Source: Macrocystis pyrifera
Taxonomy: Eukaryota; Sar; Phaeophyceae; Laminariales; Laminariaceae
DNA: 64,000 nucleotides
Direction: 5' to 3'
Assembly (NCBI GenBank): GCA_031763025.1
Contig: JASSKH010000014.1
Span: 8,050,563 to 8,114,562, forward strand
Shown: positions 1 through 64,000 of the stretch, in pieces
How the letters are laid out: each line of letters opens with the position of its first letter
Position numbering within the stretch: position 1 is the first letter of the stretch
Translations under genes and position numbers: made by a program
Notes under the pieces: generated by a model
Told to the model about the DNA's origin: nothing
The model's input: the letters and a program-made list of their open reading frames with translations, nothing else
The model's database searches: none

Positions 1-153
1 CCGCCCGAGCTTCAGCGAGGTGACTGACCCCCTGCGCCGATGCGCTGCCGGCAAATATATATACCTGGTATATATATATTAGTAGTATAGTTTTATTTCC
101 GTGAAAAATCAAGGGACAGAGGCAGCAGGGTGGGAGGGGGGAGGTGGGTAGCG

Positions 154-322
154 GGGCGTACTCTATTGTCGCTTGCCTTAGTCATTTGACCATTGGCTAC
201 GCATCCCTTTCGAGACGGAGCGGGGGTGAGGGGGGGGGGGGGGGGGGGGGTATACTCAGTAGCATGCATGGCCGTAGTCGTATGGCCATAGACCCTCGCA
301 TCTCTACAATGCCGGGAGAGGG
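154..322. repeat. G-tract dispersed repeats, modules A and B side by side
   Basis: Module A (154-221) reads from GGCGTACTC through TTGCCTTAGTCATTTGACC to CTTTCGAGACGGAGC. A 20-base G run follows, then module B (263-318) from GCATGGCCGTAGTCGTAT to CTACAATGCCGGGA. Both modules start with a G run followed by GTACTC or TATACTC. Copies of A lie near 12556, 22024, 50655, 56932 and 63751. Copies of B lie near 12462, 51312 and 60203. The internal sequence is well conserved and the flanking G/C runs vary in length. The family is not identified. Confidence 0.75.
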
Positions 323-354
323 GGAGGGGTATAATCGAGGTGGTAGAGGGGGAC

Positions 355-505
355 ACGTTTTCGCCGCTAGCACTATAGCCCAACAGCAGGACCTCGACTG
401 AAATATCTACTGTATGTCACCCCCTTCCGCTGTTCATGTCGGTCAGTATGATACTAAACAAGTGACATTCTGATAGATATTGCAAGCGACATAGATTCAT
501 TCGTG
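355..505. repeat. Dispersed repeat F, short copy
   Basis: The core TTCCGCTGTTCATGTCGGTC, then a segment like GTGACATTCTGATAGATATTGCA, recurs at 3240-3330, 16585-16660 and 17310-17345, and in the mirrored positions of the right arm. The copies differ by many substitutions and small indels, so this is an old repeat. Its full ends could not be set. Confidence 0.6.
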
Positions 506-615
506 GCAGACAACACTTGGGGCGTTTAGCTTGAACCAGCTCGTAACTGACATACACCTTCACTGCTGCACCAAGTACCAGACACATTAGACTACAGTAC
601 TACAGTACAGTACAG

Positions 616-1429
616 TGCACCACCGAGGCGGCTTTGACGGAAACATCGAACCACATCCTCGACAATAGACCCGTGGCTATTCTCCCCTCAACCCTGTCGC
701 TGACCACCGTTACGCATCCTCCGACCATTGGCGTTTTCGAGCAGAACTCCATGGTCGAGGGTCGAAAGTGGTACGTGCAGCCTGGCGGCCGGGAGGAGAG
801 GGGGGAGCGAGGAAGAGGAGGACGCACGCGTCATCTGGCAGGTACCGGAAGAGAGCCTCTTCGACAAGGTGAGTAGGCGTTGTTCGACCCTGCCTTGTCG
901 TGGTTCCAGGCCACCATCGACGGGTGGATCCAGACATCCAACCGGTAGTCGGTATATGTATATACAGTCGTAATATTAATAGTAGGTGTACACACGTGCC
1001 CTTGTTTTCAACCTTCTGGTATTCTGACCTGAGGCGATGCGGAAACATACGAGAACGCTTGTCGGCGGGGCTATCCGGGTTCGTTTGGCTCCCCCTGCTG
1101 CCTCTCCCCTCCCCCCTCCATCTCCTCTGCCGTTGCTGAGACTCGCAACCCACCTACTGTATGTGTCGGCTCACCTTTGACAATCTTGTCTCCTCCCCTC
1201 TCTGCCATCGTACCTTGCTCCTCCGCGTGTTTGCAAGCTGCCCGCGGCGCCCGGGGAGACCTGCGACACTTGCCACCGGCAGGGACAGCCGTGCAACTGG
1301 GCCCCGGACGAGCTGCAGCGTTTCTGCGACCACTGCGCGGACGCTCCTCGCCGACGCCTGAACGCCTGCGGCCGCGCGCGTGACTTCGGCTTTAAGTGGG
1401 TCACGGCGTGCGACTGCTTGGAGCTGTGA
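616..1429 (+). pseudogene. Second copy of 3' exons of the unidentified gene at 11347-15661
   Basis: Two exons can be seen. Exon 616-868 follows a TACAG acceptor and ends at AAG|GTGAGT. Exon 1238-1429 follows GCAAG and ends in TGA. The second encodes 63 residues with a zinc-finger-like Cys/His pattern (TCDTCHRQGQPC, FCDHC, ACDC). The matching exons in the right arm are 252 and 192 bases. Here the first is 253 bases because a run of five G has become six, which shifts the frame within the acidic stretch. This copy therefore probably cannot make the full protein unless the extra G is a sequencing error in a homopolymer. The upstream exons, if duplicated, lie outside the window. Confidence 0.6.
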
Positions 1430-1599
1430 TCACGCCACATACCGGCTGACCGAGTCGTTCTGACAGGCTCGGGGATTTGCTGTGCACGCGGTATTGGCCT
1501 GACAAATCAGAAGTGGTGGTTTGCAAGTGCAGATACTAGACAGCACTGTACTAATGGTAGATGGATTGCGGCGGCATCGTGTGGTAGGAACGACGACCA

Positions 1600-1745
1600 A
1601 CCTGTCGTTGTCTTGTCTAAAGAGACGAGGGAGGGGATGGAGGAGAGTGTACCCCCCCCCCCCCGCCCAAAGGGACACAGGCCGAGGCGTTGTGCCAGGC
1701 TCGGGAGTGGTTGTTGTGTCTTCGCGAGGTCATTGCAATTGTGAC
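1600..1745. repeat. Dispersed repeat I (arm copy)
   Basis: A C-run followed by ACAGGCCGAGGCGTTGTGCC and CTCGGGAGTGGTTGTTGTG is repeated in diverged form at 6385-6490 in the spacer and mirrored at about 11035-11175. No coding potential was recognised. Confidence 0.5.
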
Positions 1746-2424
1746 GTAAATGAATCGATACTTTGCACGATAGAGTCATTGTGGTGGGACCACACTCAGC
1801 GGGCGTTCGATCTGTGGTATTAATAGTACTACATGTTAGAGAGACAGGAGACTACGTAGAGGCTATAAACGCCCCCCTCTCCTCCCCCCCTGCTATCCCT
1901 TCTGGTAGACTCGGGAGTCTGCTGCGTCTGGACTGCATAGTACTCGGCGGGTGTCGATTTTTCATGGTCGTGTAGCTTGGAGAGACGCGAGATGGCAGTG
2001 TGCAATACACCCTTGCACCCCCCTCCGCCCCGACGTGGACACCTCTGTCGCTCGCGCAGTTTCTTACTACAGTACTTGATTTTTTATTTGTGGGGTTTGA
2101 GCAGAGGAGCAGACGTGAAGAAAAAGATAAAACACAAAAAGGGGGGTGAGGAGGAAAAAACAGTAAGAGTGATTAAAGCGTGGGGTCAGACTTGAGGACC
2201 GCTGTTGGTAGAGATGACCACTTCGGAGGCGTTACGGGGTTGTTTCCGTGTTCACACTGCGTGCACACCAATTGGATTCGTTGTATCGGTTGGCATGGCA
2301 CCTCCCCCCTCTCGGGCCCGGTGTATGCGCGGACGAGCACGCAGGATCGGCCAGAGGGTGCTTGCTATACGAGGTGTGTGATATGGTGACGTATTGACTG
2401 AGTCATAATACTGGAGATGGCGTA

Positions 2425-2847
2425 TCAGAGGCTGCGAGATGGGAGGATCGCTTGCAGCACTTGTCCATGGTAATAGAACTCTACCCGCGTGGAACTTATT
2501 TCCACGTGCAGGTATGACCTTTGTAGTGGGCGGCGAAGCTGGAAATGTAGAACAAAGGAGGTCACGGGCACTCGTATCACAGCAGTGACAATATCGGGGA
2601 TGGGTATCTCCACCGTTTCGTCAAGCGACTGACGAGCACACATCAAACGTGGGGAAACACCTAATACTGGGACCGTCTGCTCCACCACCCGTTGCAATGC
2701 TGAGGTTTCCGTAACGCGTCTGTCACTCCGATATCCGAAAACAACCAACGCGCAGTAGGTAGAACATTGAAACCTGCCCAGCACAGCTGATGGAAAATCG
2801 TAGCAGGTACAGGCTGGTTCAAGTTCAACGATGGGTCTTCTATCCAA
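2425..2847 (-). CDS. 140-codon open frame, unknown, left-arm copy
   Basis: An open frame of 140 codons, beginning at a TTG rather than an ATG, is present in both arms (the other copy is at 9923-10345). The two translations differ at only three positions that I can see (Pro/Arg, Val/Gly and Tyr/His). The predicted protein resembles no family I know and has no clear signal peptide or membrane segment. Because the arms are so similar, openness in both is weak evidence of selection. It could be an exon, a remnant, or chance. Confidence 0.25.
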   Translation of the reverse strand: MDRRPIVELEPACTCYDFPSAVLGRFQCSTYCALVVFGYRSDRRVTETSALQRVVEQTVPVLGVSPRLMCARQSLDETVEIPIPDIVTAVIRVPVTSFVLHFQLRRPLQRSYLHVEISSTRVEFYYHGQVLQAILPSRSL

Positions 2848-2884
2848 GAAAAGGCGTGAAAATTTGGACTTTTGTGCGGAAAAA

Positions 2885-3345
2885 GTGCGAAAATAAGGCG
2901 TTGCCTCCTAGTTACTTGATTCCATTATAGGATGTGTTTTAGGCGATGGGTTTTGCTTAATATTGAGCATACGCAGGTCGAGTGTTGATCATTTTCGCGC
3001 CAAACGCTTTACAGACATGCCTTGGAGTACCTGGAACAGGACCGCTCATGAAAAGTTTTCACAGAAACGTTTCTTCCTGACTTTGGAAACGCCTGACTTT
3101 TTTATTTTAACCTTTTTGAAGGTCCGTGGTTGGGTCGGGACATATTTTCTACTATCGCGAGCCCAACAGTTCGACCTCGACTGAAATATCACGAGCCCAA
3201 CAGTTCAACATCAGGCCAATATCGACTGAAATACCCATGCCACCCTGTTCCGCTCGCTGTTCTTGGCGGTCAATATGGTGCCAAATATGTGACATCCTGA
3301 TAGATACCGGTATTGCAGGCGGCGTTCATGGGGGAGAGAATTTCC
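2885..3345. repeat. Dispersed repeat F, long copy
   Basis: It contains GCGTTGCCTCCTAGTTACTT, TTACAGACATGCCTTGGAGT, ACCTGGAAC and, further on, the TTCCGCT...TGTGACATCCTGATAGATA core. The same order of blocks appears, diverged, at 17075-17350 and partly at 16320-16700. This defines one repeat of roughly 450 bases. Confidence 0.65.
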
Positions 3346-5489
3346 GTATTTTTAACTCAGACTAGCCCGTATTCTCGAAGGACGTGAAACACGTACGTCT
3401 GGAATGTTGAAACTACACTTGAAACAAGTGACCCCGAAAGTGCACCTGCATGAGATGTCGCGCAACGTCACGCATACCGTGTGCTCAGCGTGCACGAGGT
3501 CCGAACACCCCTGACGCACTCTGGGCCGAAGTACAGGTGGCGTTGGCACACATATGGGTATCTTGGCTTGGAAGGTTTGCTTTGAGATTCGGCATTTTGG
3601 CACAATGTCTGTGATGACCTAGGGCACGCGAAAACCACAGCGACGTCAAGAGCAGACTAGGGGATGACCTTGCTCTCGTCTCTCCAAACAAGAACAGGTG
3701 GAGCTCGCCTCCTGACCGCCTATGGTGGTTGTGCTTCCCCTCGCTTGTTTCGAAAACTGAATTTTACGTTGGATTCCCGTTGTTCTCCCCCCAGCCGCAA
3801 AAGCAAAACGAAAAAAGCGCAAGTCCAGTTGTTGAGATGCCGTGAGCGTGTCGCTAAGTTGACCGTCTTTCCCCGCGAGGAAGCGAACCGCGTGAGTCAA
3901 AGCGAGGAACTTGCAGAGCATGAGTTGCGCTGCTGGTGGTGGTATTGATGGTGCGGTGTCTCAGGAGGCAAGAATGATGGCAAAACACACATTGTGTTTT
4001 TTCTAATTTTTGGTATTTTACGAATATTATACATTTTGACATTGTCCAGCAAATAATGGGGTATGATATGTTATCCGTTCATCCCCTATCTTTACCCCGA
4101 GGCCTTTTCTTCCTGTCCTCCGAATGTCATGCCAACATGTGATCCTGCCTGTCGGTGACAACAAACTATGCAATGTGTCAGACGCGTCAAACGCGGACCG
4201 CAACCTATGTTTCTGTTTTCCCGAACGCCACCTATAACTCGCCCCAGACGTGCCAAGTATATATATGGCAGGCAGTCTTTTAGAGTGCAATGTTCTCGTT
4301 TCTATGAGTCTCCCCATCTATACCGGCGTCGATCCCTCCTCCGTCTTCCAACCATCCCCTCGCCAGGTCTAGTCCGCTTCCTCAGCCACTGCTGCTGTGG
4401 AGTATATATATGCCCTCTCGTCTGGACTGTCTGGACGCTCCACCTGAGGCCAGCCCCTCATGACATCACAGCTTGACAGCGGGGTGTGGTGAAGGAGTTC
4501 CCATATGGAATCCCGTCGGTCCTGTCAGCTGCCTACTGCTTCTCCCGCTCCTGGCCCTTGCAGTGCATGTTCCTCTTGTCTCACCACGGCCAGTTTCCTG
4601 ACTTTGGAGATCCAGAGGGTAACCTCGAAGGCGCCCGATGGCCCGAGCATTACTATGATATATGGTACCAGCCTCCACAGAGATCGGAACCCGGTGTCGT
4701 TCCTCTGACTCGAGTGTGGATTGGGTGGTGTAAAATGCGTCGAGCCGAGTCACCGGAATGTTCTTGCTTAAACGCGATACGCCTCGAGTGTCCGATTAGA
4801 ACCCGGTCCAACCGCGGCGAGCGGCTGGACAACGTCGGTCTGAGAAGTGTGTCAGAGACACGAAACCAACGTCGTCAGGAAGAGGAGACAGCCAGCGCCG
4901 CCGGGGTTCCAGAACGTTCGGAAGGCCGTAGGTAACGATGCTATCAATATTATCGGACGTATAATGTGCGCTGGCGTGAGCGACTCCCGCCCATTTCCAC
5001 ACTTTCATGCTGGATTTTGATTGTGACTCGCCGACAACAAGCAGGATATGCTTAATGATCAAGGGCACCCGAAATTTTTTTTATGTCCAACACTCCCCCT
5101 CCCTCGTCCCCCCGGCGGGCCAAAATAAACAAAAAAAACGCCATATCGCCGTCAGCCTTCCACAGGCAAAAAATATGATGCACTGCCCGTTCAGACATGT
5201 ACACCGAGGCCTGTCTGCGAATTTCCGAGCATCGATTCAATCTGAGGTGAATAATTCGGCCCTCCAACGGCTGAAAGATAATATGCGCTATTGGGCTCCA
5301 AATATAAAAGCAAGGTGTTTGTGGGGGAGGGGATATATTAAACATCCCCTACTCAGCGTATAACTTGATGTTAGTATGGCTACACCCCCCCCCCGAGGGT
5401 CGGAAATGGGTAAAAATCGTGCGGGTCATGCACTTTTTTTTTTATCGAGTGCCCTTGATATGATAGCAAATATTTTATTCCCAAATAAC

Positions 5490-5700
5490 CAAAACCAAAT
5501 GTGTACTTTTCTCATCACGGAAAACCTGAGAGCGTGACTTTGCAAAATTCGACGAAAATCGACGGGCACTGAGAATGCTAAACTCTCTGCGAGATAAAAC
5601 GAAAGGCAGGTACCGCGGGGGAGAAGAGAAGACACACGCGGCTTGCCCCGAGAGCAAGAAAGTAACACCGTATCATAAAACAAAATACCTGAACCCTCCG
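5490..5700 (-). repeat. Dispersed repeat H
   Basis: Read on the minus strand, the stretch containing CCCGTCGATTTTCGTCGA and TCACGCTCTCAGGTTTTCCG matches 44340-44505 on the plus strand (CTCGTCGATTTTCATCGA, TCACGCTCTCGCGCTTTCCG). The two copies are diverged but collinear over roughly 150 bases. Confidence 0.55.
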
Positions 5701-5859
5701 CGACAATAACGACGACGATGATGACGGAGAGCGGTCGAAGCCAGGCGTCGCACGCAGGCGTCAATCATCAGTTGTCGCCGGTACCTCGTTCCTTGGCGGG
5801 GAAAACGCTGGCTGGGGTTTTTCACGCGGTCGGTCGGTCAGTCAGTTAGTCAGTTTGAC

Positions 5860-6080
5860 AGCCGATCGGTCAGCCCGAGATTGATCTTCGACAGGGAGGG
5901 GCGGCGACAGACAGCGCGGGCCGAGTCGACCGTGACTGATTCACTGTGCTTTTCCCTCATACCCCCCCCCGCCATTGACCTATAGCCTGCGATCCAGATC
6001 GAGGAATCTCCGGTCAAGGTAGCAATCCCTGTTCTGCTGATGGCGCCGAGGATGCGTCCTGTTCCGCGTCCTGTTGCTGC
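5860..6080 (-). repeat. Repeat G, inverted copy
   Basis: On the minus strand this reads CCTCGGCGCCATCAGCAGAA, then GATTCCTCGATCTGGATCGC and CTATAGGTCAATGGC. That is collinear with 6780-7005. It lies head to head with the next copy, making a small imperfect palindrome inside the spacer of the large one. Confidence 0.6.
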
Positions 6081-6099
6081 GTGAGCACGCCAGAACAAG

Positions 6100-6310
6100 A
6101 CATGCCGGAACAGGACGCTTCCTCGGCGTTTTTTAAAAGACGGGGATCGCCATGTTCCTCCACCGAAGGTTCTTGGAAGTTGATCGAAGAGAACTATAGG
6201 TCGATGGCAGGGGAAAATAAAGGGCAATGTACACGCCACGCTCGGCCAACAGACACCACAAGCGGAATATGCCCTTCACGGGTGGGTAACCCGAAGAACT
6301 GACCGACCGA
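6100..6310 (+). repeat. Repeat G, direct copy
   Basis: It contains ACTATAGGTCGATGGCAGGG, CAATGTACACGCCACGC and AAGAACTGACCGACCGAAGA. It is collinear with 15775-15905 (ACGATAGGTCGATTGCAGTG, CAATGCACACGCCACGC, AACAACTCACCGACCAAAC). Confidence 0.65.
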
Positions 6311-6384
6311 AGATATAGTACTTTTTAGTAGAGATACTTTGGCGGTATTGGATGTTAGAGATGTATTCTAGACCTGCAGTAGTT

Positions 6385-6490
6385 GTCGCATCCTAAGAAA
6401 GCGACGAGGGAAGACAGGATACACCCCCCCCCCCACGGCACAGGTCGAGGCTTTCTGTTAGGCTCGGGATTTGTTGTGGCAAATGACGCC
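6385..6490. repeat. Dispersed repeat I (spacer copy)
   Basis: GACGAGGGAAGACAGGATACA, a C run, then ACAGGTCGAGGCTTTCTG and TAGGCTCGGGATTTGTTGTG. The order matches 1600-1745 in the arm. Confidence 0.5.
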
Positions 6491-6779
6491 GAGGAGGCGT
6501 CTTTTTCCGGAGGACACGCCGGAACAGAACAAGGAAGAGGCGAGTCGGATCAGAGACCAGTCCTACCACTTCAAGCGGATGTACGTTGTGGGACTCTTCA
6601 GGGTGTCAGAGGCACCATGCCGATGCCGGTAAGGAGAGGAGAAAGTCCGGCCAGCCCCGGCCGCGCCGGAGGTCGCCTCTTCTTCCTGTAGGCGTTGATT
6701 TCATGTCTCTGACATGCTGCGTCGACCGACATTGTGCAGTTGCTCCCTGCGCCGGACTCACGAGGCATTCCGTTTCCTG

Positions 6780-7005
6780 CTCCGGGGTGCACACCGGAAT
6801 GGAACTCCTGCTCGGCGCCATTTTCAACACGAAGGTTACCACCCCGACGGGGGGTGCTTCGATCTGGATCGTCGGAAACTATAAGTCGATGGCACGGGGG
6901 GCAGGATGGCGATACACACGCCACGCGCACGGCCGACGGACGTCAGAAGTGGGGCATGCCCTCTACCTAGGTAGGCAACCTGAAGAACTGAAGCACTGAA
7001 GAAAT
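6780..7005 (+). repeat. Repeat G, direct copy
   Basis: TGCTCGGCGCCATTTTCAAC, GCTTCGATCTGGATCGTCGG, ACTATAAGTCGATGGCACGG and CACACGCCACGCGCACGGCC follow the same order as the inverted copy at 5860-6080 and the copy at 15690-15905. Confidence 0.6.
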
Positions 7006-7240
7006 CGGAGCTGAAATACCAAGCTGTGTATGTATGCGTGTGCGTGTTTCTGTATACGTGCGTGAAATGTGGCGTTGACGTTTCTGTGAACCAGGACTAC
7101 AGTATTGAATCTCGACCTGTCTACTCTCGGTAACAAATTATGGCATGCTGCGGTGCATGTATGACCCGCACCCGTAACGGAGCGAGCGTCGGTTTCTCGT
7201 GGTGGCACACATCTAACCCGTGGCGCGTTACACCCCAGCG

Positions 7241-7286
<46 letters not shown>

Positions 7287-7308
7287 CCCCCCCCCCCCCC
7301 CCCCCCCC
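7241..7308. repeat. Poly-C tract, 68 bases
   Basis: Almost pure C with a single G near 7286. On the other strand it is poly-G and could form G-quadruplexes. It is about as long as the tract at 50721-50785. Confidence 0.97.
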
Positions 7309-9434
7309 ACCTCGTGCCATGCCCCAAAATGGAAGCATTTCGCTCCGTTGGTTACTAACAATTTCCGTCGTTTTCTTCTCTCAGGAATGTTTTGAGTGAT
7401 CAACGTTGAAGCTCATGCTGCACATTGTCGAATGGCAAACATATTAAAAATAGTCAGCCAGATCGTAGAGAAGTTGTATTCATAGCAGGTTCCTGTTTTC
7501 GACGACGACGTGATTTCCTTCGACGCTGGTGCCTTGGCCCAAAATGTTTCACGAGCGTTTTACCGTAGTAAACATGGTATCTATTCGTCGCCCTTAAAAT
7601 TCGCAGTAGACGCTGCGGATGATTCGGGTTGTCTAAGTTACATGATAAAAAAACGTTCGTCCGACCGTCAATACGGTACAGCGTCGACTGTTGATCAGCA
7701 AACCCATACTACGCGCCCTCAAGTGTAGCCGCTTCTTTTTAGACGAGTTTTCGTTGCGAAGGGCGTCCGATATGGCCACTTATGTCCACCCGATTATTAC
7801 CTCCCTGTACCTTAAGAAGGCCGATAAGTCCGTGTTTACACCTGCAAGTAGAGACAATCGTCCGTGCGCCTGCTGCCCGTCGAGGTTTTGTGTTGCGTCG
7901 ATATTAATGTTTTTTAATTCGGATGCTGCTTGTTGCCGACGCTTCTCAACTTTTTCCCGCTCATGGGGCGAGGATTCAAGTAGCATCGATAGGCAGTTTG
8001 GGCGCCATGCTTGAACAACAACGCTCCGGTGACTCGGCTCGACGCATTTTACACCACCCAATCCACACTCGAGTCAGAGGAACGACACCGGGTTCCGATC
8101 TCTGTGGAGGCTGGTACTATATATCATAGTAATGCTCGGGCCATCGGGCGCCTTCGAGGTTACCCTCTGGATCTCCAAAGTCAGGAAGCTGGCCGTGGTG
8201 AGACAAGAGGAACATGCACTGCAAGGGCCAGGAGCGGGAGAAGCGGTAGGAAGCTGACAGAACCGACGGGATTCCATATGGGAACTCCTTCACCACACCC
8301 CACTGTCAAGCTGTGATGTCATGGGGGCTGGCCTCAGGTGGAGCGTCCAGACAGTCCAGACGAGAGGGCATATATATACTCCACAGCAGCAGTGGCTGAG
8401 GAAGCGGACTAGACCTGGCGAGGGGATGGTTGGAAGACGGAGGAGAGATCGACGCCGGTATAGATGGGAGACTCATAGAAACGAGAACATTGCACTCTAA
8501 AAGACTGCCTGCCATATATATACTTGGCATTTCTGGGACGAGTTATAGGTGGCGTTCGGGAAAACAGAAACATAGGTTGCGTTCCGCGTTTGACGCGTCT
8601 GACACATTGCATAGTTTGTTGTCACCGACAGGCAGGATCACATGTTGGCATGATATTCGGAGGACAGGAAGAAAAGGCCTCGGGGTAAAGATAGGGGATG
8701 AACGGATAACATATCATACCCCCTTATTTGCTGGACAATGTCAAAATGTATAATATTCGTAAAATACCAAAAATTAGAAAAAACACAATGTGTGTTTTGC
8801 CATCATTCTTGCCTCCTGAGACACCGCACCATCAATACCACCACCAGCAGCATAACTCATGCTCTGCAAGTTCCTCGCTTTGACTCACGCGGTTCGCTTC
8901 CTCGCGGGGAAAGACGGTCAACTTTGCGACACGCTCACCGCATCTCAACAACTGGACTTGCGCTTTTTTCGTTTTGCTTTTGCGGCTGGGGGAGAACAAC
9001 GGGAATCCAACGTAAAATTCAGTTTTCGAAACAAGCGACGGGAAGCACCACCACCATAGACGGTCAGGAGGCGAGCTCCACCTGTTCTTGTTTGGAGAGA
9101 CGAGAGCAAGGTCATCCCCTAGTCTGCTCTTGACGTCGCTGTGGTTTTCGCGTGCTCTAGGTCATCACAAACATTGTGCCAAGCCGCCAAATCTCAAAGC
9201 AAACCTTCCAAGCCAAGATACCCATATGTGTGCCAACGCCACCTGTACTTCGGCCCAGAGTGCGTCAGGGGTGTTCGGACCTCGTGCACGCTGAGCACAC
9301 GGTATGCGTGACGTTGCGCGACATCTCATGCAGGTGCACTTTCGGGGTCACTTGTTTCAAGTGTAGTTTCAACATTCCAGACGTACGTGTTTCACGTCCT
9401 TCGAGAATACGGGCTAGTCTGAGTTAAAAATACG

Positions 9435-9895
9435 GAAATTCTCTCCCCCCATGAACGCCGCTTGCAATACCGGTATCTATCAGGATGTCACATATTTGGC
9501 ACCATACTGACCGCCATGAACAGCGAGCGGAACAGGGTGGCATGGGTACTTCTGTCGATGTTGAACTGTCGGACTCGTGATATTTCAGTCGAGGTCGAAC
9601 TGTTGGGCTCGCGATAGTAAGGAACTGTGTCCCGACCCAACCACGGACCTTCAAAAAGGTTAAAATCAAAAAGTCAGGCGTTTCCAAAGTCAGGAAGAAA
9701 CGTTTCTGTAAAAACTTTTTATGAGCGGTCCTGTTCCAGGTACTCCAAGGCGTGTCTGTAAAGCGTTTGGCGCGAAAATGATCAACACTCGACCTGCGTA
9801 TACTCAATATTAAGCAAAACACATCGCCTAAAACACATCCTATAATGGAATCAAGTAACTAGGAGGCAACGCCTTATTTTCGCACTTTTTCCGCA
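9435..9895. repeat. Dispersed repeat F, right-arm copy
   Basis: Mirror of 2885-3345, inverted. It differs from the left copy mainly in the doubled CCCAACAGTTC segment, which is rearranged, and in short T-run lengths. Confidence 0.6.
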
Positions 9896-9922
9896 CAAAA
9901 GTCCAAATTTTTACGCCTTTTC

Positions 9923-10345
9923 TTGGATAGAAGACCCATCGTTGAACTTGAACGAGCCTGTACCTGCTACGATTTTCCATCAGCTGTGCTGGGCAGGTTT
10001 CAATGTTCTACCTACTGCGCGTTGGTTGTTTTCGGATATCGGAGTGACAGACGCGGTACGGAAACCTCAGCATTGCAACGGGTGGTGGAGCAGACGGTCC
10101 CAGTATTAGGTGTTTCCCCACGTTTGATGTGTGCTCGTCAGTCGCTTGACGAAACGGTGGAGATACCCATCCCCGATATTGTCACTGCTGTGATACGAGT
10201 GCCCGTGACCTCCTTTGTTCTACATTTCCAGCTTCGCCGCCCACTACAAAGGTCATACCTGCACGTGGAAATAAGTTCCACGCGGGTAGAGTTCCATTAC
10301 CATGGACAAGTGCTGCAAGCGATCCTCCCATCTCGCAGTCTCTGA
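9923..10345 (+). CDS. 140-codon open frame, unknown, right-arm copy
   Basis: Mirror of 2425-2847 with the same length, the same TTG opening codon and a TGA end. No ATG lies near its start, so if it is expressed it is probably an internal exon. The translation mixes hydrophobic and basic residues, with no recognisable domain. No homology can be proposed from reading it. Confidence 0.25.
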   Translation: MDRRPIVELERACTCYDFPSAVLGRFQCSTYCALVVFGYRSDRRGTETSALQRVVEQTVPVLGVSPRLMCARQSLDETVEIPIPDIVTAVIRVPVTSFVLHFQLRRPLQRSYLHVEISSTRVEFHYHGQVLQAILPSRSL

Positions 10346-11346
10346 TACGCCATCTCCAGTATTATGACTCAGTCAATACGTCACCATACCACACACCTCG
10401 TATAGCAAGCACCCTCTGGCCGATCCTGCGTGCTCGTCCGCGCATACACCGGGCCCGAGCGGGGGGGGATGCCATGCCAACCGTAACAACGAATCCAATT
10501 GGTGCGCACGCAGTGTGAACACGGAAACAACCCCGTAACGCCTCCGAAGTGGTCATCTCTACCAACAGCGGTCCTCAAGTCTGACCCCACGCTTTAATCA
10601 CTCTTACTGTTTTTTCCTCCTCACCCCCCTTTTTTGTGTTTTATCTTTTTCTTCACGTCTGCTCCTCTGCTCAAACCCCACAAATAAAAAATCAAGTACT
10701 GTAGTAAGAAACTGCGCGAGCGGCAGAGGTGTCCACGTCGGGGCGGAGGGGGGTGCAAGGGTGTATTGCACACTGCCATCTCGCGTCTCTCCAAGCTACA
10801 CGACCATGAAAAATCGACACCCGCCGAGTACTATGCAGTCCAGACGCAGCAGACTCCCGAGTCTACCAGAAGGGATAGCAGGGGGGGGAGGAGAGGGGGG
10901 CGTTTATAGCCTCTACGTAGTCTCCTGTCTCTCTAACATGTAGTACTATTAATACCACAGATCGAACGCCCGCTGAGTGTGGTCCCACCACAATGACTCT
11001 ATCGTGCAAAGTATCGATTCATCTACGTCACAATTGCAATGACCTCGCGAAGACACAACAACCACTCCCGAGCCTGGCGCAACGCCTCGGCCTGTGTCCC
11101 TTTGGGCGGGGGGGGGGGGGGGGGTACACTCTCCTCCATCCCCTCCCTCGTCTCTTTAGACAAGACAACGACAGGTTGGTCGTCGTTCCTACCACACGAT
11201 GCCGCCGCAATCCATCTACCATTAGTACAGTGCTGTCTAGTATCTGCACTTGCAAACCACCACTTCTGATTTGTCAGGCCAAAACCGCGTGCACAGCCAA
11301 TCCCCGAGCCTGTCAGAAGGCCTCGGTCAGCCGGTATGTGGCGTGA

Positions 11347-14300
11347 TCACAGCTCCAAGCAGTCGCACGCCGTGACCCACTTAAAGCCGAAGTCACGCGC
11401 GCGGCCGCAGGCGTTCAGGCGTCGGCGAGGAGCGTCCGCGCAGTGGTCGCAGAAACGCTGCAGCTCGTCCGGGGCCCAGTTGCACGGCTGTCCCTGCCGG
11501 TGGCAAGTGTCGCAGGTCTCCCCGGGCGCCGCGGGCAGCTTGCAAACACGCGGAGGAGCAAGGTACGATGGCAGAGAGGGGAGGAGACAAGATTGTCAAA
11601 GGTGAGCCGACACATACAGTAGGTGGGTTGCGAGTCTCAGCAACGGCAGAGGAGATGGAGGGGGGAGGGGAGAGGCAGCAGGGGGAGCCAAACGAACCCG
11701 GATAGCCCCGCCGACAAGCGTTCTCGTATGTTTCCGCATCGCCTCAGGTCAGAATATCAGAAGGTTGAAAACAAGGGCACGTGTGTACACCTTCTATTAA
11801 TATTACGACTGTATATACATATACCGACTACCGGTTGGATGTCTGGATCCACCCGTCGATGGTGGCCTGGAACCACGACAAGGCAGGGTCGAACAACGCC
11901 TACCCACCTTGTCGAAGAGGCTCTCTTCCGGTACCTGCCAGATGACGCGTGCGTCCTCCTCTTCCTCGCTCCCCCTCTCCTCCCGGCCGCCAGGCTGCAC
12001 GTACCACTTTCGACCCTCGACCATGGAGTTCTGCTCGAAAACGCCAATGGTCGGAGGATGCGTAACGGTGGTCAGCGACAGGGTTGAGGGGAGAATAGCC
12101 ACGGGTCTATTGTCGAGGATGTGGTTCGATGTTTCCGTCAAAGCCGCCTCGGTGGTGCACTGTACTGTACTGTAGTACTGTAGTCTAATGTGTCTGGTAC
12201 TTGGTGCAGCAGTGAAGGTGTATGTCAGTTACGAGCTGGTTCAAGCTAAACGCCCCAAGTGTTGTCTGCCACGAATGAATCTATGTCGCTTGCAATATCT
12301 ATCAGAATGTCACTTGTTTAGTATCATACTGACCGACATGAACAGCGGAAGGGGGTGACATACAGTAGATATTTCAGTCGAGGTCCTGCTGTTGGGCTAT
12401 AGTGCTAGCGGCGAAAACGTGTCCCCCTCTACCACCTCGATTATACCCCCCCCCCTCTCCCGGCATTGTAGAGATGCGAGGGTCTATGGCCATACGACTA
12501 CGGCCATGCATGCTAATGAGTATACCCCCCTCCCCCCCCCCCCCCCCCTCACCCCCGCTCCGTCTCGAAAGGGATGCGTAGCCAATGGTCAAATGGCTAA
12601 GGCAAGCGACCATAGAGTACGCCCCGCTACCCACCTCCCCCCTCCCACCCTGCTGCCCTCTGTCCCTTGATTTTTCACGGAAATAAACTATACTACTAAT
12701 ATATATACCAGGTATATATATTTGCCGGCAGCGCATCGGCGCAGGGGGTCAGTCACCTCGCTGAAGCTCGGGCGGAGCAGAGTCACTGGCAGGTAAGTGA
12801 GCACGTCGGGCACGGCATCCTGGCTGTCGTACTCGTCGACGTACTGTGCCTGGACCCACACCTCTTTCGTGTGCCGATGCTCGACCGTGCAGCAGTGAAC
12901 TTCGCTGCCCTGGAGTACGAGCGGGCGGTTGGCGAACTGGGGAAGGGGGCGGGAGGGGCAGAGGGCGACGATGAGACTGAATCGGCAGCCTTTGCACGCC
13001 GTGTCACGCAACAACAAGTCCTCTGGTCTCTCCTGCTGAGGTGATACACCGAGAGAACCTCACACCATGCATGCGATCCTCGTAACGATGGGCAAGAGTA
13101 TCTCACCTCCATCTCCATGCTCCGGAGCGCCTGGTCAGATTCCATCGGCTTCGTGCTCTTGCTCGGTCGCTGCGGAGCGTCCGAGTAGAAATAATTCGTC
13201 GTTGAGTCTCTGTCTTGCAAGCCCCTCGCCACCACCTCCTGGACGCACGCGGGATCGAGAATACCCGTCCACTACGTTTCGCAAAACGAGAAACATACAT
13301 AGGCAAGTGGGGAAGGAGGGAGAGAGAGAAGGGGAGAGAGAAGGAGGGAGAGAGGTGAGCTGTCAGAGTGGATACATCAACCTCTCCGCCGAGATAGGCG
13401 CCGTCGGCATACGCGATGTACGAGGAAAACTTGCCGGCGAGTCAATATTTCCCCCTGAGTGTCTTTCTTTTTTTTAGCGCACCGGGTGGAAAGCACCGCG
13501 GCCGCGCCAACGAACGCCGTGTGGTGTACGCTGTCCGTCTTCTCCAGCCTAGTAACAATGGGTGGGAAGGGGGCTGAAGCCGATTGAATCCGCTCGCTCC
13601 AGCGCACAATACACGGCCACTACTGCAGCCGTATACCTACCAGGTATGCGGATAGCATCGTGAATTCCGGCCTCTACTCTCTCTCTCTCTCTCTGCTGCA
13701 GGTATCGACCCTCTTCACGGCGACACCCGAAAAAGCAAGAGGCAACAAGTAAGTGCGCTTGACCCACCTTGTACCACGGAAAGGGGTCGACCACGCCCCT
13801 CTTGACGCCCCTCTGGGTGCCTTCCTTGACGACGGAGGTAGGGTAGTGGTGGGGAGCGGGTCGCGTGCGGGGCCTGCCGTTGGGGTAGAAGTTCAACCTG
13901 GACACGGAAGCCGAGTTTTGCGACACGAGGCGCTGAAACTTACGGCAACGCTTCGAGGTAGGCCGTCTGAACCCCCCGTTCGATTTTGGGAGCAACCAGG
14001 AAGCCGAAGCCGACTTGTCCGATGCCCGGCGTGGAAGCTTGCGCCAACGCTTCGACTTCGATTCTTTGAGCTCCTTCTTAGATTCCTGAACCGTGACTTC
14101 GGAGGTATCGGATATTGCTTGTTTGTTCGCGCCCTGTTGGTCCTTGTTCGCCTCCTGTTGGGACTTGTTTGCCTCCTGTTGGTTTCTGTTCGCCTCCTGC
14201 TGGTCCTTGTTCGCCTCCTGCTGGTTTCTGTTCGCCTCCTGCTGGTACACAGCAAGCGACGCCAAGTATCGTGGTGGCAAGTGTTGAGAATCCAATCGAG

Positions 14301-15661
14301 CCAAAGCAATGATTAATGCAAACCTCGTTTCTGCGGAGCCAAAGTCGCGGGTTTGAAAAGACGACTCTCGACCTTTGTCACAATAATAGAACTGCAGTAT
14401 ATATTTTTGATCCGGATAAAAAATCGAGAACAATTCGACAAACCGAGGATACATATATATATATATATATACGTAGCGGTTCTGATCCATCATCCACTTT
14501 TTGGCATCCCCCCTCAAGGACAGAGGCGGCAGAGCTACATCAAGCGTCCAAAACAAAAATCAGCGACGCTACTCTATCGCACACTACCACACTCTATTAA
14601 TAATACAGTAGCACATCCCGAACTTCTTCAGAATCTGATACTCGAATTAAATATTGCGGTTTCAAAATCGTGTTGTCTAGGTAGATGCCCCGCTCATCAT
14701 CGTCATGACAAGCCCTATACTGCACTGTTGTACGCAGCCGCCCGAACACCATAATAACATGAGGACTCCAGTGGCGCCTCGAGGGGGGGACTTGCCGGCC
14801 GGATCGTTACCCCGCCTGACTATAGCCGGCTGCTACCGGACTGAAAACGTCATTCCAACCAGCTTACGCCGAATCTGACAAATCATTACCTCGATGGCTC
14901 GATCCGTGGTGCGGGCAGTCTCGATGGCGGGCCTGTCACGGTAAAAAAAAAGGTGATAGCGGTTCCGGTATTCGTCGATCTGTTTTTTCGTCGGACAACA
15001 GACAGAGAGAGAAAAGCGCGGGCAGGGGGGGGGTGACATCAAGGACTCTACCGGTTGGTTGGCTGTCCAGCAAGGTGGTGCCCGAGCAAGCAAACGCGTA
15101 CCGCACCGCTGTGGTGCAGGACCCAAGTCAATCGTGTGCCTGCAGATCTGGTGGTAGCAGTCGATGGTGGGCAAATCTCAGACCCCAGACTTCCTAAAAC
15201 GGACGGTAAGGTCGCAGCGGTCCAAGACTCTTTGGAAAGACTTCCAGTCCGCCTGTCTGCCAATCCGCCCGCCCGCCCGCCCGCCCACCAGTCCTTACGC
15301 AGGTCATCGCGATCACTACAAAACGACGTATACGTATACCAGGCGTAATAATGCAGACTGCACGTTCAGAGGAATCGACCAAACCACAAACAGGCCTGTC
15401 CGCAAGACAACCACGCGTTCTCACTCACGCGAAAGCATTTCTTGCCCTTCTTGTTCTTGCGCTTGCCCCTCTTACGGCTAGGCTTAGGCTTCTTGGGGAC
15501 CTTTGCAGCACGCTCCTCGGGCTCCTCGACCTCCTCCGACTTCTCCGAGCCAACTGTGTCGGTGTTCTCGGGAGCTTTTATCTCAGACTCGTGACCCGGC
15601 CCGGTCTCGCGGCCTATCGCGCCCCCTTCCTGCCGGGGTCGGTTTGGCGCCTCTGGCACGC
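11347..15661 (-). CDS. Unidentified multi-exon gene, Lys/Gln-rich N-terminal part and Cys-rich C-terminus
   Basis: Candidate exons, from 5' to 3' on the minus strand: 15661-15429 (Glu/Lys rich, then KKPKPSRKRGKRKNKKGKK, ending at CGC|GTGAGT); 14979-14837 (opens IDEYRNRYHL; an earlier GTAATG donor is possible); 14241-13768 (six heptads such as QQEANRN and QQEANKD, then a basic stretch, ending at WYK|GTGGGT); 13429-13382; 13271-13107 (opens WTGILDPACVQE); 13032 to about 12728 (LLLRDTACKGCRFSLIV); 12159-11908 (84 codons, ends PEESLFDK); 11538-11347 (63 codons and TGA, with CxxC pairs suggesting metal binding). Most of the named junctions are phase 0. The donor near 12728 and a region at 15050-15200 are unresolved, and a small exon reading ATIDGWIQTSNR may exist just downstream of 11908. 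The 3' part lies in the inverted duplication. I do not recognise the family. The basic tract suggests a nuclear or nucleic-acid setting, but that is only inference. Confidence 0.55.
12440..12625. repeat. G-tract repeat modules A and B, right-arm copy
   Basis: Mirror image of 154-322. B lies at 12462-12517 and A at 12556-12623, with C runs between them. The C-run lengths differ from those in the left arm, as expected of unstable homopolymers. Confidence 0.7.
13314..13360. repeat. Purine microsatellite (GGGAGAGA type)
   Basis: Imperfect GGAGGGAGAGAGAGAAGGGG repeats lie just upstream (in minus-strand reading) of the exon that starts at 13271. They give that intron a long pyrimidine run before its acceptor on the coding strand. 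Confidence 0.8.
14106..14241 (-). repeat. 21-bp coding repeat, six heptads QQEAN(R/K)(N/D/S)
   Basis: Six 21-base units in an open frame. The third bases vary little, so array expansion is recent. The protein would gain a polar, Gln/Asn-rich, probably helical or disordered spacer. The last unit reads QQGANKQ. Confidence 0.85.
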
Positions 15662-15689
15662 TGCGGGGACTGCGAGAACTACTGACACC

Positions 15690-15905
15690 GCACAGTCGCT
15701 CGCCGCGGTGGGACCGGTCGCTGGTCCGACGTACCCGACCTTCTGCATCCTGTTCGGTCGTGTGCACCGGCTATGAACGATAGGTCGATTGCAGTGGGCA
15801 AAAGAGAGCAATGCACACGCCACGCACGGATAATGGACATCGGAAGCGGTTCCTGTCGATACGGTAGCGTGTACGGGCGACCTGAACAACTCACCGACCA
15901 AACAA
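15690..15905 (+). repeat. Repeat G, distal copy
   Basis: Shares ATAGGTCGATTGCAGTG, CACACGCCACGCACG and GACCTGAACAACTCACCGAC with the copies at 6100-6310 and 6780-7005. It borders the 5' end of the unidentified gene, so that gene's most upstream exon cannot be placed with confidence. Confidence 0.6.
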
Positions 15906-16319
15906 ACAAATCGGAGTATGACATGTGCGAGCTGGATCGGAGGTTCCTTCAGGAATTGTTTTTGACACCATCCAGAGTTTACGCAGTTGTTTTAGTTAAG
16001 AGCCTGGATATTCGCACACACGTTCCGTGCCCTTAAGCCGAGGGGTGAATAGAGGGGGTATACACAAATTTTGTTTTCGTTTCCCGCCAGTTCTCTGGGG
16101 TCTTCGGGTTGCTCTGAGTACTGGTTTTTCTGGGACCGCAGATATCTTCGTAGCCAACAGAAACACATGAATGAGGCACCCTCCACACACCCCTCTCTCG
16201 GCAAAATGGCACGAAAGCTGTGTGCGAAATTCCACGGTTTAATTCGACGAACACACGTGAATGTCTGTGCTTTCGTGGGAAAAACGTGGATTTTCATCGA
16301 AAGTAGCTGGTTTCAGTGT

Positions 16320-16700
16320 GGAATCGACGTTAATATTTGCTCAACGTTAATCCTTCTTTTTCGAATATTGGCACAAACTATTTTTACAGACATGCCTATG
16401 AGTACCTATATGCCTATAGTCGAACCGTCTCGTTCTGAAAAAAAAGCATGAAAAAGAAGGTAGGTCGTCCTACGGAACGCCTGACTACGTATTGTTGACC
16501 ATTTTGAAGACTTGCGGTTGGTCGGGACACAATTTCGACGCTAGCGCTAGCCCTAGGCCCTTAACACAAAACACCCCTGGCCGTGCCATCCCCTTCCGCT
16601 GTTCGTTTCGGTCAGTGTGATGACAAGTATGTGACATTCGAGCAGATATTGCATGCCGCATTCGTTTGGGGGCGTTTCGCAACACGTGGCGGTGACGTTT
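16320..16700. repeat. Dispersed repeat F, diverged copy
   Basis: TTTACAGACATGCCTATGAGT, TTGCGGTTGGTCGGGACACA, CCATCCCCTTCCGCTGTTCG and ATGTGACATTCGAGCAGATA occur in the same order as in 2985-3310. Confidence 0.55.
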
Positions 16701-17074
16701 CCGTTTTCAAGAGGTACCTCGACCCGGCTACTCCCGCCGGAGGCACACTTTGTGGCACTATATATATATATACATGTGTGTACGGGCTGGTTCAAGAATA
16801 CCGCCCCAAATCTCTCAAGCATCCAATATCCACGTCATGTTTTGGAGATATACCCTGAAATTTGGCACACGTATTCTATGAAGCCCTGCCAACCCGTCAC
16901 CGAATGCTTTTAATTTTCCTTTCCGCAAGTTTGTGTGTGTTGCTTGTATCATTTTGGGACATTTCTGGGTCTCACGAGATCCAGCGATTCCAGCGAAAAA
17001 ATAAAAAATAAAAAATCGTCAATGTCTTGGTGTGGGCTCATAGGACACGCGTGCAAAGAATCAGGATCAAATGT

Positions 17075-17350
17075 CCGAAAAGCGGCGTGGACAAGTGGGT
17101 TTTAGTGCGGCAACAATAGAGCAACGACTATGGCGTTGCTTCGTAATTACTTAGTTATAGTATAGGATCCTTTTTTGGCGTTAAACGTTGGTACTTGTTA
17201 TTGGTCGCACACAGTCAGTTCTCCGAACGTTTTGCGCGAAAAGCATTACAGACATCATGCCTTGGAGTACCTGGAACCGCTCGTTTCCTTGAAAAAACAA
17301 GAATCCTGGTATGTGACACTTATGTAGCTGGCTATTGCATGCGGCATTTG
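17075..17350. repeat. Dispersed repeat F, diverged copy
   Basis: GGCGTTGCTTCGTAATTACTT, TTACAGACATCATGCCTTGG, AGTACCTGGAACCGCTC and TATGTGACACTTATG match the order of blocks in 2885-3330. The copy ends just before the stop of the membrane-protein gene. Confidence 0.55.
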
Positions 17351-17364
17351 TGGCTGACGCAATT

Positions 17365-18309
17365 TTATTTTTTTGGTGGAATCGGCATGTATACACTATA
17401 CGGTGCATGAACGATCCTCACCGGCATTCGAATAGCGGTGACCGGCTCCTCTTGGTGGAAGTCATCGCGCCCGGCGGCCTCCCACCGCGCAGCGATTTGT
17501 CGCTTGAGCGACCCGGCCGCGTCGACGACCCCCCTTCCGGCGGTGCAAAGTGCGATCCAAAGAATGCCCGACCTTACTTTGCCGGTGGCCCAAAGCGAGG
17601 TGCAGACGACTGCTCCTGCGGTCGACAGCTTGGTCCACATTATGAATGAGACGCTCCGGATCATGTGTCGGTCGGCGCAAAGCATGTTCCGAAAGGTACA
17701 GGTTCTCAGAACGGCGCAAGACGCCAAACGAAGCATCCGCTGCACCCTCACGATAATCGCTCCCAGGAGCGCAACGTAGCACTGAATCATCAGGGAACAT
17801 ATGCTCAGAACGATTTTGACCCTCAAGGTGGGAAACAGCTCGGAGGCGAACGAAACGGTCAAAACCGCTACGAAGAACACGTAGCCGGGCAGCGGGAGCT
17901 CATCGCCAGCAGCAGCCGAGAACGCTTCCTGGACCAACCAAACGAAACCCCCCACACTCCAACGGAGCACGACAAGCCGAAAAAAGGCCTTGAGGGCACT
18001 CACAACGGCTTCCCTTTCCCGGTCTTTCTCGTCGTTGTGCCTTGTGCCGTCGTTGTCTCGATCGTTGTCTTTACCGTCGTCGATGGCGATACGGTGACCA
18101 TCTCTAACCGCGCCAGCCTCCTTAGCTTCCTTAGGGCGGGAAGGGAAAGCACCCAGAGCGCGCATTTTGCACACATACACGCGCAGCAATAAAAGGACAA
18201 CAAGGGGGGCCAGCACGAACTTTCCCACTCCGTACACTTGGGCAGCTACCTCCGCGAAGTCAGTCAGCCAGACGTAAGCCTTTGCCGAGCCGTGGTCGAT
18301 GTTTTCCAT
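17365..18309 (-). CDS. Multi-pass membrane protein, unknown family, 314 residues
   Basis: A single uninterrupted frame. The chosen ATG at 18309 gives an N-terminus opening MENIDHGSAK. The frame stays open further upstream only through the (GGGA)n tract, which is more likely untranslated or intronic. Hydrophobic stretches suitable for membrane crossing lie at about residues 30-47 (FVLAPLVVLLLLRVYV), 106-130, 141-159, 164-188 and 219-242. Between the first and second is a very charged loop (about residues 70-100) rich in Asp, Arg and Lys. The C-terminal tail is soluble and slightly basic. I do not recognise the family. No motif suggests an enzyme; channel, transporter or organelle-shape roles are all possible. 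Confidence 0.6.
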   Translation of the reverse strand: MENIDHGSAKAYVWLTDFAEVAAQVYGVGKFVLAPLVVLLLLRVYVCKMRALGAFPSRPKEAKEAGAVRDGHRIAIDDGKDNDRDNDGTRHNDEKDREREAVVSALKAFFRLVVLRWSVGGFVWLVQEAFSAAAGDELPLPGYVFFVAVLTVSFASELFPTLRVKIVLSICSLMIQCYVALLGAIIVRVQRMLRLASCAVLRTCTFRNMLCADRHMIRSVSFIMWTKLSTAGAVVCTSLWATGKVRSGILWIALCTAGRGVVDAAGSLKRQIAARWEAAGRDDFHQEEPVTAIRMPVRIVHAPYSVYMPIPPKK

Positions 18310-18353
18310 CGCGCTGGACCTATCGTAAAAAAGGGAAAGTTGGCGTTTTATTG

Positions 18354-18413
18354 GAGGGAGGGAGGGAGGGAGGGAGGGAGGGAGGGAGGGAGGGAGGGAG
18401 GGGGGGGGGGGGG
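18354..18413. repeat. (GGGA)n microsatellite followed by poly-G
   Basis: About twelve GGGA units run into a G run. The tract lies 45 bases upstream of the presumed start codon of the membrane protein (as CCCT on the coding strand), where it could act in the 5' leader or as a promoter pyrimidine tract. Confidence 0.95.
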
Positions 18414-21400
18414 AAGGTGGGCGGGTAGAGGTACGAGGAGCTGGGTTTAGGACGGCGGTCCTGGGGTAGGAAGAGTGCAGCTGCTGAAGGGCGGCTACTT
18501 TCCATGGTGTAAGGTACAGTAACTCTCGGATCATGAAGTGGACATTATTCTGTGTTGAAAAGACTACGTATAGATCGAACGAACATCTACTACTTGTAGA
18601 TGACAACATTTTTGTTTGCGAACGACTGAGAACGCGAGGGGGGGTTGCGTGTAAGGGCGGCGAGCCGGTGGCGTGCAACAGCTCAAGGGCAACGTTTTCC
18701 ATTGTGCTCCGACATGGAATCCCGAAGTCAAAGCACACAGAACCACAACGAGAGCCATCATTGTTTGGAAAAATAGTATACAGTATGTTTCGACCACAGC
18801 AGTGCGAGCAGTAATACTTGTATCTGGGTCAGACTCTGCTTGTGACAATGGTATGAGTATTACATTAACCAGGGCGTAAATTAGGCCTCCGCCCTTCCCT
18901 TGGAGGGCCCCCGGAGATCCCCCGGGAGGGCTGCCAGAGGTTTCCATCCGCGCAGGGCCTCACTTTCTGTAAAGGAGTCGCCGGGGACTAATGTTTTCGA
19001 TAAATGAGAGAGGATACGCCCGAGAACTATTCAGCAATGTGCGTTTAACTACTGCACGGAGCTCGAGAAAAGCGTGCGTCAGGATGGCTAGGAATACCGC
19101 GTACAACCACAGTCAGTGACGAACACAAGTAACTATCCCAGGTTAATATGGCGACGATGTTCCGATCATGATCAGATGGATGCTATAGATGCTATTCCAT
19201 ACGATGCTCACATGTAAGCGAAACTGAATAATAGCTGAACCTCCGTGCAAACGTTGAAATCAGTCGACACGAGAGGTGAGTGTGTCGATACAGAAGTACT
19301 CGAGGGTTTTTCTTGCAACTCATGCGGTCTTCTCCCTATGATAGACAACGTAGACAAGATAGACAAGACGAAGCAAACTAAGCTATCCAAACGTAAGTTG
19401 CAAGACCAAGAAAGTACGACATGCAGAAGCCGCCCGCTAATGTAAGAAGCGTCATTTTGGCGTCGATGCTCATTTTCTTTAAATTGCTGGCACCGCTGAG
19501 CACAGGCAGGTGGCTATTTCAGCATATTCGGTATTGCACCCGACCCTGAGTACAGTTTCTTTGGTCGAATCTTTTAGTTACCGTGAGAAAACGAGCCTCC
19601 CGAGCCTCCATTTTTTTACGACCGAATTTCGTAGAGCGCGCGTTCTCTGTACCGGAGCAAAACAGACGACATCATGCGACTTCGATACGTATCGTAGGAT
19701 ATCTTTAAAAAACGGTTTGGCTCGTATTCTTTAAAGTTACAACTAATACCCATCAGGCGCCAGGTACCGCGCCTGGTACTCGTATACTGTAATAACTAAC
19801 TTGCGTGTTAGACGTTAGTTACCTCCGGTGCACGGTATGTATTAATAGTCGGTTACACTACAGTAGTGCAAGAGTGTTATGTATGGTGCTATTAATAATA
19901 GTACCCAACAGCAGTAATTCGAAGCATATCAATAAGATACCACGTACTGCGAGCATCTGTGAAAAGTTGATTCATGAGCTGGGTCTTCTATTAATAACAC
20001 ACAGCAGTAGTAGTAAATTGATGTCTATCTGGTATATATATATATGTATACCTGGCACGTCGTATATACGTCGCCAAGAGCGCGCGAGAGAGAATGTGAG
20101 CTGGCACAATGCATTGCAAGTCTCTACGAGCAGTGAGTGGTAATAATGCTGAATGAACCCTCTCTGCGCCATTGAAATGAAGGCAACCACTGCTACTGCT
20201 GCTGTACTTGTGCCCTTCCGGGGGGAAGGAGAAGGGACGACAGCCACTGCCTTGCTGTCACCATACCAGGTGCAGCCTACCCAGAACAGAAGCCTGCTGA
20301 GGATATACATACCGTAGTACTGTAGTACATAAAACCTCCTGTTAATACTATTAATACGAAATACGGGTTGAGGTGCAAAATGAAAAATGTACCGGCATGA
20401 TGGGTCGAAAAAAATGAAACCGAAAACACGTCGGGTACAGCAGTATCCTCTCGCCGGAGCGAAGTCGTCCTCGCAGAAAAGGTCACGTTTGCTGGTCGCA
20501 CGAGATGGGTAACAGAGGCTGTACAAGCGCGAAATGTCGATGCGTGGCCCGAGGCTTTCCGGCAGGGAGGGATGGTCGTTCGTGTGTGGTGTTCGTGCAC
20601 ACGGGACAGAGTGTGGAAAGAGCTAAATTGTTGGAGTGTAAGAAGAGTGTAAAGAAGAGTGCTGCGCCCACCTCCACACCCCCATCGCGCGAAAAAGGGA
20701 AATCGAGCATCGTTCTCACCGGTTTGGGGTATTAATAAACTCAGAAAAACGCATCGATCGCAGCTCGGGCGTCGCGCTTTTGCAACAACACAACTCCGCG
20801 GTCTATCAAGGCTAAACACGATGCTTGATCCTACGGGCTCTGTGATACCCCCCCCCCCCCCCCCTCCGGATCTTCTTGTTCTCAAGTCTTGCGCGGTCGC
20901 GACTGCTTGTCGCTGGCTCGCGACTCTTTCTTGCTATAAATAGTAAATACTGGTAGTAATTAGTAAATATGACCGCACAGCACTCTCCTCCTCGCTGCAA
21001 ACACCTTACTCGACGAGGTAGCTCTCACCTGCAACCCAACATGATGGACAGAGTAGACCACCTGCGAAATTATCATGCGGTGCACACCAAACGTTTGTTT
21101 ATCAAGGAACCTCCAGCGGAGGCGCCCGCAACAAGCGATGGACGCTTCGATTTTGTATGTTCGCTTTCTCGCTCTCCTTTGCAGCCAAGGGCAAGCAAGC
21201 AAGAGGCGACGGAAGAGCAATGAATGTATGCCAAACGGCACCTGACTGGTAGGTTTTCTTGAAAAAAGGGTGTTTCATACTAAACTCGGAGGCGTCCTCC
21301 TACTACTGTAGATTAGTCGAAAACGAAACAAAACGAAAGATCGCGTGCAGCTCCCAGCGCTCCATGATGATTGGTTGCCCAATATAAGCATGGATCTTAC

Positions 21401-22023
21401 AAAGATCGCTCAAAAGATCGAGATCGTACGTTCTGCCGATATCCTTTCCTTTGTATGTGGTACGGTGGTGCTGCTACACTCATACATACATACATGCTGT
21501 TTGTCTCTTTAGAATCATCGCCATGCATGGTCTCACGATTCAGTGCGCTCCAGCCCCAACTTGCCCCATGGTTGGAGGGCGAAACAGGGTGCCACAGCCA
21601 CTGGGACACTGGGTCGGTAAAAATTATTGTCGTCATAGCTTGCCATAGCCCATATAGTCCTAGGCTCCGACTGAGTCGATGGGTTTGTTTTGTTTTGTTC
21701 CCTAGACCAACCAAACTGAGATCTAAATTGCGGTGTAGATGTACTACATTTGATGTAGATTATTTATGGCAACCAGTCAGTAACGAGAGCTTGTCAAATG
21801 GTGTGAGATCATCTACAACAACAGCACAACGTTTTTACGAAAAAATCTCTGAGATATCCCCAGTCTCTGACCGTAAAATTGGAGTGTTGCGGCGATCCAT
21901 CCGCGATATCAAGGGCTTGGTAGTAGTGAATGCAATATTTATAGGAGGTGTGGCGGCGATGGATGGCGTTGCAGCTGTTCTGCGCATACATAGATGTAAA
22001 CACTTACTACATAGGGGGAGGGG

Positions 22024-22078
22024 GCATACTCATTTGACTATAAGTTATTGATCCCGCGTCCCTTTCGAGACAGAGCAA
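22024..22078. repeat. Module A of the G-tract repeat, single
   Basis: GCATACTCATTTGACTATAA and CGTCCCTTTCGAGACAGAGC match 154-221. The internal TTGCTTGCC segment is shortened. A G run (GGGGGAGGGGG) precedes it, as in the other copies. Confidence 0.6.
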
Positions 22079-22595
22079 CGTTCCTACTCCTAACAAAAAT
22101 CCCCGGGGTGTGGCTATACGGGACGCCTGGGTGCCATCCCCGGGTTTCACTATGTAGCGGTATAATGATGCATCATACTTTGTTAAATTTATGATTCGAC
22201 AGATATGCCAGGTGAGAGTGAAAAACCACCCTTCGTGTACTGTATTCTATGCGTTGAGGGGGGGGGAGATGCGGCGGCGGGACTGTTTGGCTCTAACTCA
22301 ACTTGTATTTAGTTCTACGCCTTGAAAATAGTTCAAAAGCCCTTTCTTTGTCATTAAATATTAGGGTAAGTTGGGCGGGGAGTACGGGGAAAGGCGCTTC
22401 TCGATTTATCACGAAGAAGGCCAAGCATCGGTCGATTAGACTATTTCCAAGTAAACTGTTTCGAGGACCTTCTCCACGCGCATTGGACTGCGGAACTATT
22501 ATTGTGGAAACGAGCAGAACGGGAGCATCCCCATCATCTGAGAGACTTTACTATTATTAATATGTACCTGGTACAGCGCCACCTCGTTTTGACTA

Positions 22596-22709
22596 GTACG
22601 ACGGGGGACCATAGTAAATAGGACCTACGGTACACACAAAAAAAAAAACATATTTTCCCCTATTTTTGCTAACAATATTTGGTCCTATTTACTATGGTCC
22701 CCCGTGATA
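22596..22709. mobile_element. Short TA-flanked inverted-repeat element, copy 1
   Basis: Ends ACGGGGGACCATAGTAAATA and TTTACTATGGTCCCCCGT are mirror images. The middle is A/T rich and includes an 11-base A run. Confidence 0.85.
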
Positions 22710-22808
22710 GTACACTCTTGCAACACCCCACAACGATGCATGTATAAGGTCAAGGCTGGCCTTTCGGGCGATCAGCTTTCATCAAAAGAGATGAAAAATG
22801 AAAACGCT

Positions 22809-22916
22809 AATACGGGGGGCCATAGTAAATAGGACCAAGTATTGTTGGCAAAAATAGGTAAATATACAGGTTTTTATGTATACCATAGGTCCTATTAACT
22901 ATGAACCCCCGTAATA
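22809..22916. mobile_element. Short inverted-repeat element, copy 2
   Basis: Left end ATACGGGGGGCCATAGTAAA; right end TTAACTATGAACCCCCGTAA. One mismatch in each end relative to the family. Confidence 0.85.
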
Positions 22917-23177
22917 GAGCAGTACCCGAAACACGCGGCGACTGCTGTCCCTGCCGACTTCCAGATACGCCGAAAGTGTAGGTCATGCGAGACGAACAAA
23001 AAGGTTGGGGTTTCGGGTTGGGTCTGGGCCGACGTACAAGATAAGACGGACTTCGTCCTCAAAATGGGGCTGGCCGAGATCATGTGATCATGTATGATGC
23101 AAACTACTGCTGAGGTACGGCCGTGTAGTGAGTGAGTGCTGTAGGCCACACCGCTGAAGTCGAGAGCCAAATCATAC

Positions 23178-23280
23178 TATTACGGGGGACCATAGTAAAC
23201 AGGACCAAATGTTGTTCGTAAAAATACTTCTAGGTTTTTATGTGTGCCATAGGTCCTGTTAACTATAGACCCCCGTAATA
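23178..23280. mobile_element. Short inverted-repeat element, copy 3
   Basis: TATTACGGGGGACCATAG to CTATAGACCCCCGTAATA. The core is about six bases shorter than in most copies. Copy 4 starts 16 bases away. Confidence 0.88.
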
Positions 23281-23296
23281 TCGAAAGCTCAGAATC

Positions 23297-23405
23297 TATT
23301 ACGGGGGTCCATAGTTAACAGGACCTATGGTGTACATAAAAACCTATATATTTGACTATTTTTACTACCAAAATTTGGTCCCGTTAACTATGGACCCCTG
23401 TAATA
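23297..23405. mobile_element. Short inverted-repeat element, copy 4
   Basis: TATTACGGGGGTCCATAG to CTATGGACCCCTGTAATA, next to copy 3 and inverted relative to it judging by the core sequence. Confidence 0.88.
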
Positions 23406-24836
23406 GTAAATAAAAGTATGAATAGGATAGCAGTACGACTCAACCGCAGGGGTCATGTTTAGAAATAACACCGAACCACATTTCGGAGACAATATTTGGT
23501 GGAACCAGGGCTTTTATCGATGTTCCACTAATCAGGCTCAAAACGGATATTAACTGAAGGTATTCCCGCCGCTCGCTCGCAATCACAATATATTGAGATC
23601 CTGTTTAGCAATAAAAGCAAAGCACCTTCCCCAGGGCCAACATACAGGCTTTCATATGGTGGCCCATTAACTATAAATGTCATCCGGCAAAAAGGTGGAG
23701 AAAGAATCTCAAACAAATTCCTAAAACTGATCTGGGTCCAAAACGAGGGTGTAGTTGTTAAACCGTTCAACTATTAATACTGCTGCACTGTTATAGCCGT
23801 CGATGAAATGCATCCAGCGCTGTCCTCAGTTTGATTGTTTTTTTTTCTCAAGTCGCAGTTGGCGTTGTTGAGAATGACAAGAAACACCAGTCGGGACCGG
23901 CACAGACGGCACCCCAGCAGGCGGGGTTTGGGTGAGACTGAGCGTCTGCGTGCTGGCTATCGGTACTGTACTCCTTCCTGGTCGTACAGGACATGGGATG
24001 TTTGTCGTGGTTCGTAAAATGTGTTGCAGTTGTTCAACCGTTCAACTACTGAATTGAATAGGTTTCAAGTGGTAGTGGTGTGTCCATCAAAGCGTCCGTC
24101 CGCGCCGGAAAAAGGGGGTTACATAATGCAAGATAGCGGCCAGTGTGCTGTACCAGCAACCCCGCACCAATTACGCATCATACGTACAAGCACAGCGTAT
24201 ATCAGGACGCCCGGGGCGAAAACGACAGGTGAGGCATCACCCGGTTCGGTAGTTGATTTATTTTTTGTTTTTTATAGGACTTTTTTCATGCACGTAACTG
24301 GCGTCTGCGTAGGTTGAGGCCAAGTGGCCCAGATACTAATTAGTTTACAATCTAAGGCGCGCCACCGAGCAGAAAACGACAAGACGACGGGCCTGGAGTT
24401 GGTGCCGAACACACAGAACCGCGGAATGCGATGCCTCTCCGTATAACAGCACAACCCTGACCTCTGTTAGAGGTCGACCGCCTTCCGACGAAACCACTAA
24501 AGGGATGGCACTGCTGCTGCACATCTTCATGCCCCTTATTACCCGAAGTAGTAGCAAATACGAGCCTCAGACGCGTCATGTGCCACAAAAGCTATGTCAT
24601 GGACAAGTCCGTAATAAGACAAAAAAAAGTTGATCGTTCGACATGAGGGAATGGGCACACAGGCACACCACCGAAACAAGCAAGGAAAAGCAGAGTCTCA
24701 CAGGCTTGTCATCACAGCAAGCAAAAAATAAATAATGATAACACCGGCAAGAGGAGAGGGGGACACGCTCCGGCAGTAAAATGTTCGCTACACCCTCTCC
24801 TCTCACGCAATTTCCAAGCGTTGGACGAGGGCCGTG

Positions 24837-24859
24837 CCCCCCCCCCCCCCCCCCCCCCC
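24837..24859. repeat. Poly-C tract
   Basis: About 22 C in a row, just 3' of the V-ATPase gene. Confidence 0.9.
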
Positions 24860-25068
24860 AGAACCCCCTTCCTCAGCCCCCCCGAATGCGATTGCAAGAT
24901 GGAAATATCTGCATGTAGCTCTACGGAGAGACGAGGCGATCGAGCCAATCGGGGGAGCTCAAACCCACGACGACCACACCACAAAAAGGATACCCACCCC
25001 TCACCCTCCCACCCCTACTCCAGTAGCACAGACAGCAGTCCCACATCTTCCAGGGAAAGCAAACACTG

Positions 25069-28000
25069 TTACTCGGCACACGTGTACGACGACTGCGAAA
25101 GGATGAGGGCTACGATCATGCCGTAAAGGCCCAGCGCCTCGGCGAAGATAAGAATAAGGATCATTCCGACGAAAAGGCGTTCTTGTTGTCCTACAGCGCG
25201 TACACCCGCGTCTCCCACGATTCCGATGGCCATCCCTGCTGCGAGGCCGCTGTTGAAAATCAAGCAGCGAGGGGATAAGAAAGGGTGAAACAGGGGCGTT
25301 TTCGGAAAAGCGAGTCGTCAGGTCTTTCACTCACTCATATGTAGCATAGCAGACAGTACATAAATCTGTAGAACTGCGACGACGTTTCGCGTGTAAAGCA
25401 CTTGTAATTTAGGTATGAATCATTTTCGCAGAAGTATAACGGGTCAGTCGGAAGTAGCGGCGTCAACCTGCAACAGAAATTTGCCGTCAATTGTGTCCCA
25501 TGTGTGTAGATGGACATATCATATCTTCACATCACTTCCTGCCGTGTAAAGGCTCAATTTAAGCTGATATCGTACACCATTCACGTATGGCGGGTGACAT
25601 ACGTACACAATTCAACATGGTCGAGCAGTGAGATGCACCAACAACACTTGTAGATCGGGAAAACGCAAGAAGTCGTCATTTCTCTCAATTCTCAAGTCGT
25701 CATTTCTCTCAATTCTCCAGGGCACAAGGACACAAAAAAGGGAATGAGAATCAACGTCCAACTATGGGCTCACGAGGCGCGCAACGAAATGTCGTTGTCA
25801 CCTACGACTGTGCCCGGCAGGAAACATTTTATACATTCATGAAAACACTAGCCCACCAGGTGTACCTGTGTTTCCCACCGGTAGTGTCTTTGACCCAACC
25901 AATTATATCTATGTCTTCCTCATTCTTATGTCGGAAACTGATCTGTAGTAAGACAACAGCAGAATCCCACCTACGGTAATCTCATTTTGTTCTCCTTAAG
26001 GGACTGACTGACCTAAGACCACAGCAGAGTCCCGCGGCGAGGAAGGCGTATCCGGAGTAAGAAGAGAACGTGTTGCTTTCGGCCGTTGGCATTCCAACTG
26101 ATTGCGATACATCCAAGAAAAGCGGCAACACCGATCAAAAACACGCACAACAAAAAAAACGAGTTCGGGGTTAGCAAACAAAAACGAAAAGCACAGCAGT
26201 AGGATGAGTGGCAACAATTTGTTGAGAATAAGCAATTTACTTACGCATGGGTGGTCGTAGCTATGTATACACGATACGATCATAATAGTGGCGTTACGCG
26301 GCGTAGAGTTGCCTTCATAGCTCTGGTCCCAGCCGACTACTCGTAAACAAGCTGTGCCGCAACTAGTAGGACGACGGAACGAGTGAAAAACTCAACAAAA
26401 CGACTATCGTCACAATGAGATGAGATGAGAGTCAATGCAAGCGTTCCGACGCACTATATGAATGACCGACAGAACCGACCTGGCATGCTTTACGTTCAGT
26501 CGGGGGACGTGCGGTACGGTAGGGGTCGTTCACGCTTCCAAAACTAAACGCCTCCGTATTATACACATGCTCAAAACATATTTGGCCACATATAGGCATT
26601 TTATACAACAAAAAATAAAGGCTGTGAGATGGAGGATTTCGTCGAATCTTATCGTTGCAATTCTACTACGGGTTTTATATGCAGTAGCCTCATGCAGCAA
26701 AAACAGTCCGTCTATGAGGAAGACAAATCCGAAGCTGCAGAATATGAAGAATGGGTGTGTCTATTTTTGGGGATAATCACAATTTTTCGAGGTTGCACGC
26801 AGCTGTCACTTATGTCTGAGCATAAGGCAAGATCGCGACTGGCGTTACAGAAATAGAGCAATATGTTCCCTCTGATGTGCTTACTTACAGCAACATTTTC
26901 TATTTCGCATTTGCGATATTTTAGACATACTCGCGCTTCCCAACCAGACCGCACCTCACCACGCTGGTCTATTTCTTCAGTACATAGTTCGTGCCACAGC
27001 TTCCTTTGCTCAACACGCACGACGCTATTTCAATTAGTGTAGTTAAGCGTCGAGGTACACAGTCAGCACTACACTACTACTGGCTGACGGAACCAACACA
27101 TTCAGGCGGAGTGAACCGTTTTAAGCTTTTCAATCCCCACCTGTGTACGACTGCATCCAACAAGGACCGACTTGAGAAGTGGAGCCATCACAAAAACGAA
27201 AACACGCCACACCAGTATACGAGAACTAATTTGAGTTATGGCTCGAGCTGCGAGGGGGGAGGGCGCACCGAGTGGATCACGGCGGAATGCCCGGCGCCTG
27301 ACCAGGCCGACGGGCAGGCAGGCGCAACACTGAAATACAGTGTGTCATCTCGTGGGCGAGGCGCGGGAAAAAATGTGCGAGTGGCAGCATATTTCCCTCT
27401 TAGCAGTATTAAAATTCGCATCAGCACTGCACTTCCAGTCAGAATCTGTTTGTAGCTACAGCAGCAAAGGAAGTAGGCTCAATACTGAAATCCAGTGTGT
27501 CATCGTGTGGCCGAGTCGCGGGAAAAAATGTACGAGTGGCAGCATCGCTCATGGCCATCCTACGTCAATACGCGCAACCCTATTACAAGCACGATTTGGG
27601 CGCAAGCTATTGGTATGCGCGGCTACCACAACAGACCTAAAGCTGCATCCCTGTTTGTGGCATAGTTTGACCGTAGAAAGTTGAACCTGAAGTCAAATGA
27701 TTATCGTACTCGCGTGGGCCGAATGAAGGGTTGATTGAACAAAGCAATCTGGAAAGAATGGAGGGACGGATTGACGTCGCCCGTGGACATCGCCAACATT
27801 ACACGAAGAAAAAGTACAGCTACAATAAACAAACATCACTTCATTCAAGCAGACCGATGCTGCTGCACTGCCGTATTTACTACTGCACCTGGTATACTGG
27901 GAAATGGATTATTGATTTGATTGTCTGGCATCAATAGAAGCTGTGTACAGCAGACTTCATCGTTTCGAAGGAAGTGTCTCACTCGCAACTGCTGCTGTGC

Positions 28001-31000
28001 GCATATTGGAACAAGGCAACCAATGCCGCCCCAAGCACGACACCGGAAGTCCCAAGAGTCGAAGCAGTCGGCCCTATTTTTATTGTTTCCAAAATTTATG
28101 CGTACGTACCAGATCACGCATCCGTGGGACTACCGATGGATATACCCGTTCGAAGATAAAAGAGCAACGACTGGATCCTCTTTCACGAGAAAAATACGTA
28201 CGATATCAAGAATCAACGGACAAAAGATGCCATACCAATCAGTATCCGACCCACCACTTTCTGACGGCATCCGATGGGCGATAGATGGCTTCTCGACCCA
28301 GATCTGAGATGTCTCGGACTGCAATTGTCAGTTTCGGTGTTTCTGTTCAAGTGTTACATATACCTCCGTAGAAAAGCAACCATATGTTTTGGGACCAAAA
28401 TACACTCGACAACTACTTTTGGTACCAATACTTTGCAATAAATGGTGTGGGATAATTGCTGCAGCACCAGTTACTATTAATATTACTGTCGATACCAGGT
28501 ACTTTACAAAAAATAGTGTGGGATAATTGTTGCAGTACCAGGCATGCAGTAAAAGGGCATCGACTCACTTGAACCCGAGAGGATAACGGCGACGATGAGG
28601 CCGTAGATGCCCAGCACACCAGCCATAACAACGGGGATGATGTTACGCATCACGAGTCCAGGGTTCATCACACCCATGGACGAGATACCCACGCCGGACT
28701 TGGCGGTTCCGTACGCTGCGCCGATGTCTTCAAATTTCCGCATGAGACAGAAGCGAGATACAAATCATACGCGAAAACGACAAGGACACGGAAACGAGAC
28801 GTGAGGGTCGACAGGAAAAGTCGGAGTTGGATCGTGGAGCTCTGACAAGCAAGCGGAAAGGAGGAGGAGGTGGGGGGAGGGAAGCAAAGCTGACGTGTTG
28901 ACGATTTTGATGGCGACTGCTGGACGCTCGTGGAAACTACACACCCAAATAAAAACAATTTACGACTTTCTGCATTTTCGAAGAACAGGTAACTACACAC
29001 TGATAATATATAACGTGCTTGTAGGCTCAATGAACAGAAATACGGTTAGGCTCCATGAACAGCAACAAAAGGACTGCTGTACTCTGTATGAGCGCTCTAT
29101 ATACGTACGCCCACAGCAACCACTTGGGTCGAGGATGAAGCTCGACGAAAGCACTGTTAACATCGAAAATACAAATCACTTTCCTGCCTCAGATCATTTA
29201 TAAAACTAAAAAAAAACATCTGTGAGATCAAGGATTTCGTCGAAACTCAATCTTCCCAAGCTGTGTGTGGTACTATGGGTTTTACATTTTTATACTATTA
29301 ATAGTCTTTTTTTGACCTGCTTGCTGAAAGAACACAAAAAAATGAAAGCTGAGGGCCGTTCAAGTGCAAATTGTTCGACTCATTGCCATGAACGATCGAT
29401 CCACGCAATCCTCAAAGTGCCTACGTTGCGCAACCACAGCAGCAACCGTAGGCCAAGTCAATTGCTATTAATAGGTGCGTGCGTACAGCTAGCTACCTCT
29501 CACCCACCGCCTACTCGTGAACACCGTTCACTCCGACACACTGGCAAGATAGAGTATCAGCTCTTACAGCTTTCTCTCCAAGCAAAACCGAGAGCCCTTC
29601 AAGCTCACGAACGCACGCGAGACAAAATGTGTAACGACAGCAACAGCAACAACCAAATACTTGAAACCGTACATGAAAAGCTATGCAAGCTACGACACCC
29701 TTCTCGTACCGCAGCAGGCAGATGGCACCCCGTCACGCGCAAACGAAGCTTCAGGCACGAATTGACACCAGCAGGGCGCTAACCCTGTCGGTGGTTCAAA
29801 CCAACCTCGCGCATCGCTTACGTAACGTGACCAAGCGGCGGAGATAGCTGACTCAACACGGCGGCGTGTAAGTTTACAAGCTCAGGCTTGCCTACCTAGC
29901 CAACTAAACCAACGGCCACAGCGCCTGATACACACAGAGACTCCACCACCTAATGTTAGATGCTATCGGGGTTACGCACTCGGTATTGACGCTACCTAGA
30001 GTGTGCCGGAGAGACCCAAAGAGACCTACCTTCCGAGCGCTGGTAGACGAACGTGAACCCACAAAAAACCAATGCACACTCCTTGCTCAAACTACTGCTG
30101 TACCAGTACGAGTATAAACAAAACAAAAAACTCAACATGTTGAGAATATTTTTCAACACGTGTGCGAAGTGCCCACATACAAAACAACCGAAACATGGAG
30201 GGCTCTCAGTGTGTCCTTCGTTGGTCACATTTTGGTGCACCATCGAGAGAGGCTTCAGGAGCAAAGGCATTGGATCGATGACGGGACCAAGCTTCTGCAT
30301 CTATGATACCGTTCACGGGGGGCGGAGCGACGTCGGTGCTGGCTGGTCCTGCCTTTCTGTCGAGAGAGCATCTCCAACTTCCTCCAACAATCGACCAAAC
30401 ACTACAAAAAATGGAAAGCGCACGTCGGCAAAAAGTGACCTGTAACACCACCAGTTAACCAGGTATAAAAAGCACACCCAGGAGTGCTCACGTTCACATC
30501 GCAACATATGCAGACTATTAATACAATCGCGCTCGAAGCTTTCTCGGCGCCAAAATAAGAGCGCAAAGCGGTCAACACTACCATCCAAATCCACGCTTGC
30601 TAGTGCGTATGACACTCCTACATACGTGCTCTCGAAATCAACCACGACCACGGAATCGCTGCTGGAAGCATCGCATCAATCGATCCACTCCTACACAGCA
30701 GCAGACAAAACAGCAGTCACGGAAGACTAAAACACGCCTCAGGGTCAAAATCACTCGAATATAACCAGAACCAAAAAAAACAATGCTGGGCGGAGCAGTG
30801 GTTCGTAGTTCTTTTAGCGAAGTGTATAGCAAGGACGTATTGCTGCTGCACTGCCTGCGCTCCCTCGTCGTTTGTGCGCAAGCGCCCACGGGGCTAGGCC
30901 AGGTTGCAGACGTTGCTTCGCGTGCTGCAGCACGTTGCGTGCGCCTGTTATGTGGATCGACGACCACGCAAGAGCCATTAGTTCTTCGCGTGGCTTCCTT

Positions 31001-31674
31001 CCTTCCTTTCTTCCATTCCTTTATCTTGGCCGATGCATCCGTTTATCTCGGCGATAATGAGGTTCGGATCGAAGTCGACGTTCGGCCCGCACGCAGAGCT
31101 AGCCAGCTGACACGGCGAACACTGCGAGTGCACAGCAGCAGTGCATCAATACCGGGCATGGCGCACGATGCCACCCAACCACCACACGGAAACACGTCTG
31201 CCATGGTAATAAGGTGTCAATACTGCAGGGCCTCGTGAGCGTTAGGAGAGATTCGGTCACGAGTCTCGGGGGCTTGTCACGCGGCCGCTTTGCCGTCACT
31301 CGAGCACACAAAACACACGAACATCCCAGTTTTTGGGGTCTCAACGTGCCTTCTTCGGAAAGACGAACAACAACCCAACGCTGCACCGCCTACAAAGCAC
31401 TAACGAGCGAAGGTGCGACACTACTGTCGCAATAAACAGATAACGACGCAAAGCTGCGACACTGGGTCATGCACTACGCTAGGCAAATGGCGGTTGACCT
31501 TGTTTGGGTCACCCTCCAGTCTTGCGCTACGCCAGGAGCGACTTGGAGGAGGCTGCTTTCACATAAAATCTGTTTTATTGGAAACTCACTGCCGAAAACC
31601 ATTGACGAGGCAACGCCCATGAAGCCGAAGAAGGCCGCGGAAGAAGGGCATGTCTCAAGGCTAAGGGTGCTCAT
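25069..31674 (-). CDS. V-type H+-ATPase proteolipid subunit c, complete, 169 residues
   Basis: Four exons: 31674-31590, 28727-28569, 26097-26013 and 25249-25069. Intron phases are 1, 1 and 2, and all splice sites are GT-AG. The product is the 16-kDa-type proteolipid of the membrane V0 rotor, which carries protons into vacuoles and other acidic compartments. It has four membrane helices in two hairpins. Diagnostic stretches are [20 protein letters not shown] in helix 1, [20 protein letters not shown] before helix 2, [19 protein letters not shown], and [14 protein letters not shown]. The proton-carrying glutamate of helix 4 is Glu147 in [11 protein letters not shown]. The length is normal for the family. 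The introns (2862, 2471 and 763 bases) hold tandem duplications and diverged repeats but no other gene. It is divergent from the SAT gene, 265 bases from start to start. Confidence 0.96.
25675..25722. repeat. 24-bp tandem duplication
   Basis: Two copies of AAGTCGTCATTTCTCTCAAT plus TCTC, in the third intron of the V-ATPase gene. Confidence 0.9.
26610..26690. repeat. Diverged repeat shared with 29205-29295
   Basis: CTGTGAGATGGAGGATTTCGTC, then ACTACGGGTTTTATAT after about 25 bases, matches CTGTGAGATCAAGGATTTCGTC and ACTATGGGTTTTACAT in another intron of the same gene. Confidence 0.55.
27318..27546. repeat. Tandem duplication of about 150 bp in V-ATPase intron 2
   Basis: AACACTGAAATACAGTGTGTC through GGGAAAAAATGTGCGAGTGG at 27325-27388 recurs as AATACTGAAATCCAGTGTGTC through GGGAAAAAATGTACGAGTGG at 27479-27541. 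The copies are moderately diverged. Confidence 0.75.
28420..28545. repeat. Tandem duplication, about 75 bp, beside V-ATPase exon 2
   Basis: AGTGTGGGATAATTGTTGCA at 28516-28535 repeats GGTGTGGGATAATTGCTGCA at 28444-28463. Both are preceded by a TACCA...ACTTT block. The second copy ends just before the exon-2 donor site. Confidence 0.75.
29205..29295. repeat. Diverged repeat shared with 26610-26690
   Basis: Same orientation as the partner copy. It lies in intron 1, the partner in intron 2. Confidence 0.5.
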
Positions 31675-31939
31675 CTTTGCTGAGGATTGGAGTTGCTTGA
31701 CTTGGCTGGAGCGTAAAGAGATGCGTGTGCTGAGAGAAGTTTAGCGGGGGGTTCTGACCTACAGAAGCGAACGCACCACACTGGAGGTGCCAGGTGAAAA
31801 AACATACCATGTGCAAAACGGGGATAGTCAACAATCATCCCCTTAAATGCGGCGAAAGTTCGAGCCCCTATACTCCATAATTCTGCATCTCAACATCTCA
31901 ATGCTTCCTCCTGGCTGACGACGATACCCGCTCTTGGTG
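31675..31939. promoter_or_regulatory. Short divergent intergenic region, likely bidirectional promoter
   Basis: 265 bases separate the V-ATPase start codon (31674, minus) from the upstream SAT ATG (31940, plus). Both 5' leaders and promoters must fit here unless SAT starts at the internal ATG (32318) or has an upstream leader exon. I saw no clear TATA box. A CCCTATACTCCATAATTCTG stretch near 31865 is the only AT-rich candidate. Confidence 0.5.
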
Positions 31940-34900
31940 ATGCCGATGATGCTAGCAGCAGCACTGCTGTTTCTGATAGTAGTGCCCTCCAAATTCAGCT
32001 CTGCCGGCGCGACACGTCCGAGAAGTAACGTGTGCTACGGCCTAGAAAACCATGCTGCCTTCATTGCTGGGGTAGCATCTGCATCGCATGTTCAACAAGC
32101 AGCATCCGCATCGCGATGGCTGTCTCAAGGCGGTCGTACGCGCTCACGCTCTCTGCAGTCAGACAGTGCGCCTATCGCGTGCTGCGCTAGACTGACCAGG
32201 AGGCAATGGGGGCATCTCAGCGACTTCAGCAAAATCAGCGGCTGGCACTTCACGAAGCACAACAGCAGGTGTGACTTGGGTTCAGCGACGGCTTCTATTA
32301 TTAATAGTCGTAGACCCATGATGCGCCTCGACATTGATGGTGATGATGTTGCGCCGCCACCGTCGAAGCTCGAGCTTGACGGCGCAAATCCCAGTGCTGG
32401 TGCTTGGGCTGGTAATGGTGGGAGTGGCAATGGTGGCAATGGAAATGATGACCCTGGCGTGCAATCTTTGGTGGATCTGATAGAGCTCCTTCATGCCTCG
32501 GAGAATCCTCTGTGGGATCTGATCCGCTTCGAGGTGAGTCACCGAAACATACTGGCTTGGGCAGGCACCATACCGCGTATCGTGTCGTGCGAGGTGCCAG
32601 GTGTCGTCTGTGTTTGGACGAGTCGACGCAGCATCCTCTCCTGGGGCATTTCAACCTACTGTACGAGAGCTGATGGAGGAAACTCTTGTCTATTATGGGG
32701 TTGGCATGCTGGCACAAGATCCATAATTTGTCCCGCGTCGAGTCCAGTGTCAGAGTGCTGCTGCTGCTGCTGTGCCGTCTCTACGGCAGCAACGTACAGC
32801 AGTATTAATAGTACGAGTACGTTCCTGGCCTTCTATTAATAGCTTTCAGTAGATGCATACCAGGTACATGCCATGCAATAATGTTCAGCAGTGAGCACTG
32901 CTGTACCCACGGGTACCAACTGTTTATATGCCTGGTACCAGTATACTGCTGTAAACCAGTGCGTATACCAGTATATACCAGTTTACCAATATGCCGGTAC
33001 TTCATTTCCGGCGAGAAAGCTCTTTGACCATGCCGATATGGTACCTGGGGCATTAGACTTCAGCGGTACTACTACTCGTACTACTCGTACTGCTGTACCA
33101 GTATCTCGACTTCCGGGGTCGGAGTTCCAGCTGCAGCACTCTGTACGGCAGTAGCACATTATCGGTGCGTTGACTGAAACAAGGCAGTTTCAAAACAAAT
33201 ACCAGGTACCAGGTACCTGGTATGCAGAAAGGTTTCCACCTCGGACAGATCATGATCTATCGATCTACAGATCAGATAGATCATATAGTTCCTCACCTAC
33301 CGTTGTGAGAGGTTGTGCAGGATATGCGTGGTACATATCCAACCCAGGAAACATGTGCTACTGCTGTAGATCATGCAGGTTATACGGGTCCCACCCCGCA
33401 ACATGAGCTCTACAATATTCCGACCAAGAATGCTATATACCGGCCCTGAAAGATCTGTTATCGATAGATAGGTCGTGAACTGCTGTGACTATCGAACATC
33501 TGCCCGAGGTGTGCTGTAGTTTCAATCGTCGCTCTGGCGAGGGAGACTACACGATCGGTACTTTCCATGTACCGGTACTCCGTACTGCATTGCCAATTAA
33601 GTGTAGAACACCTGATACTTATGATTCACGGGTTGCGTTGGGTTGGGTTGGGGTCGATCGGGGTGGGGTGGGGAGGAAGTGGGTTAGGTTCGGGCTGAGT
33701 AAGGATGCGGCAACACATGGGTGTGTAGTTAGGTTGAATGGGCGGGTTGGGGGGTTGGGGGGATTAGGTCAAAACGCAGATCTAACCCATTTATCAACCC
33801 TTTGGAGATACTACAGCGAAGTGGGTGGACAAGTACAACAAATGAGCGGCGCGGCCTTATCAATCGTATACTACCGTAAGTATATAGGGTGGGTGTGCAG
33901 CAGTACAAGCAACATCACGCCGCGCCCACAGTATCGTGCATATCCTCGCATTTTCGTGGCTCGGTTGCTAAAGTTATCAGAAGCCAATAAAGCTGTGTGT
34001 CACCGTCACGCTTTGTCTTCGCTTTTTCCCCCTCTTGGTTCCCTTGGTGGGGTGAGCACGTGAACACGCTTATTGGCGAGTTGACGCAGAAAGGTACCAA
34101 GGCGAGGAGTTCACAGTTCAAAGTCGACCCCAAGTTACGCGAGTGCTCCAACTCCGAGCCGTCATATCTTGAATCATCTCTTGAGCCTTCACCGTCCCCA
34201 CAACATTCAGACGACTAAAATTTGCACTATGCTCGAGGGTGTAACTCTGCCGTGCCATGACGCCCGCATTGACGCCCCTTGTCGTCCTGAAGGACATTCA
34301 TACATTTGCGTTAAATGCCGGAACGCGGGGCGGAGAAGCATATACTAATAACATATGCCAGATATACTTCAGCCGTACATGGCAGAATTGTATACATACG
34401 TACTTCCACATCAGTAGTAGCGCTTATACTCGTAAGGGATATATATATACATGTGGCAGATAGATAGACTAGGGCTTTAATCTGCCCTTGGTATTTCATG
34501 TCATTTAGTGTCTCCTCTTCTTTATACTGCTGCACGTTCTATTTGCTGGCTTCTTTGCTTGGCCATGGTTGGAAACGAAGCAGGGTCGAGAGGCGTCGAA
34601 GCAGTCTCACGTCTCCTCGATGATTCACGGCTCGGTGCTGGCTCGCACTTCGCTGGAGGACGCCATCACCTGCGACGTGGCGAACAAGATGGCCACCACC
34701 TTCCTCAGCCCAACAGAGGTTAGACAGAACGCTGCGGGCCACGCTGACGCTATGCTTCTAGTAGTAAAATGCTACCATTGTGTTGCTGTGCTGCGTACTC
34801 GTATTCGTGTCTGTATACATGTTGTTAATTGGTTTACTTGTACTACTTCACACAGCAGTAGTGCTGTAGTATAATATTACGGGGGACCATAGTAAATAGG

Positions 34901-36842
34901 ACCAAATATTGTCAGTAAAAATAGGGAAACATATAGGGTTTTGTTTGTACCGTTGGTCCTGTTTACTATGATCTCCCGTAATAGTAAGCGTTCAAATAGG
35001 CTAACTCCAAGTACAAGTATGAGCACAGCAGTAGTTTGTCCGAGCAAATCGTGGGTGTGGATTGTGAAGAGGTAATGTTTGCATGATCGATCCGATGGTA
35101 CTGCCGTTGATATGAATTACGGTACTACTATATTACTGCTGCATTTCCATTGCCATTGCAATGTTGTATGGGCTGGCTGCATGCACCTGTGCTGTACCAA
35201 CGCGGCAGCATGCAAGTGTGTGCTGGCGTATTGCGCGCGAGCGCAGGCCTGTGTGTTTTCGGGTGCGGCATGCGGGGCGCACCCTGAAAATACATCTCGG
35301 AGGTTTTGCTTGTTATAAACCGGCATCTGGTAGGCCTTCTCTTGCGGGCGGGCTGCTGATAATGCTTCAGAAACTCCTCGGCTCTAAGCCTTTGATTGCT
35401 GCAAAACTAATATCACACTCGTTCCAAGTAGTTTGTCCCCAAAACGCAGGGTGCGGTTTCAAGAGGTCAATCGGTGGCTGACTTGGTATTGCTCCAATAG
35501 AACTGTGTAAATATTGCAGAGTGCAGGCTGTGAAATGAACCGACCATGCTGCTCTGCATCTGGTTGTCTGGTTGTTTTTGGCTGCAGCACGCTCGAAAAC
35601 ACCGGTCCGCCTTAGGACGTGAATGTTGACGGTTGACTGGATTGATTCTTCTCGGAAATAAATGTGCACACACCTGGCTACCGTGTACGTACTCGTACTG
35701 ATAGTAATTCTACAATATTGGTGCTCTGCCTTCCATTGTTCCGCCGCCGCTCCCTCCCTCCCTCCCTCCCTCCCTCAGCCCGTGCTCCACGGACACGGGC
35801 AAATGCAGAACTTGTTGCGCCGCGCCTCGGATCATGTACCGGTACTATATCTGATGTATTTAGTAGATTATTGCAATAAATGACGTCGTGTCGAACGGCA
35901 GTGGAGGTGCTCCTCGTAACCGACCTCGCTCCCGTATTTTTGTCTATCTCTTGTGTGGCGTTTTTCTGCGGCGACTTGGGTGTGGGTTGCTGAAGGAGCC
36001 GTGAAAAAGACGGCCCCCCTCGATGCCTTATGGCGACGATTAAAGTTGGCGAGACAGCTCACGTTCCGCTTGTGAAGTGTCCGTTGTTGTCGGTGTTCAA
36101 TGGTTTTTCGTGTGACTGGCGCGCTTTTCAATTGCCGGCATGCAAAGGCGCGTATGTGCTCCACTCGCTCCTCGTGGCTGAATCGCTCTCGTAACAATTA
36201 TATTATACATGGCCGACCGTTATCGCACTCACTAACGGCAACCATTACATCTGCATCTACTGTAGTTCGAACCTCCGCGCTAATTGTTCCTCCCTTCCTC
36301 TCCACCCCCTTCCCTCCTGCCTCCCCTCCCCTCCCCCCCCCCTACCAACTCCATGCATCTTCCCATCCCAGGTGAGCTCGCTGATGTGCGAAATGTTCAC
36401 AGACGAACCCCTGTTGGACTTCGTTGTGGCGGAGGACCTGCTGGCGCACGCCATGCAGGACGCCTCGCTGCCCGACGTCCTAACGGCCATGCTATTCCAC
36501 AAGGGCTTTACCGCTCTGACTACGTACCGTCTTATGAACTGGCTCTGGCGCAGGGAAAGACGAAATATGGCGCGGTACCTGCAGTCCATCTGTTCTGAGG
36601 TGGGTTTCGTAGCATACTAATGATAGTATTAATAGTAGTGATATTTGTAGTAGAGGTAGTACTAATATTAGTAGTAAAGGTAGGAGTAGTTGTAGTATTA
36701 CGGGGGTCTATAGTTAACAGGACTTATGTCATACATAAAAACCTATATATTTTCGTAGGTATTTTTACTAACAATATTTGGTCCTGTTAACTATGGACCC
36801 CCGTAATAGTATTAATAGAAGTAGTAGTAGCACTACTATTAA

Positions 36843-36880
<38 letters not shown>

Positions 36881-39800
36881 TTAAAATAGCAGTGATAGTA
36901 GTAGTATTGATAGTAGAAGTAGTAGTAGCAGTAGCAGTAGCACTAATAGTAGTAATAGTAGTAGTAAAAGTACGGTACGATCCTAGGAGTGCACCTGCAT
37001 TTTCCTGTGATCCTCGCTTGAATATACGGGTAGTGACTACCTGGTATACTTTAGGACCTCTATACCTCGCCAAAAAAATGACATTTCGGAGAACATGTAC
37101 CTGGTAGTATGGCATATGGCTTAACCCGACGGGCAACCCCATGCCCTACTGCACGTAAAGAGCGAATAATACTCGTATTGTCGTAAAACGTTGTAACATT
37201 ATTATAATATTATTAATGAGATTCCTACGATAGTGGGTAGTCTCTTAGTGCCCTTAAGGAGCCCTCCGCCAGCCTGAATATGTTCAGCAAAAAGCGCTAC
37301 TTCTCTACGTACCCATATTTATCGTAGCACGGTGTATTACTGTACTGTGTATTCCGTGCTGGGCGTCGCTCGAGCCGAGTTGACGGGCCAAATTTATGCA
37401 GACACGAGTCTGTGGGAGAATGCATCACGCCCAGACACTGTTGCGCCGATTTTAGCGTGCCATGCCGCTTTGTTTCAGTGTGTTCATGCCATCAATAGGT
37501 TAGGATTAAGGTTAGGGGCTAGATACAGTAGTTGACGACAGGAACTAATCGCAGACACGAGCCTGTTGGAGAATATCACAAATCAGACACTACGGTACGG
37601 GTTTGAGTGTGGCCATGGCTTTCTGGCATGGGGGTTTGGGTTAGGGTTTGGTTTATACAGTTGCCGACGGAAATAGTCTGTAGACATAAGGTCAGACACT
37701 GTAATACTGTCTTTAGTGTGGTCATGGATGTCTAGGTTAGGGTTGGGGTTATATAGTTGACGACAGGAACTATTTGTGGACACGAGCCTGTTGGAGAATA
37801 TCGCCGACATACAATATTATACCGGATTTAGTGTGGTCATGGATGTCTAGGTTAGGTTTGAGGTTACGGATTAGATGATTGACGACAGGAATGATTTGTA
37901 CACACGAGCCTGTTGGATGATACCACATGCCAGACACTGTGTTACGTTTTTCTAGTATTATTTGGTTAGGGGTGTCTAGGTTAGGGTGTTAGGGTTTAGG
38001 GTGGATATACCCCCCCAAAACACAGAAACAACACAAAAAGCAGTGTATAGCGTCTGACCTGTGCTTGTCTCCCACAGGCTCGTGTTCACAATACTTGCGC
38101 CCCGAAATGATCGGGCGTAAGACGAGATGAGGGTTGTCTGCATGTTTGGTGCTCCGGTGCCTCCCGCTGCGGCCGACTGTAGGAGCGCTTTCTGAGGGTT
38201 TGTTTCGTCTTCGAACCTTGACTGTAGGAGGTGGGCGTGTCTCCTTTTGGATGACCAGTGCATCGAGGCGCTAGTAGTAATGCGTGTGACAACCACGGTG
38301 TGGCGTGCTCATGCGTTGATGGTTTGCTACTCTCGGCGTGCCTGACTAATTTTTGGCTGTCGATGGGCGTGAATAGTAGAAGCCTCCTCTTCCTCTTCCT
38401 CCTCCTGTAATTGCTACTGGTAATACGACTACTACTATAGTCTATTAATACTACTACTGCTACTACTACTACTACTATTACTACTATTACTACTACTACT
38501 ACTACTATTAATACCACTACTTTTACCTCTGCCTCTTACTATTAATAGTGCTGCTGCCACTTCCACTTGTACTGTTACTTGTTTTCCTACGGTCCTACGG
38601 TCCTACGCCTACCTCTACCCCTCACACTCACACTGCCCTTTTCGGCCAGCTTGCCCCTTCCCCCCCTGTCCAGGCGTCTGTCCGCGTGGGCGCATCGCCA
38701 GCACCCACCGACCCCTCCCCTCCCCGCCCACCTCGCGTACGCCTCTCCCAATGGCCATGACAACTGCCTTTGTGACGTGTGCTCACTCTCCGACTGATGC
38801 CGTCATGTTGTTGATTCTTTGGCAGGTATGTGCCGCGGACATTCACCCGGCTGCTCGCATAGGCAAGGGCATCCTCATGGCCGGGGGCTGTGACATAGGT
38901 GAGAGATGGCATGCCATCTTGCGCCGCCTTCGCCTTCGCCTTCGCCTCGTAGCATTCCACTATTCATGTGGCATTACTCTTTATATGCTCAAGTATCAAT
39001 ACATACGAAGCAGCTCTGGTGCATGCCACCTGCGTCGCGAGTGTTGAACCCTTTCGGTGCTGCACACTGACTATTAAGTAAGATGTCCCCCTAAAACATA
39101 GATGTGGTTCTAAAGGGTTTCTACTGCAAAAGAGGCATACGCTACTATACTAATCAGAACCCACGATGGACCGGAAAAGCGTGTATCCCCCCCGTGTATG
39201 CCTAAACACTATATTTGGGTATGATTACTGCTGTAAGTTTGCAGTAAGATAGGTGGAAAGGGACGCAACAGCTACAGCAGTATGCACGTCTTGTCCCTTG
39301 TGGGAACAGAGTGAACTAGACCACACGAGCAAAAAAAGAAAATTCTTGGTATTCTCAACCGTCTTTATTTCAATCTAATTCTTATGTGAGCACGCAGCAA
39401 GTAGGAATAGGGGAACATGCTACGCCCCCGCCGAGACGACTCATCATATTGTATATATAGGAATATATATATATATATATACCGTGCGTAGTTCGGACTA
39501 ATTTTTTGGTATCGTGCCCCGATCGAAAGGAGTGGCCGATGCTGTCTGTTATCGTCACTTTTTCGTGGTCACGTCTTCCCTCTGAACTCCCGAAAGGGAT
39601 GCTGTACTAGTTATATTAATGAGTACCAGGTACCTGGTATGCGATTAGTAACCACACATGAGACAGATGCATCCAAAGAGCACGGTCTAGACCACCCAGA
39701 TAACATATCTGCCCTTGCGAGATGCTGTGCAAGATCTTCGTATTAGTATCAATAGTACAGACCCAACCCAGGAATAACGTGCTATTACGGGGGGGGACGA

Positions 39801-42800
39801 TAGTAAATAGGACCAATTATTGTTAGTAAAAATAGGTAAACATATAGGTTTTTATGTATACGATAGGTCCTATTAACTATGGACCCCCGTGATACTTTTA
39901 GTAGCCTGTACGTATCGTATATAGACTTTATTACGTTCACCTCAACGAGTAATTTGTCTTGGCCACACTTGATTAAAAGGCCTTGCTGAGCTCTCAGAGC
40001 TCCCAACCGGAACACGCCTGCCTAACTCCACCTCTCGGAGAACCTTCCGGGCGTCCTTCTTCGATTTCCTGCCTTCATTAAATCCGAGAAAAAAATCCCA
40101 CTCTAAGGTCAAGTTATTTTTTCTGAAGAGTCGAAAAAACGCCAAGAAATGGATTTTCAGAACTCGAGTCAGAATCGAAGGGCAAGTCAAAACTGAGCGA
40201 GAGAAACCCTCCCACACTGAAATCAATATAAAAGGCCGAAAAACAAAATTGACGAACGAAAAAACGAAAAAAATAGGCTCAGCGCAGCGCCAGTTTTTTT
40301 CGTACATGGTACCAGGTATCATACAAAGCACGAAGTTCTTCTTTCGACGATACAAAGCCTACGATGCAAAGTCGTGCAGTAGTGGACAAACCTTGATAGT
40401 AGATCTTCCTGGGGTATCTATTCATAATTAGGCACTCTAATTGGCTAGGGGTATGTTTTACGCGGCTTAATCAACTTTCGAGTCTTTCCCAGCCACAGCA
40501 TCCCGAGTCATCCCGAGTCAACCTAGAGTCTTCCCAAGCTCAGCATCCACGCCGGCCGAGCCAACCTAGAGTCTTAACAAGCACAGCATATCCCAGCACT
40601 GACCACTGGCATAGGGTTCGGGTTCGGGTTAGGGTTAGGGTTCGGGTCGGAGGGTCGGCTTCAGACGTCCAACACGAAACCCCCATAAAGATCTACTATC
40701 AAGGTCTGTCCACCCCTCAAGTCGTGAGCTGTTGAAATTGACTAATAATAGTGTTTGTCGGCTTCTTTGTTATACGGGTAGGAGTAGGAGGTAAGGGTAA
40801 GCACCTATTTTGCCACAACACAACAACCCCAAGAGCCAGAAACGTGTCATCTTCAAGCATATATCGCACGCGAAGAAAGTCAAGTCTTCAAGCCAGAGCC
40901 AAGGAGGAGGAGGTGGTGGTGGAGGCTTTGCCGGAGGTGGTGGACAATCTTCTCCTTCCTCTCCATATCATACGATGCATTTTGTGTATGTATCTAACAC
41001 GTGTGCATAGTGATGCGTGTGGAGCCCGGAATGTTTTGTCCTGCGCCATTTAGCACTTGGCATTTGCAAGCAGCCACGTCACAACCCAGGCGGGGTTTTT
41101 CCTGCGCAACTATTACGGGGGACCATAGTAAATAGGACCAAATAGTGTTCGTAAAAATAGGGAAATATGTAGGTTTTTGTCTGTACCGTAGGTCCTATTT
41201 ACTATGGTCCTCCGTAATACTGTAAATTCTTGTCGTTTGCAAGCCGTCCATCGCGCCACGTCTTGAGCATCCTGTGTGCTCATACTTTCTATTTTACTTG
41301 CTTCGGCAAGCGTGGCGCGTGGCGACTAGCCGCCCGCGAAGCGGAGCGCCTTGTTCATATATACATACACGGCGGCATCAGCCCGTAGCGAGTAACTTTA
41401 TGTTAGTGTGTCAGCGGGATTCTTCGTGCTACCGTAGCACCCTTTCGACGGCCAACGTACACGGCCAAATAAACGCGTACATCACACTATGTTAGTGTGT
41501 TGGTGAAATTCCTAGGGGCTCCACAAAAAATCGTGCATTTTTTGGGGGGATCACTCCAAAATATCCCGCTGTTTCGGGGTTTTAAAATATCGAGGGCTTT
41601 TTTTTTTGCGGGGAAGCCATGCTATCCTCCCCCCCGGGGGGATACGTTGTAGGTATCCCCTACTGGGATGTCGGCGAAATTGGATAACACGGCTACGCTA
41701 TGTTACTCCCACACGCCCGCTTTACCAGTAACACAGGTAACACATGTTAGATCTCGGGAAGATCCAAAGGGTAACGTAGTGACATTACGTTAGAACGACT
41801 TCGGCCCCAATGGTAACTCAGTAACATGGAGTCAGACCCGGATTGGTTTTTATGGTAACACGGTAACGGAATGTTACCATCAGATCTTCACTGACGGTAG
41901 CACCGTAGCATAATGTTACAGAGACTTCCGCATTAAGGCTAACATCCTAACACAATGTTACGTATGGGCCGGCCAAGACTGTAACGTATCTAACGTACGA
42001 GCTAAAAGTGTTACGTTATCCGACCCTAAGGCAATCAGATGGGGGGTCCAGATAACGTAGTGTTAGTAGTGCTGGCCATTGCGTTATGTCCCGTTAGTGT
42101 GTTATCTGTAACACGATGTTATGTGTTAGTAATGCTGGCGAACATGGTAACGTTATCTTAGGGTGTTACGTATAACATTCCTCCTAAGGGTAACAAAATG
42201 TCAGTTTGTCGCGTCTAGCGCTGCGTGGACAATAAAATTGTGTTGTCGTGTTATTGCGGGGGGCCATAGTAAATAGGACAAAATTTTGTTAGTATAAATA
42301 TGGAAATATATGGGTGTTTGTGTGTACCACAAGCAAGTCCTATTAACTATATTCCCCCGAAATAGAAAATATGCGGATAACGATCTGGGCATGTTAGAGT
42401 GATAACGTACGTGTTTGGTCACAGCCTAACACCACCGTGTTACGGTGTTAGTTCAAGGACTGATCACAGCATGACGTCATGTTACTGTATAAGACCTGGA
42501 CGAGACCGAGAAACAACATAACGTCAAGGCTCGTGCACGTTCGTGGGTTTCCAGTTAACACTGTGTCACCGCGTTACCGTGATCGCTCCTCTAGTGCTAA
42601 GACTATGCTATTGCGGGGGTCCATAGTAAACGGGACTAATTTTTGTTAGTAAAAATAGGTAAATGTATAGGTTGTTATGTATACCATAGGTCCTATTAAC
42701 TATGGACCCCTGTAATAGTACGTTACCACGTTCCTGTGTTAGGCCCCATAAAGTAGATAAGTGTTATCCGAGTGTTACGTTATCCGAGGTGTGGAAGTTT

Positions 42801-45800
42801 GATCACTCAAGTGCGTCAGCGATAATAATATAGGTGCAATAATTGGCATCGATGTCCATCAGCCGAGCCCCGGGTCACCAGGCGTCTGTCGCTCGTTATT
42901 GTCGCTCATTATTCTTCCCTCTGACTATTACTCATTGCCGTCGGGGATTCGTCGAACATGTGTTACGGGCCCTTGGCATCGAAAAACTGGCATTAAATTT
43001 CCAGTGCGGGGCCTTAAGCGTCGACGGCGGCCATCACGCCGCCGGCGAAAGCCCCTTGTATATACATACACATATACAACATTCCCCTCCGGAGGTGAAA
43101 TGTGCGAAGCCAAAAATTCAGCCAGTAGTATACTCTACAGATACGTACCCATCCGTAGTGCGTGTATGCGTACCTAAATATATTGTATATGAAAAGAAAG
43201 AGTATTAGTAGAACAGCCAGCAATCCGAAGAGGGGCAACGCAAGGGTAACGTGAGCACCCTCCTTACGCAGGTACTGGTGTACCTCAGTCTTAGTAGCAG
43301 GGAAGCAATACAGCGCAGCAACAGCAGCAACAGCAGCAACAGCAGCAGCAGCGATACAGAGCAGCAGCAGCAGCAGCGATACAGAGCAGCGGCGGCAGCA
43401 GCAGTAGCAGAGTGCTGTAGCACGTGAATTTTCTGCAAGTACAACAACTATTGATCACTGCGAACTGCTGCGAAGAAGTGTCTACTGCTGTACCTTGCCC
43501 GTTCCAGCAATGTGCAAGAAAGAAAATAGGGTGCAGTCGCCTTGCCGTCTGGATGGCGGCCGATTTGTTCTCAGCGGCAAGACCAGACTTGAACAGCAGC
43601 AGGGCCGTTAACAACAGTACGTACCGCATGACGGCGATGGTGAGCTGTAGCGGCTCTGCTGTGTATGCGGTTTTTATCGAATCAGCAGAACTACTACTAC
43701 TGCTTTAGGACCGTGGACCTTTGGACCTACAGTAGTAATACAGCAGTACGGACATTCAAATTCCTACGCGGTGCATTTTTGTTCAGTCATAATTACTTTT
43801 GAGCAAGTAACGATACAGTGCGCTGATGGATCAAGATGCATCGGCACCCGCAGCTGCAAGCTACACCTACTTGCAGCAGGCGAACATACCCTGGTAGTCC
43901 GGCAAAAACAGCAGGGCAGGTACGTAGCCACTGCCCGACGGCGAAGAGGTGGATGCGCCAGGTGATTTTCCCGTGGGAAAAGATGCGAACAAAGGCTACA
44001 GTAGACTAGAAAAGAAGTTTGGTTCATTGTAAAAAGCCGAAAGAAGAAAGAAGAAAACACCTGCGGGCCTGCAGGCTGCTGCTGCTGTACCTACGTACTT
44101 GTAGCAAGGAGACAAAAAAACTGACAGTCCTGTTGAAGCTATTCCCGGAAAGTGAAAAACGAAAAGCTCCCCCGAAAAGTTCCGGTTCTCGCGAATCATG
44201 ATTGATGGCGAGCCAAAGTCTGACGAAGGGCTCAGTGAGCGACCGTCCACGCCATCGGCGTTTTTTTTTCCTTTATCTTTTTTTATTTCTTTTGTTTTTG
44301 TCACTTTTACTTTCCAGCTTAACGCGTATAAAGTTTTACCCTCAGCAATCTTCTGGACAAGCGGTGGTCACTTTTTTGTTGTTCTTTCTCCCCCCCGGCA
44401 CGTGCCTTCATTTTTATCGCATACAAGGTTCAGCATTCCCACTGCTCGTCGATTTTCATCGATTGTTGCTACCTCACGCTCTCGCGCTTTCCGCTAATCG
44501 ATTTGTACGCAAAAAAAAATCCCTGCGCGTACGTATGCACTCGGTGGGACTCGAACCCACGATATTAACCTTAGCTGTTAGTAGGCACGCGAACCACCTA
44601 CCAAGCCACCGGGGACGCCCGCTATATACAAAATTTACCGATATCATGCAGATCGCATATACATATACGATATACTCGTACATATCAGGAAGTTGTCTGC
44701 CCTGAAATAGGAAGTATGGTGGCGTGAGACTCTGATCTGTCCGATTACGAGCGGAGCCACATAAATATACCTATGATGCCATAATGATCCTCAGCCTGAT
44801 CGGATCCGTTTTGGGTCGGCGGATCTCTCCCGCCTCTGACCGTCTTTTCGCGCGGTTTTATCGCGGGGCGTACCCCCTGAACCGCCCGGCGTCGGAGGAT
44901 CCGCCCGCTCAGCACCGTAGCACCCGCGCGAAGCTTCGACGTTGAGATCTATAAAGGAATCTCCGAAAATCCCTGCCCTGCCAGTGTTTTGGCCTATGGT
45001 CTCTCGACAGGGTGAATGCTTTCGCGTGGTTATTTCCGGCACGTCCTCCCCGACCTCCGACCCATGGAGAGGGTCAGCTACCCGGCCGGCGTCGCTATTG
45101 TGGGGGGCTGCACGGGTGGCTGTGTCTGGGACATCGATGGAACGCCCCGATCGCACACATGCCACCCAGGCTTAGTTGAGAACTGCCTCAAAATATGAAA
45201 ATATGCCGGCGATATATGAGAGATAATCGCATGTCACCTACAGCCAGCAATATTTCTGACGGCCAGCAGCACTTACGGTGTGTACTATCGTACAGCGGCA
45301 GCAGCAGTGGAGCTGTACTGCGTGGCTGCGGAGATGTGCAGCTACAGCAGTACCGCTACCGCAGCTGCTTTGACGGCAGCTTTCTCCGGAGCTGCGCTGT
45401 CGGTCATCGCTTACTCTCTGGGTTAAAAGTTTAGTGACACCGCCTTGTAGGATTCCGCCGCTGTTCGGTTAATCGGGTAAGTAGTCGTCAACATTCTGCC
45501 GCCTTTTCATTTCTTAATTCGCTGTTATTGACGATATACGATCATCTCACTCCTCAGAGTGGAGTGCGGAGCGCACGCTCTTAATCTCTTGGCATCGAGT
45601 CTCAGCCTCCTCCTCCTACTCCTCTACTTTTTATACTCCCTTCACGCGAGTCTAAGACCGACGCCCGTCCAGGCCGCAGGCGTAGCCCCTTGCAGTGTCT
45701 ACCTTGCTAAGTTACTGCGGCCGCCAAAAATGTAGCTCATTCCTTAGTTGGGCGTGCCTTCATTTTATCATTTTAAGCTCGGTGAGACTGCCGAAGATCC

Positions 45801-48800
45801 GCACGAACGGCCCGGAAAGTCTCCGACACCGAATGCGTGCTTGTTTCTTGTTTCTTGTTTCTTGTTTCTTGTTTCTTGTTTTTTTTTTGTTTTGTCTTTT
45901 ACCCATGCCTCCCGCCAGCGCCCACGAGTTGACCACACCGCACTTGTCACGTCATTTTATATATATAGGAACAGCATTCCAGGTACCAAGCGTATCAGGT
46001 ACCAGGCATCCATCACCGCGAGTCCCTACAGTAGCGAGACCTACACCTTATTACGGGGGGGGGGACCATAGTAAATAGGACCTACGGTACACACAAAAAC
46101 CTGTATTTTACCCATTTTTACTAAGAATATTTGGTCCTATTCACTATGGTCCCCCGTAATAGCCTCTTTATGGGTACTATTGCGGTACTATTGCGGGGGA
46201 CCATAGTAAATAGAACCTACGGTACACACAAAACCCTACACATCTACCTGTTTTTACTGACAATATTTGGTCCTATGAACTATGGTCCCCCGTAATATTA
46301 ATATTGATATTGCTGCTGTACATACTGCGCTGTACATAAACCTAAATCGTATGTTTCTTCCAAGTACTATTTTGTGTCCCCTGAAGGCCATGAACTCTTT
46401 TAGGACTGCAGTCCTAGAACTGCAGTCCTAGAAGGTCCTAGAAGAGTTTAAAGCCTTGAGGGGTTACAAACAGTACAGGACACCCATCAACGAAACGAGC
46501 AATGCAATGTGAACAGCAGGCTGACGTTTGCAGGAGACTAAGAAATTCGGGAAACGTTTTTTCCTGCTACCTTATTTTCAAAACAAAATGGGATATACTG
46601 AAGTTAGTGTAGAGTGCACCCATTTTCAAAACAAAAAATCCAGCCTGCAGATAGTAGTTCATATTTCCTGTTTCTTGCTATTACGGGGGTCCATAGTTAA
46701 TGGGACCAAATTTTGTTAGTAAAAATAGGTAAATATATATGTTTTTATGTATACCATAGGTCCTGTTAACTATGGACCCCCGTGATAGGTCTCCCGTATT
46801 GTAGCACAAGGCAATGGATGCTCCGTCTACAGCTTGCTTGGAAATATAAGTTTTAACGAGATCCTCGATCTGGCAGCTGATATTTTGTACGTGTATCGAT
46901 AAAAAAATCACACCCTGGACAACTACTGTTTCAATAGTCTATTGTGTCTACAATTGATTCAGGAGGATGTGTGTTAATTGGATTTGTCTTGACAATCGTT
47001 TCTGGTGACTTGTCTATTAATTGAAATTGTATTCGCGAGTGCCCATTAATTGAAATTGGCCAGGCAATTGTTTTCGGCGATTGTCTATGAATTGGAATTG
47101 TCCAGTCAATTGATTTCGAATACCATCTACTAGTTGGATTTGTGTGAGCAATAGGTTTCGAGTGTTGCCTATGAATTGGAATTGTCCAAACAATTGGTTG
47201 CGGATACTGCTAATTAACTGGGATTATTCAAATTGATTTCGAGTGCTGATCCAATAATTGGAATTGTCCAGACAACCGATTTCGGGTGTTGTCCACTAAC
47301 TGAAATTGTTCAGACAATTGATTTCGGGACCTGTCTATTAATTGGATTTGTCTGAGCATTTGATTTCGGCTGCTGCTTATTAACTGAAATTGTCCGCACA
47401 ATTGATTTCGGGTGCTGTCAACTAAAGGACCTTGCAAATGATTGCGTATAGAGGCAATACTAGCATGGTGGTAGTGTTGTGTACTGACCAAATCAAGTGT
47501 AACTCTACAAGTAGTTGCCAGCTATCAAGTAACAGAGCCCTCTTGAACTCGATAGTCATGACAATTCTAACTAGTAGATCGCTTCCGAAACCCATTGTCC
47601 GGACAATTCCCATTAATGGACGGTCTCTCAAAGCAGTTGCCCCGACAAGTCCAATTAATGTAAATCGCCCGAAGTCGATTGTTCAAGCAATTCCAATTGA
47701 TAAGACAGCCTGTGAAATCATTTGCCAGCACAATTTCAATCGATAGGCAGTCTCCGAGCTCATTTGTCTGGACACGTGCAATTATTGAAAAGCACCAAAC
47801 ATCAATTGTTCAGACAATTCCAATTAATGGACAGTCTCTGAAATCAATTGTCGGGGCAACTTCAATTGACAGAGAGTCTCCAAAAATATTTGTCCGGACA
47901 ATCCCAATTGTTAGACAGTGTACCCGATATCAATTGTCCGAATAAAGCCACTTAATAGACAGTATCCAAGATCCGTTGTCTAAACAAGTTCAATTGCTAG
48001 ACAGTCTATGACATAACTTGCCCGGACATTTCCAACTATTATGGGGGTCCATAGTTAACAGGACCTATGGTATACATAAAAATCTATATAATTACCTATT
48101 TTTATTAACCATATTTGGTCCTGTTAACTATGGTCCCCCGTAATACTATTACGGGGGTCTATAGTTAACAGGACCTATGGCATACATAAAAAACTATATA
48201 TTTAGGTATTTTTACTAACAATATTTGGTCCTGTTAACTATGGACCCCCGTAATACTACGTCGTGGACAACTTCGTGACTCTGTGGTAGGGGCAATAGTC
48301 TATTGATAGGTCTGATGTCCAAGGCATGAGCAGAAAAGGGCGGGACACCTCAACTTTAGCTTCGTATTTCGTGCCCGCACGTAGGAAGTTTTGATACAGC
48401 TTGGCCCATGCATGTGCTCAGATGTACATCATTAAAAAAAGGTTTCACGAAACAAAATAATCCGTGCCTGGTATGCACTGTTATTTTTTCATGTACGGGC
48501 AGTTGATTTAGGAGACTGCCCACCAATTGGCTTTGTCTGAAGTAGTTTTGGAGATTTTGTATTAGTCGAAATTGTCGGGATAATTGATTTTGAATACCGT
48601 CTATTGGTTGGAATTGCCCGGACAACTGATTTAGAAAGCAGTCTGCTATTTGAAATTGTCCGGACAATTGATTTTGGAGTCGGTTTGAATTGGAAATGTC
48701 GGGCCAATTGACCTGGGAGAGTGTCTATTAATTGGAGTTGTCCGGACAAATACTTTTGGCGTCAGTCTACTAATTGAAATTGTTCCGACAACAATTTGGG

Positions 48801-50720
48801 GTGGCCGACTACCAATTGGAATTGTCGGGACAATTGCATGAGGAGAAAGTCTGTCAATTGGAATTGGCCAGACAATTTATTTAGGAAAAGGTCTATTAAT
48901 TGGAATTGCCCGGACCATTGATTACGGAGACCGCCTATAAAGTGAAATTGTCTGGACAATAGGGCCAGGGAGGGGTCACTTAATAGAAATTGTCTGGATA
49001 ATAGAGCTCGACGCCTTTCAATTAACTGGAACTAGGGATCACAATAGACAGTCAATTGCAATAGGAAGCTATTAACAGACTATTGGACTATTGCCTATGG
49101 CCCAGGGTGTGATTCTTTCGATATATAAGACGGCTGGAAAGTCAATACGTAGCAAACCTAGGAAGATGACACGTGTGTCTCGTCTTCCAAGCATATCTCT
49201 CTCAACCTTATGCCACGCGATTGCTGCTGCCCGGGCGCGCTCGCGCGCGCGCTTAATGATGGTGGAACGAACAGTTATCGGGGAGACGGCGGTGGTCGGA
49301 GACAGTGTGTGCGTCCTGCATGGCGTTACCTTGGGGGGAACGGGGAACCAGACGGGAGACAGACACCCCAAGGTCGGCAAGGGCTGCCACATCGGCGCTG
49401 GCTCGTCGATCCTTGGGAACATTCCGATAGGAGAGGTGAGGAAAAGGGGATAACCTACTAAAGACTACCAGGTACAGCAGTGTATTTAATTAGTCAGCGC
49501 TGACCTCACGAAGTATCATACGTCCTTTGTTGGGTGTATAGAAGGAATAGGTTCTCAATACGAGAGGCCATAGTAATTAGGACCCATTATATTCACGAAT
49601 ACCTTAATATTCCGTTATTTTTACTGAGCGAATTTGGTCCCTATTGCCATGTTGCACGGGGGACCATAGCAATCAGGACCCGTCATACTGACAAAAACCT
49701 ATACTTTGGAGTATATTCCAGTATTTTTTTCAAGCACATTTGGTCCTGGTTACTGTGCTCCGCAGCAACGGACTACTGTAGTTTGAGGCGTACTTAGTAT
49801 CGAAACAAGTTTTGTCGAAAGGTTAAGTTTGCACTTTTGTTTTCTTCATTTCCAAACAACTGCCTAAACAAAATTGAAGTGTGGAAATTTTCCCAACAGG
49901 GTGCCAACAAGCTAGTATAGCTTAAATTTCCATTTTTTTTTTTTTTTTTTCTGGCGTTTATTAAATCGACAAGAAAAAAAATGGAAACCTGGAAAAAATC
50001 GATGTGACCCAGAGAAGTTTGAGGGGCGCAATACAGGAAATAAAATACGTAATAAAAGTAAGGGAAAGGCCACCCCAAAGAGACAAGGTCAAAGAGAAGA
50101 AACGCTTGAGAGATAAACGGGGGGTTAAGAGAAGGGATAGGAATGAAAACGTGTTAGCACGGCCCAATGGACTTCGCGAACACGCGGAAAGTGTGATTTC
50201 GTGTAGGGGACCTGGACCTGCCAGAAAGGAGCAAGAGGTATACCGGTAGCCGCTAGGAGGGGGGAGTAGGTGCTCAAATATGCCCTTGTGACAAATCAAT
50301 AGAAAACAGAACTCACATAGTGGGAGAGCGTAAAACGTACAAGCAGGAAAGGGATGTGTCAGAGGAGACTACGAAAATTGACCAATGTGGCATGGAGGAC
50401 TTGGGTGCACTACATAGTAGCGAGAGAACGATCGCTATCCTGGGAGATAGATGGTGGCCGCAGGCGGCGAAATAGGAAGCGGATAAGATTAGCAAAATAC
50501 AAACTATGTAGTGTATGGAAACAACGTATTGAGCGCCCAACTCTGTTGGAGGTATCTATCAAACTAAAAACGGTGCTAAAACTTTGTAGCAATGGAAACA
50601 ACGTAATGAGCGCCCAACCGTTGGAGGTGTCTCTGTTAGTAGGAGTAGGAACGGTGCTCCATCTCGAAAGGGATGCGCGGTCAATGGCCAAATGACTAGG
50701 GCGAGCAACATATGAGTACG

Positions 50721-50785
<65 letters not shown>

Positions 50786-51135
50786 ATTTCCGGCGCCGTC
50801 GTCCGCCAATCTCTTGCCATACGTTGGTTCGATTATAACAGGGCTCGCGTATCGAGGCCGCCTCCGTCGTCGTGAAACCCGTCGCGCCGTACACGGTCAA
50901 CAGGGGCGTTCCATCCAAAACGGTGGCGTTTGTCGTGTGCGACCCTCGCCAAAGCGCCGGGGTTGGAGTTGGGGCTGGGCTTGGCCAAGACGTGGAGAAC
51001 GATGGAGATGGAGACGGACATGGAGGAGCATCGGTTGGCGAAGTGGGAGGTTTGCGGGGCGAGGAGGCAGGGGCGGATTCGAAAATGCTCCCGAGGTTGT
51101 TTACGAACTACGGCTCGTTATATATCGGCGTATGA
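31940..51135 (+). CDS. Serine O-acetyltransferase (CysE/SAT family), six exons, altered active-site pair
   Basis: SAT makes O-acetylserine from serine and acetyl-CoA for cysteine synthesis. Exons: 31940-32533, 34584-34718, 36372-36599, 38826-38898, 49275-49435 and 50842-51135. All introns are GT-AG and the phases agree (0,0,0,1,0), giving 494 residues. The helical N-domain includes HGSVLARTSLEDAITCDVAN and FHKGFTALTTYRLMNWLWRR. The left-handed beta-helix includes ADIHPAARIGKGI, VIGETAVVGD, VTLGGTG, GDRHPKVGKG and a SVVVKPVAPYTVNRGVPSKT end. Counting from E. coli CysE, D92, D143 and H193 are kept (D273, D324, H374), but D157-H158 reads Ala338-Gly339. The opening residues MPMMLAAALLFLIVVPSKFS look like a signal peptide, perhaps part of plastid targeting. 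An in-frame ATG at 32318 would give a 368-residue form without it. The tail is about 65 residues beyond the usual end. Intron 4 is 10.4 kb. Confidence 0.93.
33233..33475. repeat. Dispersed repeat E in SAT intron 1
   Basis: CAGATCATGATCTATCGATC, then GTTGTGCAGGATATGCGTGG and CATATCCAACCCAGGAAACA, is collinear with 51960-52190 and, in parts, with 39640-39780 and 61245-61310. Confidence 0.65.
34875..34983. mobile_element. Short inverted-repeat element, copy 5 (SAT intron 2)
   Basis: TATTACGGGGGACCATAG to CTATGATCTCCCGTAATA. Confidence 0.88.
35754..35777. repeat. (CCCT)n microsatellite
   Basis: Six CCCT units in SAT intron 2. Confidence 0.85.
36696..36808. mobile_element. Short inverted-repeat element, copy 6 (SAT intron 3)
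   Basis: TATTACGGGGGTCTATAG to CTATGGACCCCCGTAATA. It lies inside a TAG/TAC trinucleotide-rich stretch, about 95 bases after the exon-3 donor. Confidence 0.9.
36809..36970. repeat. TAG-rich trinucleotide microsatellite, imperfect
   Basis: Runs of TAG and GTA interrupted by TATTAATAG. Its complementary type (ACT/TAC) appears at 38420-38525 in the same intron. Confidence 0.85.
37360..38012. repeat. Tandem repeat of about 130-160 bp with telomere-like ends
   Basis: About five diverged units run ACAGGAACTAATCGCAGACACG, GAGCCTGTTGGAGAATATC, CAGACACTG, GTGTGGTCATGG and GTCTAGGTTAGGGTT. Each ends in GGTTAGGGTT-like sequence (37493, 37633, 37732, 37848, 37968). A short inverted piece of the unit (CACAGGCTCGTGTTCAC) lies at 38076-38092. 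The whole is inside SAT intron 3. Confidence 0.8.
38420..38525. repeat. ACT/TAC trinucleotide microsatellite
   Basis: Mostly ACTACT and TACTAC units with TATTAATAC interruptions, in SAT intron 3. Confidence 0.85.
39783..39894. mobile_element. Short inverted-repeat element, copy 7 (SAT intron 4)
   Basis: TATTACGGGGGGGGACGATAG to CTATGGACCCCCGTGATA. It sits at the end of a repeat E fragment, so it inserted into or beside that older repeat. Confidence 0.87.
40613..40656. repeat. Interstitial telomere-like tract
   Basis: GGGTTCGGGTTCGGGTTAGG followed by GTTAGGGTTCGGGTCGG: six to seven GGGTTM-type units, alternating TTAGGG and TTCGGG. Confidence 0.85.
41111..41219. mobile_element. Short inverted-repeat element, copy 8 (SAT intron 4)
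   Basis: TATTACGGGGGACCATAG to CTATGGTCCTCCGTAATA; close to the family consensus. Confidence 0.9.
41430..42200. repeat. Diverged GTTAC/GTAAC palindrome-rich array
   Basis: Short inverted pairs such as GGTAACACGGTAAC, GGAATGTTACC, CATAATGTTACAG and ACACAATGTTACG recur every 43-55 bases between blocks like ACTTCCGCATTAAGG. More than a dozen GTTAC or GTAAC boxes can be counted in the stretch. This looks like an old minisatellite with small palindromes, distinct from the 42-bp array further on. Confidence 0.65.
42252..42364. mobile_element. Short inverted-repeat element, copy 9 (SAT intron 4)
   Basis: TATTGCGGGGGGCCATAG to CTATATTCCCCCGAAATA. The right end is degraded. It interrupts the GTTAC-rich array. 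Confidence 0.82.
42609..42717. mobile_element. Short inverted-repeat element, copy 10 (SAT intron 4)
   Basis: TATTGCGGGGGTCCATAG to CTATGGACCCCTGTAATA, again within GTTAC-rich sequence. Confidence 0.87.
43311..43412. repeat. CAG/CAA trinucleotide array
   Basis: About 30 CAG or CAA codon-like units, interrupted by CGATACAGAG. On the minus strand it reads as poly-Leu, which creates false open frames. Confidence 0.9.
44340..44505 (+). repeat. Dispersed repeat H, second copy
   Basis: Partner of 5490-5700 (see there). It lies just downstream (in minus-strand reading) of the tRNA-like element and may share ancestry with its flank. Confidence 0.5.
44526..44618 (-). ncRNA. tRNA-like element with Pol III boxes
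   Basis: On the minus strand an A-box-like GGTGGCTTGGTAGGTGG is followed 30-40 bases later by a perfect B box, GGTTCGAGTCC, inside a T-arm hairpin (GTGGG/CCCAC). A run of nine T lies about 20 bases further on (44510-44518), as at a Pol III terminator. The acceptor and anticodon stems do not pair properly, so this is not an ordinary tRNA gene. It is best read as a decayed tRNA or the head of a tRNA-derived SINE inside SAT intron 4. Confidence 0.5.
45838..45882. repeat. (TTTCTTG)n microsatellite
   Basis: Six 7-base units, then a T run, in SAT intron 4. Confidence 0.92.
46049..46161. mobile_element. Short inverted-repeat element, copy 11 (SAT intron 4)
   Basis: TATTACGGGGGGGGGGACCAT to ATGGTCCCCCGTAATA. 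The left G run is expanded. Confidence 0.9.
46189..46297. mobile_element. Short inverted-repeat element, copy 12 (SAT intron 4)
   Basis: TATTGCGGGGGACCATAG to CTATGGTCCCCCGTAATA. A direct duplication, TACTATTGCGG, lies just before its left end. Confidence 0.9.
46679..46787. mobile_element. Short inverted-repeat element, copy 13 (SAT intron 4)
   Basis: TATTACGGGGGTCCATAG to CTATGGACCCCCGTGATA. Confidence 0.9.
46950..47425 (+). repeat. 42-bp palindromic minisatellite, block 1 (forward)
   Basis: About eleven units. The typical unit runs TCTATTAATTGGAATTGTCC, then AGACAATTGATTTCGGGTGCTG. Its centre approaches the perfect 16-base palindrome AATTGTCCGGACAATT. Units differ by 10-25 percent. Because 42 is divisible by three, false 14-residue peptide repeats (SGQFQLVDNTRNRL) appear on the minus strand. 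Confidence 0.88.
47575..48025 (-). repeat. 42-bp palindromic minisatellite, block 2 (inverted)
   Basis: About ten units in the opposite orientation: CCGAAATCAATTGTC-type, then CAATTCCAATTAATGGACAG. Separated from block 1 by about 150 bases of unrelated sequence and from block 3 by two inverted-repeat elements and about 240 bases. Confidence 0.85.
48037..48145. mobile_element. Short inverted-repeat element, copy 14 (SAT intron 4)
   Basis: TATTATGGGGGTCCATAG to CTATGGTCCCCCGTAATA, directly at the end of minisatellite block 2. Confidence 0.9.
48147..48255. mobile_element. Short inverted-repeat element, copy 15 (SAT intron 4)
   Basis: TATTACGGGGGTCTATAG to CTATGGACCCCCGTAATA. One base separates it from copy 14, so the two form a tandem pair in the same orientation. 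Confidence 0.9.
48497..49065 (+). repeat. 42-bp palindromic minisatellite, block 3 (forward)
   Basis: About thirteen units in the same orientation as block 1, for example GAAATTGTCCGGACAATTGA at 48653-48672, which carries the perfect palindrome. It ends about 210 bases before SAT exon 5. Confidence 0.86.
49556..49650. mobile_element. Short inverted-repeat element, copy 16 (degenerate, SAT intron 5)
   Basis: ACGAGAGGCCATAGTAATTA to TTGGTCCCTATTGCCATG; the outer ends are worn. It adjoins copy 17. Confidence 0.6.
49652..49769. mobile_element. Short inverted-repeat element, copy 17 (degenerate, SAT intron 5)
   Basis: TTGCACGGGGGACCATAGCAA to TTACTGTGCTCCGCAGCAA. Copies 16 and 17 are the most worn of the set and so probably the oldest. 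Confidence 0.65.
50655..50720. repeat. Module A of the G-tract repeat (SAT intron 5)
   Basis: GCTCCATCTCGAAAGGGATG, CGGTCAATGGCCAAATGACT and GAGTACG, then the long C tract. Confidence 0.75.
50721..50785. repeat. Poly-C tract, 65 bases, before SAT last exon
   Basis: Pure C. It ends 56 bases before the last SAT exon (starts 50842), within reach of the branch point and acceptor of that intron. TTCGATTATAACAG then forms the acceptor. Confidence 0.97.
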
Positions 51136-51311
51136 GGAATGCGCGCGGGGTGGGGTTGAGGGTAGAAGGCGGGTGGGGGGGGGGGGGGTGGGGAGGTGGG
51201 GGGGGTGTTGTCCACGAACTATGGCTATTTGTACACCGGCGTGTGGGGTTGGGTGGGGGTCGGTGGTTGGGTTAGTGAGTCGCTGGGCGGGGAGCGGGGG
51301 TGTGTGTGCTC

Positions 51312-51370
51312 ATGCCATACATGGCCGTAGTCGTATGACCATAGACCCTCGCATCCCTACAATGCCGGGA
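51312..51370. repeat. Module B of the G-tract repeat
   Basis: CATGGCCGTAGTCGTATGAC to CCTACAATGCCGGGA, about 180 bases after the SAT stop codon. It is preceded by G-rich sequence (51170-51300). Confidence 0.75.
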
Positions 51371-51959
51371 CGGGGCACGCCGGATTTTCACCGACCAAGA
51401 CATTGGTTGCACCAAGCGCGAAGTGTTTTGGGCGAGTCGCATGGAGAGTGAGCGGGGGAGGGCGCAGTTGTTTTTGAAAGCTGTGGGCAAAGCGAGACGT
51501 CGGCAAGCTTTCCGAACTTGAACGGGTTATTTCTCGCAACGATGCCAATTGTTGCACGCGAACTGGGGAAGACAAAACCATGAGGCTTTTGACAGTTTGA
51601 TTAACTATGATATCGCTTGTGTTTTGACGCTCGTCGTGCGTTTTAATGGTGTGTCTTTCTATTCACGCTTTTTCTGCGATCAGCCGGAAGTCCGGGAGTT
51701 CGAATCCGGATGGAAAAGAAAAGGCTCTCGTAGGAATGAATGGCTTCGTACAGGTAGTTCTTATTTAGATTGTTGGCGACGAAGCTCGTCTCGGCCAGCT
51801 GGGTGTGATGATTCTCATTGTGCCTTGCAGACGGCTGCTCTTCAATTTTTACTTATTTTGCTGCCCAGCAACAGACGTCAACTTGTTTCTATACACCAAT
51901 CGCGCCATCGCATCTACAAGCTTACAGTACACGTACTGGTATGTTTAACGGTTGCACAT

Positions 51960-52190
51960 CTAGGGCAGATCACGATCGATCTATCTGTCTACAGCAGATC
52001 ATCTAGGTCCTAACCTGCCGTTATGATATGTTGTGCAGGATCTGTGTATAGTACAGATCCAACTCAGGAAACGTATCATCCTACATGATACGGATTCCAC
52101 CGCTCCCACTCGGCACCAAGAGCTAGATCATACATATCAGGAATCCACCCATCTGCCCTGAATGATTGATCTCCAGCAGACCCGTTCAGG
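51960..52190. repeat. Dispersed repeat E, second long copy
   Basis: GCAGATCACGATCGATCTAT, GTTGTGCAGGATCTGTGTAT, ACAGATCCAACTCAGGAAAC and CATCTGCCCTGAATGATTGAT follow the same order as 33240-33460. Confidence 0.65.
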
Positions 52191-53149
52191 TTGTGTGTTA
52201 TTCGGCGGGAATCGATGACAAGTCCGAGTTGGAAGCAGAAGTGGTTCTATGACAACCGTAGAGAAAAGGGTGCACGCGTGCGCGATCGATTTTTCGCTGC
52301 ACACGGTCGATGATGCCTGGTCGAGGAATGATACCAGTACACACCGGATGCTGCCAATTTTGCGTCCCTTCATTTAAAAGGCACATGATGAAGTCATGTC
52401 AATGCCTAACCGCTTACTTATGACGCAGGGGACAGCCAGATATGAGCTTATACTGCTGTACTCAAGAGCTACCACTATATATACGAGTGAAATTCTGAAT
52501 GTCTACGTAGCCTATAGGTTCTAGTATACTGTACATGTACTACACTCTCATTTTGGGACAAAAAAAAAAAAAAGGCTTGAAAGTGGAGCCTTTTCATCTT
52601 TGACTAGAGTACTGGACAAAGGGTGACCTTGTCTGGGGGGACGCACGTGTTTTCCCTCGTCCTCTGGCACGGGCCATTGCGTCCCCCCCCACCCCCCACC
52701 GGTCCGCAGCTCCCCTGCGTTGCCAAGGTATCTCCTACCTTCCTGCACAGAACGGTGTCATGTAAGACCTCAGACGCCCCAACACAAAGTCGTATCGACA
52801 GACGACCGGCAGATAGACGTAGCCGCCAATCAAGTATGGGTATATATACCGAATAACACGCTATCAATAGATGACTTTAGGACCCGGTTTCCTCCAAAAC
52901 ATGCAAAAAACATGGGGGGCACACACAACGAAAATGGTAATGGTGGCTTTGGAAATATTTCTTCGAGGAGGTTGTGCATAGACGCGTCGCCCGGCGTGTT
53001 CAGTACGCCCTCCCCGTTGTCGAGAAACCCAGCTTTGAAAATCGTCCGAGTAGGTAGGGTGTGTTATCTTATCGCCCTGGTGTGATAGTGTCATACGGTA
53101 CAACTCGATGGCAACGCAACGTGCCGTGATAAATTACGTATAGCAGTCA

Positions 53150-53565
53150 AGGCCCCCGCAACATGCAATGGGGTAGTGGACAGCAGCAAGGCAACATATA
53201 TCAAGCACAGCAGCAAGGCCACCGCAACAAGCGTGCAAGCACGGCCGCAAGGCCGCCGCAAGACCACCCCAACATGCATTGAGTTCGTGCAGCAGCAAGG
53301 CCGACGCTGCTTGCGACGAGTACGCACAGCAGCAAGCACTGAGCAAGCACAGCAGACTTAACCACTCCAACATGATCGTACGCACAGCAGCAAGCACTGA
53401 GCAAGCACAGCAGACTAACCACCTCAACATGAATCGAGTAAGTACAGCAGTAGCACGGCCACTCCAACAAGCAACGAGTACAGCAGCAAGGCCACCCCAA
53501 ATCCCAGCAGGACAGTCACCGCAAGTACGTATTGAGCGAGCACAGCAGAGTTGCCATCCCAAACT
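53150..53565. repeat. Minisatellite rich in CAGCAGCAAGGCC
   Basis: Seven to nine imperfect units combine CCCCAACATGCA-type, AGCAAGCACAGCAG and CAGCAGCAAGGCC. One segment, ACGCACAGCAGCAAGCACTG, is repeated exactly (53322 and 53380). Confidence 0.8.
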
Positions 53566-56114
53566 GCATGTGAGCATCGTCGTAGATATTATTAGAACAA
53601 TTCAGAAAAAATCTGCCTTCCAAGTCTCAAGAGAATAGGACAACAACAGCAACCAGTACAAAAATAAGTACGACCGCCGCAAAATGCATTAAGTACAAAC
53701 CGCGTGTCACCGCGTGTTTTCTACCGCAAGCCCGAGTCGCTGTACGCCCCGAGTACGTGCGTGCGGCCGGGGTCACGGCGTGAGCAAACACATCACCTCA
53801 ACACGCCGCAGAGCAACCGACGAAGCCACGTCCCCGCCCCGAGTACATGTGTTTGCGATCAGGGTAACGACGTAAGCGCGATACCTACCCCCACGCCTCG
53901 GAACAACCGGACACAGCCCAGCCAGGCGGCCAGGGAGTCGTCTCCAAGGGGACCACGCGCGAAAAAAAAAAAAAGGCACTCACGGAACCAAGCCCTTTCC
54001 ATTCCAAGCAACACCTTTTACTGCTTGCTGCAGACAATCCCACACTATTTATTTTTCAAGTATATAGCGTGTGTCGAAAAACGAGGGTGCAGTTCTACCG
54101 TCTGTAGTGCTGTAACCTCTCTATTTACCCACCCAACCCCGCTTTGCGGACTAAACACTTGAAAGCAGAGTAGGAAACAAATTGAGTCGGACGAGCGTCA
54201 AGTGTAACCCTTTTGAGCCCTGCAAGACTTATCTCGATCTAATTCCAAGTAACACGAGTGGATCCAAAAATGAACAGCAAGCGCAGTTGGGATGGGGTTG
54301 CCAGGTAAGTAACCCCTTGAAAACCGCAGCCACATTTTCGTCGAAAACTACTCGGAACTGAATTGGAAATACTTCGCAGTGGTCGAAAGAAACGAAACGA
54401 TGGATGGACTCATCGACCGATAGACAGACCGACGGACTTACAACCCATCCAGGCACAACCCCCCCCCCCCCCCCCCCCCCCTCCCGCCCACCCCTCGTCA
54501 CAGCATCGTACATTTTCCATCCTCGCCATTCCTCCATCCACCATCCATGTCAAAGCTGAAAACGTGTCAACACCACCAACAAATAAGCGACAACAGCAAC
54601 AAGGCAGTGGTGGGCCGCAGAAAGAAAGAGGGAAGAAAAAAGAACAACACATCCAAATATGGTATAAACCTCTCTCAGTGGGAGGAAGCCGTCGGTGAAA
54701 GTGAGCGTGCTCTGCTACCAACACAGAGGTTAACCAACGCTCCGACGCTCCTGCATCTCATGCTGCGTGTAATGTAATACAGGGGATGATCTAACCAACC
54801 ACAGCGAGCGAAACAGCCGCACCCACCCCGGCTTCCTACGGAATCAATGCTTCGCTCGCGCTCTCATCCAGAAAGCATCTCCAAGATACTCCCGAGCGCC
54901 GAGCGCGCGCGCAGAAGAGCGCTCAATAAATAACCTCCGGAGCACTCGCGAGCCTACTCGAGAAAAAAGACGATTCGCGCCCGCAGCAGTGGCCTCTCTT
55001 TCCTCTACCTACGCTAGCTATTTCCAAAACAAAGCACGCCAACATCCCCCCCCCCTCGACCCCCCTCGAACGTCTCTTGCAGCGGGCGTGTTCACGAAAC
55101 ATGGAAGGAACGCGACGAAAACCAAACAGACGGCGCCGGTAGCAGAGTACAGACGCCATCACACGCTCCCACCGATCGTCCAACCCGGCGGGAAATTTTT
55201 CACGAAGCGCGCGCGCTATCCTGTAGTGTAACCACGGAACCACCCCTGCCCCCCCCCCCCCCCCCCCACCTCCACCACCGCGACCCCCCCCGCCGCCGCC
55301 GACATCAATTCCCGGCACAGAGAAGCACCCCCAGGCACGTGCTACCATACACCGGGGTCAACCTACATTTTTTTCTGGGACACCCTCCTCCGGGACACCT
55401 CACTAGAGGCGATGTACACTATTACTAAGTCAATGCCAAGTCGCTTCAAGTCGCCTGAGACACCGAGTTTTCAGAAAACATTAAAGTGGAACCCGATGGG
55501 TGGCCTGGGTATACAACGAAATAACACGTAGAACACAAAATGACGGTGTCCCGATGATATTGGATACATGGTTCCTCAGGGCTCTTAAGCAGCGGAGCGA
55601 CGGCAGTCAGAAATATCTTGTCAAAAACAAAGAAAGGGCTTGCCCCTATCGCAGCACGCGTCCCCTGCCCCCTGGCACTCTAGGCGTGAATACAAGGGCC
55701 GCTTGGTCTTCAACATTTATGTATAAACGGTCCTTATATTTCCGACCCGAGTGGACAACAACACACCCACCCTCACAGACACCGCCATCCATACCCTATA
55801 AAAGACCCCACCGAGCTATCATTCAAAACACCGCTCGTCCCTGGTGACGTCGAGACCTTCCGCCTAACAAAACCCCCGCTGGCTCGCGCAAAAACCGAGG
55901 CTCTCTTGCTCATGTCAACCATTAGCCCCCAACACAGACACTTGCTTCTGCATCTCTGCGCTTTCCCAACCCCGAGACACTGGGCTTTTTTATTTGTCTG
56001 CGCTTCTTTACCCGAAGAAACCTCTTTTCGCTTGGCCGGAAAAAAAAAAATCACCGACAGCGGACTGATCCAGTCAACTCCCTCCTAACGGTGGCCGGGC
56101 GAGCAGCGTTTTGG

Positions 56115-56430
56115 AGTTCGCGACACCCCCCCCATCAATCCGAGCGTCTAGACGGAAGGGGCTACGACTGACTTCTTCATGTCCCTCCAATGCGGCGGCG
56201 GCGGTAGCCGGGCGCCGCGCGCGCAGGCAGCACTTCCGTGGCCGGTGCGCATTCCATCAATCTGAGCTGCTAGGCGGCGGCAGAAGCAAAAAAGCAAAGA
56301 CAGCTTCGCGAAGACCTCCACTCCCCGCGTGACTGGACTGCCTCCTCCATGTCCCCCTTCGTTGGCGGCATGCTTATAGCTGGCCGGCCGGCCGGGCAGC
56401 GCTTCCGCGGCCGCGGCGCACCCACGAAAA
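56115..56430. repeat. GC-rich tandem duplication, about 130 bp
   Basis: CCATCAATCCGAGCGTCTAG...GCAGCACTTCCGTGGCCG is followed by CCATCAATCTGAGCTGCTAG...GCAGCGCTTCCGCGGCCG. Moderately diverged. Located just 3' of the sulfotransferase gene. Confidence 0.65.
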
Positions 56431-56595
56431 CCCCCGAGCCTGTCATGGAAATGTTTTCACATGTAGCCCTTCGGCCTGAAAAAGAATACCCCGCGGTCAC
56501 AAACTAGGCCAGAAAGACGTCTCGATGGCAGAACAGGTACCATACAAAATATTGGCGGCAGCTACGGTAGTAGTACCCGAATACGTCCGAAGCGT

Positions 56596-64000
<7,405 letters not shown>

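Follow-up and report, generated by a model that had tools for sequence, protein, structure and literature searches.

We identified a gene for a CysE-type serine acetyltransferase (SAT) in which the Asp157-His158 pair (DH) of the active site, in E. coli CysE numbering, is replaced by Ala338-Gly339; the other five of the seven active-site residues are kept. SAT catalyses a regulated entry step of cysteine synthesis. The gene lies within a stretch of 64,000 nucleotides, hereafter the window (C194:8,050,563-8,114,562; G+C content 50.1%), of an assembly with 537,376,219 bases in 223 contigs, which was searched as a whole. An earlier note made from the letters of the window had proposed a pseudo-enzyme, and this is the reading that we find best supported, because the DH pair is gone, five active-site residues are kept and three other loci of the assembly carry DH. 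With middling confidence we consider the gene to be a catalytically dead SAT paralogue that has diverged, is kept as a coding gene and may act as a non-catalytic subunit tuning the supply of O-acetylserine.

Gene model and active-site register

The gene was modelled with six exons spanning 31940-51135 on the plus strand and comprising 494 codons. These contain neither an in-frame stop nor a frameshift, and none of the five introns has a broken splice site: all are of the GT-AG type with consistent phases. The elements of the model are the following:

31940..32533, plus strand: exon 1 (modelled), a 198-aa N-terminal extension with a hydrophobic start; open frame up to a GT donor
34584..34718, plus strand: exon 2, start of the SAT N-terminal helical domain; AG/GT boundaries
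36372..36599, plus strand: exon 3, rest of SATase_N; D273 is the Asp92 equivalent and the next Pro is changed to Ala (tblastn, alignment)
38826..38898, plus strand: exon 4, DIHPAARIGKGILM followed by AGGCDI; D324 is the Asp143 equivalent, Asp157-His158 is Ala338-Gly339; boundaries, read directly, ag/GTATGTGCC...GTGACATAG/gtgaga
38880..38897, plus strand: six replaced codons, AGGCDI for DH-A/G-T-G-I/V, the last whole codons of exon 4 (alignment, position checked)
38899..49274, plus strand: phase 1 intron of 10,376 bp at the catalytic site, absent at the same place in the three other SAT-type loci
49275..49435, plus strand: exon 5, VIGETA...GDRHPK...GNIPIGE, equivalents of Glu166, Arg192 and His193 kept; boundaries ag/TTATCGGGG...ATAGGAGAG/gtgagg
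50842..51135, plus strand: exon 6, GSRIEAASVVVKPVAPYTVNRGVPSKTVAFV closing the beta-helix, then a predicted 66-residue tail ending LYIGV

Exon 1 is the least certain of the six, as it has no Pfam match and its third-position G+C content (0.54) is below that of the other exons. The helical domain was recognized by PF06426 (SATase_N) with 54.2 bits on the residues of exons 2-3 (cut-off 21), and a whole-genome search gave 28.9 bits from exon 3 alone. The generic PF00132 model scored 21.9 bits on exons 2-5, below the cut-off of 27. A phmmer comparison of exons 4-6 with solved SATs including E. coli CysE (1t3d) placed the beta-helix in SAT register: 102 columns aligned without a gap, with a best E value of 8.9e-32. 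Residues can therefore be matched one to one with CysE, which bears out the exact spacing that the earlier note had described; the two exons in which it had located the start of the beta-helix (38826-38898 and 49275-49435) are both present and phase-compatible. In exon 6 the ungapped match extends as far as KTV and the tail beyond is predicted. With its length of 73 nt, exon 4 cannot be skipped without breaking the frame.

In the ungapped CysE register D92, D143, E166, R192 and H193 are kept as D273, D324, E347, R373 and H374; for D92, D143 and H193 the six-exon model returns the numbers given in the earlier note. It likewise reproduces Ala338-Gly339 at the place of D157-H158, where DHATGI reads AGGCDI. 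DH stands at these columns in 37 of 37 SAT domains found in one scan of viral contigs; these were selected through two other conserved SAT peptides and so form a canonical sample, in which unusual members may be missing. A scan of genome contigs with peptide patterns gave one distant actinomycete SAT. In E. coli CysE, activation of the serine hydroxyl is ascribed to His158, with Asp143 next to it, and the gonococcal SAT site is described as being built by two neighbouring subunits, one of which contributes Asp96, Asp161 and His162 and the other Asp147, Glu170, Arg196 and His197 (PMC8786284). Gonococcal numbers were converted to E. coli numbers by subtracting 4, a conversion made in the present analysis.

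The window protein resembles CysE-type SATs of known structure (E. coli CysE, PDB 1t3d; soybean SAT, 4n69) in its two-domain architecture, its ungapped beta-helix and the residues D92, D143, E166, R192 and H193. It differs from them in the exchange of D157-H158 for A-G, of P93 for Ala and, as predicted, of the terminal Ile for Val, as well as in the long N-terminal extension and the six exons of the model.

Bacterial contamination as the origin of the SAT locus was ruled out by the introns and the multi-megabase scaffold. Close to exon 6 we observed a run of 65 C (50721-50785, 56 bases upstream of the exon) and, shortly past the stop codon at 51210-51243, a near repeat of the exon 6 end (gtccacgaactatggctatttgtacaccggcgtg vs gtttacgaactacggctcgttatatatcggcgta). 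Elsewhere the window contains an inverted repeat (230-4771 and 8011-12545), whose arms of ∼4.5 kb are 96-99% complementary in eight collinear pieces around a centre of ∼3.2 kb. Two ATP-synt_C matches on the minus strand (25069-25317 and 28504-28764, with 55.1 and 50.6 bits) are probably exons of a V-ATPase proteolipid gene, and a 487-codon open frame on the same strand (17365-18828) has no Pfam match at E 0.01.

Other SAT-type loci and signs of maintenance or decay

Searches of the assembly with PF06426 and the SAT domain yielded four SAT-type loci, namely the window copy, C202, C215 and C206; the SAT-domain search also gave three matches of low significance on C204 (E 0.3-0.9). A second, normal SAT had been named in the earlier note as something to look for, and all three other loci carry DH and are free of introns at the corresponding place, so that the window copy alone lacks the pair. 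C202 (near 1,384,570-1,391,165) and C215 (near 2,404,320-2,407,940) are CysE-type and share 38.0% (98/258) and 35.1% (101/288) identity with the window protein. Unlike it, they read FIDHGTG or MIDHATG, continue from DIHP to RHPK without an intron and both end in Ile: C202 has GVFIDHGTGIVVGETTVVG within one exon and ends GLDI, C215 has GVMIDHATGVVFGETAVVG within one exon and ends VFNI. C206 (near 2,802,421-2,804,232, minus strand) is a more distant SAT of the short type. It shares the beta-helix start DIHPAA...DHGTG...HGVTLG and has GILIDHGTGLVIGATAV within one exon, but is only distantly related to the window protein (43% over 89 aligned positions), carries GATAV for GETAV and has DH present.

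A further difference from the window copy was seen in C215, where seven consecutive G at ∼2,406,240 put the reading frame out shortly before the DH motif. This frameshift is either genuine or an artefact of the assembly; in what is probably a long-read assembly it implies that base errors occur here, or that SAT genes decay. The published giant kelp (Macrocystis pyrifera) assembly is described as comprising 537 Mb in 35 scaffolds and 188 contigs with 50.37% G+C, its sequence being derived from PacBio reads by means of Canu and Racon (PMC10498591). When exon-4 DNA (261 bases) was compared with the assembly, its only match was itself, with no second haplotype or copy.

Third-position G+C values of exons 2-6 are 0.82, 0.78, 0.67, 0.76 and 0.64, compared to 0.467 in the introns; the C202 copy has 0.77, and the similarly high level suggests, as far as base composition can tell, that the window gene is maintained. 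Among 62 columns conserved to at least 95%, 17 are broken in the window copy and 12 each in C202 and C215. A second alignment, from which a Nostoc record (no N-terminal domain as read) and the actinomycete locus were left out, was examined for columns invariant in all other sequences: here 13 of 64 are broken in the window copy, 6 of 57 in C202 and 5 of 56 in C215, three of the last five being gaps or frameshift X. Outside DH, the window copy has lost the Pro after Asp92, a Phe before the beta-helix (now Cys), a Gly near the helix end and the VA before GVPSK (now NR). Several of the broken columns lie close to where the beta-helix ends, a position as compatible with decay as with a new role. 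The description of a well-kept protein with one site replaced, as given in the earlier note, is thus correct for the site but too strong for the remainder, in view of the 17 broken columns.

In a domain tree of 103 columns (midpoint root, identical viral-contig domains kept once, C206 left out; topology without support values) the terminal branch of the window copy has a length of 0.62, compared to 0.52 for C215 and 0.47 for C202, and none of the three pairs with another. The long branch and the absence of pairing among the kelp copies therefore speak for an old paralogue and not for a recent dead duplicate. An old paralogue under somewhat relaxed constraint would fit these data.

Some of the same observations could be read differently: the gene may have been inactivated recently and be on its way to a pseudogene, its catalytic codons having been lost, perhaps at the origin of the intron or by a donor shift, with the frame still whole. 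We regard this as unlikely. In its favour, the window SAT exceeds the two other CysE-type copies of the assembly both in broken conserved columns and in the length of its terminal branch (0.62), its model lacks the terminal Ile, a long and repeat-laden intron sits exactly at the catalytic site, and the C215 copy is frameshifted too. The broken columns (17 vs 12 and 12 of 62) also count against a retained dead paralogue. However, recent inactivation has to accommodate a frame that is whole over 494 codons, modelled splice ends that are all intact and a high third-position G+C content, and the window copy exceeds C202 and C215 in broken columns by a modest margin.

The long intron and the search for a spliced Asp-His pair

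The replaced codons directly adjoin the 10.4-kb intron, and among the four SAT-type loci only the window copy has an intron at that place. A splice fault in the model is therefore possible, which weighs against a dead paralogue, as do the presumed PacBio/Canu/Racon origin of the assembly and the frameshift in C215 with the base errors or SAT decay that they imply. We thus considered that DH is present in the mature protein but hidden by unseen splicing or by an assembly error. Its appeal lies in the position of the replacement at an exon end beside this intron, in the presumed type of assembly (PMC10498591), in the poly-G frameshift of C215 and in the 31 splice combinations given below that have DH correctly spaced on one side, but the evidence from the window makes it doubtful, and we rank it marginally behind recent inactivation.

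Between the DIHPAA codons and the end of exon 4 there are only two GT donors, 38890 and 38899, both located 3′ of ILMAGG. Donor 38899 scores 7 of 9, within the range of the other donors of the gene (6-8), and at least 7 is reached by 121 of the 3,988 GTs in the window; donor 38890 is phase-compatible and scores 4 of 9, and its product would still be without DH. Splicing that restores Asp-His had been named beforehand as a check, and we followed the genomic splice paths by joining an in-frame donor (GT or GC), a single additional exon of 2-90 nt and an acceptor. Of 251,180 such combinations, 2,922 place DH anywhere before GETAV and 31 give it the canonical spacing to GETAV. In none of these 31 is the spacing to DIHP canonical as well, and none resembles the DH loop of the family; the closest candidate misses by one residue, relies on the GC donor 38850 and loses AARIGKG. 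In a stricter register test requiring GKG before DH, none of 216,902 combinations restored the pair. A spliced restoration of DH with one extra exon of this size and GT or GC donors was accordingly rejected, as none of the predicted products is in register on both sides.

Within the whole window, no stretch on either strand codes for DH followed by Ala/Gly/Ser, any residue and Gly/Ser. Upstream of exon 5 the peptide LMMVERT looked at first like a suggestive DH remnant (2 of 200 shuffles with the canonical template, 12 of 200 with the window's own residues). It was rejected as chance, since 967 of the 3,762 AG sites in the window score equally. For the tail of exon 4, ILMAGGCDI, an equally good resemblance to SAT templates was seen in 20 of the 2,944 stop-free stretches that precede a GT; another figure, 4 of 2,944, is biased because its template included the window's own ILM. 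An assembly error would have to explain six codons that are changed in register, unlike the usual indel error, and the single copy in the assembly offers no second haplotype with DH.

The long intron is rich in repeats. A short palindromic repeat whose ends resemble GGACCATAGTAAATAGGACC and are often ∼90 bp apart is found between 22606 and 60824 (30 end matches vs 0.01 expected). Half of these matches (15 of 30) lie inside the 10.4-kb intron, and the repeat, which looks like a MITE-type element, also occurs near the SAT exons of C206. Diverged 42-bp tandem repeats form three arrays at 47231-48960 in the same intron.

A possible role as a non-catalytic subunit

A changed acyltransferase, one that retains activity but acts on another substrate by means of a different base, is improbable: the equivalents of H193, R192, E166, D143 and D92 are kept while the serine site and the beta-helix end are altered, as such a change might produce, but no replacement base is found at the site (Cys341 and Asp342 are in the loop but elsewhere), and the active-site His is described as conserved across beta-helix acyltransferases (PMC8786284).

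If a catalytically dead paralogue is assumed, the loss of His158 would deprive the site of the base that deprotonates the serine hydroxyl, and that of Asp157 would remove part of the serine site; O-acetylserine would then presumably not be made. Judging from the fold and the five other residues, the SAT trimer or hexamer may still form. Provided that the gene is expressed, a mixed trimer with active kelp SATs would contain one or more dead sites. Since SAT active sites lie between neighbouring subunits, the likeliest role would be that of a dead subunit that mixes or competes with active kelp SATs and could thereby tune the O-acetylserine supply.

An engineered inactive SAT in tobacco, a laboratory-made protein, reportedly has no activity and still enters the complex. 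In the rice mutant astol1, an inactive OAS-TL retained in the cysteine synthase complex is described as altering SAT activity and sulfur flux (PMC7925690). The likeness is one of idea only, a dead subunit in a complex that changes flux: in astol1 the dead partner is an OAS-TL inactivated by a point mutation and not a natural SAT paralogue (PMC7925690). As a regulatory partner of cysteine synthase, the role offered in the earlier note, the window protein finds no direct support. Its predicted C-terminus, LYIGV, has Val in place of the OAS-TL-binding Ile, a point against the dead-paralogue reading too, and C202 and C215 end in Ile (all three ends are predictions). The terminal Ile of SAT is described as critical for OAS-TL binding (PMC8786284), so the predicted Val argues against normal binding.

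An open-literature search combining 'serine acetyltransferase' and 'pseudoenzyme' gave nothing on the subject, and in the accessible text of a Saccharina latissima paper (PMC3429442) 'serine acetyltransferase' occurs once, in the references. One could speculate that kelps keep a dedicated non-catalytic SAT which co-assembles with active SATs, makes or spoils inter-subunit sites and so sets the supply of cysteine and glutathione; we put this forward tentatively and think it rather unlikely. Should the replacement reflect decay or an assembly fault, it would call for caution in the annotation of kelp genes. If the dead-paralogue reading is true, a natural SAT lacking its base, in a genome that also has copies with DH, would provide a test of a structural or regulatory role of SAT apart from catalysis.
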